From assembly GCF_022512515.1 (NCBI RefSeq), contig NZ_JAKWBK010000001.1, positions 3,720,001-3,784,000 on the forward strand: a stretch of 64,000 nt of DNA. Reading direction: 5' to 3'. The notes under the pieces are model-generated. The model had not been told where the DNA came from. It worked only from the letters and a program-made list of their open reading frames with translations, and ran no database searches. Origin of the DNA: Paraniabella hibiscisoli. GTDB taxonomy: Bacteria > Bacteroidota > Bacteroidia > Chitinophagales > Chitinophagaceae. This document shows positions 1 to 64,000 of this stretch, piece by piece; positions within the stretch are counted from its first letter, which is position 1; the number at the start of each line of letters is the position of its first letter. Position numbers and translations under genes: made by a program.

Positions 1-718
1 GCAGCCAGTTGAGTCAGAGTATACCAATTTTCCTTCCGGTACCATCAGAATCAGGGGGCAGAAAGCTGTGCCTACGGATTTCGGCGTCTTTATAGAAGAT
101 AGATGGAATCATAATTCAGATACTTTTAATGTAAATCTTACACCTATTGAAGAAGTGACAATACCTACTACACGTTGGGCCAGGTTTGCTTTGCCCGGAG
201 ATGCAGGTGTAAGAGCAAGCGGGTTTCCTTTTAATGGAATTTGGGACGGTAATACCAATGCAGGGTATTTGTCAATTGCCAACGCCAATACCACCGAAAG
301 TATTGAATTGCCAAATTCTCTTACCATTGATTTAGGCGTGCAGGCCAGTATTAGCCGTATGCAGATATGGGCTACACGCTACAGCACGCTTTCTGATATT
401 TATGGTCCTGCTCATCTTTATGAGTTTGAGATCTACGGAAGCAATAGCCCCAATGCCAATGGCTCCTGGGATGAGTCCTGGACCCGTCTCGGACAATTTA
501 CCAGCTCAAGACCTACCGGTTTTGGTTTTGGCGTTCCTGCAACATCTGCAGAGCAAACAGCCATACGTGATAACGGGGAGACTTATGAATTCCCGGATCC
601 TACAACCCTGGGGAAATTTAGGTATATCCGGTTCAGAAATTATGCAATGTGGAATGGTTCGTATGAAGGTGGGTCTAATTTCTTCATTTTTGAGCTTCGC
701 TTATTCGGACAACTTTAA
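1..718 (+). CDS. SusE-like lipoprotein, C-terminal part (DUF5000-type), 5' end outside window
   Basis: The reading frame is open from base 2 to the stop at 716-718, so only about the last 238 residues are visible. The sequence has the look of the C-terminal discoidin/galactose-binding-like domain (DUF5000) of multidomain SusE-type surface lipoproteins: a jelly-roll-like stretch with phrases such as SLTIDLGVQASISRMQIWA, followed by FRYIRFRNYAMW and FIFELRLFG near the end. Proteins of this type are outer-membrane glycan-binding partners of SusC/SusD. It ends 10 bases before the next lipoprotein gene, so the two are probably co-transcribed as the tail of a PUL lying upstream of the window. The family call rests on pattern memory; the N-terminal domains cannot be checked here. 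Confidence 0.65.
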   Translation, partial: QPVESEYTNFPSGTIRIRGQKAVPTDFGVFIEDRWNHNSDTFNVNLTPIEEVTIPTTRWARFALPGDAGVRASGFPFNGIWDGNTNAGYLSIANANTTESIELPNSLTIDLGVQASISRMQIWATRYSTLSDIYGPAHLYEFEIYGSNSPNANGSWDESWTRLGQFTSSRPTGFGFGVPATSAEQTAIRDNGETYEFPDPTTLGKFRYIRFRNYAMWNGSYEGGSNFFIFELRLFGQL

Positions 719-728
719 AATTAACGAA

Positions 729-1448
729 ATGAGAAAAATATTTATTTTAATAGGATCGGTAGTAGCCGCCTTGGTATTGAGCCAATGCGGTAAACCTAAG
801 GATTATTACTCTGCAGATTTTTTGAACGAAGCAGAGCAGGCCAAGCCCGGCAAGGTAGATTCTTTACAAATACTGCCGGGGCGAAACCGTGGCCTTTTGA
901 AATTTATTGTTGCGCCAGACAGGCGTGTGAATAAATTAAGGGTTTCTTACAGTAGTTCTCTGAGCGCCGATGTAACAACTTCGATGGTAGATATCGCTGC
1001 CAATGAATATGGCAATTATAAAGAAGTATTGATCAATAATTTACCAGAGGCAACATTGCTGGTTCGTATTACTTCCTATGATACCAAGGGTGATAGTTCT
1101 AACATAGTAACCGGTGCAGGGTTTATTTATGGCGACAGATATATTTCTTCCCTGTATAACCGGATTTTTCAAAATATTACGACCGTTAACGGCGTTAAGC
1201 AACTCAATTTTCAAAATGAGAGCGCCAAACCCAGGGACAGTACCATATTTTATACTTTACAACAAACAATCATTACTTACTCAAAGTTAGGCGGCGGCAC
1301 ATCTACCATTGAAATATCTCCTTTTGTTAATGCGGTAAAAATAACAGACTTAGCCGCCACAGGTTCTATTACTCATTACTCCCGTTTTAAACCCACAGCA
1401 CAAACAATTGATATATTTGAATCAACCCCGGTAACCGTCAATTTCTAA
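729..1448 (+). CDS. DUF4998-type PUL surface lipoprotein
   Basis: A 239-residue lipoprotein. The start at 729 is chosen because it gives a clean lipoprotein signal (MRKIFILIGSVVAALVLSQC) with the lipidated Cys at residue 20; the frame is open further upstream but that part overlaps the preceding gene. The body begins with a fibronectin-like stretch (GKVDSLQILPGRNRGLLKF) and a later GDRYISSLYNR segment, which I associate with DUF4998 proteins. These usually sit beside DUF5000 SusE-like proteins at the end of SusCD operons and are presumed to bind glycan at the cell surface. The gene is intact. No catalytic residues are evident. It is the last gene of the upstream transcription unit, followed by two hairpins. 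Confidence 0.65.
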   Translation: MRKIFILIGSVVAALVLSQCGKPKDYYSADFLNEAEQAKPGKVDSLQILPGRNRGLLKFIVAPDRRVNKLRVSYSSSLSADVTTSMVDIAANEYGNYKEVLINNLPEATLLVRITSYDTKGDSSNIVTGAGFIYGDRYISSLYNRIFQNITTVNGVKQLNFQNESAKPRDSTIFYTLQQTIITYSKLGGGTSTIEISPFVNAVKITDLAATGSITHYSRFKPTAQTIDIFESTPVTVNF

Positions 1449-1451
1449 AAA

Positions 1452-1499
1452 TAACCGGCTATTAGTTGGTCGTATCAATAGGTCGGAAAAAGCCGGTTA
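1452..1499 (+). promoter_or_regulatory. Inverted repeat just after the DUF4998 stop
   Basis: A perfect 9-bp inverted repeat, TAACCGGCT at 1452-1460 and AGCCGGTTA at 1491-1499, separated by 30 bases and starting 4 bases after the stop codon. It could form a long-loop hairpin that stabilises the mRNA 3' end. There is no T-run after it, so I do not call it a terminator. Confidence 0.4.
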
Positions 1500-1644
1500 A
1501 AGTGGATATATCGGCTTATCATTTTACATGCCTGATTAACCATGATGGCTAAACAAATGGTACCTATGGCTTTCTTTAACCGCCCGTTAATAGCGAATGA
1601 TATTTAAATAGAAATCATTATAAATGATTTAGAAGGTTTGTTTG

Positions 1645-1670
1645 AAACCCCGCACGAAATTGCGGGGTTT
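1645..1670 (+). terminator. Rho-independent-type terminator
   Basis: A perfect 9-bp stem (AAACCCCGC at 1645-1653 with GCGGGGTTT at 1662-1670), 8-base loop, followed by ATTATTT. GC-rich stem with flanking A and T runs, about 200 bases after the DUF4998 gene. It would separate that transcript from the SusC gene that starts at 2127. Confidence 0.7.
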
Positions 1671-2126
1671 ATTATTTAAGGTTTGTGATCGGTTACCAGT
1701 TCTATCAATATTCTTTATATGGCTATTGATGATTATTATAGCGGTGTAATTAAATATCGTGCCCGGCATCTGGGCTGGTTTGTTTTGATAGTACACATAT
1801 AGGCGACTTTAAACGGCAGAAAATAACCTATGAAAAGCAACAACCATTTTCGTGGGATTAGCTTGTTTATATCTGTTGTGTCATCATCGCGTATTCATTT
1901 AGAAATCGTGGAGCATGTAAAAAGCTGCAAGAAAAAATAGTTATTGAAGACCAGTTATTTAGACATTTTATTTATAAATCCCCCTTTTTTATTTAAAAGA
2001 GCCACCCGTTAAATTTTAAATCTGAGTATACATTCATGGCCTGATAGCGATCCGGTTCAACGATGTATCCCACCCGGTGATGCTGATTAAAACCAATATT
2101 AACCAACTCTTCAAATGCAAGCGTAG
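1671..2126. other. Non-coding stretch upstream of SusC 1
   Basis: About 450 bases between the terminator and the first SusC gene with no convincing gene. The only small open frames (for example a 36-codon one at 1830-1940) have no features supporting translation. The promoter and leader of the SusCD operon should lie here, but I see no clear TAnnTTTG/TTTG pair. Confidence 0.5.
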
Positions 2127-4900
2127 ATGGAAAAATTAATGGACATGCTATTTTTCAAGCGGGTTGTAGTGATCTCGCTGACTCTGATGTTGCCTTTTCT
2201 TTCGTTTTCCCAGGACGAGGATACGGTAACATCCATTCAATATAAAAGTCCCTTTCAGACGTTCATATCCCCGACTGGTTCCCAGGATTCAGTTAATGGA
2301 TCCAGACTTTTATCTTTCCCGGTAACCAATATTGAAACCGCCTTACATGGCTTACTTTCTGGTTTAGATATCCGTATGTCTTCAGGAGACCGTTTTAGCG
2401 GTGGTGCGTTGAATCTTAGGGGGCAAACACCTTTGGTTGTAATAGATGGTATTGTTAGGTCCTGGTCTTCCATTAATCCGGAACAGGTAGAGACTGTCTC
2501 AGTATTGAAAGATGCGGTTAGTTTAAGCCGCTATGGAATGCGGGGCGCTAACGGCGTACTGCTGATCACTACGCGGCGCGGCGGTGTTTCCAAACCTCGT
2601 ATATCTGCGACCGCACAAGCGGGTGTACAGCAGCAGCTTTTCCAGGCGAAGTATTTGGATGCGTATAATTATTCACTCTTGTTGAATGAAGCAATCGTAA
2701 ACCAGGGAGGTACCGCCAGGTACACACAGTCGGACCTGGACCTGTATAAATCGGGCACTGATCCATTCAGGCATCCTAACGTTGACTGGCGGGAATTGCT
2801 CACCAACAAAAATGCCGGTATGCAACGCTATAATGTCAATATTGACGGGGAGGCGCGGCAGCCAGGTATCATCTCGATTTTGACTATCTGAATCAAAATG
2901 GTTTTTTAAAATCGGGAAAGAGTATGAACTCTTATGAAACCAACGATTATGCAGAACGCTATTTGATAAGAGCTAATGTTGATGTAAAGGCTACGAAAAC
3001 AACCACACTGGGCGTTAATATTTTTACCCGCATCCGCGAGTTGAATCAGCCTGGTGCAACGGTGGCAACCATCTACAATAATTTATATTATACACCTAAT
3101 AATGCCTACCCGGTTGTTGATCCGCGCGATTCGCTCGCCGGAACACTTCAGTATCGGGATAATCTTTATGGCAGCGCTTTCAACTCGGGTTACAGAAGAG
3201 CCTTCGATAGAATATTATATTCTGACGTGGCGTTAAGGCAGGAACTTCCATTTATTAAAGGTCTGTATGCAAAAGGTATTGCATCATTTAATTATTCATT
3301 CGGGCAAACGATTAATCGCTCCAAAACCTTCCCCGTATATTCAATGTCCATTGGAGCCGCAAATGACACAACCTATTCCCAGATTGGAACCGCGGGGGCG
3401 CAGGCCAATAGTATTACCTACAATAGTCAGAACAGGCAGTTTTATATGGAAGGCGGCCTGGGTTATGACTGGACGGGAAATCAACATACCCTTCATGGTG
3501 AGTTAATATATAATATAGATAGATCGGACATTGGCGGTTCCGGAGACCTACCGGTTTTAAACAAAAATATTCTCAATACTTATTCTTACAATTACGCGGA
3601 CAAATATTTTGGAGATGTTTCAGTGGCCTATTCCTACTTTAATCGTTTACCTGAGGCGAATCAATGGGGGATGTTCCCGTCTATAGGCCTGGGTTGGAAG
3701 CTGTCGTCTGAAAACTGGTTTAGTTCCAATGCAATTGACCTCCTTAAGATAAGGGCTTCCTACGGGAAGGTAGGTAATAATCTAAATATTGGTAATTTTA
3801 CTTACCTGGTGGACTATGCTGAAAATGGACCTCTATTTTATACCGGAACATCTACCACGCCTACTTCGAGTGCCACTATCAGGGAGCCTGCCCTGGTTAA
3901 CAGCGATCTGAGATGGGAGAGCTCCTATAACCTGAATCTGGGCGTTGACATTGGTTTACTGAATAACCGCCTTTCCCTGTCTGCAGATTACTTTAATAAC
4001 AATGTTAAGGATAACCTTATTTTACGCAGGAGCGGCGCCAGCACTGTGCTGGGTTCAGCGCTGACCGTGGAAAACCTGGGAGAACTTAAGTATTCGGGCT
4101 TTGACATAAGCGCTGACTACAATAACGGACCAGAGAAAAAGTTTAACTATAGCGTAAATGCTAATGTAGGGATCAGTCAGTCGAAAATGGTTTTTGATGA
4201 TGAATTGCCGGTGTCTTATTCCTATATGGCCAGGACGGGCCAGCCCGTTAACCAGGCTTTTGGTTATGTAGCTGATGGGTTTTATAATACACAAAGCGAC
4301 CTGGATAATGCGCCAATCATAGAAGGATATACACCTCAGCTGGGCGATATAAAATTTAAAGATCTGAATAACGATGGACGCATTGATATTTTTGATGAAA
4401 CTGCCCTGGGAAATAAAGGCCCCCGGATTTTTTATGGACTTTCTTTCATGGCCAAATGGTCGGGTATAGAATTTTCGATGCTTTGGAACGGTTCTCAAAA
4501 CAATAATGTATGGACCAATGTATTGAACAACCTTGAGTTTCAAACAGGCGCTAATAATAGTATTGGGCAGGCATCAGAAATGCATTTAAACCGCTGGACA
4601 GCGGCTACGGCTGCAACAGCCACTTATCCCCGGTTGAGTTTAGGGTATAATCCTAATAACCACAGGGCTTCCAGTTTCTGGCTGAAAGATGGTAGCTATA
4701 TAAGGTTGAAGAACGTGGAGCTGGCCTATAACCTTCCTCAAAACTGGGTCAACGCCATTAAACTAAAAGGAGCGAGGATCTTTATCAATGGCCTTAACCT
4801 GCTCACATTTACCCAACTTGAAAATATGGACCCTGAAGTTACCGCTTCCTTACTGCCTAATACCCGGGTGTTTAATTGTGGCTTAAACCTGAAATTTTAA
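2127..4900 (+). CDS. SusC-type TonB-dependent outer-membrane glycan transporter (short form), frameshifted
   Basis: Outer-membrane beta-barrel that imports oligosaccharides with its SusD lid; about 924 residues once one base is restored. Residues 1-28 are a signal peptide. The TonB plug follows directly (LRGQTPLVVIDG, then SVLKDAVSLSRYGMRGANG, both SusC hallmarks), and the barrel fills the rest, with a calcium-loop-like segment DLNNDGRIDIFDE near base 4370. Unlike the second SusC of this cassette, it has no N-terminal carboxypeptidase-regulatory-like domain. The frame breaks near 2856 in a GGGGAGG run; one extra G restores a continuous family match (ARYHLDFDYLNQNG). First gene of a SusC-SusD-SusC-SusD unit. 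Later Met codons at 2139 and 2145 are possible starts. Confidence 0.9.
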
Positions 4901-4945
4901 CAGGTGGGCATACGGTCAAATCAACACGAACAAAATAAACAACTG

Positions 4946-6610
4946 ATGAAAGCTATTATACATACATTATCTATTGTAGTGCTGATGGCATTGGCAACTA
5001 CATCTTGTAAAAAGGAAGTGGAGAAGGTTCCTTTTGAAAGAAATGACCTCGACAATATTTTTGATGTACGCGATTCTAACGCCGACCAGGCTAAGAAATA
5101 TCTTTATGGAATTTATACGAATCTTCCCGACATATATGGTCGCTTCGATGGGGGCTTTTTAGAATCGGCTACTGATGATGGAGTCTCCATCAATTTTGAT
5201 AATGCTACCAGTTCGTTTCGCCAAAACTGGGTATCATCCAGAAATGTTTTTGAAGAAACGCTATGGGCTCAAAATTATGAAGGTATCCGACGGGCCAATG
5301 TGTTTCTGGCTAATATCGACAGAGTGCCTGTACGACCAGCTGTTTTAAAACCACAGATGAAGGCGGAGGCCCGTTTTTTAAGAGCTTACTTTTATTTTGA
5401 GTTATTGAAAAGATGGGGCGGCGTACCGGTAGTGAATGATGCTATCTATGAATTCGATTCTAAAATTGATATTCCCCGTAAAACAGCAACCGAAACCTTC
5501 GATTACATCATTGGTGAGTTGAATGCAGCAATGGTGGATGCACTTCCGTTAGCGCAGGCCGACGTTACATGGGGCATGGTCTCTCGTGGTGGTATCATGG
5601 CATTGAAATCAAGAGTGCTGCTTTATAAAGCAAGCCCCCTATTTAACACAGGTAATAGTGTTGAGTACTGGCGGGAGGCGGCAGCAGCTGCTAAACAGGT
5701 ATTAGATTCGAACTACTACAGTTTAGCCACTAACTATATTACTTTATTTAATTCGGTAAGACTAACCGGCACCGCCCGCGAAATAATTTTTAGCAAAATT
5801 AGAACTGCCGGTACAAGTATTGAAACGCTTAATGGTCCGGTAGGTTATGTACAAGGTTCCGGCGGATCTAATAACCCATCGCAGAATCTGGTAGATGCTT
5901 ATTTGATGAAGTCTACAGGAAAACGAATTAATGAGGTCGGGTCGGCTTATGATCCTGCTAATCCATATGCAAATAGGGACGACCGTTTTGCGGCCAGCAT
6001 TTTTTACAACGGTAAAAGCTGGTTCAACCGTGCGGTGCAAACCTACGAAGGAGGCCTGGATAACCCGCTGAATACGCAGAACAGAACCCGGACAGGTTAT
6101 TATCTGCGCAAGTTCATGGGCGCTTTTGAAACATCAGCTTCCATATCTAACCAAACACATAATCATATTCTTTTCCGGCTGGGTGAAGTAATGCTGAATT
6201 ATGCTGAAGCTGAAAACGAATTAAACGGTCCTGGCGCAACCAGTTCCCCGTATATCAGCAACTGATCAATATACGCAAAGAGCAGGTGTTGCTGCCGGCA
6301 CAAACGCTTTATATGGATTGCGGCTACCGCAACAAAAGAAGAGATGCGTGATATTATCAGGAATGAAAGACGTATAGAATTAGCATTTGAAGAGCACAGG
6401 TTTTGGGATATACGAAGATGGAAGATAGCGGAAATTGTGATGAATCAACCGGTGAGAGGTATGAGGATCATTAACGGCACGCCATTAACTTATACAGTAT
6501 TTGATGTAGAACAATCCACGTTCGATGCATCGAAAATGTATTTCTATCCTATACCTTTTTCGGAGATACAGCGCAATCCTTCATTAACCCAAAATCCTAA
6601 TTGGAACTAA
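4946..6610 (+). CDS. SusD-type glycan-binding lipoprotein (partner of SusC 1), frameshifted
   Basis: Surface lipoprotein forming the lid of the preceding SusC; about 555 residues after repair. The start at 4946 gives a lipoprotein signal ending in LATTSC, with the Cys at residue 18. SusD hallmarks: EARFLRAYFYFELLKRWGGVP in the first third, and NERRIELAFEEHRFWDIRR in the C-terminal third. Three separate single-base deletions cluster at about 6250, 6285 and 6316 (CCCC, AAA and G contexts); restoring them joins the TPR-like N-terminal part to the C-terminal part at 6344-6610. It follows SusC 1 by 45 bases, ends 17 bases before SusC 2, and is clearly related to the SusD at 58104. Confidence 0.9.
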
Positions 6611-6627
6611 AATTACAATCCAATATT

Positions 6628-9600
6628 ATGAGAAATATTTTTCTGTTGCTGTTTCTATTTTTTCTGAATATGGCTAGCGCACAAAATACGAAAACCATAA
6701 ATGGTCGCACTGTAAACCAGGATGGGGCGCCCGTAATTTATGCTACCATCAAAATTGCAGGGTCTGGATCTAAACAAGTGCTGTCCTCTGAAGATGGTTC
6801 CTTTGCACTGGAAGTGGGTAATGGCGACATACTGGAAGTGAGCTCGGTAGGTTATAATCCTACAAAAGTTACCATTAAGGCCGACTCCAGCTATTATCTG
6901 ATCCGGCTACAGTCCAACAATACCGAAATGGGCGAAGTAGTGGTGACCGGTTTTCAGAAACAAAGGAAGCTTACCGTTACCGGCGCTATCAGTACCGTTA
7001 GCGGATCAGAGTTGGCGCAAAGCCCTTCGGCCAGCTTTCAGAATGCGCTGGTGGGTCGTATGCCGGGAATATTTCAACAACAAACTACGGGGCAACCGGG
7101 AAGAGATGCGGCCAATGTATTCATCAGGGGCGTTAGTACCTATGCTACAACCGGGGGCATTAATACCCCGCTGGTTATTGTAGATAATATGGAGTTTGAT
7201 TATTCAAAACTTAGCCAGATAGATGTAAACGAGCTGGAGAGCTTTTCGATTTTAAAGGATGCTGCCAGCACCGCGGTATATGGTATAAGGGGTGCCAATG
7301 GCGTTATCGTAATTACTACCAAGCGTGGTAAAGAAAGTAAGCCTGTGATTAATGTTACAGTGAATAATGGTATTCAATCACCCACTTTTTGAGAAAGCCT
7401 TTAGGCTCTGCAGATGCGCTGTCACTAATTAGAGAGCAACTTATTCAGCAGGGGGCCAATGCAGATGTAGAAGAGGGCGGATTGTATTCGCAGGCGTCTA
7501 TTGATAGTTTCCGGTATAGTGCGAATCGTTATAAATATCAAGTGTGAACTGGTACGATGAGTTGATTAGGAAATATGCCGCTCAAAACAACCAGAACATC
7601 GATATGTCGGGCGGTAACCGCATCATGCGTTACTTTTTACCTTATCGCATTGGTTTCAGGATGGTATATTGACCGAAGTGCCGAAAAGCGAGCCTTTTAA
7701 TAATAACTATTATTTAAGAAGATTCAATTTACGTACCAACCTCGATTTTACCGTAACCAAAACCCTGACAGTAAAAACAGACCTGAGGGCTAACTTCAGC
7801 GAGATCAACGAACCTAATTTGCCCGATGTAATGACTGGCGGGGCCTGGCCCATGTGGAGGCGTATTACTAGTGGTGTATTAACTCCATGGTTATATCCCG
7901 TAAATAATCCTGATGGTAGCTACGGAGGGAGGATCGGTAACTATAGCCTGAATCCTAAAGGAATACTGGAGTATGCCGGCTATAGCAGGGAGTTTAATAA
8001 CGATTTTAATATTAATATTACCGGTAACCAGAAATTAGGTTTTATAACCAACGGTCTTGAGATAAGCGGAGCCTATTCATTTGCACAAAATACCGGCTTC
8101 ACCAGGAGCTTGACCCGGCCAAGGTTTCCTACCTACATCTACAATGAAGATGGATCTTATACCCCGGTGTTCAGCGATTTGACCCGACTGGCTCAGCTAA
8201 CTAGGTCTGCAGGTATCACACGGCCTGTTCGAAGAACAAATAAACAATTACAGCTGTCCTATAACCGAACCTTTGCTTCCTTACATAATGTATCAGCTAA
8301 TGTGGTGGGTATGGAAGTAATTACCAGGACGATTAACGGCACTTCGGGCCAGCCTAACAGAACAGAGGTATACAAAGGTATAAACGGGCAATTTATCTAC
8401 ACCTATGATAATAAATATATAGTGGGGTATACCGCATCTTACAGTGGAACAGATAAATTTAAATCTGCACAGAAGTTTGGCTATTTTCCGGCATATTCCG
8501 CAGGGTGGATTCTTTCCGAAGAGGGCTTTTTCAAAGATCATGTAAAGTTCATTAATTTGTTTAAGATCCGCGGTTCTTATGGTACCACCGCACCGATAAT
8601 ATTGCGGCAACCGATTACCTGTATGTGGATCGCTATTCAAGATCAACCAGTTCCTATTTATTTGGTGAAGTGCCCAGTGGTATAGCAACTATTTCACCCG
8701 CCTCCATTGCCAATGAAACCATTACTTGGGAAAAGAAACGCGCTTATAATATAGGAGCAGATATAAAACTGTTCAATAATAAGGTAGATATTGTGGTAGA
8801 CAGATTTGACGAATTGCGTTACGATATCTTATCTACCCGCGCAACTGTTCCCACATTTGCATCTATCGAATTAACGCCTACCAATATCGGCCGCGTATCC
8901 AATAAGGGCTGGGAGTTTGAGTTAAAGTATAAAGATATGGTGGGCAGTAACCTTAGCTATTTTGTGGGTGGCAACCTGTCTATTGCGAAAAACACAATCG
9001 TCTTCAGAGATGAGCCTTACAATTTCAGAAATCCTTTAAATATGACCACAGGAAATCCGGTAGGTCAGATATTTGGCTACAAGGCATTGGGCTTTTTCAA
9101 AGCCAGGAGGAAATTGATAACGGTCCCAAAGATTTCAGGAGCAATTTAAAGCCAGGTGATCTAAAGTATGCTGATATGAATGGTGATGGTGTTATTAACG
9201 ACCAGGATATTGTGCCTATTGGTTTGCCGGGTGTGCCTCCTTACACTTTTGGTATCTCGGCAGGCTTTAGCTACAAAGGATTTGATCTTTCAGTATTGTT
9301 CCAGGGCGCTACGGTAGCAACCTGGCTGCCAATACCATGCTGCAGATTGGTAATGTAAATGGCCTCCCGCAAGAAATACATCAGCAGCGGTGGACCCCTG
9401 AAACTGCGACTACGGCAGAACTACCCAGGTTGGGCGGACCCAATTGGGATATATCATCTTTTTGGCTTAGAGATGCGAGTTACCTGAGGTTTAAAAACTT
9501 TGAATTAGGCTATACACTTAAAAGTAAATTCTTAAATAAAGCTGGTATTAAAGCCTTCCGCATTTTCGGAAATGGCCAAAACCTGTTAACGTGGTATAAG

Positions 9601-9711
9601 CTAAAAATTTATGATGTAGACCCGGAATCGCAAAATGATAATACGGTTGCCGCCTACTCCAATTATCCGCAGATGAAAGTGATCAACCTTGGTTTACGGG
9701 CCACATTTTAA
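6628..9711 (+). CDS. SusC-type TonB-dependent transporter (full form), multiply frameshifted
   Basis: Second SusC of the cassette, about 1029 residues after repair. The start at 6628 gives a signal peptide ending MASAQ. Next comes the carboxypeptidase-regulatory-like domain (about residues 27-110), a TonB-box-like MGEVVVTGF segment, the plug (NTPLVIVDNMEF and SILKDAASTAVYGIRGANG) and the barrel. Six single-base losses are inferred, near 7392 (T run), 7540, 7645, 8600, 9105 and 9320; each time the correct reading resumes one base earlier. A calcium-loop-like MNGDGVINDQD occurs at about 9175-9210. The number of breaks is what error-rich sequence produces; a decayed gene would also show substitutions at conserved sites, which I do not see. 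Confidence 0.88.
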
Positions 9712-9749
9712 AATTCAGACCCCGGTTATTTAAAATAAAAAACAAGCTG

Positions 9750-11494
9750 ATGAAAGCAAAATATATACTACTGGCAGTACCTGTTTTGGTTAGTCTTTTG
9801 ATAGGCTCATGCAGGAAAGATTCGGAGAGCAGTCTCTTTGATGTAAACCCGGATGATATTCCATATAATGAACAAAAAGTTTTTGCGGATAGTATCCAGA
9901 CAATGGAGTTTGTTACCTCTATTTATAGAAATCTTTCCTATAACTACTTTTTAGACAATGCAGAACATACTGGCGGTGGCTACTGGAGCTTTGCTGATAT
10001 TACGGATGATGCAGAGAACAGGTGGAGTGGTAATGCCCAGATAGCGCCCATGTTTAATCTAAACACTTTTCCTTCTGAGTCTGGCTGGTCGCGTTTCAAC
10101 AATGCATGGACCATGGGGTATAGAAATATACGTTGGTGTAATATCTTTTGAAGAATAACGAACGTGTGCCTATCTCGGCACCTGTGAAGAGCCGTTTGAT
10201 AGGCGAAATTAAATTCTTAAGGGCTTATTATTATCTGCATCTGTTTAGGTTGTATAGTGGCATTCCTTTGGTGGGCGATAGTGTGTATGCACTTACAGAT
10301 CCGATAAAAGCAACCCGTGCAACGTTTGAAGAAACAGTTAATTATCTTAGCGATGAACTGGAGGGAGCGGCCGTTGCGCTGCCATTAAAGCACCAGGCCA
10401 GTGATTTTGGAAGGCCTACAAAGGGAGCTGCATTAGCATTGAAATCTAAACTGCTTTTGTATGCGGCAAGTCAGCTGTTTAATGGCAATAATATAGCAAC
10501 CGATCCTGCTGTGGCGCCATTGGTTGGGTATACGAATTCAGATCCTCAGCGCTGGAAAAAAGCGGCCGACGCCGCAAAAGCTGTAATCGATCTGGGGCAA
10601 TATACGCTGTTACAGGGGAATCCTGCAATTACCTCACAGCATGGATTATATCTTGCAACAACGCAGAGAGTAAACGATGAGCTGATATTTTCTATTCTTC
10701 CAACCTCAGGCAGGGTTACTGAAAACAGGTTGCTTCCTCCAAGCAGGGGCGGGCAATACTACTCATTTCCTTCGCATGCTTTGGTTGATGCGTTTGATAT
10801 GAGTAATGGAAAACCGATTGCGGATCCGCAATCCGGCTATAGCGAGACAAATCCGTTTGTAAATCGTGATCCAAGGTTTTATATTACCATTTTGTACCAG
10901 GGCGCTTTGTGGCTCAACACCAACCTTACTACGTCTTCGGCAATCAATTTTGCGGTAAATTCTACAACCGGCGATGTTTTCGGCACTTCTACAAGAACCG
11001 GTTTTTTATTCAGAAAGCTCTGTAATGAAGGTGCCACAGGCGGTGGTGGACTTTCTACCAATGCAGGGCTAATCGTAAGCAGGTACGCGGAGATTTTACT
11101 GAACTATGCCGAGGCTTTGAACGAATTTCAGGGGCCTGGCCCGGAAGTATACCAGGCTGTTGAAGCAATACGTCAACGTGCAGGCCTGAACCCCTACACA
11201 CTACCGGCTTCTTTGAGTAAGGATCAGATGCGGGATATTATCCGAAATGAAAGGAGGGTGGAGCTGGCTCTTGAAGAAGCGCATCGTTTTTTTGATATTA
11301 AAAGGTGGAAAATTGCTGAAGATGTTGATAAAGGACCATTGGTAGGAAGACGATATGCAACTCCGGCTTCAACTGGTGAAAGGGTAACTGCCGAAACCCG
11401 CGTGTTTGTAGCGCCTAAAATGTATAATTTCCCGATACCGTTAACAGAAGTAAATAAAGCGGGAGGAGCTATCCTTCAAAATCCGGGATGGTAG
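9750..11494 (+). CDS. SusD-type glycan-binding lipoprotein (partner of SusC 2), frameshifted
   Basis: About 581 residues after repair. Lipoprotein signal MKAKYILLAVPVLVSLLIGSC with the Cys at residue 21. SusD hallmarks are IKFLRAYYYLHLFRLYSGIP, ALKSKLLLYAAS and IIRNERRVELALEEAHRFFDIKRW. The frame breaks at about 10147 in a TTTT run before TTGAAGAATAAC; adding one T gives NIFLKNNERVP without a gap. It lies 38 bases after SusC 2. It resembles the SusD at 62938 more than the SusD at 4946, so it is the second-type partner in a two-pair cassette. An 18-bp palindrome lies 3 bases after its stop. Confidence 0.9.
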
Positions 11495-11497
11495 GTT

Positions 11498-11515
11498 ATT
11501 GAACAATTGTTCAAT
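11498..11515. promoter_or_regulatory. Perfect 18-bp palindrome after SusD 2
   Basis: ATTGAACAATTGTTCAAT reads identically on both strands. It lies between the SusD stop at 11494 and the small secreted protein at 11595. It has no loop, so it looks more like a protein-binding site than a terminator. Function unknown. Confidence 0.4.
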
Positions 11516-11594
11516 CCTATTCAATTTCCTGCTGCATCCGGAAGATCGATCTTTTAATAAAAATTATTCTATTTAAATTTTTAAATATTAAGTT

Positions 11595-11960
11595 ATGAAA
11601 AAAGTATTCGTTGTTGTTTCGTCAATGCTTGTTTTATGCCTGCTGTATAGTTATACTCCTAAGGCAAAGGCTTTCCCATGCGATCATACTATTCCGGCCA
11701 CGTTTTATTGTGGAACAGGGGATCAGCTTAAGTTAGTGTTTGATGATGTATCAAATCCTGCTACAGGCAATGTACATATTTATGACATTGATAATAATTA
11801 TATAGGTGATCCGCATATTGACCTCATTCCAACAACTCCCGGTAGCGTCAACATAGAATTTCAGTTAATAGATGAGAACGGACCAGATTATCTTGGAGAG
11901 ATTTATGGACTGCAATGTCAGGGGTATAGCTATGCTTCGTCTTATGTATCATGCTACTAA
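11595..11960 (+). CDS. Small secreted cysteine-containing protein of unknown function
   Basis: A 121-residue protein with a clear signal peptide (residues 1-26, ending PKAKA). The mature part has four Cys: one in FPCDHT, one in FYCGTG, one in LQCQGY and one at the penultimate residue, which would allow two disulfides in the periplasm or outside the cell. I do not recognise the family. It is rich in Asp and Tyr and looks like a small beta-sandwich. Intact, 100 bases after the SusD 2 stop, and followed by a 281-base gap before the GH88 array, so it may be expressed with the SusCD operon or alone. Confidence 0.6.
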   Translation: MKKVFVVVSSMLVLCLLYSYTPKAKAFPCDHTIPATFYCGTGDQLKLVFDDVSNPATGNVHIYDIDNNYIGDPHIDLIPTTPGSVNIEFQLIDENGPDYLGEIYGLQCQGYSYASSYVSCY

Positions 11961-12241
11961 TGGTCACAGAATAATCCAATAAAATAATGCGATAAACAAC
12001 ATAGCGATCATTATAAGCTCGGTTTGCAGTTTGGAACTGTCTAAAAGATGATTTAAAATAGTTGAATTGTCTTGTAAGGTTTTTTGCGGCTGAGATAAAA
12101 TTGAGTGATGAAAGTGTGGAATTAAAATGATACTGTCAGAGGGTAATGGCGAAGGCTATGAATGTCTGAATAAGAAGATAATTCCTGGAAATAATGGAAT
12201 AGTAAATTGATACTGTAAATTAATATTTGTAGCTAAGAAAG

Positions 12242-13433
12242 ATGCGAAAGTTTTTAATAGGTTTATATACTTTATGGTGCGGTACCGGAACATTAGTGGC
12301 ACAACAACCGGGAAATGTGAATATGCGAGAGTTGATACAGGACAACTTTGCTTTTGCCGACTCGCAATACCAGTATATGATGAAACAGGTTGCCCCGGAC
12401 AAAATGCCACAGTCTTACGACGAGAAAAATAAGAAATCAATTGCTTACCAGCGTACCTGGTGGTGTACCGGTTTTTACCCCGGAGCTCTTTGGTATATTT
12501 TTGAGCAGACCGGTAACCCTGTCATAAAAAAGAAGCGGAAAGAGCATTAAAAGTAATTGAACCGAATAAAACCTATACCGGCAATCATGACCTGGGCTTT
12601 ATGATGTACTGTAGCTTCGGCAATGCTTATCGGATAACAAAGAACGAGTCCTATAAAGAAATTATTATTCAATCCGCGGCCGCGCTTGCAAGCCGTTACA
12701 GGCCCTCGGCGAAAGTGATCCAATCCTGGAACACCAACCAGTATTTTAAAGGTCCGGTAATAATAGATAATATGATGAACCTGGAGCTGTTGTACTGGAC
12801 AAGCCTGAATGGGGAGATAAAAAGTATAAGGACATAGCTATTGCCCACTCTAATACTACATTGAAACATCATTTCAGACCTGATTTCAGTTCTTACCATG
12901 TAATAGACTACAATATGCAAACAGGGGATGTGCTTCGCAAAGCCACCTGGCAGGGAGCTGCCGATTGTTCTGCCTGGTCCCGCGGCCAGGGTTGGGGTTT
13001 ATACGGTTATGTGATGATGTATCGTTTTTCTAAGGATAAACGATACCTGGACCATGCAAGAAAAGTAGCAGGTTTTATACTCAATCATCCCAACCTGCCC
13101 AAAGATAAAATACCATACTGGGATTTTGACGCGCCGTTGATACCACTGGCTAAACGCGATGCCTCCGCTGGTGCTATCACTGCATCTGCATTGCTTGAAT
13201 TGGGACAATACACCGTTGGTAAAGAGAAAGCGACTTATATTGAAAATGCTAAGGATATAATTCTTGCTTTATCCGGTGAGAAGTATAAAGCTAAATCTGG
13301 CGAAAATGGCGGATTTCTTTTAAAACATAGTACCGGAGCTTTGCCGCTGAACTCTGAAATTGATGTGCCGTTAATCTATGCCGATTATTACTTTCTCGAA
13401 GCGTTAAAACGTTATAAAGATTGGTATTTATAA
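12242..13433 (+). CDS. GH88 unsaturated glucuronyl hydrolase, copy A (frameshifted)
   Basis: Exported enzyme predicted to remove the 4,5-unsaturated uronic acid from the non-reducing end of oligosaccharides made by polysaccharide lyases. About 397 residues after repair; signal peptide ends TLVAQ. GH88 hallmarks are the NHDLGFM and IDNMMNLELL motifs carrying the two catalytic Asp, the SAWSRGQGWGLYGY segment and KRDASAG. Two single-base deletions: one A in the run at 12525-12531 and one G in the GGGG run near 12811-12814; copy C shows the intact reading at both places. The N-terminal 35 residues differ from copies B and C, while residues from FAFADS onward match them. First of three tandem copies. 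Confidence 0.85.
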
Positions 13434-14123
13434 TCCGGCATATTGATACTCAACCTCATTTACTGATTGATGACGGGCCAGCAATGATGATGATGCTTGG
13501 GTTGTGAATAAGACAGTTAGAATTTTGTTGCGAACCTGTTATGTATAGGTTTCCAATAAGTAGTCCGTTGTTTGGATAATAGTATATAGCAGCTTCAGCA
13601 AGCTACCTCGCAAGAGGAAGAAGAGCTTTGGGATTGGACTATGTAGGTGAATTGTGTAATACGTAAGCTGATCAAACTGTTAACGGTGTAGACCAGAGTG
13701 ATAGGTTTGGAGCTATTGTCCACCAGTATGATTAGAGTTCGAATTAATAGGTTTATTGGCGATTGGTAAAATTTTTGTATTGAAAATCAATTGTTTATTT
13801 ATGATGTTTACAATTGCCCCTTTTTATTTAGGATAGTACCCTCACAACTTTGAGGTGAGGGTCTATATTCGGAGTTAAATATAATTTGTTAATGTCTTTC
13901 GCTGATTTTTTGAAACTGTTGTTTCCTCCATTATATACAGGTATATGGACAATTTTTAAAATCACTGCAGGACTGGCAAGAGGAGTGCTTTTTAAACAGT
14001 TTTAAGAGTTTTATAATGATAAAGAATTTTTTAGGGTTACTAATAATAATACAAGTATACGTTCCCCATGCCTTGGCCCAAACTACAGGTAAAACGGATA
14101 TGGCAGTGCTTATTAAAGAAAAT
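12347..14123 (+). repeat. Tandem direct repeat, unit 1 (1777 bp)
   Basis: Begins at TTTGCTTTTGCCGACTCG inside GH88 copy A and ends at the same point inside copy B. It comprises the core and 3' part of GH88 A, the 582-bp spacer, and the 5' end of GH88 B. The next unit matches it except for homopolymer-length differences (positions near 12530, 13817 and 14030). No terminal inverted repeats and no transposase, so it is a segmental tandem duplication and not an insertion sequence. Confidence 0.9.
13434..14015. other. Spacer between GH88 A and B, repeated between B and C
   Basis: Non-coding as far as I can see: no open frame of useful length on either strand. It is repeated almost exactly at 15210-15792. 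It contains an 8-bp inverted repeat, ACCCTCAC at 13838-13845 with GTGAGGGT at 13855-13862 (second copy 15615-15622 and 15632-15639), in an AT-rich setting about 150 bases before the following start codon. That position suits a leader hairpin or operator, but no T-run follows. The promoter for copies B and C presumably lies here. Confidence 0.5.
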
Positions 14124-15209
14124 TTTGCTTTTGCCGACTCGCAATACCAGTATATGATGAAACAGGTTGCCCCGGACAAAATGCCACAGTCTTACGACGA
14201 GAAAAATAAGAAATCAATTGCTTACCAGCGTACCTGGTGGTGTACCGGTTTTTACCCCGGAGCTCTTTGGTATATTTTTGAGCAGACCGGTAACCCTGTC
14301 ATAAAAAAAAGCGGAAAGAGCATTAAAAGTAATTGAACCGAATAAAACCTATACCGGCAATCATGACCTGGGCTTTATGATGTACTGTAGCTTCGGCAAT
14401 GCTTATCGGATAACAAAGAACGAGTCCTATAAAGAAATTATTATTCAATCCGCGGCCGCGCTTGCAAGCCGTTACAGGCCCTCGGCGAAAGTGATCCAAT
14501 CCTGGAACACCAACCAGTATTTTAAAGGTCCGGTAATAATAGATAATATGATGAACCTGGAGCTGTTGTACTGGACAAGCCTGAATGGGGAGATAAAAAG
14601 TATAAGGACATAGCTATTGCCCACTCTAATACTACATTGAAACATCATTTCAGACCTGATTTCAGTTCTTACCATGTAATAGACTACAATATGCAAACAG
14701 GGGATGTGCTTCGCAAAGCCACCTGGCAGGGAGCTGCCGATTGTTCTGCCTGGTCCCGCGGCCAGGGTTGGGGTTTATACGGTTATGTGATGATGTATCG
14801 TTTTTCTAAGGATAAACGATACCTGGACCATGCAAGAAAAGTAGCAGGTTTTATACTCAATCATCCCAACCTGCCCAAAGATAAAATACCATACTGGGAT
14901 TTTGACGCGCCGTTGATACCACTGGCTAAACGCGATGCCTCCGCTGGTGCTATCACTGCATCTGCATTGCTTGAATTGGGACAATACACCGTTGGTAAAG
15001 AGAAAGCGACTTATATTGAAAATGCTAAGGATATAATTCTTGCTTTATCCGGTGAGAAGTATAAAGCTAAATCTGGCGAAAATGGCGGATTTCTTTTAAA
15101 ACATAGTACCGGAGCTTTGCCGCTGAACTCTGAAATTGATGTGCCGTTAATCTATGCCGATTATTACTTTCTCGAAGCGTTAAAACGTTATAAAGATTGG
15201 TATTTATAA
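14016..15209 (+). CDS. GH88 unsaturated glucuronyl hydrolase, copy B (chimeric, frameshifted)
   Basis: Same enzyme family and motifs as copy A; 398 residues after repair. Its N-terminus (MIKNFLGLLIIIQVYVPHAL) is that of copy C, but its C-terminal third, including DAPLIPLAKRDASAG, is that of copy A. It is therefore a hybrid with crossovers somewhere in the shared core. Two breaks: a two-base loss in the A-rich stretch at about 14301-14310 and one G lost near 14585; copy C carries the intact reading. If the repeat is real, this is a working third enzyme with A-type C-terminal specificity behind a C-type signal; if it is an assembly loop, it does not exist. Confidence 0.75.
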
Positions 15210-15899
15210 TCCGGCATATTGATACTCAACCTCATTTACTGATTGATGACGGGCCAGCAATGATGATGATGCTTGGGTTGTGAATAAGACAGTTAGAATT
15301 TTGTTGCGAACCTGTTATGTATAGGTTTCCAATAAGTAGTCCGTTGTTTGGATAATAGTATATAGCAGCTTCAGCAAGCTACCTCGCAAGAGGAAGAAGA
15401 GCTTTGGGATTGGACTATGTAGGTGAATTGTGTAATACGTAAGCTGATCAAACTGTTAACGGTGTAGACCAGAGTGATAGGTTTGGAGCTATTGTCCACC
15501 AGTATGATTAGAGTTCGAATTAATAGGTTTATTGGCGATTGGTAAAATTTTTGTATTGAAAATCAATTGTTTATTTATGATGTTTACAATTGCCCCCTTT
15601 TTATTTAGGATAGTACCCTCACAACTTTGAGGTGAGGGTCTATATTCGGAGTTAAATATAATTTGTTAATGTCTTTCGCTGATTTTTTGAAACTGTTGTT
15701 TCCTCCATTATATACAGGTATATGGACAATTTTTAAAATCACTGCAGGACTGGCAAGAGGAGTGCTTTTTAAACAGTTTTAAGAGTTTTATAATGATAAA
15801 GAATTTTTAGGGTTACTAATAATAATACAAGTATACGTTCCCCATGCCTTGGCCCAAACTACAGGTAAAACGGATATGGCAGTGCTTATTAAAGAAAAT
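14124..15899 (+). repeat. Tandem direct repeat, unit 2 (1776 bp)
   Basis: Second full unit, from the core of GH88 B to the same point in GH88 C. Compared with unit 1 I find only run-length differences: A/GA at 14301-14310, C4 to C5 near 15594, and T6 to T5 near 15804. Such near-perfect identity over 1.78 kb means the duplication is very recent or artefactual. Confidence 0.9.
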
Positions 15900-16988
15900 T
15901 TTGCTTTTGCCGACTCGCAATACCAGTATATGATGAAACAGGTTGCCCCGGACAAAATGCCACAGTCTTACGACGAGAAAAATAAGAAATCAATTGCTTA
16001 CCAGCGTACCTGGTGGTGTACCGGTTTTTACCCCGGAGCTCTTTGGTATATTTTTGAGCAGACCGGTAACCCTGTCATAAAAAAAGAAGCGGAAAGAGCA
16101 TTAAAAGTAATTGAACCGAATAAAACCTATACCGGCAATCATGACCTGGGCTTTATGATGTACTGTAGCTTCGGCAATGCTTATCGGATAACAAAGAACG
16201 AGTCCTATAAAGAAATTATTATTCAATCCGCGGCCGCGCTTGCAAGCCGTTACAGGCCCTCGGCGAAAGTGATCCAATCCTGGAACACCAACCAGTATTT
16301 TAAAGGTCCGGTAATAATAGATAATATGATGAACCTGGAGCTGTTGTACTGGACAAGCCTGAATGGGGGAGATAAAAAGTATAAGGACATAGCTATTGCC
16401 CACTCTAATACTACATTGAAACATCATTTCAGACCTGATTTCAGTTCTTACCATGTAATAGACTACAATATGCAAACAGGGGATGTGCTTCGCAAAGCCA
16501 CCTGGCAGGGAGCTGCCGATTGTTCTGCCTGGTCCCGCGGCCAGGGTTGGGGTTTATACGGTTATGTGATGATGTATCGTTTTTCTAAGGATAAACGATA
16601 CCTGGACCATGCAAGAAAAGTAGCAGGTTTTATACTCAATCATCCCAACCTGCCCAAAGATAAAATACCATACTGGGATTTTGACGCGCCTTATATCCCC
16701 CATGCAAAAAGGGATGCTTCAGCGGCTGCTTTAATTGCTTCTGCGTTGCTGGAACTGGGACAATATACTAACGGATCTGAAAAGGAAAGCTATATCAGCA
16801 ATGCAAAAGATATGATTGTATCATTGTCAGGAGAAAAATATAAGGCGAAGCTGGGAGAAAACGGAGGTTTCCTGTTAAAGCATAGTACGGGCTCATTGCC
16901 TTCTAATTCAGAAGTAGATGTGCCGTTGATTTATGCTGATTATTATTATCTTGAAGCACTGAAGCGTTATAAAGACTGGTATTTGTAA
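15793..16988 (+). CDS. GH88 unsaturated glucuronyl hydrolase, copy C
   Basis: Best preserved copy: 398 residues, interrupted only by one missing T near 15804 (T5 where copy B has T6), so the start is placed at 15793 by analogy with copy B. The catalytic pair of the family is seen as Asp118 (NHDLGFM) and Asp177 (IDNMMNLELL); the 59-residue spacing fits the known pair Asp88/Asp149 of Bacillus unsaturated glucuronyl hydrolase. Other GH88 marks: WWCTGFYPG, CSAWSRGQGWGLYGY and KRDASAAA. The last third after DFDAP differs from copies A and B and agrees better with the GH88 at 44670. Followed 40 bases later by a GH29 gene, probably in the same transcript. Confidence 0.88.
15900..16690 (+). repeat. 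Third, partial copy of the tandem repeat (core only)
   Basis: 791 bases identical to the cores of GH88 A and B apart from run lengths. Identity stops abruptly after GACGCGCC at 16690: copies A and B continue GTTGATACC while copy C continues TTATATCCC. Confidence 0.88.
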
Positions 16989-17028
16989 TTGTTCCCTCAA
17001 TATTAAGCTCAACTAATAAAACATAAGG

Positions 17029-18524
17029 ATGAATAAAATCGTTAACAGAATTGCTGCTATACTGCTTTTAGCCGGCATTGGTATAGGGGTACAGGCCCAA
17101 TCATGGACGGGTCCCAAGGAAAAGCCAAAGAGCAGGATTGATTTGAAATATGGTCCTTTAAACCCAGGTAAACGGACCGATGCTGATATGCAGCGGTTCA
17201 GGGAATATGGCCTGGGGCAGTTTATACATTGGGGTGTTTATGCTATCGCCGGAGGCGAATGGAATGGCGTAAAAGCGCCCACCGCTTCGGAGTGGATAAG
17301 AGTATGGTCGGGCAATACCGCTCCGCAAAACTGGCAGCAAACCTATGATAATTTGTACAAGCAGTTTAATCCTAAAAGTTTTGACGCCCGATCATGGGCG
17401 CGCCAGGCAAAGCAAATGGGAGCCCGTTATATGATCATTACCACTAAACATCATGATGGATTTTGCCTGTGGCCGAGTAAATACACCAATTATACGATTG
17501 CCCAAACGCCTTACAAAAAAGATATTGTTAAGCAATTGGTAGATGCGTATACAGCTGAGGGCATTGATGTATATCTGTATTTTTCTATCATCGACTGGAA
17601 CAATAAGGACTACAGGAGCGCTTCACTCAAGACGGAAGATGAAAAACAAGCCTATAACCGGTTTTTAACTTTTACACGCAACCAGTTATTCGAGTTAATG
17701 GATAATTATCCGAAGATGAAAGGATTTTGGTTCGACGGTACATGGGATAAGGCATGGATCAATGCTTATGAGTGGACCTACCAACTGGAAAAGGATTTGC
17801 GTAACGCGCATCCTGGTCTAATTATCGGGAGCCGTTTTAGAAACGATGAGCATGGTAAACGACATTTTGATTCAAACGGCGACCTGCTGGGTGATTACGA
17901 GCAGGGGTGGGAGCGTAAGCTGCCGGCTCAGTACGAATGGCTGAATGGCAATGATTGGGATTGTGTAATGACCATACCACCTAATGGTTGGGGATATATA
18001 AAGATTGGTCGCAGTTTTATACCAAAACGGCCTATGATTTAATTGATATGTTGATGCATTCTGTATCCATGGGCGGCAATTTTGTATTGAATTTTGGCCC
18101 GGACGGAAACGGGCAAATGCATACAGGAGAAGATAAGTTGGCTAAAGAATTGGGTGATTGGATGAAGCTCAATAGCGAAGCTGTTTACGGAGTTACTCAT
18201 GCGGCATTAGAGCCCTCCAGCTATGGCTATTATACGCAAAAAGCAAATGCGTTATACCTGACTGTTTTTAATCGTCCGGTTAATAATCAAATCAGGTTAA
18301 AAATTCCAAGATCGGCAACCCAGGTGCCTGAGGCGGCAAGTCTATTGGCAAATAAAACATCTTTAAAAATGAAGTTCGTTGACATAGGTATCGATTTAGA
18401 TAAAAATGTTTATTTTGATATTACCCTTCCGGCAAGCTTTATGAGTAAAGATCCTTTTGTAATTAAAATAGATACCAAAACGGGGAAGATCAATGCCCGT
18501 GAGTTGGAAAAAGCCCATATGTAA
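17029..18524 (+). CDS. GH29 alpha-L-fucosidase 1 (frameshifted)
   Basis: Retaining exo-alpha-L-fucosidase, exported to the periplasm (signal peptide ends GVQAQ); 498 residues after repair. Family features in order: GQFIHWGVYA, the strand TTKHHDGFCLWPSKYTNY, FSIIDWN, and GFWFDGTWD, whose Asp236 is the predicted nucleophile; then SMGGNFVLNFGPDGNG at the end of the barrel and a short beta-sandwich tail. The frame breaks near 18000 in a run of A (ATATAAAGATTGG); one extra A restores GYIKDWSQFYTK. It sits 40 bases after GH88 C and 41 bases before a second GH29 of a different subgroup, suggesting that more than one fucosyl linkage is attacked. Confidence 0.9.
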
Positions 18525-18565
18525 TCAAGGTTTTAAGCCAGTTTTTTTATTATACTACCTTCAAA

Positions 18566-19974
18566 ATGATGCCGATGAAACAAATAAAATTACCTGTTGT
18601 AGCAGCTAAGATTGTATTAGCCTTGATGTTCTTTTTAGTTCAATATACCCTCATTGCACAACAGCCGGCCACACCAGCATGGGCAAAGGAAACCGCGTTG
18701 GCTAAAGAGAAGCGGATGCAATGGTGGGCCCACGATCGATTTGGCATGTTCATACACTGGGGATTATATGCGTTGCCCGCGCGCCATGAATGGATACAGA
18801 ACAGGGAGCGAATCACTCCGGAGAATTATAAGAAGTACTTTGATTATTTCAATCCTGATCTGTATGATCCTGTACAATGGGCCAAAGAAGCCAAAGCTGC
18901 CGGTATGAAATACGTAGTGCTCACCACCAAACATCACGAAGGTTTTTGTCTTTGGGACAGCAAGTTCACAGATTATAAAGTAACCAATACGCCTTATAAA
19001 AAGACCTGCTCAAATCTTTTGTAGAAGCTTTTCGTGCGGAAGGGATACATATTGGTTTCTACTATTCTTTAATTGACTGGCATCATCCTGACTTTGTTTA
19101 CGACGGTGGGCACCCTCCAACACCTGTATCCAGGGAAGAAAGAGAAAAGGCTAATAAAGGCCGGGATATGGCCCGTTACCAGGAGTATATGAAAAATCAG
19201 GTAACTGAACTGCTGACAAAATATGGTAAGATCGATCAGTTGTTTTTTGATTTTTCTTACGCCGGAAAAGGCCATAAAGAATGGGATTCTGAAAACCTGT
19301 TAAAGCTGGTTCGTAAGCTGCAGCCCGATATTATTGTAAACGACAGGCTGGATTTAAACGATACGCAATGGGGATGGGATTATAAAAACCCCGAGCAGTT
19401 TATGCCCAAAGAGTGGGTAAAAGTAAACGGGCAGAAAGTGCCCTGGGAAACCTGCCAGACTTTTTCGGGCTCATGGGGCTATTTCAGAGACGAGTACTCC
19501 TGGAAAAGCCCGGAGCAATTGGTGGTAATGCTGGCCGAAACGGTGAGCAAGGGTGGTAACTTACTGCTAAATGTGGGGCCAACGGCGCGTGGTAATTTTG
19601 ATGAGCGCGCCAGCGAAAGACTGGCTGCATTGGGAAAATGGATGAAGTATAATAGCCCCGCTATCTATGGCTGTACCGAAGCACCCGAAGCATTTAAAAA
19701 GCCGGCTAATTCGCTTTTAACCTACAATGCCGAAAGAAAGCGTCTGTATATTCATGTGTTGGAGTGGCCCTTTAAAACGCTATTGCTCGAAGGATATAAA
19801 GGACGGTTTAAATACGCGCAGTTATTACAGGATGGGTCGGAGATCAGGTTTTCTACAGTAACAAAAACAGGCGGACATACAACGGAAACATCCGGAGAGG
19901 ATGATGTAATGTTGCAATTGCCTGTACAAAAGCCCGACGCACTCGTGCCTGTTATCGAACTTATTTTGGAATAG
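18566..19974 (+). CDS. GH29 alpha-L-fucosidase 2 (frameshifted)
   Basis: Second fucosidase, about 469 residues after repair; signal peptide ends TLIAQ. GH29 features: RFGMFIHWGLYALPARHEW, TTKHHEGFCLWDSKFTDY, FYYSLIDWHHPDF, and QLFFDFSY with the predicted nucleophile Asp229; then SKGGNLLLNVGPTARG and a C-terminal beta domain. The frame breaks at about 19005 in AAAAAGACC, where one missing A turns KDLLKSF into a premature stop. ATG codons at 18566, 18569 and 18575 are all possible starts. It differs enough from fucosidase 1 (no WFDGTWD motif, different loops) to be a distinct specificity, not a duplicate. It is followed after 18 bases by GH20. Confidence 0.9.
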
Positions 19975-19992
19975 GTAACAAAAAAGTAATTC

Positions 19993-21547
19993 ATGAAGTT
20001 TAAATTGTTTTATGTTCTGTTGCTGACATTGTTTCAAATGGAAGCCAGTGCTCAAAATATTTGTCCTGTTATACCTCAGCCAGTGGCTGCCAGAGAATTG
20101 CCCGCCAGTTTTGTTTTGAATAAACACACGGAGTTGGTAGTGGAAGATGAATCATTACTGCCAGCAGCCCGTTATTTTCAACAGCAATTACTACAACAGC
20201 ACAAAATTGCTCTCAGCATCCAGGCAAAAGCAAGTGGGCCATCCATCAGGTTGTCGTTGTCGAAGAAACTGGCATCCAGCTCTTACAGGTTAGATATGAA
20301 CGCTCAGCAAATTCAAATTTCAGGCATTGATGAGCCTTCTGTTTTCTATGGTATCATTTCTTTACTGCAATTAACTTCACCAGTAAAACAGCGTTTGGGT
20401 AACCTGGCGCTTAAGTGCTGGAGTATTGAAGATCGTCCCGCTTATGGCTGGCGGGGTTTGATGCTGGACGAATCAAGGCATTTCTTTGGTACTGATAAAG
20501 TGAAATCCATTTTAAACTGGATGGCCTTTTATAAATTGAACCGCTTTCACTGGCACCTAACTGATGAGCCCGCCTGGCGTATTGAAATTAAAAATTATCC
20601 CAAGCTTGCATTGGTGGGTGGCATTGGTTCTTATACAAATCCGGATGTTCCCGCACAGTTTTATACCCAGGATCAAATTGCAGAAATAGTACGATACGCA
20701 GCAGAGCGGCATATAACGGTAATTCCTGAAATAGATATGCCAGGTCATGCTACGGCGGCTAATAATGCTTACCCCCAGTTTAGCGGAGGGGTAGTGATAA
20801 GCACCCGGAGTTTACTTTTCATCCGGGTAAAGAAGCTACTTATACCTACCTGACAGATATATTGAGAGAGGTAAATGCTTTATTTCCCTCGCGTATGTTA
20901 CACCTGGGGGAGATGAAGTGAGCTTTGGAAATGATAAATGGCTGGCTGACCCGGATGTGAAAAACCTGATGGCCCGTAAGCAGCTAAAGACCGTTCAGGA
21001 AGTAGAGCAGTATTTTATGCAGCGGATGGCAGACTCCGTGTACGCGATAAATGCAAAATTGCTGGCCTGGGATGAAGTAGCAGCTATGAATTTGCCTAAA
21101 AATAAAACCATTGTATTCTGGTGGCGACATGATCAGCCTCAACAGCTGCAAACAACTTTAAACAACTGTTATCAAACCGTGCTGTGCCCGCGCATTCCTT
21201 TTTATTTCGACTTCGTGCAGGATAGTACCCATACTGCGGGACGCAAGTGGAATAAGGCTTACAGCGGATTGAAGGATGTATACGATTTTAATGCTGCTAC
21301 TTTACCGGGAGTAAATAAAGGCAACCTGCAGCAGATCCTGGGCGTTCAGGCCAACGTATGGACCGAAACCATCGCAGATAATTACAGGCTCGATTATATG
21401 TTGTATCCACGGATAGCCGCATTGGCGGAAACAGCATGGTCTTCGACTGAGCAAAAGAACTATGCTTCCTTTGTTCAGAATTTAAAACAACATTTTTTAT
21501 TATACAATAATGAAAGGATCAACTATTTCAATCCTTTTAAAAAGTAA
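19993..21547 (+). CDS. GH20 beta-N-acetylhexosaminidase 1 (frameshifted)
   Basis: Removes terminal beta-GlcNAc/GalNAc by substrate-assisted catalysis in the periplasm; about 518 residues after repair. Signal peptide ends ASAQ; GH20b alpha/beta domain about residues 25-140; then the TIM barrel starting RPAYGWRGLMLDESRHFFG, with FHWHLTDEPAWRIEIK, VIPEIDMPGHATAA, and the catalytic pair Asp308-Glu309 in HLGGDEV. Two breaks, both in G runs: near 20787 (GGAGGGGTAG) and near 20906-20910 (CTGGGGGAGAT), the latter inside the catalytic motif. One G at each restores GGGSDKHPEF and GGDEV. The stop abuts the DUF2264 gene, so the genes are co-transcribed. Confidence 0.9.
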
Positions 21548-21556
21548 ATGTTCGAT

Positions 21557-22821
21557 ATGCAAAGAAGGAATTTTTTAAGATTATCATCATTATTAGGTTT
21601 AGCAGGCTCCATGCCTTTTACCAGTAACATAGCCGCACAAAAAGAAAACGCATCCTCTTTAGCAGCACCCGCCAATGACAGAGCCTATTGGGTTTCGCTT
21701 TTAGATAAGATAGCAACACCGGTATTGTTGAACATGAGTAAAGGTCAACTGCGAAAAAATATGCAGGTGGAGTATAGCGCTACATGGGACGGACGCAATA
21801 AGCAAGTGGCTTATATGGAAGCCTTTGGGCGTTTGATCGGCGGTATTGCTGCCTTCCTGGCCTTACCTGTTGACGGAACTGCTGAAGGTAAAGTACGTGC
21901 GCGATTATTAAAACAAACGCAGGAAAGTCTTGCTCATTCGGTAGATTCCCAAAGCCCGGATTATTTATTCTGGGGAGACGGAAAGACTACGCAGCCACTG
22001 GTAGATGCGGCACATATTGCCCAGGCTTTATTATACGCACCAGATGCACTGTGGAAGCCTTTGAGTGAAAAGACAAAGCAACAATTCATTCATGAGTTTA
22101 ATACTATTCGCCGTATTAAACCCTGGAACAATAACTGGGTGCTTTTTGCGGCCATGATCGAAACTTTTTTATTGAGTATTGGCCAACCCATTGATGAAGC
22201 GCGTATAGATAACGCTATTGATAAAATTAACAACTGGTATGTTGGAGATGGCTGGTATAATGACGGGGATCATTTTCATTTCGATCATTATAACGGGTAT
22301 GTGATCCACCCCATGCTGGTAGATGTGTTGCGGGTAAACGTTGCACATGGTCGTCGTACAGCAAAAGAATATGAGTCAGCATATAAAAGAATGCAACGAT
22401 ATGCTTCTTTCCAGGAACGTTATATTTCACCCGAGGGTACTTACCTGGTAGTTGGACGCTCTTCTACCTACAGAGTAGGCGCTTTTCAACCACTGGTTAA
22501 ATTAGCTTTAGAGCAAAAGCTACCTAAAGAAATTCAGCCGGCCCAGGTTCGTTGTGCGCTTACCAAAGTCATGAAGCGCATGTTCGTTCCCGCTACCTTT
22601 ACAAAAATGGATGGCTCACGCTAGGCCTCGTGGGAGATCAGCAAACAGATCTGGCAGATTATTATTCCAATACCGGAAGCATGTATGTAACTTCTCTGGT
22701 ATTTCTGTCATTGGGACTGCCTGCTACAGACTCCTTTTGGTCGGCTCCTTTTACTGAGTGGACCCAGTTAAAAGCATGGTCAGGCAAGCCGTTTCCAAAG
22801 GATTATGCTGTAGCTTACTAA
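21557..22821 (+). CDS. DUF2264-family exported protein, possibly a glucuronidase (frameshifted)
   Basis: About 421 residues after repair. I choose the start at 21557 because it begins with a twin-arginine signal (MQRRNFLRLSSLLGLAG); an ATG at 21548, directly after the GH20 stop, is the alternative. The body (YMEAFGRLIGGIAAFLALP, WNNNWVLFAAMIETFL, DGDHFHFDHYNGYVIHPML) matches the DUF2264 family, predicted as an (alpha/alpha)6 barrel. I recall that some relatives were described as exo-beta-glucuronidases (GH154), but I cannot confirm this one belongs there. One A is missing near 22607, giving a false stop before LGLVGDQQTDLADYYS. It lies between GH20 and an unknown gene, in the same orientation. 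Confidence 0.75.
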
Positions 22822-22875
22822 TCATTACAATCTTTATTTAGCTTTAATTGTTTTATAGAAAGTATTTTCTTGTTA

Positions 22876-22891
22876 TGTAAACTGTTTTACA
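22876..22891. promoter_or_regulatory. Inverted repeat TGTAAA-N4-TTTACA at the start of the unknown gene
   Basis: TGTAAA (22876-22881) and TTTACA (22886-22891) form a compact 16-bp dyad whose last base is the first base of the ATG at 22891. It may be an operator or a small start-codon hairpin. Confidence 0.35.
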
Positions 22892-23456
22892 TGCCGGCTG
22901 ACAACTCCGATATAGTTTTTAAAAAGGAACTGGTAAAAGCTTTAAATCAGTTAAAAGGAGATTGGGACAACCTGGAGGCCGCCGGCGTTATTCAACCTTT
23001 GCTGAGCGGGTACGATATGCCATCTTACATCATCGATTCCGGCATAATGGAAGAGCTGGGTATGATGGAGCGCAGGCATATTTATGTATCATTACAAAAA
23101 AATTATCGCCGGTAGAAACAAAAGATTACCGCATCAGTTTTCTTGCACAACCTAATGCGATATCCGGGGAGTTGATACCCTACCTGCAACTATTAGATCT
23201 TATCCTGCTTTTTCAACGGAGGGATGAGCCGGAGTACGGCCGCTTTATAACAGAATTAAAAAGGTTGATTAGTCGCTTAACCTACCATGAGCAAAAGCTG
23301 ATGATACAACTCGCGCGGAAGTACCCGGCAGCGGTAAGAGCTTGCCTTGGCTTTTTATTGGCAGGTATCAACCAGCTTACGCTATCTTCCAAAGCCCTGC
23401 AAACCCTGAATCCAGCTACGTTAAACCGGTATAAAAAAGAATACGCCTGGAGTTAA
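22891..23456 (+). CDS. Unknown protein between DUF2264 and amine oxidase (frameshifted)
   Basis: About 188 residues after adding one A to the run near 23097 (CAAAAAAATTATCG), which joins the N-terminal part (through HIYVSLQKK) to LSPVETKDYRISF. ATG at 22891 is preferred to the TTG at 22870 in the same frame. No signal peptide. The C-terminal half is helical and basic (FITELKRLISRLTYHEQKLMI). I do not recognise the family. It is separated by 69 bases from DUF2264 and 106 bases from the amine oxidase, all in one direction. That both halves stay open over 560 bases with one repair supports it as a real gene. Confidence 0.5.
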
Positions 23457-23534
23457 TAAGTTGCTTTCTCGTATACAACCGGTAATAGGTATGGGAGTAT
23501 CACTAATAATAGTGAGGATAAGACTGGGGAACTT

Positions 23535-23555
23535 GTTTCATTTTTGTAATGAAAC
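23535..23555 (+). promoter_or_regulatory. Hairpin just upstream of the amine oxidase start
   Basis: GTTTCAT (23535-23541) and ATGAAAC (23549-23555) form a 7-bp stem with a 7-base loop ending 7 bases before the ATG at 23563. It could be an operator or could limit translation initiation. Confidence 0.35.
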
Positions 23556-23562
23556 TTTTACC

Positions 23563-24918
23563 ATGATCTCACGTCGAAACTTTGTCAGAAAAACTGCTTT
23601 ACTCTCAGCAGGGCTTATTGTACAACACCAGGTAGGTACTATCGCCACAATCAGGAAAAGAACTGATGTCGTTTGTATCGGCGCCGGGTTGGCAGGCCTG
23701 TCAGCGGCTTATGCTCTGAAGCAAAAAGGTTATAAGGTGACCGTGCTGGAGTGCAGGGATAGAATTGGCGGACGGGTTTTTTCTCATCAAATGTCTGAGC
23801 AGTTGGTGATCGAACTGGGTGGCGAATGGGTAGGTAATTCTCATAGCCGTATACAGGAACTATGTAACCAGTTTAAACTGGACTTGATCAATAACCAAAT
23901 GGATACCCATCTGATTTATAAGGGTGATTATGCACCGGCGGGAACCTGGGGTTTTAGTGAGCCCTGGAGTAAGAAATGGGAACAGTTGCTGAAAGGTTAT
24001 GCTGACTTAACCGATAAAGATAAACAGCATTTAGATCAATATGATTGGTGGCGTTACCTGGTGAACAATGGCTGTGAGGGAAGGGACCTTGAAATAAGGG
24101 AATTGCTGGATAGCACGGATTTCGGCGAAAGTATTAGGCAGGTATCAGCCTTCTCTGCTCTTGCAGAATATGCGGAAAGCAGTGAGAAGAATGAAATGGA
24201 CTTGAAAATAAAAGGCGGCAATCAACAATTGGCCATGAGGCTGGCAGATGCTATTGGCCGGGAAAATATTATATTGAATTGTACCGTAACCCAGGTACAG
24301 CAAACTGACCAGGTAACAATTACCTGTACCAATGGAAAACAATTTACCGCAGACAAACTGATCTGCACGATCCCTGCTTTTGCTTTATCAAAAATTAACT
24401 GGAGCCCTGCATTGCCTGCTGAACAATTACAGGCCATCAACACACTACAATATGCCCGTATCAACAAACACGCGGTATTATTTGGGCAAAGGTTCTGGAA
24501 AGAAGATGGTTTTGATATGGTTACCGACCAGTTACCCCATTATTTCTATCATGCTACCAGGGGGCAGGCCGGCCCGGAAGGGGTGCTGATCTCCTATAGC
24601 ATAGGTGACAAAGCTGCCGTAGTAGCTAATCAGAGCAATGCTGTCAACGCCCGCGTAATTGCAGATACACTGCAGCCCTGTGTAAAGGATGCCGCATCAC
24701 TAATGCGGAAACAGGTAAACTATTACTGGGGTAATGATGACATATCCAAAGGTGCTTATGCTTTGTACGGACCAGGTCAATGGTTTACTTTGCGTCCGGT
24801 ACTCAGTCGCCCTTTTAAACATACCCATTTTGCCGGGGAGCATTTGGCCGATTGGCAGGGGTTTATGGAGGGCGCTATCAACACCGGTGAAGAAGCCGCT
24901 TCACAAATCATAGGTTAG
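23563..24918 (+). CDS. Tat-exported flavin-dependent amine oxidase
   Basis: A 451-residue intact FAD enzyme of the monoamine-oxidase family, which oxidises an amine to an imine with release of hydrogen peroxide. The start at 23563 gives a twin-arginine signal (MISRRNFVRKTALLSAG), used for proteins exported already folded with cofactor. The FAD-binding Rossmann motif CIGAGLAGLSAAYALKQKG begins at about residue 38, followed by LECRDRIGGRVFSH and the C-terminal FAD contact FAGEHLADWQGFMEGAINTG. The substrate is unknown; free amino sugars or polyamines are guesses. Its place between two GH20 enzymes in a PUL is unusual. It is one of few long genes here without a frame break. Confidence 0.85.
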   Translation: MISRRNFVRKTALLSAGLIVQHQVGTIATIRKRTDVVCIGAGLAGLSAAYALKQKGYKVTVLECRDRIGGRVFSHQMSEQLVIELGGEWVGNSHSRIQELCNQFKLDLINNQMDTHLIYKGDYAPAGTWGFSEPWSKKWEQLLKGYADLTDKDKQHLDQYDWWRYLVNNGCEGRDLEIRELLDSTDFGESIRQVSAFSALAEYAESSEKNEMDLKIKGGNQQLAMRLADAIGRENIILNCTVTQVQQTDQVTITCTNGKQFTADKLICTIPAFALSKINWSPALPAEQLQAINTLQYARINKHAVLFGQRFWKEDGFDMVTDQLPHYFYHATRGQAGPEGVLISYSIGDKAAVVANQSNAVNARVIADTLQPCVKDAASLMRKQVNYYWGNDDISKGAYALYGPGQWFTLRPVLSRPFKHTHFAGEHLADWQGFMEGAINTGEEAASQIIG

Positions 24919-25031
24919 CTATAATGCCGGTAGTAGGGCCGAACTATATCTGCAGAGCTTGAAGTTTTTGCGCAAACCTTTGCACAGTTTTTACAAAAGC
25001 AGAAGGCCTAATTTGCAGCAATTGCTTTATT

Positions 25032-27074
25032 ATGGCCAGACTCTTTATACAATTATGCCTGAAAATCGTATGTGTATCAGTAACCCTCGTTACAGGAATC
25101 AACATCATTCAGGCACAGTCAATTTCTATTATACCTCAGCCAGTCTTCGTACAAAAAGGAACCGGCAGTTTTCAGATCTTACCCGCAACTAAAATATTGT
25201 ATAATAAAGCAGCTGGTTCAACAGCTTCTTTCCTGTCAGAACTCCTGAGAAAGTCTACCGGGTATCGAATGCCGCTTGAAATAACAACGGCTCCCGGCAG
25301 CCAGCCAGCCATTTATCTGATCGTTAACGAAAGGTTTGCTGATACGACTACAGGCGCGTATAGCCTTGAAGTGAATTCGCGATCTATTGTAGCCGAAGCC
25401 AGGGGGCATGCAGGATTGTTTTATGCAATACAAAGTCTGCGCCAGCTACTTCCGACAGCAGTAGAAATCAGTAGTGTACAAAAAATACGGGTTGGTTAGT
25501 GCCTGCAGTTACCATTAAAGATGCTCCGCTTTACCAGTGGAGGGGTTATATGCAGGATGTGAGCCGTACCTTTTATAATGTAGATGTGATCAAAAAATAT
25601 ATGGACGTGATGGCCTTGTATAAGATGAATACATTGCATCTGCATCTAACCGATGATCAGGGCTGGCGGTTGGAGATAAAAAATATCCTGAACTTACTTC
25701 TCCCAAAACTACGGTATTTGATGTGCGTCATAAGCAACCGGCAGAGCGGAGCGGTTTTTATACCCAGGCGGATATAAAAGACCTGGTGAGTTATGCAGCG
25801 AAGCGACACATCACGATCGTTCCCGAAATTGATGTCCCGGGGCATTGCTGGCCGGTTATTCTCACGCATCCTGAGCTGGGTGTTAATAAAACCACGCAAC
25901 CCGACTATGTATTTCCTTTCCTCGATTCCTGGGGGTACTGGGGCTTCCAGTTTACGCCCAATCCTTTAGATCCAACCAAAGAAGAAGTGTATACTTTCCT
26001 CGATAACGTGTTTACGGAAGTAGCGCAGTTATTCCCATCTGCCTTTATTCATTTTGGCGGAGACGAAGTGGTGCACCGGCTTTGGGAGAATGAACCGCAC
26101 GTAAAAGCCTTTATGAAAGCTAAAGGCATGCAGAAGGTAGAGGAACTGCAAAGCTATTTTGTGCAGCGGGTAAGCGATATTATTGTGAAAAAGGAAAGCG
26201 ACCTATCGGGTGGAATGATATACTGGCAGATGCAGACCATCTTCCTAAATCCACCGCTATCATGTCCTGGCTGGGAGGAAAGGCTGTGGTTAAAGCTGCA
26301 CAAAACCAGTTTTATACCATTGCTACTCCGGCAGGGCCGCTTTACTTCGATATTCAGCAGTCATCAAGGCATGATGGTACGATGGCTGATTTAAATTACC
26401 AGGGGCCTAATACGATAGAAGCAGTATACAATTATGATCCCTCCGGCGGACTTACACAAGAGCAGAAAAAGTATGTACTCGGTGTACAAGCCAATATGTG
26501 GCCCGCTGTGCCACAGGAAGTGAAAGATATTAATGTACAGAATTTTCCCCGTTTGCTGGCTGTTTCAGAAATCGGTTGGGTGAAGCCTGAGGCTAAACAA
26601 CTAAGTGTATTCTTAAATAAAGTGCAGGACCATTTGCCGCGCCTGGACATCTTAAAAATCGATTACTTTAAACCCGGTGGCTATACAGTTGGCACCTGGT
26701 CGTCTCAACAGCTGGATACCGGTTTTACTACCCGCAAATGGGAGGTAACATCCAAAGTATATGCCAACGGCAGGATAACAGCGGGGTTCTTTTATACGGA
26801 GGGTGCGTCTTTTCTGAAAGTAAAAAATGTAAAGCTGATAGAAAACGAAAAGGTTATTGCAGAAGATAGGCATGAATCGCTGGCAGACAAGTTTCGAGGT
26901 ATTCCTTATAAAAAGAACATGTTCCTGTATTCTTTAAAAATCGATCACTACCAACCAGGGGCCCGTTATTTTCTGGTAGCCGATATCGCGGGCGCTACCG
27001 GCTTAGATTCTAAAGGTAATATCACCTTTAATCTCAGCCCTTATCAGCCGTTCAGATTTACAGAAGCTCATTAA
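25032..27074 (+). CDS. GH20 beta-N-acetylhexosaminidase 2 (three frameshifts)
   Basis: About 681 residues after repair, longer than GH20 1 because of a C-terminal beta-sandwich (about residues 560-680) resembling the carbohydrate-binding ends of larger GH20 enzymes. Signal peptide ends INIIQAQ; then the GH20b domain, and the barrel from YQWRGYMQDVSRTFYNVD with LHLHLTDDQGWRLEIK, IVPEIDVPGHCWPV and the catalytic Asp345-Glu346 in HFGGDEV. Single bases are missing near 25492, 25681 (A run) and 26195 (AAAAAGGAAAG, one G), each restoring family sequence (for example GKRPIGWNDIL). Last gene of PUL-1; downstream is a convergent small gene. Confidence 0.88.
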
Positions 27075-27086
27075 GATATTTTATCA

Positions 27087-27257
27087 CTATTCCTTCTTTT
27101 TGCGACTCCAGCCGGTTTGCATGTCTTCGTATGCTTTTTTACTAATGGTGGAGTCCTTTTTACTTCTGCTTACGCCTTTTTCTTTTCGGGCATTGATATT
27201 ATTGACCAGCGAATTTTTAACCCCCAGCTTATTAGTCGCACTTTTCGATTTTGCCAT
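27087..27257 (-). CDS. Small basic conserved protein (56 aa)
   Basis: A 56-residue protein read on the minus strand: MAKSKSATNKLGVKNSLVNN, then INARKEKGVSRSKKDSTISK, ending in a Trp-containing basic tail (GWSRKKKE). It has 15 Lys and 4 Arg and no signal or membrane segment. I recall similar short Lys/Ser-rich proteins in Bacteroidota with the SRSKKDSTISKKAY core, of unknown function; binding to nucleic acid or ribosome is a guess from charge. It is convergent with GH20 2 (12 bases apart). The opposite-strand frame at 27100-27294 is its shadow. Confidence 0.65.
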   Translation of the reverse strand: MAKSKSATNKLGVKNSLVNNINARKEKGVSRSKKDSTISKKAYEDMQTGWSRKKKE

Positions 27258-27363
27258 GTTTTTTTTGAATAGAAGGCAAATTATGTGCCTTTAAATATGC
27301 CTGGTAAAAAGCCGTTGCCGTAAAAAGAAGAGTAAATGGGTTAATGGATTGTTAGTGAAGATC

Positions 27364-28620
27364 CTACATGATCTCATAGGCATCCCAGAGATCTGCATCA
27401 TTTTTTCGCTCCTTCATCTGGCTCATAAAAATATCGGTGCCGTTGCAACGCAGGTTGATCATGCCGAACAATATTTTATTACCGGTAGCGGTAGACCGGG
27501 CCAGTTCGGTAGAATAAACCAGGGGCCGCTTACTTTTGGAGTATTTGCCGGCGCAACCTATCGCATCCGCCCTGGGGTGACTATACGCTTCATTGTCACC
27601 CGATGAGATAACGCTAGCATAGGGGTTTACCCATTGCATAAATTTTTCGGTGAAATCCGACGCCCCGTGGTGGCATGATTTAGCCACGTCTACTTCAAAC
27701 GGGTTGTTGGCACCGTATTTTGCCATCAGGTATTCCTGTGAAAGGGTATTTAGATCGCCTCCCAACAAAACGGTTCTGCCGCCAAAATTTAATTTGATCA
27801 CCAGGCTATGCCCGTTAATGGTTTTGCCATCATCTTTCCAATATATAAAACCCCTGCCATTGGGTATGTCTTCCATAAAGGGCGCCAGGACCTCCATATA
27901 AAAACGTTTGTCTTCGATCAATTTATCCAGTATAAAAGATCCCTGTTCATATCTTTTAACAGATGATACTCTTCCTTCGGTCTTGGCTTTTTGCAGTGCT
28001 TCTATAAAGTTTGAAATATCGCGGTTAAAAGGTTGCTGCTCATTAATGTTCAGCAGATCATTAAACACATGAGTAAGTATTGTTTTTCCCGATTGTTTTA
28101 TCGTATTGCCGAGGCCGGTACTGTAAGGATTGTCTTTGGTTGCAAACTTTAAAATACCGGGATGAATAAGGGTGCCAAATGTAAAGTTGGTGTCTTCTAA
28201 TATCTTAATAACGCCTTTGTAATGATCTGTATCGAAATGGCTGATGATCACATAGTCGATATGTATTTTTTGATGAGATTCCAGCAGGTACTTAAACTGC
28301 CATTTGCTTAAGTAGCTATACATATTGTTATTAGGTCCTGCATCGATCAGTATGCGGTACCGGCCAATCTCTATCAGTACGCCATCTCCCTGTCCTACAT
28401 CCAGGAAAAATATTTTCAGGCCCATATCTTCAGAAAGGTTCGTGGTATGTATCCATCCGTCCGGGCCCGCCGTGGCAACGCGATACCAGTCGCCCTGTTG
28501 TTCCAGTAAGGTTACATAAGTGCCCATCAATATTTTATTGATGATTTTTTTACCTTTATTATTGACCACCGATTCATATATGGGTGCAGCATTTTTAGCA
28601 GCGTATTTAAAAGAGCTCAT
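27364..28620 (-). CDS. SH3-domain metallo-beta-lactamase-fold hydrolase (ComEC-like)
   Basis: 418 residues, intact, no signal peptide. Residues 1-65 form a bacterial SH3-like module (GTYVTLLEQQGDWYRVAT, GWIHTTNL). From about residue 68 a metallo-beta-lactamase fold follows: FFLDVGQGDGVLIEIG, the metal motif at residues 128-133 (HFDTDH), then LLGGDLN, CHHGASDF and SSGDNEAYSHPR, which supply further metal ligands. The LDVGQGD start is typical of the ComEC/Rec2-type branch, which includes soluble nucleases and phosphodiesterases. The substrate cannot be told. Divergent from the 118-residue gene at 28722; it stands alone and is not obviously part of the PUL. Confidence 0.8.
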   Translation of the reverse strand: MSSFKYAAKNAAPIYESVVNNKGKKIINKILMGTYVTLLEQQGDWYRVATAGPDGWIHTTNLSEDMGLKIFFLDVGQGDGVLIEIGRYRILIDAGPNNNMYSYLSKWQFKYLLESHQKIHIDYVIISHFDTDHYKGVIKILEDTNFTFGTLIHPGILKFATKDNPYSTGLGNTIKQSGKTILTHVFNDLLNINEQQPFNRDISNFIEALQKAKTEGRVSSVKRYEQGSFILDKLIEDKRFYMEVLAPFMEDIPNGRGFIYWKDDGKTINGHSLVIKLNFGGRTVLLGGDLNTLSQEYLMAKYGANNPFEVDVAKSCHHGASDFTEKFMQWVNPYASVISSGDNEAYSHPRADAIGCAGKYSKSKRPLVYSTELARSTATGNKILFGMINLRCNGTDIFMSQMKERKNDADLWDAYEIM

Positions 28621-28683
28621 GATTGATTGGTTTAGTCACTATAAAGCTAGTCATTTGCCCGTTGCCAGGTAAATGGGAGAAAT

Positions 28684-28696
28684 CCCTAATTTAGGG
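28684..28696. promoter_or_regulatory. Dyad CCCTAA-T-TTAGGG upstream of the 28722 gene
   Basis: A perfect 6+6 inverted repeat with one central base, 25 bases before the start codon and in the gap between divergent genes. It could be an operator. No partner protein is identified. Confidence 0.3.
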
Positions 28697-28721
28697 GGTG
28701 ATATAATTAAAAGAATGGGGT

Positions 28722-29078
28722 ATGAAACGGTATAAATTTATTAAGACGGGAAAAGAATGGTATGTCGATTTGCCCGAGTACGTTGAGCAGGGTGGAAGTA
28801 TCGGTGATTTGCAGATGGTAGAAGGTGCTGATATGATGCTTGACCTGGTTGCCGGCAATGAAAATGAGGTGATGCTATATATAGGGACCGATGATTTTGA
28901 AGGTGCAGACCTGCTGGTACTAACAGAGAAATGTAACCCACTCAAAGGGGGCGGCTATTATTTTTTAGAAGAATACAATGGGGAGCCCATTAACATGAGG
29001 CTTTGGTTATGCCAGGTGACCGAGTTTGTATTTGGCGAAATTCCGGAGCAGATTTTCATTAGGAAAGCAGAAAACTAA
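28722..29078 (+). CDS. DUF6717-like small protein
   Basis: 118 residues, intact, no signal. The sequence pattern (KRYKFIKTGKEWYVDLPEY, GSIGDLQMVEGADMMLDL, INMRLWLCQVTEFVFG) agrees with my memory of DUF6717, a small cytosolic family of Bacteroidota with no assigned function. Nothing suggests an active site. It follows an AT-rich divergent gap and ends 149 bases before a convergent HxlR gene. The real-gene call is firm because of the good start, even codon use and conserved look; the family name is less sure. Confidence 0.65.
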   Translation: MKRYKFIKTGKEWYVDLPEYVEQGGSIGDLQMVEGADMMLDLVAGNENEVMLYIGTDDFEGADLLVLTEKCNPLKGGGYYFLEEYNGEPINMRLWLCQVTEFVFGEIPEQIFIRKAEN

Positions 29079-29227
29079 AAATGAATCCCTGTTTACTCAA
29101 TTCCCTTCGATTGGTAGGTGATATTTTCTAACTCATATTATGAAATATTTAGCAAAGGAGAAACTGGATGACAGGTAATTGAAATAATCAGGCATTATAT
29201 TATAAGCCGCTATCAATGCCTTCCATA

Positions 29228-29568
29228 TCAGGATTTTTGCAAAATGGTTTTACGATGCTTTTTTCCCCAGTCAATCATCGATTGTATAATGTCACCAAAT
29301 GTTTTGCAATAAGCAGTAGGCTCATAGTCAACCAAAACCGGTGTGTCGGCATAAACCGTTCTTTTTACCAGCTTGTTTAGTTCCATATCTTTTAATTCTT
29401 TAGATAACATACGCGTGGTAATGCCCGGTATGCTGCGCTCTATTTCGCGAAAACGCCTGTTGCCATTGCATAATGAGTTGATAACAGGTATGCGCCATTT
29501 GCCCCTATAAAATAAAGGGTGTCCTGCAGCGCTTTTAATTCCTCTTCCTGGTTTCGGGTAATTGCCAT
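29228..29568 (-). CDS. HxlR-family transcriptional regulator (frameshifted)
   Basis: About 113 residues after repair. The C-terminal part (MLSKELKDMELNKLVKRTVY onward) is typical HxlR winged-helix sequence; upstream in another frame is MAITRNQEEELKALQDTLYF, then IGGKWRIPVI and ITTRMLSKEL when one G is added to the GGGG run near 29505. The start is thus 29568, not the internal Met. It is divergent from an SDR gene 77 bases away, a common pairing in which the HxlR protein represses its neighbour. An inverted GGTATAC repeat lies in the shared control region. Confidence 0.75.
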
Positions 29569-29578
29569 AATCAATATT

Positions 29579-29613
29579 GGTATACTCTGTGATACTGGTT
29601 ACAAAAGTATACC
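29579..29613. promoter_or_regulatory. Inverted repeat GGTATAC / GTATACC between HxlR and SDR genes
   Basis: GGTATAC at 29579-29585 and GTATACC at 29607-29613, 21 bases apart, centred between the two divergent starts. Winged-helix dimers such as HxlR bind dyads of this kind, so this is the likely operator. Confidence 0.5.
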
Positions 29614-29623
29614 ATTAGCTCGA

Positions 29624-29631
29624 TAGCTTTG
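29624..29631 (+). promoter_or_regulatory. Putative Bacteroidota -7 element of the SDR promoter
   Basis: TAGCTTTG matches the TAnnTTTG -7 consensus, 14 bases before the SDR start codon. No good TTTG -33 box is seen, so a repressor-controlled or weak promoter is likely. Confidence 0.4.
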
Positions 29632-29645
29632 TAAAAAATTATACA

Positions 29646-30391
29646 ATGAACAATGCATTAAAAAACAAAGTAGCCGTAATTACAGGTGGCAATAGCGGTA
29701 TCGGCCTGGCCACGGCAAAAGAACTTGCGGCTCAGGAAGCGATCGTACTCATAACCGGAAGAAGAAGGGAAGCAATAGAAGCTGCCGCGGCAGAAACAGG
29801 CACGATCCCTTTTTTAGCCGACCAGGGGCTTTTAGAAGACATAAACGGGTTAAGTGACGAATTGCAAAAGCGATTTGGTAAAATTGATATCCTGTTTATC
29901 AACGCGGGTATCACCGGCTCTTTGGGACCGATAGCAGATGCTTCCGTTGAAAATTTTGATTCGGTAATGAATATCAATTTCAGAGGGGCCTATTTTACCT
30001 TAAGTAAATTGATCCCGCTGTTAAATGATGGCGCTTCGGTGGTGATCCTTTCGTCTATTGTGGCATCCACTTATCATCCCAATAGCTCTGTTTATCAGGC
30101 CAGTAAAGCTGCACTCAACTCTATAGCAAAAACTGCGGCTGCTGAGCTGGCACCCAGAAACATTCGGGTAAATATTATCAGTCCGGGCCCACATAAAACA
30201 GAAGTTATGAAAAAGTCGGGGCTGGATGCGGCAACGATGGAGCAGATCAATGATCAGCTGGTTAATAAGATCCCGCTGAAAAAATGGGAGATCCCGCAGA
30301 TATTGCAAAACTGGTTGCTTACCTGTCCGGGCCTCAGGCAGGTTTTATTACCGGATCTGAAATTATTGTGGATGGAGGAATGACATTATAA
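29646..30391 (+). CDS. Short-chain dehydrogenase/reductase (frameshifted near the end)
   Basis: Classical SDR of 248 residues after repair, a cytosolic NAD(P)-dependent oxidoreductase. Cofactor motif TGGNSGIG (residues 14-21), INAGI, catalytic Ser in VILSSIVA, and YQASK carrying Tyr and Lys, followed by VNIISPGP. One G is missing near 30288 (AAATGGGAGATC); restoring it gives KKWGDPADIAKLVAYLSG and the family ending TGSEIIVDGGMTL with the stop at 30389-30391. Substrate unknown. Divergent from the HxlR regulator. Confidence 0.85.
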
Positions 30392-30447
30392 CTTATGTTT
30401 CCGGCAGGAACGAGAGTAGGAGCACGGTCTCTTTCGGGACAATTTAC

Positions 30448-30831
30448 CTACAGGACTTTTATAGGCCGGTGATGTTCATTAATAGCAACGAGTGTGAAAA
30501 ATCCGGTAACAGCTTTCTCTCTTCCTTCTTCAAGCATTTTTTCACGAAATACATCTACCCGGATATGGACGCTGGTAGTGCCCACTTTTTCAACCCTGCC
30601 AACCAGTTCAATTAAAGAGGCAGCCGGAATGGGAAGTATAAACTCGGCTTGCTCAGCGCTTTTGATTACAAAACTTTTACGGGCAAATCGCGTGGCGGTC
30701 ATAAAGGCAGCCTCCGTCATCATTAGTAAAATCCTGCCGCCAAACATCGTGTTATGGTGGTTAGTGGTATCGGGAAAAACCGTTTTAAAAACATGAGTTT
30801 CCGATTGTGCTATCTTTTCTTCCAGTGTCAT
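30448..30831 (-). CDS. Hotdog-fold acyl-CoA thioesterase
   Basis: 127 residues, intact and cytosolic. It hydrolyses acyl-CoA to free acid and CoA. Family features of the YciA/acyl-CoA hydrolase group: FPDTTNHHNTMFGGRILLMM near the N-terminus (the NHHNTMFGG turn precedes the long hotdog helix), and IELVGRVEKVGTTSVHIRVDV in the central sheet. Convergent with the SDR gene, 56 bases apart, with no clear terminator between. Chain-length preference cannot be read from sequence. Confidence 0.85.
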   Translation of the reverse strand: MTLEEKIAQSETHVFKTVFPDTTNHHNTMFGGRILLMMTEAAFMTATRFARKSFVIKSAEQAEFILPIPAASLIELVGRVEKVGTTSVHIRVDVFREKMLEEGREKAVTGFFTLVAINEHHRPIKVL

Positions 30832-30957
30832 AGTAATGAGTTGCCCTGCAAAATAATCATTTTGTCTATACTATATAAATAGTAAGAGTTCTGTAAAAGC
30901 AACAGGTGCAGGTTAGGACGGTCAGTCAGGAAAAGCTAGTGATTACTACAATAAATA

Positions 30958-30994
30958 ATACCAGGAGAGAAGCCCGAAAGCTCTTTCCTGGTAT
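30958..30994 (-). terminator. Terminator of the SWIB gene
   Basis: A 13-bp stem (ATACCAGGAGAGA at 30958-30970 with TCTTTCCTGGTAT at 30982-30994, one G-T pair) and an 11-base loop. On the minus strand it is followed by TATTTATTG and lies 18 bases after the SWIB stop. Confidence 0.65.
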
Positions 30995-31012
30995 CATTAT
31001 TTAAATAGTATA

Positions 31013-31462
31013 TTATTTACTTACGTTGCTGCTTACAATCTTTGCCAGGTCAAACATAGATACCTGGGATTTGCCGGCAAACAATGCTTTCAGTTTATCA
31101 TCAGCATTGATCATACGTTTGTTAATAGTATCCTGCAGTCCTTGTTTCTTAATATAAGCCCACACTTTTTTAATGATATCGGGTCTTGATGCCGGTTTGT
31201 TACCGATCACCGCAGCCAATACCGCACTTGGCGTTAGCGGCACTAATAAAGCGGGATTAATTTTTCTTTTCTTTTTAGGGGCCGCCTTTTTGGGAGCTGC
31301 TTTCTTAGCTGCTACTTTTTTAGGAGCTGCTGCTTTTTTTAGGCGCCGCCGCAGGTTTTGCAGCTGCTTGTTTTTTTACAGGAGCTGCCTTTTTAGGAGC
31401 TGCTTTTGCCGGAGCGGTCTTTTTAGCTGCCGCCTTCTTTACGGCTGCTTTTTTGTTGCCAT
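31013..31462 (-). CDS. SWIB/MDM2-domain protein with histone H1-like Lys/Ala tail
   Basis: About 149 residues. The C-terminal 76 residues form a SWIB domain (LTPSAVLAAVIGNKPASRPD, IIKKVWAYIKKQ, FDLAKIVSSNVSK). Upstream in frame, allowing for one missing A just after the start (near 31454) and one extra A near 31335, lies a repetitive basic N-terminal tail of AAPKKAAPKK type, similar to histone H1 C-tails. The two indels cancel, so the total length stays a multiple of three. Probably a DNA- or nucleoid-binding protein. The Ala/Phe-rich opposite-strand frame at 31173-31487 is only its shadow. Confidence 0.8.
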
Positions 31463-31574
31463 ATCAGAGTTTTATGTTGAATTATAAATGGGTTAACTAA
31501 CTAAAGTTAGGAAGAAATTAAATTCGTAATTCATAATATTTGAGATAATATTCTGGAAGGATCCCCAGGGAGGT

Positions 31575-32561
31575 TCAGGATCGCTCCTGTTCTTTCACCT
31601 CTTCTGTTTCCTGAACGGTTTTTTTCCCGGTTTCAACGGTTACTTCACGGGTAGTAACGGCATAGTCGTTCGGGTGAATATCATCTCCATATTCAACCGC
31701 ATACGCTTTGGTAAACTCTGCGCCCAGGTACAAAATAATGGAAGAATAGTAGATCCAAACGATCAGGACCACCAGCGAGCCCGCAGCCCCGTAGGTGCTA
31801 CCTACCTGTGTTTGTGATATATATACGGAAATCCCGAATTTACCGAGAATAAAAAGCACGGCGGTAACGATAGCTCCGGCCAATACATCGCGCCAGCGAA
31901 TCTTTGCATCTGGTAAAACCTTAAATATTACGGCAAATATGATTGCGCTTATGACAAGGGTGAGTAAAAGATTAATAATGTAAAATACAACAACAGTAAC
32001 ATCCGGGTATCTGGCCTGCAATGCATTGCTGATGCCCTCAATAATGCCCGACAGGGTGAGCGACACCAGCAGGAGAAATCCCAGGCTAACAATCACAGAA
32101 AACGAAAGAAACCGGTTCTGCAACATTTTTAGCCACCCTCTTTTAGGTTTGGCTTTCAGTCCCCAGATGGAGTTGATCGAGTCCTGGATCTCTCCAAATA
32201 CAGTGGTGGCACCCAGTAGCAGGGTTACCCCGCCAACAATCGCCGCTATTTTACTTTTTCCTGCAAGTGACGCATTTTTGATGATCTCCTGTAGTTGGGC
32301 AGCTGTGTCAGCTCCTACAAAACCTTTTAAAACTGAAAATACCTCACCTTCAACGGCTTCCTTTTTCAAAAAAAGGCCACAAAGCGAAATAATCATCACC
32401 AGTAGGGGGCCCATCGAAAATACCGTATAATAGGCTAATGAGCCGCTTAGCTTGGTCACTTTATGCTCCGAAAAGCCCTTAAAGGTTTCTTTGATCACTT
32501 TCCATATCCCTTTCAGCGTAAGTGCTTTTCTTTTGCGTACAGTTGCTGATAATTCAGTCAT
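31575..32561 (-). CDS. YihY/virulence factor BrkB family membrane protein
   Basis: 328 residues, intact. Inner-membrane protein with about six transmembrane segments, beginning with the family motif KLSGSLAYYTVFSMGPLLVMI and including GATTVFGEIQDSINSIWGLK and STYGAAGSLVVLIVWIYYSS. The C-terminal 60 residues are cytosolic and charged (Glu/Lys/Thr-rich). The family is widespread and its function is unsettled; the old ribonuclease BN label is wrong. Same strand as the SWIB gene but separated by 112 bases. Confidence 0.88.
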   Translation of the reverse strand: MTELSATVRKRKALTLKGIWKVIKETFKGFSEHKVTKLSGSLAYYTVFSMGPLLVMIISLCGLFLKKEAVEGEVFSVLKGFVGADTAAQLQEIIKNASLAGKSKIAAIVGGVTLLLGATTVFGEIQDSINSIWGLKAKPKRGWLKMLQNRFLSFSVIVSLGFLLLVSLTLSGIIEGISNALQARYPDVTVVVFYIINLLLTLVISAIIFAVIFKVLPDAKIRWRDVLAGAIVTAVLFILGKFGISVYISQTQVGSTYGAAGSLVVLIVWIYYSSIILYLGAEFTKAYAVEYGDDIHPNDYAVTTREVTVETGKKTVQETEEVKEQERS

Positions 32562-32676
32562 AATTAAACAATGTTTAGGGCGGGCTATAGAAGCCTGTTT
32601 ACCAGGGCATACCCGGGTTTAACGGATACGAATGAATAATAAATAAGCATGCCAAACACAGAAAAGCAGCATTGCA

Positions 32677-32856
32677 ATGCCCGGATACAAAGGCTTTATG
32701 GCGGCAATAAACTCCTGTTATTGGGTGCTGGTAGTTTGCTTATGGCCTAAGCATTTCCACACAGCTACGGTTAAAGAGCAGTTGAAGAAAGAAATTCCGC
32801 ATTTAGTAAACACCATCGAAAGGGGCACAGTTACTTTTGTACCTCAATTATTATAA
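32677..32856 (+). CDS. Small membrane-anchored protein preceding the DUF3325 gene
   Basis: A 59-residue frame with ATG at 32677 and stop at 32854-32856, 14 bases before the DUF3325 start. It has one hydrophobic stretch (YWVLVVCLWP, about residues 15-24) and a polar tail (VKEQLKKEIPHLVNTIERG). I do not recognise it. The tight spacing to an iron-uptake-type operon suggests it is translated with it. It could also be a fragment of a larger broken gene, since another frame starting at 32649 overlaps its first half. Confidence 0.4.
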   Translation: MPGYKGFMAAINSCYWVLVVCLWPKHFHTATVKEQLKKEIPHLVNTIERGTVTFVPQLL

Positions 32857-32870
32857 TTTATCAATAAGTC

Positions 32871-33206
32871 ATGTATACCTTACTGACCATTTGTTGTTTT
32901 ATGGGTTTCTTTCACCAATACAATACTTCGGCTAAAGCCAGGTTTTCTGGTGCAGGACATTACGAAAAGTGGCTGAGGGCCAATCCTGCTAAAGCCAGAT
33001 GGACAGGTTTGTTGCTGATGCTGGTAAGCCTGTTGGTATTGGTGCTGAAAGATGGCTGGATGCTGGGTTTTTTCACCTTTATCTTACTGCTTATGGCAGG
33101 AGCCTGTTACGTAATTGCGCTGGCCCCATTGGGATATATCAAGCTGAAGCACATTTTGCTGCTGGCGGTTTTTAGTTTATTGATAGAGTTAATTATACTT
33201 AAATAG
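32871..33206 (+). CDS. DUF3325-like inner-membrane protein
   Basis: 111 residues, intact, three or four membrane segments (RWTGLLLMLVSLLVLVL, GFFTFILLLMAGACYVIALA, HILLLAVFSLLIELIIL). Size, topology and place just upstream of a DUF3649-like gene and a PepSY protein fit the DUF3325 family of siderophore/iron-uptake operons. Its stop (TAG 33204-33206) touches the next ATG at 33207, so the two are translationally coupled. Confidence 0.65.
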   Translation: MYTLLTICCFMGFFHQYNTSAKARFSGAGHYEKWLRANPAKARWTGLLLMLVSLLVLVLKDGWMLGFFTFILLLMAGACYVIALAPLGYIKLKHILLLAVFSLLIELIILK

Positions 33207-33490
33207 ATGCCTGCGAATAAAAAATACCTGAGTGCTCCCGGTCAGCGGGTTCTGAAGATAACTGCTGCATTTGTTGGCGGATACCTGGTCACACTTAGCT
33301 TTAGCCATCAGCTGTTAATGTGTTTGTTTGATGCAAAAACTATTGCAGTTACAGCCTTTTTTCAACCTATCTTTTGTGGTGCGCCCTCATGATCCTGGCA
33401 TTCCTTTCCAAAAATGGCTGGAAGATCTGGCTTTGGTACCTGCTGCTGGCCCTGGCCTTTTCAGCACCTCTTTTTACAAGTAGTTTTTAA
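33207..33490 (+). CDS. DUF3649-like inner-membrane protein (frameshifted)
   Basis: About 94 residues after repair. The first part ends in a false stop after AFFQP; adding one base near 33370 gives YLLWCALMILAFLSK and a final segment IWLWYLLLALAFSAPLF with the stop at 33488-33490. Three membrane segments. It starts directly at the DUF3325 stop and ends 12 bases before the PepSY gene, which makes a compact three- or four-gene unit. Members are associated with iron-chelate uptake, perhaps in reduction or transport across the inner membrane; the exact role is not known. Confidence 0.6.
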
Positions 33491-33502
33491 AGTTTTCGTT
33501 GA

Positions 33503-35099
33503 ATGAACAATCGCAATTACAATATTTATTTTCATACACATACCATCAGCGGCATCATTATCAGCGCCATCTTATTTGTTATTTTTTTGCAGGCTCATTT
33601 GCCTTTTTTAAAAGCGAAATATCTAACTGGCAGAAGAATGTTTCCAACCCTACGGCTTCACGATATGAGCTGGATTTTAATACAATAACCTATTCCTTAA
33701 ACAAAGAGTACGGTTTATATGGGCGTAATGTGTCTTTTTATGTATATCCCCATACACCGCGCCTGGGTGTTTCGGTGTCCGAATCAAAAGATACTACCAA
33801 TAAAGTAAAGGGTAGCTTTTTCTATTATGATATTCAAAAGCATACGCGGTCGGATTATAAACAATCTTACGACCTGGGAGAATTTTTATACCGGCTTCAT
33901 TTTCTGGCACAGGTAAACAGCATTGCCAATGTGGGTTTCCCCTGGGCTATTATATTGCCGGACTAGTAGCTTTCCTGTTCCTGTTTGCATTGATCACCGG
34001 CTTGCTGCTGCACTGGAACAAAATTGTTGCTAATTTCTATGTATTCAGGCCCTGGGAGAAATTGAAAACGGTATGGACAGATTTACATACCGCCCTCGGT
34101 GTCATCAGTTTCCCTTTCCTGTTTATTTTCGCGGTTACGGGGAGTTTTTTCCTCATCAGTTACCCATTATTTACACAACCCACTGCCAAAATTCAGTTTG
34201 GCGGAAATGAAGACTCATTGAATGCTGTATTAGGTTATGACCAACGAAAAACGGAGTTTGCCAATATACCGTTGCAGAATAAAGCTGATGTAAACTATTT
34301 TCTGGAACAGGCGGCTGCCAAATGGGACCATACCCGTTTGTCGAGCCTGCAGCTGGTGAACTATGGTGATGCATCAATGGAAGTTGTAGTTAAAAATGCC
34401 TTACCCACCCAGCAAAAGTTTGTGAGCAGCGGAGAGATCATTTACAAGGCAGCGTCAGGTGAGGTACTGGAGCTTAAAGATCCCAACCGGTCTTCCGGTT
34501 ATGCTGATGTGGTGCAAAACCTGATCTATAACCTGCATTTTGGAAACTATGGAGGCTATGCTGTAAAAATTTTATACTTTCTTCTGGGAATATGCGGTTG
34601 CGTAGTTATTATCTCCGGCGTTTTGATTTGGTTAACCGCCCGCAATAAAAAGAACATCCCTGAAAAGAAAAAACGCTTTAATGAATGGCTCACGCATATT
34701 TACCTGGCTATAAGCCTGGGAATGTTTCCTGTTACAGCTGCAGCGTTTATTGCGGTTAAAATTCAACCCAATGGAGGCACAGCCTTTATTTATCCGTTTT
34801 ATTTCTGGAGCTGGCTGGCGGTGGCGTTTTTACTCAGCATCAGAAAGAATAATTATAAAACCAACAGGGATTGTATGTTGTCTGGAGCGATCATAGGATT
34901 AGCTATTCCTATCGTGAATGGTATCGTTACGGGGAACTGGATATGGGTAACTTATAATAAAGGATATACTGATATTTTGCTGATAGACCTGTTCTGGGTT
35001 ATAGTTTCAGCTGCTGCATTTACCTGCTGGTGGTTAATCGTAAATAAACAAAGAGCTGTTCAGATAAAGAAGCCGTTGGTAATTGAAGAGAATAATTAG
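33503..35099 (+). CDS. PepSY-associated transmembrane protein, FoxB-like (two frameshifts)
   Basis: About 532 residues after repair. Inner-membrane protein with large periplasmic PepSY-type loops, likely a haem-containing or siderophore reductase related to FoxB. N-terminal membrane helix (ISGIIISAILFVIFF), periplasmic domain, RLHFLAQVNS, GLVAFLFLFALITGLLLHWNKI, the WTDLHTALGVISFPFLFIFAVTGSFF helix pair with conserved His, later LHFGNYGG and four more helices. Single bases are missing near 33585 (T run) and 33945 (CCCC in TTCCCCTGG). The His residues in LHWNK, DLHTALG and NLHFGNYGG could be haem ligands. Confidence 0.75.
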
Positions 35100-35156
35100 A
35101 TTTAAGCAGGGTTGCTTTGGCGCGACATTTGCCTGTAACCGATCTGTAAAAACAAA

Positions 35157-35471
35157 ATGATGGTGAGTGAAGTAGAAAAAGTAGCGGTTGAGCTGTTATA
35201 TCAGCTCAAAGATCAAAAAAGAAGATTTATTGCACTGGAGCCCTGTGAAAACGCTAAAGCCTTAAATGTTGATGCTGGTAAACGGGTGCTGAAGCTTAGC
35301 TATTACGAGGCACTTATTAATGCCCGTGTTCATATGAATTTGTTGAAGGGGAAATATGCCTTCGTATTTGATCTCGAAAATGAAAGTCATTTGCATAAGC
35401 TTCAACAGCTTGCTGGCAACAGCTCTGAATACCATATTTATTCAAAAACAGAGGTAAATGGACTGGCATAA
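35157..35471 (+). CDS. Hypothetical protein (104 aa)
   Basis: 104 residues, intact, no signal or membrane segment. A small soluble alpha/beta protein beginning MMVSEVEKVAVELLYQLK and ending in a stretch of mixed charge. I do not recognise a family. It lies 57 bases after the PepSY gene in the same direction and is followed by a hairpin at 35504-35525, so it closes the transcript. Confidence 0.5.
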   Translation: MMVSEVEKVAVELLYQLKDQKRRFIALEPCENAKALNVDAGKRVLKLSYYEALINARVHMNLLKGKYAFVFDLENESHLHKLQQLAGNSSEYHIYSKTEVNGLA

Positions 35472-35503
35472 TTTAAATAGAACACTTTCGGAGAATAAGG
35501 TCT

Positions 35504-35525
35504 AAATGCCATTGTTAGGGCATTT
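35504..35525 (+). terminator. Likely terminator after the 35157 gene
   Basis: AAATGCC (35504-35510) pairs with GGCATTT (35519-35525) around an 8-base loop, followed by TATAT. A modest 7-bp stem in the right place, 32 bases after the stop. Confidence 0.5.
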
Positions 35526-35700
35526 TATATCCTCTTTGACCTTCTAAAGCCTATTTATGTACGTTTAAAGCGAAATAAAGGGAATAATTTTTTGTTATAA
35601 AGCAGAAAGGGTGTATATTGGGGGTAGTAATTTAAGTAATTGATTTTTTGCTTTTTAGATGCCGAAGGAATTTATTTAATCATGATTTTTTAGTTGTTTA

Positions 35701-35726
35701 AAATGACGGGCTACAACCCGTCATTT
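35701..35726. terminator. Strong bidirectional terminator
   Basis: A perfect 10-bp stem (AAATGACGGG at 35701-35710, CCCGTCATTT at 35717-35726) with the loop CTACAA and T's after it on the plus strand and A's before it. It works in both directions and marks the end of the island of ordinary genes. Confidence 0.75.
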
Positions 35727-36384
35727 TTATTGTCTGCTACTCCATGAAAACCGCGGGTATGATTACACTGATCATACTTATTGAATACAATAAGGTGCTT
35801 TTTTAAAATCCTTTTTATCGCCATTCCCGAATAGGTAAAGCTGCTATGCCTGGTTCTTAATGCTACCCTTGAAGAATTTGTTCTTGTAGCCTTCCGTGTT
35901 TTTTGTTTATGTCTTTTTGTCTGTAGCTGTCCTTTACTTTTCCGAGAATAGTTTATCGACTGTACTACAGGGGTGAGCATGTATTATTAATAGTCCAGCC
36001 TCAATTTTATCCTGTTTTGCATGTCTGAGGTTTTCAACGAAGATGAAGATGCAGGTCGATTTCTATTACAGCCAGGCTTTTTAGCTAGCCTTGGTGTAAG
36101 AAATCTGTAAAAGAATCATCTTTTTGTACAAAAACTGCCCTAAACCTGCTGCCTGTACAAAAATGTACCATTTCCGAATGAAACCCACCCGTTCTCCGGC
36201 GTTAGCCGCTCTACATTCGTTGCAACGATGCATTTCCCAATTGTGTATGAAGCAGATCAATAATTGCAAAATTCGTTAGTGGGAATAAATACCTCTTAAC
36301 GAAGATCGATCGCAAGTGGCCACTGTCAATTTCGGACAAATTGGCGGAGAATAATAATTGCTGATAAACGTAAAACGATTGTAT
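35727..36384. other. Non-coding stretch before the PUL-2 regulator
   Basis: About 650 bases with no convincing gene. It carries several dyads that could be operators for the LacI gene: TTTTTGTACAAAAA at 36121-36134, GTACA/TGTAC at 36155-36168, and TTCGTTA (36272-36278) with TAACGAA (36297-36303). A minus-strand frame at 35711-35980 runs into the terminator stem and lacks support. Confidence 0.5.
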
Positions 36385-37505
36385 ATGAAAGGTAATTCGA
36401 TAACGATTGTAGATATAGCGAAAGAATTGAATATTTCTAAATCAACAGTGTCCCGTGCATTAACCAATAATCCTAATGTTAATCCGGAGACCCGGCAAAA
36501 GGTATTGGCACTGGCTAATCAATTGGCTTATCAGCCCAATATGTTATCGATTGGTTTGCGAACCAATAAAACCAAAACCATCGGTATTGTAGTGCCTGAG
36601 CTCATTTCGTCTTTTTACCCAACGGTAATGGCAGGCGCCCAGGAAGAAGCGGCTAAACAGGGCTTTTCGGTGTTGACAGCCTCCTGTAACGAAAGCTATG
36701 CAACGGAAGTAGCTAATTCAAAAGTAATGTTGGCCAATTGCGTGGATGGAGTGCTTGTATCTATCACCAAGGAAACCATCGATTACGATCATTGGATGAC
36801 TTTTTATAAAAGGGGTATTCCCATCGTTTTTTTCGACCGGGTATGTGGCGAAATGATGGTGCCGAAGGTAGTCGTAAGCGATTATGAATCTTCTTTCAAT
36901 GCAGTGGCACACCTGATTGCATCCGGAAGAAAACGGATTGCACATTTAACAGGCGCCGACCAGCTGTTGATTACGCAAAAAGACTGAATGGGTATCGTGC
37001 CGCTTTAAACAAACACGGTCTTTTATTTGATGAAAACCTGGTGATTGATACCGATCTGAACCTCGCCAACGTGAGAATGCAGGTGAAGCATCTGTTGGAG
37101 CAGGAGCAACCAGTTGATGCCATTTTCGCTGCGAATGATACAATAGCTATCGAGGTTATACAGGTACTCAAAAGAATGAATAAAAGGATTCCCGAAGATA
37201 TTGCGGTGGTGGGTTTTGGCGATTATTATGGTTCGGGCTTTGCCGACCCGGCACTCACCACCATTGCAGTGCCCAACAGGGAAATAGGAAAAACCGCTAT
37301 GTCGCTGCTATTTAGTTTAATGGATAAAGAGCCCGCTACCTGGAAACCGATCACCCGCATATTGGATGGGGAACTGGTGGTTCGGCAATCCAGTATTAAA
37401 CCAGAGCCGATGGTATCCTATATTTCTTCTTATCCGGGAGTATATCAAATGAACAGCGTACATGCCCGCGAATTTTCAGATGATAAAAAGTTAAAGGCAA
37501 TTTAA
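36385..37505 (+). CDS. LacI-family transcriptional regulator of PUL-2 (frameshifted)
   Basis: About 373 residues after repair. N-terminal LacI helix-turn-helix (ITIVDIAKELNISKSTVSRA, residues 6-25) with the hinge-helix region NQLAYQPN, then a periplasmic-binding-protein-like sensor domain (KTIGIVVPELISSFYPTVMA, FAANDTIAIEVIQVLKR, VVGFGDY). The ATG at 36385 is preferred to the TTG at 36358. One A is missing near 36975 (CGCAAAAAGACTG), giving a false stop before LNGYRAALNKHG. It ends one base into the GH36 start codon, so it is coupled to the enzymes it probably controls. A sugar released from the target glycan is the likely inducer. Confidence 0.88.
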
Positions 37506-39576
37506 TGAGGCGCTTTATAACGATACTATTGTTGGTAGTAATCTCTTTTACCGCTTTTTCACAAAATGATTGTTACAGCCGGCTACAGGAGGACACTCTT
37601 GTAATGGGCAATGGGCTGATAGAAAGAAAATTTATCTGGAATAAAGGTAACCTGATTACCCATAGCCTTACCAATAAAGTATCCAAACATACCTGGCTCA
37701 ATCAATCCAAATCTACCGACTTTTCGGTTGCCGGGAGCCAGGCTCCCGCGTTCAATAGCTCCTTCGTTTCTGAAGAAGTGGCCGAAACAAGTATACGGCC
37801 GGGATATCTCGAAACTACGGTGGCATTTACCATAAGTACATTAGAAGTGAAGAGGGTTTTTCGTATTTATAAAGATTGCCCTGCTATTGCCTGCGATACT
37901 TATCTGAAAGGCAGGATGAACGCGTCATTAGAGAAACTGGCAACCAGCCAGGGAGATCAAAAGAATATTGAGTTTGCCGCCGATATGCAATCGAAACCCG
38001 TATCAGGTCTCCTCGATCAATTCAGGCCCGGTGGCTTTCACTGGCAGACCAGGGTAGTAGAATTTTACGATATTACTGATTGGAATAACAATCTCGTTTT
38101 TGAAACGAACATTATTCCTTACCGGAAAAACTCCTATCGCGGCAATCTTTTGTTTGCACAGGATGTGGAGCATAACAGCGGGTTCTTTTTCCTGAAAGAA
38201 GCGCCTTCGTCGGGCACGCAACTGGCTTACCCCGGCAATGACTTTACTACAGAGTTTGGTCACTTTATGGTAACAGGACTGGGCCTGGTACCAAAGGATC
38301 TAAAGGAAAAGGAATGGCGTAAAGCGTATAGTGTAGTCACGGGCGTTTACGAGGGAGGAGAGTTGAGCACGCTTACTGCCTTACGCAGTTATCAAAAAAT
38401 ATGCGGAAACTGCTTCCCGGGCGTGATGAAATGGTGATGATGAATACCTGGGGCGACAGGAGCCAGGATTCAAAGGTAAACGAAAAATTTAGCTTACTGG
38501 AAGTGGAGAAAGCGGCGCAATTGGGAATCACCCATTTCCAGATAGATGATGGCTGGCAACAGGGAAAGAGTCCTAACTCGGCGCTAGCCAAAGGCTCCTT
38601 TGAAAATATATGGAGCAACCCCGATTACTGGACACCCGATCCGTTGAAATATCCTAATGGTCTGAGGCCTATAGTTGATAAAGGCAAAAAGCTAGGTGTG
38701 GAAATTTGTCTGTGGTTTAATCCCAGTGTTCAAAACGATTATGCCGATTGGGAGAAGGATGCACAAGCCCTGATAACCTTGTATAAGACTTATGGTATCC
38801 GCACTTTTAAAATAGATGGATTAGCGATACCCACCAAGCAGGCAGAGATTAATCTGCGTAAGTTGTTTGACCATGTGCTGGAAGGCAGTAATAATAATGT
38901 AGTGTTTAACCTGGACGCAACTGCCGGGCGCAGAAGTGGCTATCACACGTTTAATGAGTATGGGAATATTTTTCTGGAAAACCGTTATACAGACTGGCAG
39001 AATTATTATCCCTACTGGACGCTTAGGAATCTCTGGTTACTTTCTAAGTATGTACCTGCTGAGAAATTGCAGATAGAGTTTCTGAATAAATGGCGTAATG
39101 TAAACAAATATGGAAAGGATGTTTTTGCCCCCGCCAACTATTCTTTCGAATACCTCTTTGCCATTACCATGGCTGCTCAGCCGTTGGCATGGTTTGAGGG
39201 TACTGGGTTACCGGCAGAAGCCTTTGGACTCGCTAAAGTGATCAACACTTACAGAAAGATTCAGCACGATTTTCATAAAGGAACGATTCTTCCTATTGGG
39301 GATGAACCATCAGGCAGATCCTGGACCGGTTTTCAATCTATTCATAAAGGCCAGGGATACTTACTTGTTTTTCGCGAAAAGACCTTGAAGCAACAGACCT
39401 CAATAAAAACCTGGTTGCCGCAAAAAATAAAGGTGAAGCTTACAAAGATCCTGGGCAACGGAAACAATATGGAACAGGTGACGGGGCCAGACGGAATCCT
39501 GACTGTACAGTTACCCCGGGAGAACGATTATGTTTTGTATCAATATAAAATAGCAGGTTCAGATAAGTTAAAATAA
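37505..39576 (+). CDS. GH36-type alpha-galactosidase (frameshifted)
   Basis: Exported retaining alpha-galactosidase, about 690 residues after repair. Signal peptide ends TAFSQ. An N-terminal beta-supersandwich (MGNGLIERKFIWNKGNLITH) is followed by the barrel: HFQIDDGWQQG, CLWFNPSVQND, FKIDGLAIPTK with Asp438 as predicted nucleophile, and FNLDATAGRRSGY, then a C-terminal beta domain. The two parts join near 38398, where one A is missing in TATCAAAAAATATGCGG. The start codon overlaps the LacI stop by one base. Clan D neighbours such as GH27 are excluded by length. Activity on alpha-galactosides is inferred from the family; related subgroups act on alpha-N-acetylgalactosaminides. Confidence 0.8.
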
Positions 39577-39587
39577 TAGATATACGA

Positions 39588-41581
39588 ATGCGATTTTTTT
39601 ACTAATGATTGGTTTGCTGAGCAGCATTTTAAGTCTTAATGCCCAGCGGCATTTTAAGCTACAGTCACCGGATGGCAGGCTGTCCATCAACATCCAGGTA
39701 GGCCGGCAAATCGTCTATTCGGTTATACATGAAGGCGACCCGGTGTTAAGTTCTTCGCCGGTTGCTATGGAACTGGAAAACGGAGCGGTTTGGGGAGTGA
39801 ACTCAACGTTGAAAAGAAATAATACTGCAACCGTTAAGCAGGAAATCAGAACGGCGCTCTATAAGAAGAGTGTTATTACGGATCATTATAAAGAATTGCT
39901 GCTTGAATTTAAAGAAGGCTTTCAGCTCCTATTCCGGGCCTATAATGAAGGAGTTGCATACAGGTTTATATCAACAAAGCAGTCAGACGTTAAAGTAAAA
40001 AATGAGCCGGTGATTTTCAATTTTGCTAAAGACCATTCCAGCTGGGTACCTTATGTAAAAAGCAAGGCAAAGGATATCGAAGGGCAGTACTTTAACTCTT
40101 TTGAAAATACCTATACCTACACGCCGCTAAGTAAAATGAGTCCGGATAAGCTGGCATTTACACCGCTTGTGGTAGCATTGGATGATGGAAAAAAGGTATG
40201 TATTGCTGAATCCGATTTGGAGAACTATCCGGGCATGTACCTGATGAATAAAGATGGAACGACTTCTCTACAATCCGGTTTTGCACCCTACCCGCTAACA
40301 ACTGCTCAGGGTGGCCATAACCAGCTGCAGCAACTGGTTACGTCAAGAGCGCCATACATAGCTCAATGCAAAGGCAATGCCCGTTTTCCCTGGCGTATAC
40401 TCATCGTGGCAACCAGTGACAAAGAGCTGCTCGACAATGATATGGTATATAAACTGGCCGCTACTCAACGAATAGCTGATGCCTCCTGGATCAAACCGGG
40501 CAAAGTTGCCTGGGAGTGGTGGAACCATTGGGGACTTTCTGGGGTAGATTTTGAAGCTGGTGTCAATACGGCTACTTACATGACCTATATTGATTTTGCC
40601 GCTAAAAATGGTATTGAATATGTGATACTGGACGAAGGCTGGGCTGTGAACTTAAAGGCCGATCTGATGCAGGTAGTGCCGGAGATCGATCTGAAGAAAC
40701 TGATTGCTTATGGGAAGCAAAAAAATGTGGGGATTATTTTATGGGCCGGCTACTATGCTTTTGACCGGGATATGGAAAAAGTGTGTAAGCATTATTCAGA
40801 TATGGGGGTGAAGGGCTTTAAGATCGATTTTATGGACCGGGATGATCAGCCAATGATTGACTTTCATTACCGGGCGGCTCAGACAGCAGCTAAATACAAA
40901 TTGCTGGTAGATTTTCATGGCACTTATAAGCCAACCGGCTTAAATCGCACCTATCCTAATGTGATTAATTATGAAGCAGTGAACGGAATGGAGCTGATGA
41001 AATGGACCGGCACTGAAATGGATATGGTAACTTATGACGTAACCATGCCGTTTATTAGGATGATAGCGGGACCTGTGGATTATACCCAAGGCGCAATGCG
41101 CAATGCCACCAAAAGAACACATAGGGGTATTAACGATGAACCAATGAGCCAGGGAACGCGTTGCCGCCAGCTGGCCGAGTATGTGGTATTCGAATCGCCG
41201 TTAAATATGCTTTGCGATAGCCCCAATAACTATGAAAAAGAAGCCGAATGCACGGCGTTTATTTCGGGTATACCAACTGTATGGGATCGTACGGTTAGCT
41301 TAGATGGAGTGATCGGGAAGTACTTAGCTATCGCCCGTCAAAAGGCTGATGTATGGTATGTAGGAGGGCTCACCAATTGGGAGTCGCGCACTATGGAAAT
41401 TGATGTATCATTTTTGGGTGCCGGCGATTTTGCCGCTGAAGTTTTCAGGGATGGTATTAATGCTGACCGCATTGCATCCGATTATAAAAAGGAAATCGTT
41501 AGCGTTCCGGCTAATCGTAAAATGACTCTTAAAATGGCACAGGGTGGTGGCTTTGCTTTAAAAATTTACAGGAATAAATAA
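39588..41581 (+). CDS. GH97 glycoside hydrolase, retaining alpha-galactosidase type (frameshifted at start)
   Basis: About 664 residues. The true start is probably ATG at 39588: adding one T to the CGATTTTTTTAC run gives MRFFLLMIGLLSSILSLNAQ, a good signal peptide. GH97 N-domain (LQSPDGRLSINIQVG), then the barrel with WEWWNHWGLSG, YVILDEGWAVN, GIILWAGYY, and GFKIDFMDRDDQ. The Asp in KID is residue 414, at the position of the nucleophile Asp415 of retaining Bacteroides GH97b; inverting SusB-type enzymes use Glu elsewhere. LVDFHGTYKPTGLNRTYPN is also typical. It follows GH36 by 11 bases, so two alpha-galactosidase-type enzymes are paired. Confidence 0.88.
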
Positions 41582-41587
41582 GTGAAT

Positions 41588-43370
41588 ATGATCAGCAGAT
41601 GTATAATGGTGATGATTGTTGTGTTGAGCTCTTTAGCTGGGAAGATCAATGCCCAACAACTAATAGCAAATGTATATGGCCGTAACGTACAGTCTCTAAA
41701 TGGCAAATGGGATGCAATTATTGATTTATACGACCAGGGACGTAAAAACAAGATCTACCTGAATAAAAAGCCGGAGGGTAAAACGGATTTTTATGAATAC
41801 TCTTTGAAAATGGTCTCAGGCTCAACGTACCGTCAGACTGGAACAGCCAGCTGCCGGAACTCAAGTATTATGAAGGTACGGTTTGGTATGCAAGGCGCTT
41901 TGATGTTGCTAAAGTACCCGGGGAGCGATTGTTTCTATACTTTGGTGCAGTAAGCTATCGCTGCCGTATATATTTAAACGGGCAGGAGATTGGCAGGCAT
42001 GAAGGAGGGTTTACGCCCTTCCAGGTAGAAGTAACGAATGCTGTTAAAGCGTCGGGTAATTTCCTGGCAGTAGAAGCTAATAATACCCGCACTACCGATG
42101 CCATGCCTGCGATGGCTTTTGATTGGTGGAATTATGGTGGCATTACCCGCGATGTTTTCCTGGTAAAAACACCGGCTCTGTTTATTGAAGATTATTTTAT
42201 ACAGTTAAATAAATATAAGAACGACCAGGTAGATGCCCGTATACTACTTTCCGAAAAATCAGCCAATAAAAATATTGAGTTGAGCATACCTGAGTTGAAC
42301 GTAAAGCAAGGTTTGACTACCGATGAAAATGGCGTGGCGCAGGTTTCATTAAAAGTGAAGAAGCTGGAACGCTGGTCTCCCCATTCTCCCAAATTATATA
42401 AAGTGATCATCAGTTCCAAAACGGATAAAGTGGAGGAGCAAATAGGGTTTCGCAATCTATATGTAAAAGATGAGGACATATACCTGAATGATCAACCAAT
42501 CTTTCTTAAAGCCACCAGTTTTCATGAGGAAATACCGCAGCGGCAGGGACGTGCTTTTTCAGAAGCAGATGCCATGATGCTCTTATCTGAGGCAAAAGCG
42601 TTGGGGTGTAATATGATCCGCCTGGCACATTATCCGCAAAATGAACATACGGTTCGCCTGGCTGAAAAAATGGGTTTCCTGCTTTGGGAGGAAATACCGG
42701 TATGGCAGGGCATCGATTTTGAGAACAACAACACACGCCTGAAAGCGGGCAATATGATCAAAGAAATGGTGATGCGTGATAAAAACCGCTGTGCGTTGGC
42801 TTTTTGGGGTGTAGCCAATGAAACACAGCCTTCGCCAGCCCGGAATGAATTTCTAAAATACCTGATCCGGAATTGTAAAAGTATCGATACCACAAGGTTG
42901 ATCACTGCTGCCTGTGATCTGGTGCGTTTTGATAAAACGAAACAGCAGTTTGTGATGGATGATCCTTTCATAAAAGAGCTGGATGTAGTTGCTGTTAACA
43001 AATATATGGGTTGGTATCATCAATGGCCGGTTAGTCCTGATAAAGCTATATGGAATGTAGCCAAAGGCCAACCACTGATTATCTCCGAATTTGGTGGCGA
43101 AGCGCTATTAGGTCAAACGGGCAATGCTGATATAGTAAGCTCCTGGAGTGAGGATTACCAGGCAGCCTTGTACCGCAATAACCTGGCTATGTTTAAAAAT
43201 ATACCTAACCTGCGTGGTACGGCTCCCTGGATACTGTTCGATTTTCGCTCTCCTTTTCGTTTTCATCCTACCAACCAGGATGGGTGGAACCGTAAAGGCC
43301 TGGTATCTGACCAGGGACTTCGCAAAAAGCCTGGTACCTGATGAAAGCCTACTATGATAGTATTAAATAA
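41588..43370 (+). CDS. GH2 beta-glucuronidase-like enzyme (two frameshifts)
   Basis: About 594 residues after repair. Signal peptide ends GKINAQ. Sugar-binding jelly roll (LFLYFGAVSYRCRIYLNGQEI), immunoglobulin-like domain, then the barrel with acid/base Glu412 in WGVANETQ and nucleophile Glu501 in IISEFGGEA. Two further marks point to glucuronidase: NKYMGWY before the nucleophile, and Asn568-Arg-Lys570, the NxK motif that binds the uronate carboxylate in E. coli UidA (Asn566/Lys568). One T is missing near 41809 and one A near 43325; the second gives the true end KKAWYLMKAYYDSIK with the stop at 43370. It lies between GH97 and the CE15 esterase. Confidence 0.85.
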
Positions 43371-43388
43371 TAAAATGAATCTGCTTTT

Positions 43389-44677
43389 ATGAATAGACTT
43401 ATTGCCATTATGATCTGCCTGTCATGCGTTATAACACTTAACGCGCAGAAACCTAATTACGACGAATCAAAGATGCCGCCTTATACTTTGCCTGATCCAT
43501 TAAAGATGGAGAACGGTCAGGCTGTAACCAGTACGAAAATGTGGAATGAGAAACGCAGGCCGGAGATTATGAGACTGTTTGAGACGCATGTGTATGGCAA
43601 AGCGCCTGCTCATCCGAAAGACCTGCATTTTAAAGTGTTGAACGAAGATAAGTATGCGGTGGGTAATATGGCTACCCGTAAAGAAGTAGCTGTTTATTTT
43701 ACCAGGGATGAAAAACACTATATGACGGTCTTAATGTATATACCGAACAAGCGAAAAGGTGCAGTGCCTATGTTTTTTGGTCTGAATTTTAAAGGCAATC
43801 ATTCTCGAGTGAAGACCCGGGCATTACGCAGTCTGTAATTCGCATGAAACCGGGCGCAGATGGTGTAGAGGGACGTACGGGTGTTTTTAAAAGAGGCGCT
43901 GAGGCATCGCGATGGCCCATTGAAATGCTGATTGCGAATGGCTATGCTGTTGCTACGGTATATCGCGGTGATATTGATCCCGACTATGATGATGGCTTTA
44001 AAAACGGTGTACAGCCTTTGTTTTACGCTAAAAATCAAACAAGGCCTAAAGCTGATGAATGGGGTACGCTGGCTGCCTGGGCCTGGGGCTTAAGCTGTGC
44101 GATGGACTATTTTAAAACCGATGCTGATATCGATAGCGAAAAAATAGCCGTAGTTGGGCACTCGAGACATGGAAAAACAGCTTTATGGACTGCCGCTATT
44201 GATCCGCGTTTTGCAATGGCGATATCCAATAATTCGGGCTGTGGTGGAGCAGCGCTTTCCAAACGTATTTATGGGGAAACCGTTAGCATCGTCAATAATC
44301 TTTTTCCGCATTGGTTTTGTGAGAATTTCAAAAAGTATAATGATAAGGAAGCCCTGCTGCCGGTGGACCAGCACCAGCTGATTGCTATGATGGCACCACG
44401 TCCGGTGTATATAGCGAGCGCAGTAGATGATAAATGGGCCGATCCTAAAGGAGAGTTTCTATCAGGAGTGCATGCGGAACCGGTGTATAAACTATTCGGG
44501 CTGGATGGTCTGAATACTACCGAAATGCCGGCGGTAGACCAACCGATAAGAGAAGGGGCTATCGGTTACCATGTACGAAGCGGGGATCACGATATCAATC
44601 TTTATGACTGGCAACAATTTGTAAAGTTTGCAGACAGGTTTTTAAGTAACCCAATCCAGTTTTTTAATAATGAATAA
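43389..44677 (+). CDS. CE15-type glucuronoyl esterase (frameshifted)
   Basis: About 429 residues after repair. Signal peptide ends ITLNAQ. The alpha/beta-hydrolase has the bacterial CE15 pattern [34 protein letters not shown] with the catalytic Ser259, [28 protein letters not shown], and the C-terminal His in [15 protein letters not shown]. The family cleaves esters of (4-O-methyl-)glucuronic acid, freeing the uronate for the neighbouring GH2 and GH88 enzymes. One base is missing near 43806, just after FKGNHS. Its stop overlaps the following GH88 start by 8 bases (ATGAATAA), so the two are translationally coupled. Confidence 0.85.
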
Positions 44678-45869
44678 TAAAGTTCTAGTAAGAATTGCAA
44701 TAGCTGTTGCTTGCATAGTTATGGGATCAATAGTTATTGCCCAGGATAAACCCCCGCTCAAAGTAGTGATCAATAAGGCATTGGCAGCCGCAGAAAGACA
44801 GTCTTTGTTGATGGCCAAAAAATACGAAGATCAGCAGGGGAGATTACCTCGCACATTTGAAAATGGCAAAGATGTATCCTCCGATTCGCGCTGGTGGTGC
44901 AGCGGCTTTTTTCCGGGTGTTTTGTGGTATTTGTATGAGAATAATAAAAGTGCCGAATTACTAAGATATGCAAAGCTCTATACCGCCAGGGTGGAAAGAG
45001 AAAAATATACGACTGATAATCATGATGTAGGTTTTATGCTCTATTGCAGCTTTGGCAATGGTTTAAGACTTACCGGTGAGCCAGCCTATAACGATGTATT
45101 GCTGACCGGTGCGAAATCGCTGGCTACCCGTTATCAACCACAGGTAGGGTTGATCCGTTCATGGGATCACAATAAAAAACTATGGCAGTACCCGGTTATT
45201 ATTGATAATATCATGAACCTGGAACTGCTATTATGGGCCAGCAAGTATTCGGGTGACCCGGTTTTTAAGCAAATAGCTATCTCACATGCCGACAAAACCA
45301 TGCAGCATCATTTTCGTCCCAATTATAGCTCATACCATGTAGTGTCTTATGATACGATCAGCGGTCAGCCGCATTTGAAACAAACCCACCAGGGGTATGC
45401 TAATGAGTCGGCCTGGAGCCGGGGACAGGCATGGGGTTTATATGGTTATACTTACCTGTACCGGGAAACCAGGGAACAGCGTTACCTCGAACAGGCAAAT
45501 AAAATAGCAGCTTTTATTATCAATCACCCCCGCATGCCCAAGGATTATATTCCTTACTGGGATTTTGATGCACCGCAGATTCCCAATACGACCCGCGATG
45601 CTTCTGCTGCAGCCCTGATCGCTTCTGCTTTAATTGAGTTGAGCGACTATGTGGATCAGCCCTTGTCGAGAAAATATCGGTCAGTAGTGGAGGTACAGAT
45701 CAGAACCCTGGCATCTCCGGAATATACAGCCGCCGCAGGAGAAAACGGTGATTTCATTTTAAAGCATAGCACGGGAGCTTTTCCTATGAAATCGGAAGTG
45801 GATGTACCACTGACTTATGCCGATTATTATTACCTGGAAGCGCTCACGCGTATGAAGAACAAAAAGTAA
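44670..45869 (+). CDS. GH88 unsaturated glucuronyl hydrolase, copy D
   Basis: 399 residues, intact. Signal peptide ends SIVIAQ. Predicted catalytic Asp119 in NHDVGFM and Asp179 in [10 protein letters not shown]; also [43 protein letters not shown] and [15 protein letters not shown]. It is clearly a paralogue of the three tandem copies at 12-17 kb but not part of the repeat, and its C-terminal third is nearest to copy C. The start overlaps the CE15 stop by 8 bases. The pairing suggests stepwise removal of an ester and then the unsaturated uronic acid, although this order is inference. Confidence 0.9.
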
Positions 45870-45925
45870 AATCCGGCTTTACTTAAGAATACACAAAAAT
45901 AAAAGAATCAGTTAAGCATATTAGT

Positions 45926-48654
45926 ATGAAGAAAGCAAAGCTATGTTTGAAGGTATTGATGATGACGGGGTTGTTATTATCATTTATGCCTTCAAAGTCC
46001 CAGACACTGGAAATGGATCTTTCCGGTACCTGGGGTTTTCAAACCGATGTAATGGATTTTCGGAGAGGATCACTCTCACCCCGTTACAAGCATGCATTAC
46101 AGGAAACAATTGTACTGCCTGGTACTACCGATGATTACCAGATCGGGTATAAAGTTCCTTACAGGTATATTGACCGGCTGACCCGGAAATATGAATACAT
46201 GGGACCCGCCTGGTACCAGCGTGATATAGCCATTCCCAAAGAATGGAAGGGCAAGCGCATTTTTATGTACTTCGAACGTACGCATTGGCTCAGTTCCATC
46301 TTTGTAGATACAAAGGAGGTAAGCAAAATCGATTATATCAGTGTGCCTCATAACCACGAGCTTACCGAATTTGTAATACCTGGCCAAACGCATCGTATTA
46401 CAGTGGGCATAGATAACCGTTTTCAGTATAACACGCATAAATGGAACCATGCGCATACGGAGTTTACCCAAATTAACTGGAACGGTATTTTAGGGACAAT
46501 AAAGCTGGTGGCTGTAGACCCGGTTTATATCGATGATTTACAGGTCTATCCCAACATAGCAGAAAAGTCTATAAAGGTTAAAATGCAGATCCGTAATCGT
46601 ACCAATAAGCCCGTGGAAGGTGTCGCCAGCTTTAGTGTTAATGGAGTAAACTATCAACTCAATAAAAGAATCGACTTAAAAGTAAAAGACACAGCTGTGT
46701 TGGTGGAAGAAACAATTGTATTAGGCAAGGATGTAAAATTATGGGAAGAGTTTAATCCAAACCTGTATGACATTAAGTGCACTTTAAATACAAAGTCGGA
46801 TAAAGCCAGTTATCAGCATGAAAAAAGCACCACGTTTGGTATGCGCGAAGTGACCCAGGGCAAAAATCATGTGATGATCAATAATCGACCTGTTCATCTA
46901 CGGGGAACTGTAGAGAATGCTGTCTTTCCTAAAACAGGACATGCGCCTGTAGATGATGCCGAATGGGAGCGGATCATGAAGATCCTGAAGGATTATGGTA
47001 TGAATCATCTGCGCTTTCACTCCTGGTGCCCGCCGGCAGCTGCTTTCAGAATGGCTGATAAATATGGTATTTACTTTGAAGTAGAAATGCCGATGTGGGG
47101 AAAGGATGCGGAGCCGGATGAAGCCCGCTATGATTTCTTTCGCCGGGAGATGCGCGCTATTTTGAAGGAATATGGTAATCACCCTTCCTTTGTATTGTAT
47201 TGCAACGGAAATGAAATTACCGGCAATTTTGATTTTATTGAAGAGCTGACTGCCGACGCCAAGGCGTTAGATAACCGGCATTTGTTTAGCGGTTCTACTG
47301 CCCGCATCAGGGTGAAGTCCGATCAGTATTATGTTTCCCAGCAAACCAATAAAGGCCCGGTGAAAGTGTATGAAGGGCTTCCTTACACAAACTGGGACCG
47401 TAACAGGGAGTCAGACGTGGATGTGCCGGTGATCTCTCATGAGTCGGGGCAGCGCTGCATTTACCCGGATTTCAGAGAGATAAAAAATATGATAAAAGCC
47501 CTGTTGAGGCGCGGAATTTTGAAGTATTCAGGGAACTCCTCGATAAAAACGGCATGCTCGATCAGGCTCATGATTTCTTCAGGGCATCCGGCGCTTTAAC
47601 GGTACTGGAATATAAGGCGGTTACAGAATCGCTGCTTCGATCTTCTAAGTCTGCGGGTTTCCAGCTATTATCATTAAACGATTTCCCCGGCCAGGGTTAT
47701 GCGCCTGTCGGATTGCTGGATCCTTTCTGGGATTCCAAGGGGCTTGTGACACCGGAAAAGTTCAGGGAGTCCTGTGCACCTACAGTTGCGTTGTTGCGTT
47801 ATACCCAGAGCTGTTACTTCAATAATGAAAGTTTTAAAGGCGATGCCGAAGTCTATAATTTTAGCAATGGCCCTATAAAAAATGCCCGGATCAAATGGTG
47901 GGTTACTAATGCAGCTGGCAAAACAATAAAGAAAGGTAACCTGAAAACGCAAATTATTGGCAACGACAATGTTTTTCCAGTGGGGTCTTTTTCTTTCGAT
48001 TTGAAAGAGTTTATAACAGCGCAGCAACTAACCGTTCATGTGTCGGTAAATGACCAGGTACAAAATAGCTGGGATATATGGGTGTTCCCCAAGAATGAAA
48101 CGATCTTGCGGTCGACCGATGAGGTGCTGTACGCCACTACTTATGATGATAAGGCTAAACAGTATTTGTCTCAGGGTAAAAAGGTAGTATTATGTCCGCT
48201 GCCATCTAATGTAAAAGGCCGCTCGTCTACTTTCCACAATCATTTTTGGAACCCCATCATGTTTGCATGGGCACCCATGACTATCGGGGCATTGATCAAA
48301 GAAGATCATCCTGTTTTTAGCCAATTCGTCACGTCTTATCATACCGACTGGCAATGGTGGGATATACTCAATAATGCAAAAGTTATCGAGATGAAAAACG
48401 CACCGCAGCAATTACGTCCCTTTATACAGGTAATAGATGCGTATGATAATAACGAAAAGCTAGGTATTGGTTTTGAGGCTAAGGTGGGTAATGGAAAGCT
48501 ATTGGTGTTGGCTGTAGATACACAAAAAGATATGAGCAAACGACCCGCTACCCGGCAGTTATTAACCAGCGTGGATCAATATGTAAAAAGCAACCGGTTT
48601 GAACCACCTGTAGCGATAGACGAATCCTTTATCCGCTCATTCCTGTTAAAATAA
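45926..48654 (+). CDS. Large GH2-family glycoside hydrolase (frameshifted)
   Basis: About 909 residues after repair. Signal peptide ends MPSKSQ. Jelly-roll domain from MDLSGTWGFQ, immunoglobulin-like domain, barrel with HLRFHSWCPPAAAFRMADKY, acid/base Glu430 in CNGNEITG and nucleophile Glu506 in ISHESGQ, followed by RCIYPDFREI and, after the break, LLSLNDFPGQGYAPVGLLDPFW and a C-terminal beta region. One A is missing near 47493 (GATAAAAAATATG). The insert and C-terminal extension are like those of PUL GH2 enzymes annotated as beta-galactosidases; the NxK glucuronidase motif is not seen. Specificity is open: beta-galactosidase is likely, others possible. Confidence 0.82.
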
Positions 48655-48666
48655 ATGGTGTAAAAG

Positions 48667-49434
48667 ATGAAAAGAATATGGATGATTATTGTGGCGGTTG
48701 CAAGTTGGATGGCTGTACAGGCACAGGAAATAAGGATGACGGACTATGCTGCATTAAACCAGGTATATGCAGAACCAGTTTTGTCAGAAAAGTTACTACC
48801 GTTTAATGAGTTGCATATAGAATTCGGTTACGTGCTGTACGAAGCTAAAATTAAAGTGAGTTCTGATGAAGATATCCTGGAGTTAGAAAATGTAAGAGAC
48901 TATGCGGCCATATACACAGACAGCACCTTACAGGGTACGCTTACAGATAGTAAGAAACAAATGTCATTAAGGGCAGCTCCGGGAGCGTATACTTTAAGAA
49001 TTTATGCCGAAAATATTGGAAGGATTACTTATGGTCCGGAGATACTGGATAACTACAAAGGACTGTTTGGTAATATAACGCTTGGTGGAGAAGCAATAGA
49101 AGGTTGGACGATTACGCCGCTGAATATCAGGGAGGCTGATGTATCGCAGTTAAAGTTCGCAATTGCCAAAGGGGTAAAGCTTCCAGGGTTCCATAGAGGC
49201 ATATTGAATGTGATGAATCCTAAAGACCAATACCTCGATATGTCCGGATGGGGGATGGGGGAAGTATGGATCAATGGACAGTATATAGGCGCTTACTGGG
49301 AGAAAGAGAAACTACAATCGATACAGGTAGTAGCCGGTCTGCTTCAAAAAGGAAAAAATGAAGTAGTGGTTTTTGAAATGAAAAACAATGATCAAAAAAT
49401 GATCCGGCTTACAGAAAAACCGGTTTTTAAATAA
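48667..49434 (+). CDS. GH35-like C-terminal beta-domain protein without catalytic barrel
   Basis: 255 residues, intact. Signal peptide ends MAVQAQ. The sequence corresponds to the non-catalytic part of GH35 beta-galactosidases: LPFNELHIEFGYVLYEAKI resembles the middle beta domain, and QYLDMSGWGMGEVWINGQYIGAYW with KGKNEVVVFEM the galactose-binding-like jelly roll. There is no TIM barrel and no catalytic Glu. It has a good start 12 bases after the GH2 stop and ends 14 bases before the GH3 start, so it is an intact operon member and not debris. It may bind galactosides or assist a neighbouring enzyme. A broken GH35 is unlikely because the signal peptide is joined cleanly. Confidence 0.75.
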   Translation: MKRIWMIIVAVASWMAVQAQEIRMTDYAALNQVYAEPVLSEKLLPFNELHIEFGYVLYEAKIKVSSDEDILELENVRDYAAIYTDSTLQGTLTDSKKQMSLRAAPGAYTLRIYAENIGRITYGPEILDNYKGLFGNITLGGEAIEGWTITPLNIREADVSQLKFAIAKGVKLPGFHRGILNVMNPKDQYLDMSGWGMGEVWINGQYIGAYWEKEKLQSIQVVAGLLQKGKNEVVVFEMKNNDQKMIRLTEKPVFK

Positions 49435-49448
49435 AAGCAAGATTAAAG

Positions 49449-51657
49449 ATGATGCCTAATAAAAAATGTTATTCGCTTTGCTGTGGATGCTTACGACCTC
49501 ATTAGCTATAGCTCAGTCGTCGAAGAATGCGCCTGTTTATAAGAACGCTGCAAAGCCTGTTGAGGAGCGCATTACAGACCTCGTAGCCAGGATGACCCTG
49601 GATGAAAAAGTAATGCAGCTCAACCAGTATACCTTAGGGAGAAATGACAATGCCAACAATATGGCAGATCCGGTTAATGATATACCTGCTACTGTTGGTT
49701 CATTGATCTATTTCAGCAGTAACCCGGAACTGCGTAACAGGGTACAGAAAAAGCTATGGAGCAATCACGCCTGGGCATTCCCATATTGTTTGGCTATGAT
49801 GTGATTCATGGATTCAAAACGGTATATCCCATTTCATTGGCACAGGCTTGTTCCTGGAACCCTCAGCTGGTGCAGCAGGCATGTGCGGTAGCTGCGCAGG
49901 AAGCCCGGATGTCGGGTGTAGACTGGACCTTTTCGCCCATGGTAGACGTGGCCCGTGACGGCAGGTGGGGCCGTGTGGCTGAAGGATATGGTGAAGACCC
50001 TTATACCAATGCGGTATTTGCGGTGGCTTCTGTAAAAGGATACCAGGGCAATAACCTGGCAGCCCGTGACCGGGTAGCTGCATGCCTGAAACATTATGTA
50101 GGATATGGTGCTTCAGAGGCTGGTCGCGACTATATGTATACTGAAATCTCAGAACAAACCCTTTGGGATACTTATATGCCTCCTTACGAAGCGGGCGTAA
50201 AAGCAGGCGCAGCTACTTTGATGAGCTCATTCAATGATATCAGCGGAACGCCCGGTACTGCTAATCATTATATTCTTAGAGATATACTGAAAGGAAGATG
50301 GAAACATGATGGTTTTGTGGTGTCTGACTGGGGTGCTATTGAGCAATTGCGGTCACAGGGTGTTGCAAAAGATAAAAAGGAAGCAGCATTAAAAGCCTTT
50401 ACCGCCGGAGTTGAAATGGACATGATGAACCGTAGCTATGATAATCACCTGGGTTCATTGGTAAAAGAAGGTAAAGTAAGCGTGAAATTGCTGGACGATG
50501 CAGTAAGGCGGGTGCTAAGAGTGAAGTTTCGCCTGGGACTTTTTGATCAGCCTTTTACGCCGGAGACCCAAGATAAAGATCGGTTTCTGTTGCCTCAAAG
50601 TTTAGCAGTAGCAGAAAAGCTGGCCGAAGAATCGGTGGTATTGCTTAAGAATAGTAACAAAGTTTTGCCCCTGTCTAATGTTTCAACAATCGCTGTATTG
50701 GGTCCTTTATCTAAAGATAAATGGCATTTGCTGGGTTCCTGGAGAGCACATGGCAATGCGGAAGATGTAACAACAGTATATGATGCGCTGAAAAAGGAGT
50801 TTGCCAATAAAGCGGAGATCCTGCAGACAAAAGGCTGTGATTTTGACGGAAACGACCAGTCAGGTTTTGAAGAAGCCAAGTCAGTTGCAGCAAAAGCCAA
50901 TGCGGTTATTATTTGCCTGGGTGAGAAAGCCACCTGGAGTGGCGAGAATGCATCCCGGTCGAGCATTGCTTTACCTAAGATCCAGGAAGAGCTGGTGACC
51001 GAGATCAAAAAAATGGGCAAACCGGTGATCCTGCTACTGTCGAGCGGCCGCCCGCTTGAGTTAAACCGGCTTGAACCCCTGTCTGATGCTATTTTAACTA
51101 TGTGGCATCCGGGTGTTCCGGGTGGCAGGCCTGCTGCTGGTGTTATATCGGGCAGGGTAAATCCGTCAGGTAAATTGTCGATGACCTTTCCTTATACTAC
51201 AGGGCAGATACCTGTTTATTATAATCATCGGCAAAGTGCCCGACCTCACCAGGGTAAATACCAGGACATTCCTTCAACACCTTTATATGATTTCGGTCAT
51301 GGTTTAAGCTATACCAGTTTTCAATATGGGGATTTGAAAGCATCTGCTCTAAAAGTGAAATCGAATGGGAAAATTACCATTGAGATACCGGTAACCAATA
51401 CCGGTGACAGAGACGGACTTGAAACAGTTCATTGGTTTATTAACGACCCGGTGGCTACTATTTCCCGCCCCGTAAAAGAATTGAAATATTTTGATAAGCA
51501 ACTAATTAAAAAAGGAGAGACCCGGATCTTCAGGTTCGATATCAATATTAAAAAAGATTTTGGCTTTGTGAATGCAAAAGGAGAGCAGTTCATAGAGGAA
51601 GGAAACTATTACGTGCTAGTAAAAGACAAGAAGATCAAAATAGAAGTGACCCCATAA
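49449..51657 (+). CDS. GH3 beta-glycosidase, BglX type (two frameshifts)
   Basis: About 736 residues after repair. The start is set at 49449 because one extra A in the AAAAAA run before ATGTTATTC gives a signal peptide from MMPNKKMLFALLWML to SLAIAQ. A second missing A near 49754 joins VQKK to AMEQSRLGIPILFG. Domains: GH3 N-barrel with nucleophile Asp294 in VVSDWGAI, alpha/beta sandwich with KNSNKVLPLSNVSTIAVLGP and ENASRSSIALPKIQ, and a C-terminal fibronectin-type domain (ETVHWFINDPVATISRPVKEL). Most relatives are exo-beta-glucosidases; xylosidase or galactosidase activity cannot be ruled out. It lies between the GH35-like protein and the DUF4832-like lipoprotein. Confidence 0.9.
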
Positions 51658-51684
51658 ATTCATTATAATCTTAAACTATTCAAC

Positions 51685-53237
51685 ATGAAACTAAGCCGAC
51701 AGGTACAATCAATTGCGCTGGCCCTGGTGCTGATAGCAATGCTTGCCTTTACCAACTGTTCTAAAAAGGTAGCCGCCTCAAACGGGAATGGACAGGAAGA
51801 TCCCACCAATCCTAATGCGGTGGTTCGTATCCCAGCGGATACAGAAACGATGCTTCGTAACCCATTAAACGGATGGGTATTGTATGGGTCTCTGAATGCG
51901 GCCACTGATTTCTGGTCTAAATTGGACCGTATCAGTGTTCCGGGTCAGCAGGGTACCTTTAAAATAGAAGATTTCGCCGGAACCCTATATTTAAGAACCA
52001 GCTGGACCTCGTTAAACCCAACAGAAAATGTATATGGATGGGATACCAACGATAAGCTAAAAACCTTGATCAGCAATGCGCGTCAACGTAAAATGAAAAT
52101 AGCGTTACGTGTTGTAATTGATAGTCGTGATAAGGCGGAAGATTTTACACCTGCCTACGTAAGGGATGCTGGCGCACAGGGCTATTACACGCAAACCGGC
52201 AGTAAAACCGTTTGGTCTCCTTACCCCGATGATCCTGTCTTTCAACAAAAATATACGCAGTTCATCAAAGCTTTTGCTCAAAAATTCAATGATCCGGAAT
52301 GGGTGGAATTTATTGATGGCTTTGGCTTAGGTAAATGGGGAGAAGCGCACTCTATGAACTACCTGGATGCGAATAATCGCGAGCAGGTTTTTAAATGGGC
52401 TGTAGACCTGTATTCAAGTGAGTTTACAAAAATTCCATTGGCTATTAATTATCACCGGCTTATTGCTATGCCTAAAGACTGGGGCGCTGCAGACCCTATG
52501 AGTGAGAATCTTTTAAACTATGCTTTTTCAAAAGGATATATCCTAAGGCATGACGCATTTGGCATGTCGGGCTATTACCAGTCCTGGGAAAAAACGATTG
52601 CCGAAAAATGGAAACATAAGTTACCCAATATTATGGAAGGCGGATGGGTTACTGCTCAGCATCCTTTTCAAACGGATGCGCGGAAGTATGTTACCAAAGG
52701 GGATGTAAGACGGGGAGAATATGATGATTCTAAACAGGCAGGCGTGAATATGATGGACTTCAGGATCGGCGAAACGGATATATGGTTTAACGAAACCTTC
52801 GGCCTGGTGAAATCTTTTATCAGCGAAGGTGGGTATCGTTTATACCCGGACCAGATTTCTATTCCCGCCCATGTGTTGAAGTCTGCAAAAACCACTATTG
52901 AACATAAATGGAACAATATGGGCTGGGGTTATTGTCCGAATAATATAAAGCAATGGAATTATAAATATAAAGTAGCATTTGCTTTACTGGATCCAGGTAC
53001 TAAAAAACCAAAATCTGTATTTGTAGACGAGGCTTCCGATCCATCCAAATGGATCAAAGGCAGCGCAACATCTTACCTTTTACTCCCGATCTGAGCCAGG
53101 TAGCCGGCGGATCTTATCTTTGGGCGGTAGCGATAGTTGACAGGTCCAAACAGGACCAGCCGGGAATATTGCTGGCAACAAAAGGCGATGTGACCGCGGA
53201 AGGCTGGACCATCGTTTCGAATGTAACCATAAAGTAA
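51685..53237 (+). CDS. DUF4832-type exported lipoprotein, possible glycosidase (frameshifted)
   Basis: About 517 residues after repair. Lipoprotein signal ending LAFTNC, Cys at residue 25. The middle part looks like a beta/alpha barrel: LYLRTSWTSLNPTENVYGW, RKMKIALRVVIDSR, and EFIDGFGLGKWGEAHSMNY, in which the Glu after KWG is a candidate acid/base. The end resembles a beta-sandwich (the DUF4832 C-terminal domain). One base is missing near 53080, restoring FTPDLSQVAGGSYLWAVAIV up to the stop at 53235-53237. Family proteins sit in many PULs without a proven activity. The lipid anchor places it on the cell surface or in the periplasm. Confidence 0.65.
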
Positions 53238-53273
53238 TTACATAAAGTACTGATTACATTGAATAGGAATTTT

Positions 53274-54531
53274 ATGAGCGTTGTTTTAGTGAATATGGGC
53301 GGACTTTTAAAGCGGCAGTGTCATCAATTTTGCTTGATAGCGGCACTGCTTGTTTTAACTGTAAGTAAATTATCTGCTGTAGCCGCGCCAGCTGCTTCAG
53401 GCCGGACTGTTGACTACTTTACGCCTAATATGTTAAAAAGGGTTCGCAGATAGAGCGAATTCAACGGGCAATAGATGAAGCCCAAAAGTATAAGGCCAGA
53501 GTAGTGATACCTGGATATGATGCAGTAAAAAAACTACTGTCTGGCTGATTGATAAGGCCATTTTGTTACCGGGTGATATAGTGCTGGAACTGGACAATTG
53601 TACAATTAAGCTTTCCAACCGGTGCAGGGATAATTTTATACGTTCTGCCAATGCGGGTTTAGGTATTTCGAATATAAAGCCCCTGAGTAATATCAGGATC
53701 ATCGGTAGGGGTAATGTTTTACTGGAGGGCGCTGCTAATCCGCGGGCCACCGGGGACCATAACAAAACACTATCGGTAGATCCAAGGGGATTTACTCAAT
53801 CTTACGGTACTGATGCCGGAAAGCCAGGGGAGAATCAAAAGGGCGGCTGGCGTAATCATGCTATAGTATTGGCTTATGTAGATGTATTTGAGATCAGTGG
53901 TATTAAACTAAAAGATTATCATGCTCATGGAATTGTATTGGAACGCTGTACTAACGGCGCATTGAGGGATATTAGTTTCCAGGTGCGGCAAGCCGTAAGT
54001 ATAGCCGGTGTTGAAAAACAGGTATTAAACCAGGATGGATTAGGGGTGCGATTTGGCTGCCGGAACATTGTGATAGAGCGCTGCCGGGGTAATAGTGGTG
54101 ATGACTTTATCAACATAGGCTTAACCGATACAGGCGTGCCGGCAGGAGCTGAGAACGTAAACGTAGTGAGCGGATCGGTTTATAATGGGGCAAAAGATAA
54201 TATATCGAATATATACCTGTTGAACTGGCAGGATTTTTATTCGATCTCTCATCGGGCCATTCGTATTATGCCCGTAGGCAGGCTAAGGATACAAAATGTA
54301 TTGGAGAATATGACCATTAATGCTTTATCTAACCAGGGCCTGGTAGCTGAGTATGCAGCGAATATTAAAGGCTTGTTTGTAAAGAATCTGGTTACCTATC
54401 AACCAGTGATGGCCAAAGGCATAAAAGATGCGAGTTTCCGGGATATATTATACCTGGGAAAGGGTAATGCTATTGATGTTGTTAATAGTGACTCGGTAGT
54501 AGTCGATAATGTAAAGAAAGCGGGTTTCTAA
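53274..54531 (+). CDS. Right-handed beta-helix protein, GH28/pectate-lyase fold (two frameshifts)
   Basis: About 419 residues after repair. ATG at 53274 is preferred to TTG at 53259. A hydrophobic signal precedes AVAAPAASG. Repeated short beta strands follow, with a GH28-like set: VLNQDGLGVRF, GNSGDDFINI and SHRAIRIMPVG. These resemble but do not match the NTD-DD-GHG-RIK set of polygalacturonases, so it may be a lyase or another hydrolase. Missing A residues near 53442 and 53528 interrupt GSQIERIQRAIDEAQ and AVKKTTVWLID. Last enzyme of the PUL-2 run. It is the only gene in the window that could plausibly cleave a uronic-acid backbone, hence its interest next to four GH88 enzymes. Confidence 0.65.
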
Positions 54532-54960
54532 ATCAACTCGCTATTTTCAGGCCTTGATGATATCATCATAAGCGCACTTCTTTCAACATATTATTTAATA
54601 AAGTTGAATAATGTGAATGCTTGGATCAAACAGGAATAATATTGAACTTATACAAACTTTTTAGACGAAATGATAATATGTCGCCTCTACGAGGCCTAAT
54701 GTCCTTAAATGGATTTTTTCTACCAATATCTCGTCCTTTCGGGACTTTACATTGGTAAAAATTGCTGAACGAGTTCGTTAGAGTCCATAAGGACGGCGCC
54801 TAAGAAAGGTTAAACAAGTTCATTGTTAATAAGCTCCGAATTTGCACTTGGACCGATACCAATCAATTAACGAAAAATAATCAAAACAAGGATAATGCTT
54901 CTTAGAAATCTTAGGTTGCTCCTAAAGTCATGCATTTCTGTACCTGTATTGGTAAGGAAT

Positions 54961-54990
54961 GGGAACGGTCCCAATAATGGGATCGTTCCC
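54961..54990. terminator. Long hairpin, terminator-like
   Basis: GGGAACGGTCCC (54961-54972) pairs with GGGATCGTTCCC (54979-54990), one G-T pair and a 6-base loop. It is very stable but followed by AATAAAAAAA and not by T's, so its role as a terminator is doubtful; it could be an operator or an RNA-stabilising stem. Confidence 0.4.
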
Positions 54991-55008
54991 AATAAAAAAA
55001 GAGAAGGG

Positions 55009-55044
55009 TTTGTTTCGCCACCCTTGTACTAGCTGATAAATTTG
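55009..55044 (+). promoter_or_regulatory. Putative Bacteroidota promoter of the second SusCD cassette
   Basis: TTTG (55009-55012) and TAAATTTG (55037-55044) match the -33 TTTG and -7 TAnnTTTG boxes with a 24-base spacer, slightly longer than usual. It would give a leader of about 150 bases before the SusC start at 55203. Confidence 0.45.
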
Positions 55045-55202
55045 TTAATGGTTCTAACGATTATATTAAACCACTTTAAAGCCAACATGAAACGTAAACG
55101 AATGCTGCTTCGCTACCGGGAGAATGTATTTTGATGAAAACAGATCTTCCTATTTACAACAACGATTATCTACCAATAACGCAATGTTAATTTTAAAAAA
55201 CT

Positions 55203-58015
55203 ATGATATCATTTAGACAAACGCTGGCATTTAAAGCCCTTGCTGTGATGCTTTGCTGCTTTCCCTTCGGCTTGCTGGCACAGTCAGACACAACTGCCAT
55301 TGATACAACGGGTGAGAATGATGCTATGGAAACCGTTTACCCGCTTATCTATTATAAGATCGAAAAGCCAAGGTCTACGGCATCCGCATCTGTAATTCCG
55401 GGCACATCCATACATCATGTACCTGTAATGTCATTCCCTATCGGATTAGCTGGTCAGTTACCTGGCTTAAAGGTGAGCCAGACCAACGGACAACCATTAA
55501 GCGAGAGCGTGTCGATGTTGTTGCGGGGTAGAACACCACTGGTGTTAATAGATGGAATACCCAGGTCAATAACAGAAATAGGCATAGAAGAAATTGAGTC
55601 TGTTACGGTGTTGAAGGATGCGGTAGCATTAGCTATGTTAGGAGTTCGGGGTGCAGGAGGTGCTATATCTGTGGTTACCAAAAAGGAGCGCCTATGAAAT
55701 CGGAAATCAATTTTTCTGGTCAATGGGGCACACAGCAACCCACACAAAACCTGATCGGTCAACCTCTGGACGCTTACCAATACGCTTTGCTATATAATGA
55801 AGCACTGAAAAATGATGGGCTGTCTGTACAAAATAATGGGTTTAGTGATGCAGCCATACAGGCATACAAAGATGGTTCTAATCCTTATTTATATCCTAAC
55901 GTGAACTGGCGGGATGAAGTGACCAGGAAGTCGGCACCCGTGGCCCGCTATAATATCAATGCGCGTGGAGGAAACGAATATTTTAAGTATTTCGTGAATC
56001 TCGAACATTTTAACCAGGATGGATTCTTTAAAACAGATGACAATAATAACTATAGTACCAATGCAGGCGCTAAGGGATATTTTGTGCGTTCCAATGTGGA
56101 TGTGAAAATTACCGACCGTTTGGATGGAGGTATTTATATTATGGGCCGTATTATGGATATGAACGCACCCGGTAGTGATGGTGCCAATAATATTTTCCAG
56201 TCCATTTTAAATACGCCTGCTAGTGCTTACCCTATTCGTAATCCTAATGGTAGCCTGGGAGGCTCTGCCCGTTTTCAAAACAATATAATGGCGCAGACCT
56301 TAAACTCCGGCTATTTTGTAGGACATACCCGAACAGTTCTGACAGATTTTTACCTGCGTCGCGAGCTGGATGATGTATTGCCAGGCTTATGGGCCAAAGC
56401 GCGCGTATCTTTTTCAGTGATATGCGGGAGAATTATACACGTACCAAATCGTTTGCCGTTTTCCAGATCATGAACAATGACGCTAACGCCCCGGTGTATG
56501 GCCAGTATGGTACTAATAGTGAACAGGGAAATAGCAATGCTGTTTCTTTTCAAAACCGTTCTAATTTCCAGGAGTTTTCTTTAGGGTATTCCAGGAACAA
56601 AGGACTGCACGATTGGGATCTGTTGCTTTTGGCTAACCGGGACAATCTTATCGCCGGGTCAAACTTAAACCTTACCGTTCAGGGTATTTCAGCACATGCG
56701 TCTTATGTATATGATAAACGCTTTATTGCTGAGTTCGCAGCTGCTTATAATGGAGCTAACCGTTATCCTTCGGATGGTGGATTTAAGTATGGAATGTTTC
56801 CTTCAGTAGGCCTGGGCTGGAATTTGCACAATGAAGCCTTTTTGAAAGACAAGAGCTGGTTAAGTGAGCTAAAGCTTCATGGCTCTTACGGTATAACGGG
56901 CCTGGATAATGGCAGCTACTTTACCTACATCCAGTCTTACAATAATGCACCTACCACTTATTTTGGAACCAGTGCCACGTCTACCACTACTATTGCAGAA
57001 TCCTTTCTTGCAAATCCCAATATAACCTACGAGAAAGCTAATATGCTGAATATTGGGTTTGATTCCCGTTTCTTAGACAACAGGCTGTCTTTTGACCTGG
57101 ACTACTACTTTAATAAGTACAGCGATCTGAGCATTGTAAGAGGTACGAACAGCGGTACTTTAGGTATAGCTTACCCTAATGAAAATATAGGGAAACAAAA
57201 TAACAGCGGTATAGAAGCGGTATTGGGTTGGCAAGAGACCAGGGGCAAATTCAGTTATTGGGCTTCTGTGAATGCTGCCATTCAACAATCCAAACTCATT
57301 GATAATGGCGAACCTGCCCAGATGTATGAATGGATGCAAAGAACCGGTCACCCTGTAGGGCTTACTTACGGTTACATTGCTGAAGGGCTTTTTCAAACAC
57401 AGGCAGAGCTTGATAATCGTGCAACTACAGAAGGATATATACCACAACTGGGAGATATCAAGTTTAAAGACCTTAATAATGATGGGGTGATCAATCAATA
57501 TGATATGACCATTATCGGTTCTGAAAAACCGCTTATTCTTTTGGGCTCTAATTTAGGATTCAGGTGGAGCCAGTTTGATTTTTCTACGCTGCTGGTGGCC
57601 GAATTAAACAGGCAGGTATATCCTTCAGGCAATAGCTATCGAGAGTTTCTCGAAGGAGTAGGACAGGCATTTGATATGCACCTTGATCGCTGGACACCCT
57701 CTAATCCCAATGCCAGCTATCCGCGGTTAACCACCAACGGGGACCTTACAATGGTGAATTTAATAATGCAGCCACCAATAGCTTCTGGTTAAGGAATGGC
57801 AATTTTTTCTTCGGGTGCGCAGTATGGAGTTAGGATATTCATTACCTGCTTCTATACTAAACAGGATCAAGCTTAAATCGACCCGGGTATTTGTAAATGG
57901 ATATAACCTGTTCAGCTGGTCATCAAAAACCTTTAACGGTGCTGATCCCGAAAGTTATAGAGGCGCATATCCCATTCAAAAAGTGATCAGCTTCGGTGTG
58001 CATGTTAAACTGTAG
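55203..58015 (+). CDS. SusC-type TonB-dependent transporter (short form), second cassette, multiply frameshifted
   Basis: About 938 residues after repair. Signal peptide ends FGLLAQ. Like the SusC at 2127 it lacks the N-terminal carboxypeptidase-regulatory domain and enters the plug directly (LLRGRTPLVLIDGIPRS, TVLKDAVALAMLGVRGAGG). The barrel contains PNVNWRDEV, a calcium-loop-like DLNNDGVINQYD near 57470, and the SusC ending KSTRVFVNGYNLFSW. Four single-base losses are inferred: near 55690 (AAAAAGG), 56400, 57760 (T run) and 57810 (T run). It is a paralogue of SusC 1 and starts the second SusC-SusD-SusC-SusD unit. Confidence 0.9.
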
Positions 58016-58103
58016 GCACGTCGGCGAATTTCAAACAGGTATACTTTGTTCCGGCCCTGAGTGGGAAACAATGGGACATTCAAAAAATATAAAAAGTACA
58101 AGG

Positions 58104-59790
58104 ATGAAAAAGATAATATTTTATTTATCAGCCTTATTAATAATAGGATTACACTCCTGCAAAAAATGGGAAACAGAACCTAAAGACCGGGTTTTGATAT
58201 CGGATGTTTTTGATCCGACTGATAAGGAAGCTGTACAGGCAAAAGCTTATTTATTTGGTATCTATTCATTGTTGCCAAACGGCTTTAATCGTATCGACGG
58301 AGACTTCCTGGATGCGGCTACAGATGATGCAGTGCCATCGTCAGAAAGATCCAACGTGAGCTTTTTTACAAACGGACAACTCACTGCTGTAAACTACCCG
58401 GATAATAACTGGTTTAACAGCTATGCCATTGTACGCAGGTGTAATGTGTTTTTAAAAAATATCGATATAGTGCCTATTTCTGATACATTAATCAAACAAT
58501 ATAAAGCGGAAGTACGCTTCCTGCGTGCATTTTCTTATTTCGAATTATTGAAGCGCTACGGAGGTATTCCCTTGCTGGGTGATGAAGTGCTTGAGCTGGA
58601 TTCAGATATCAATATTGCCCGTTCAAACTATGCAGATTGTGTGAACTATATCGCAGGTGAAGTAGATGCCATTAAAGCCGATTTACCACTGGGGTCAAAG
58701 ATTACTACTACCGATTTTGGTCGCGCTAATCTTGAAGCCGCTTTAGCACTGAAATGCAGGTTGTATTTATACGCGGCCAGTCCGTTGTTTAATGGGGAGG
58801 CGTATCAGCTGATCCTCAGAAAAAGCACTTACAGGTTATACAGACGTTGACGCTTCGCGCTGGGATCGTGTTATACAGGTAGCAGAAGAGATTATCAGTA
58901 AAGGATATTATAAGCTGCCGGCAGGTACCGGTACAGCAGTTTACCGTAATATATTTACCACCAAAATCAATACGGATATTATCTTTTCCAAGCAATCTGC
59001 CAATTCTACCGGGCTGGAAACCGCCAGTGCACCCATTGGCTATGTAGCACCAGCGGCAAGCAATGGCAGAACAAGCCCTACGCAGGATTTTTTAAATGCC
59101 TTTCCCAATTTGAATGGTTCTCCTTTTGAGGGGAGCGCAACCACGCTTAGCCAATACCAGAACCGTGATCCTCGCTTAAATGCCATCATTTTTTACAATG
59201 GGGTTCAGTGGTTGGGAAGAGCAGTAGAAACTTTTGAAGGTGGAAGGGATAAGCCGAACAGACCTTATCAGGTACAAACAAAAACCTCTTATTACCTGAG
59301 GAAATTCCTGGGCGATTTTACAAGCGGAACTACATACTCTAATCAAAGCCACAACTTTCCTTATTTCCGTTATGCTGAAGTGCTATTGAATTATGCTGAG
59401 GCTTTGAATGAAAAAGGGCGTACCGAAGATGCTGCTAAACAGGTTTTCCTGTTAAGGGCCAGAGCAGGTATTACTGCGGGAGCTAATGCCCGCTACGGGA
59501 TACCTGCAGGTGTGGGCCAGGCCGATCTTCGCAGGCTCATCAAAAATGAACGTCGTATTGAACTGAGTTTCGAGGAACATCGTTTCTGGGACATCCGCAG
59601 GTGGAAAGATGCTCAAAACCTGCCTGCTCAGTTAACCGGGCTTGCGCTGGACAATAGTTCCGGAAGCATAGTGATTGCTCAAAAAGATGTGGCGCCATTT
59701 AAGTTTGAACCTAGGAATTACTATATGCCTATCCCTTTTAGCGAGATCCAGAAGAACAGCAAATTAATTCAAAACGAAGGCTATTACTAA
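58104..59790 (+). CDS. SusD-type glycan-binding lipoprotein, second cassette (frameshifted)
   Basis: About 562 residues after repair. The start at 58104 gives MKKIIFYLSALLIIGLHSC with the lipid Cys at residue 19. SusD features: EVRFLRAFSYFELLKRYGGIP, ALKCRLYLYAASPLFNG, and KNERRIELSFEEHRFWDIRRW. Two single-base losses lie near 58810 and 58840, which restore YQADPQKALTGYTDVDASRW. It is closely related to the SusD at 4946 (shared N-terminal DAATDD/ESATDD region), the matching position of the first cassette. It ends 22 bases before the next SusC. Confidence 0.9.
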
Positions 59791-59812
59791 ACCTGCCAAC
59801 TAACAAATCAGT

Positions 59813-62800
59813 ATGAAAAAATTAATATATTTTATGATGAGCCTGCTGCTGCTCTCCGGTAGTCTTGCAGCACAAACGCAGAAACGACTGGTAAAAGGTG
59901 AAGTGAGAAACCGGGACGGACTTTTGCCTGGCGTAACCATTACCGAAAAAGGAGTTCCTTCCAATGCAACCCAAACCGATGGGAACGGCCGTTTCAGTAT
60001 AGAGATAGCAGCACCTACCATTGTGGTAAGCTATGCCGGGTATATTCCGCAGGATATTGATGTACAGGATCAGAATACCTTAGATATCACGCTTTCCGAA
60101 GACAATAAGATCATGGATAATGTGGTAGTGGTTGGGTTTGGTAAAACCAGCAAAAAACACTAACAGGTTCCGTGAGCTCTGTTTCGGGAGAAGAGATCCG
60201 GCAAAGTCCATCGCCTAGTTTGCAAAATAACCTGGCAGGACGTATTACCGGCTTTAGCAGCCAGCAACGTAGTGGCCGTCCTGGTGCAGATGCAGCTGCT
60301 TTCTATGTACGCGGTATCAGCTCTTATACCGGCAATAATCAACCATTGATTATTGTAGATGATATTGAATATACCTATCAGCAGTTTTATGCATTAAATG
60401 CCAACGAAATTGAATCGATTTCCATTTTAAAAGATGCGGCTACTACTTCGATTTACGGTATCAAGGGAGCTAATGGAGTCGTATTGGTAACTACTACCCG
60501 CGGAAAAGCGGGGCGACCTACGATCAGCTTTCAGAGTGAGTACGGTTTAAGCCAGCCTACCAGGCTGCCACCTTACCTCAATGCCTACGAATCTGCAAAA
60601 CTATTCACAGAGTCGCAGATGAATATGAATGCCCTAAATCCGAACCCCAATTTTGTACCACAGTTTTCTGAAAAAGACCTCGAGCTTTATCGTAATGGTA
60701 CCGATCCTTATGGTCATCCTGATAACGACTGGTATGATATACTTTTAAAGAATTATGCTCCGATGCTTCGCAATAACCTGAATGTAACCGGGGAACTGCG
60801 AGGGCTAAATACTTTGTGTCATTGGGCTATTTGCACCAGGGCGGACAATTGAAGGATTTTGGGGTAGATCTCAATAGTTCTTATTATTATAAAAGATACA
60901 ACTATCGCTCTAATATCGATCTGAAAGTAAACTCTGAGTTAGACGTTCAGTTCAACGTATTTGGCTACCTGGACGAAACTAATGACAATAATGCCAGTGC
61001 CAATTCCAACCTTTTTAGTGATCTGAGCCGTAACAACGAAACAGCTCCCTATAACTACCCCGTATATAATCCGGATGGTAGCCTTGGTTATAGCCTGTGG
61101 CAGCGCAATTTTGCCGGCCGGAATAATAATAACATAGTAGGACGTTTAATGTATAATGGCTATTATCGCCCGTTTGGCAATAATATCAACCTGGCTACCA
61201 ACGCAACACAACGGCTTAATTTTATTACTCCCGGATTATCTATTAAAGGAACAGTAGCCTATCGTAATCATTATAGCTATGCACGATACCTGAACCGTCC
61301 GGCAAGTGGTTCAGGCTTTCCTTCCTATATCTATAACCCCGAAACGGATAGCTATTCTTTCGGGCGGTCAGATAATGTTTACAGGATCAGTACGCCCACG
61401 CTTCGCTATGATGTAGGATCCACCAGTAGTGCCTTAACACTACAGGCAATATTAAATTATACCCGCACTTTTGGAAGAGATCATAATGTTACCGGGCTTT
61501 TCCTGTATAATCAAAATAGTAAGGTAGGCGCTAATTCCTCCAGTGGTGGTATTTACAATTTTATACCCGAAAATTTCAAGGGCTATACTGCCCGTATGGG
61601 ATACGATTATAAAAATAAATACCTGGTGGAAGTGAGCGGCGCCTACAATGGCACAGATCGTTTTGCAAAGGGGCGTCGTTATGGGTTTTTTCCCGCTGCG
61701 TCGATGGGTTGGAACATAGCAGAAGAGAAAATTATCAAAGAAAATTTATCTTTCTTAAACCTGTTTAAGCTCAGAGGATCTTACGGTTTGACAGGGGTTG
61801 ATAATACCGGGGGCGTTTATGCCTACCTGCAGAGTTATACTTTGGGTAGTGGAAGCGGTATGTTTGGCGTTGCCAATAACAATGGCCATGTTACTGCTGT
61901 AGAGGGAACGCTGGCGAATAATGAAGTGACCTGGGAGAAAGAAAAGAAAATGGATATCGGCTTCGATCTTGCGATGTTCAACCGTAAACTAACAGCAACA
62001 GTAGCCTATTTTAACAATAACCGTTTTGATATCCTTACTACAAGAGGTAGCGTATCGGCTGTTTTCGGACAAGGGCTTCCTAATGTGAATCTTGGGAAGA
62101 CCAATAACCGCGGTTTGGAATTTGAACTGGGATACAATAACCGCATTGGTGAAGACTGGCGGTATTCCTTTAGAGCAACTTATTCTTCTGCTAAAAATAA
62201 GATATTGTTCAGGGATGAGCCGGTGCCTCTGTATCCTTATCAGCAGGAAACCGGACAGCCGATCGGCTCTAGGTTGAAATATACCTGGACCGGCGAGTTT
62301 TACACTGCTGCTGATATTGCCGATCCGAATGTGCCCAAACCCGCCATTGGTGGCCGTCCCGGCGACATCAAGTATAAGGACTTGAACGGTGATGGTCTTA
62401 TTGATGCATCTGATCAATCTTATTTCGGTTTAACCAATCTGCCCAATAAAGTATATGGTTTGAACCTGGGTTTTGGGTTTAAAGGTATTCAAGTAAACGC
62501 TTTATTCCAGGGAGCCAGCGATTTTGTTGCCAGTGCCACAGGAGCGGTTATTCACCATAACGTGAGCAAGTTGTTGCCTATTCACCAACAGCACTGGACG
62601 CCCGAATTGGGTAACGATGCCAAATATCCACAGCTATATACCGCTGATCTAAGCTCGAGTCCGTCTACTTTTTATTCTGACTTTTGGGCAATACCCGGCG
62701 ACTATGTTAGGTTGAAGAGTGCAGAGATCAGCTATACCATTAGTGCGGAAGCATTGAAACGTATCCGTATTAAAGAGATGCGCGTTTACGCCAATGGTTA

Positions 62801-62927
62801 CAACCTGATAACATGGACCAAATTGGACAAACTCTACGACCTGGACCCGGAAGTGGTGGAAGCTGTTACAGATCTGCCTTATCCTCCTTCCCGTACTTTC
62901 AATTTTGGTTTGAACATCACTTTCTAA
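59813..62927 (+). CDS. SusC-type TonB-dependent transporter (full form), second cassette (frameshifted)
   Basis: About 1038 residues after repair. Signal peptide ends GSLAAQ. The carboxypeptidase-regulatory-like domain (residues 27-105, KGEVRNRDGLLPGVTITEKG) is followed by NVVVVGFGKTSKK, the plug (NNQPLIIVDDIEY, SILKDAATTSIYGIKGANG) and the barrel with DLNGDGLIDASDQ near 62390 and the end PSRTFNFGLNITF. Single bases are missing near 60160 (ACACTAACAGG) and 60800 (before SLGYLHQGGQLKDFGVDLN). It corresponds to the SusC at 6628 in the first cassette. Confidence 0.9.
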
Positions 62928-62937
62928 ATTCAAAAAA

Positions 62938-64000
62938 ATGAAGAGATTAATTATAAGCATCTTACTGGGCGGCCTTTTGGTATCCTGTCAGAAATCCAAA
63001 TTTCTGGATGATAAAACCAACCTATTAGACGACAAAGCCATATTCACAGATAGTATCCGTACGCTTGGATTCTTAAACCGGATTTACGTGGACATAGGAT
63101 ATACATTTGCCATTTACCGTTTTTCTGCCGCGGGAGGTGCGGGTAATACTGAATTAGCTTCGGACAATGCAGAAGGCAATAATAATACCTCTGTTTGGGG
63201 AAATGCCTATGCCCAGGGATCGATCGGCCCCAGTAATGTTTTAACCGGTTTTGCAGCAGACAAAGATTTCTGGAATACTCCTTATATGAATATCCGCAGG
63301 GTGAACTTACTCTTGTCCCGTCTGCCTGATGCTCCCTTTCACGAATCTACCAGGCAAAGAATGGCAGCGGAAGCAAGGTTTTTAAGAGCCTGGTATTACT
63401 ACCAGATGGTTGCTGTGTTTGGTGGTGTACCTGTTATCGATGATAATGTATACGACATCAATGATGTCATCAATATACCCCGAAATAGCTTTGATGAATG
63501 TGTTAACTATATTGTAAGTGAGCTGGATCAATGCGCCCAGGCCTTAAATAATGTAGTGTATGCAGATATCGATTATGGAAGAATTACCGCTGGCGCCTGC
63601 CTGGCGTTGAAATCGCGAGTGTTGCTGTATGCCGCAAGTCCTTTATTTAATGGTGGAAATAGTTCCAATGCGGTGATAAGGCTGGTTTGGTGGGTTACCC
63701 TAGCTTTGATAAAAACAGGTGGCAGCTTGCGGCCAATGCAGCGGAAGCTGTTATTAACTCGGGCAGGTATCAACTCAATGTGGACAATGCAACCAGGCCC
63801 GGAAATGGTTTTTACAGCGTGTTTTTGAAAAGAGTTAACAGCGAATATATTCTGGCATTCAATCGCGGCCCACAAAGGGAAATGGAATCTTATTACCTGC
63901 CGGGCTCCCGTTCGGGCAGTCTGGTAATGAAGCCTACTCATAACCTGGTTGAAGCCTTTCCCATGAAGGATGGTAAGTCTATAACGGAAAGTCCTTTGTA
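62938..64000 (+). CDS. SusD-type lipoprotein, second cassette, runs off the window (frameshifted)
   Basis: Begins 10 bases after the SusC stop. Lipoprotein signal MKRLIISILLGGLLVSC with the Cys at residue 17. SusD features: AEARFLRAWYYYQMVAVFGG, ACLALKSRVLLYAASPLFNG. The N-terminal region (KAIFTDSIRTLGFLNRIY) resembles the SusD at 9750, the matching position in the first cassette. A single base is missing near 63684, after which WQLAANAAEAVINSGRYQLN continues to the edge of the window. The C-terminal third is not visible. Confidence 0.88.

Follow-up and report, generated by a model that had tools for sequence, protein, structure and literature searches.

A tandem group of three GH88 genes in Paraniabella hibiscisoli with a mosaic middle copy, probably shaped by recombination between neighbours

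The window, i.e., the whole analysed stretch of 64,000 nucleotides from Paraniabella hibiscisoli, holds a tandem array of three GH88 genes within a cluster of SusC/SusD-type, GH88, fucosidase-type and GH20 genes. All array features lie on the forward strand. Gene A (12242-13433) consists of a signal-peptide-like 5' end of its own (12242-12346), a C-type core (12347-13143) and a 3' end of its own (about 13144-13433). It is followed by a first spacer copy (13434-14015), gene B (14016-15209), a second spacer copy located by alignment (15210-15792), gene C (15793-16988) and, as downstream flank, a fucosidase-type gene at 17029. Gene C has an open frame of 379 aa from TTG 15849 to 16988; compared with B, a difference of one T puts its ATG at 15793 out of frame. 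As assembled, the frames of the other two genes are interrupted: A differs from C at an A run (12526-12531) and a G run (12811-12814), and B is broken between an A run (14303-14310) and a G run (14587-14590).

Based on a direct-repeat search and self-alignment, we recovered the tandem repeat described in an earlier note on this DNA. Unit 1 (12347-14123) comprises the core, the A 3' end, the spacer and a C-type 5' end. Unit 2 (14124-15899) and a third copy of the core (15900-16690), which stops where C ceases to match A and B, were placed by alignment. The direct repeats are spaced by 1776-1779 bases. Aligning 12347-14122 with 14124-15899 provides 1774 matches, no substitution and 4 gap columns; of these, one merely reflects end trimming. 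This leaves three real differences between unit 1 and unit 2: a G lost between A runs at 12532/14309, a C at 13817/15593 and a T at 14027/15804. That is, the statement that the units differ only in homopolymer lengths is nearly right, the exception being the G lost beside A runs. Small indels are common in the assembly of this genome, which can explain both the unit differences and the broken frames. The lack of substitutions between the units supports the proposed recency of the expansion; its gene-dosage role can only be inferred. Within 20 sampled 20-kb stretches plus the window, the only other near-exact tandem duplication of at least 500 bases is one array of 165-base units.

Compared with C (from 15793), B (from 14016) shows no substitution and three indel events (4 gap columns) up to 14911/16690, with the first B/C substitution at 14912/16691. 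The alignment thereby bears out that B, as assembled, combines the 5' end of C and the shared core with the 3' end of A, i.e., one end from either neighbour. Every repeat unit would yield one complete gene including a start of its own.

With regard to the enzyme family, gene C scores 32.5 bits against Pfam PF07470 (cut-off 26.6), while no NCBIfam match was found for it. At E 0.001, gene C matches 8 solved sequences, each of which carries the name of a GH88, unsaturated glucuronyl or chondroitin-disaccharide hydrolase, or of the putative gbs1889 protein. Profile match and names together support the GH88 assignment that had been made from the letters alone. Among the GH88 unsaturated glucuronyl hydrolases 3wiw, 1vd5 and 2ahf, gene C was aligned to the first two (residues 30-376 to PDB 3wiw, E 6.7e-103; residues 35-374 to PDB 1vd5, E 4.3e-55), with both catalytic aspartates present. 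Here, Asp99 (16143-16145) and Asp158 (16320-16322) align to Asp88 and Asp149 of 1vd5, for which passages of PMC4528949 describe an active-site role in UGL. The active site would be identical in all three genes, while their N-terminal export-like sequences and their C-terminal 98-residue parts would each come in two kinds. In contrast, a mosaic tandem layout does not belong to the characteristics of the enzyme family but was found at this locus.

We compared A and C separately for core and ends. The core shows no substitution over 789 aligned columns (99.7% identity), whereas the 5' ends are 58.7% identical over 46 columns, where the alignment is uncertain, and the 3' ends 70.1% over 298 columns. 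All 110 A/C substitutions fall within the 348 columns (of 1137 in total) outside the core, which corresponds to a log10 P of about -62.6 if they were evenly spread; the core tract was picked after seeing the data, which is immaterial at that size. Thus, the split into an identical core and diverged ends is not chance, and the central block is far more alike between these neighbours than their ends. In the 3' ends, 18/98 residues differ with a dN of 0.13, while dS was too high for calculation, such that we take A to have been a constrained, working gene. We saw no sign of unusual conservation where the tract ends: relatives match C in 28-35 of 40 bases on the left and 32-35 of 40 on the right, i.e., about the core's own average.

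Next to the own genome (G000), we studied 16 further genomes (congeners) of its genus, which is inferred to be Niabella. Four of the 16 hold one near full-length GH88 gene of this type followed by fucosidase-type sequence as found after C. In one of these genomes, G004, the SusD, GH88 and fucosidase-type genes adjoin where G000 carries the array. The core of C is 82.8% identical to G004, and for the 3' ends we find 82.9% for C-G004, 70.5% for A-G004 and 70.1% for A-C. Judged by its sequence, C is the counterpart of the congeners' gene. Given that the 3' end of A is at about 70% to C while C is at about 83% to G004, A would thus be an older paralogue or a xenolog. Among the relative loci compared, the best protein matches of A are the congeners (85.1% G001, 84.0% G004). 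With regard to viral carriage of the gene, 2 stretches in viral contigs matched a pattern, neither of which encoded a relative.

Trees were computed for 19 rows, namely A, C, four congeners and 13 of the 80 relative loci. The core tree joins A and C with 100% support. In the 3'-end tree, A is placed among non-Niabella rows (support 79-81), next to L047 (support 79), with weak inner branches (33-72). Constraining the 3'-end tree to have A and C as sisters comes at a cost of 15.9 log units and is rejected by the AU test (p 0.018) but not by KH (0.0675) and SH (0.0873). The AU test does not reject a placement of A inside the Niabella group (p 0.353 and 0.298).

The surroundings of the genes were screened as well. 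For the spacer part, no match was found in the own genome outside the array (40/48 candidates scored), and neither the spacer nor the DNA upstream of A has a match at E 0.01 among the relative loci compared that would point to an origin. The spacer holds a hairpin at about 13838-13862 (z -2.76) without a T run after it. Rfam reports nothing at gathering score over the window, nor at E 0.1 over 13400-14100. A tRNA as insertion site was rejected since none is present in the window. A scan of 11500-17100 provided 29 promoter-like sites vs. 18.1 expected and 9 terminator-like sites vs. 4.5 expected; as the repeat makes such sites occur in twos and threes, we draw no inference from these counts. 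A Bacteroidota promoter-element pattern yields 5 matches in L011 vs. 4.83 expected. Between SusD (10148-11494) and gene A, an ORF of 121 aa (11595-11960, forward strand) lies within an interval absent from G004; it has no Pfam or NCBIfam match and is present only in the own genome among the 17 genomes of the genus compared.

We favour, as the probable origin, that this tandem GH88 group was shaped by RecA-type homologous recombination between neighbours in the polysaccharide-utilisation cluster. An older duplicate or acquired GH88 gene (A) would have come to lie upstream of C. Gene conversion would then have copied C's middle with both catalytic aspartates into A. The middle 0.79 kb of A is, on the sequence evidence, now of C type, and we hold it highly probable that a core conversion of A by C took place. 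The direction from C to A follows from the core being at C's own distance from the congener; if A's core had been copied into C instead, it should be about 70% identical to G004, such that we rejected this option. Finally, an unequal exchange between sister chromosomes inside the identical tract would have duplicated the segment of core, A 3' end, spacer and C 5' end, resulting in gene B and the second spacer. Equivalently, a crossover at the right-hand boundary may have come before, with B subsequently converting A. That the third gene copy is physically there is likely, at a clearly lower level than the conversion.

The earlier note had explained B as the product of unequal crossing over between A and C, without any further event. 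In outline this stands, since it predicts exactly the observed order of C 5' end and A 3' end, but it is not sufficient: unequal crossing over alone leaves the A and C middles diverged, whereas these are identical between diverged ends. A second event is needed, i.e., C's middle copied into A or an equivalent, and unless the identical cores are an assembly error, they contradict the plain model, which we thus consider very improbable. An assembly loop has a modest chance of being correct. Here, the true locus would consist of A and C sharing the identical 791-base core, and the assembler would have circled core-spacer-core twice, inventing B. Apart from indels, all of B is also found in A or C; having no junction of its own, B is the sequence expected if an assembler passed twice through a two-gene locus, and the genome shows many small indels at 83.33% completeness by the tool's figure. 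On the other hand, the 5 contigs suggest long reads, for which an array of about 4.7 kb would be short, and sampling about 400 kb in addition to the window revealed no other such tandem duplicate. Furthermore, owing to their three indels, the units are not exact copies of a single graph edge, although such indels could stem from polishing. As the middle copy is without sequence of its own, copy number in such loops is untrustworthy from an assembly.

Two further explanations, both rather unlikely, are compatible with recombination between neighbours as the origin. The array may expand and contract such that cells differ in gene number and the assembly depicts one state. Long perfect direct repeats allow for RecA-dependent gain and loss, as in the accordion model described in passages of PMC7360770, but the view is limited to one assembly of the species. 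Alternatively, a selected gene-dosage expansion could raise GH88 activity in the cluster, in line with the substitution-free units that would each complete a whole gene. A neutral transient duplication would look alike, however, and a second GH88 gene is found in the flanks of only 2/84 relative loci, both only about 45% identical. Quite speculatively, and improbable at present, the locus might be an active accordion in which repeated exchange via the catalytic core preserves a single active site and shuffles export sequences and C-terminal parts, such that cells of one population carry different GH88 sets.

Recombination between related genes that lie side by side ordinarily leads to tandem copies with a traded middle, and mosaic tandem paralogues of such layout are already known in Staphylococcus. 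Passages of PMC7360770 report a RecA-linked variation in copy number for the csa1 tandem array of Staphylococcus aureus. The tandem lipoprotein genes lpl of the same species share, as far as later papers describe them, a centre of about 130 bases compared to 791 identical bases here. Both lpl and csa1 are lipoprotein gene clusters, whereas our locus comprises three metabolic-enzyme genes in one assembly. The esaG and tipC immunity clusters of Firmicutes likewise feature mosaic genes with copy gain and loss via homology blocks between tandem paralogues, according to passages of PMC9484751; their support comes from many-strain comparison, while our array is known from one genome. Within literature titles and abstract openings, we found no report on mosaic tandem GH88 genes. 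If the three genes are real, the locus would provide a clear snapshot of two recombination steps, the conversion of a core and an unequal exchange, acting on a carbohydrate enzyme instead of a surface or immunity gene.

The tandem repeat described in the earlier note was confirmed. Two units (12347-14123 and 14124-15899), each comprising a GH88 core, the 3' end of gene A (12242-13433), a spacer and a 5' end of the gene C type, differ by three single-base indels and 0 substitutions, and a third core copy follows unit 2 as far as 16690. A repeat scan of the window (minimum length 60 bases) returned the array alone plus one 62% match to it (45250-45549), located within a further GH88 gene (44670-45869) that adjoins GH97, GH2 and glucuronyl-esterase-like genes. 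The host genome (G000, in which the window is C1:3720001-3784000; 6.1 Mb, 5 contigs, completeness 83.33, contamination 4.2) holds 20 GH88-profile matches at E 0.001 or better, several being pieces of one gene; 18 are over the cut-off.

SusC/SusD-type genes lie upstream of the array. SusD is followed by a 121-aa ORF (11595-11960), gene A, a spacer (13434-14015), gene B (14016-15209), the second spacer copy (15210-15792) and gene C (15793-16988). Downstream, we find two fucosidase-family genes, a GH20 gene and a DUF2264 gene and, beyond the latter, an amine-oxidoreductase-family gene and a second GH20 gene. The 121-aa ORF has a signal-peptide-like start and contains cysteines; it is without match in Pfam and NCBIfam and, among 17 genomes of the genus, was found in its own only. 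Each spacer copy carries a hairpin (13838-13862, 15615-15639; first copy folded) with no T run after it. The two fucosidase-family genes (17029-19974) stand side by side, both with a broken frame. The window scan shows no repeat of at least 60 bases linking them and hence no sign of a recent core exchange between the two.

Next, we compared the locus with its relatives. Gene C as DNA query matched 22 of 39 genomes including its own, i.e., 21 of the 38 others. With 10 candidates scored per genome, near full-length matches were found only in the congeners G001-G004, one each (76, 74, 81 and 83% identity, respectively). A query composed of the second half of A and the spacer gave matches at 1e-30 in 5 of all 16 congeners, namely the same four and, over 262 bases, G010; the spacer part was matched by none of the 16. 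G004 is collinear with the window across SusD, a single GH88 gene and a fucosidase-type gene, at 84-85% identity on either side; about 45 bases, judged by eye, lie between its SusD stop and the first ATG. G003 is collinear for GH88 and downstream over the compared extent, while its upstream SusD part is not alike. G001 and G002 show no upstream match; their fucosidase-type matches are on the same strand, about 2.3 kb after GH88 in G001 and near GH88 but weak (64-74%) in G002. We further fetched 84 loci, i.e., the four congener loci and eighty from relatives (two places are present twice and some loci end at contig ends). A second GH88 gene occurs within the fetched flanks of 2/84, each only about 45% identical, such that none of them shows a recent tandem copy.

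With regard to the donor, all 110 substitutions between A and C (1137 aligned columns) fall outside a 789-column tract; two in the core (columns 213 and 216) are left of the tract proper. Core identity is 99.7% for A-C, 82.8% for C-G004 and 81.8% for C-G003. For the 3' segment (298 columns), A-C identity is 70.1%, that of C to G004 and G003 is 82.9% and 79.5%, and that of A is 70.5% and 68.7%. These values indicate that the core belongs to the line of C and the 3' end of A to an older one; the 5' ends, at 46 columns, do not suffice to judge the donor. In trees of 19 rows (A, C, the four congeners and 13 loci taken from the 80 of the relatives), A and C are joined with 100% support for the core. 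For the 3' end, A is placed among non-Niabella rows (support 79-81; inner branches weak, 33-72). Forcing A together with C costs 15.9 log units (p-values: AU 0.018, KH 0.0675, SH 0.0873), and a position of A elsewhere inside Niabella is not rejected.

Unequal crossing over, the origin proposed earlier for B, accounts for part of this pattern: an exchange between C and A yields B but leaves the cores of A and C unchanged. Since these cores are identical while the ends are not, the pattern also requires a conversion step, in which the C core would have been copied into A or, given a prior crossover, the B core. Both event orders predict one and the same sequence and are indistinguishable. The tract ends are not at clearly better-conserved places compared with the rest of the core.

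We also evaluated whether gene B is physically there, given that it has no junction of its own. Compared with G004, positions 7000-11508 show 9 one-base gaps in the host genome and one gap (two bases) in G004; 15873-18523 show 4 vs. 5 and the more distant 21504-24000 9 vs. 8. The resulting rate of about 1.5-3.6 gaps per kb in the host genome, which does not exceed that of G004 everywhere, is enough to explain the three inter-unit indels and the frame interruptions in A and B. The SusC, GH20 and fucosidase-type neighbours are likewise broken into overlapping or adjacent ORFs, which we infer to be sequencing errors. A general loop artefact of the assembly is mildly opposed by self-comparison of 20 stretches of 20 kb from the same contig plus the window, where no further duplication resembling the GH88 array was found. 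The one other high-identity array found there has 165-base units (stretch L126); L136 holds two pairs, of 179 bases (93.9%) and 143 bases (79.7%), and L135 one pair of 584 bases (75.9%). We consider the third copy probably present. The L126 array (3817-5138; G000:C1:1403817-1405670 with partial matches to 5670) comprises about eight units, each 164-165 bases long, that are 97-99% alike. Its start falls within the 3' end of a tRNA-Met gene (3767-3841), and the tRNA tail thus seems to be repeated in every unit. Throughout the window, small indels split many genes, and ORF-based annotation of this genome will undercount intact ones.

Gene C is assigned to GH88 by sequence match, its nearest solved protein being 3wiw, a Pedobacter heparinus enzyme specific for heparin disaccharide. 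Both catalytic aspartates are inside the shared core, such that A, B and C would all carry one predicted active site. The 3' ends of A and C differ in 18/98 residues, and two N-terminal export-like sequences were noted by eye, one in A and the other in B and C. The csa1 system is described as changing tandem-gene copy number via RecA (PMC7360770), and the layout reported for the Staphylococcus lpl and esaG clusters (PMC9484751) matches the GH88 array. The array adds a case in a metabolic enzyme and does not constitute a new kind of system.
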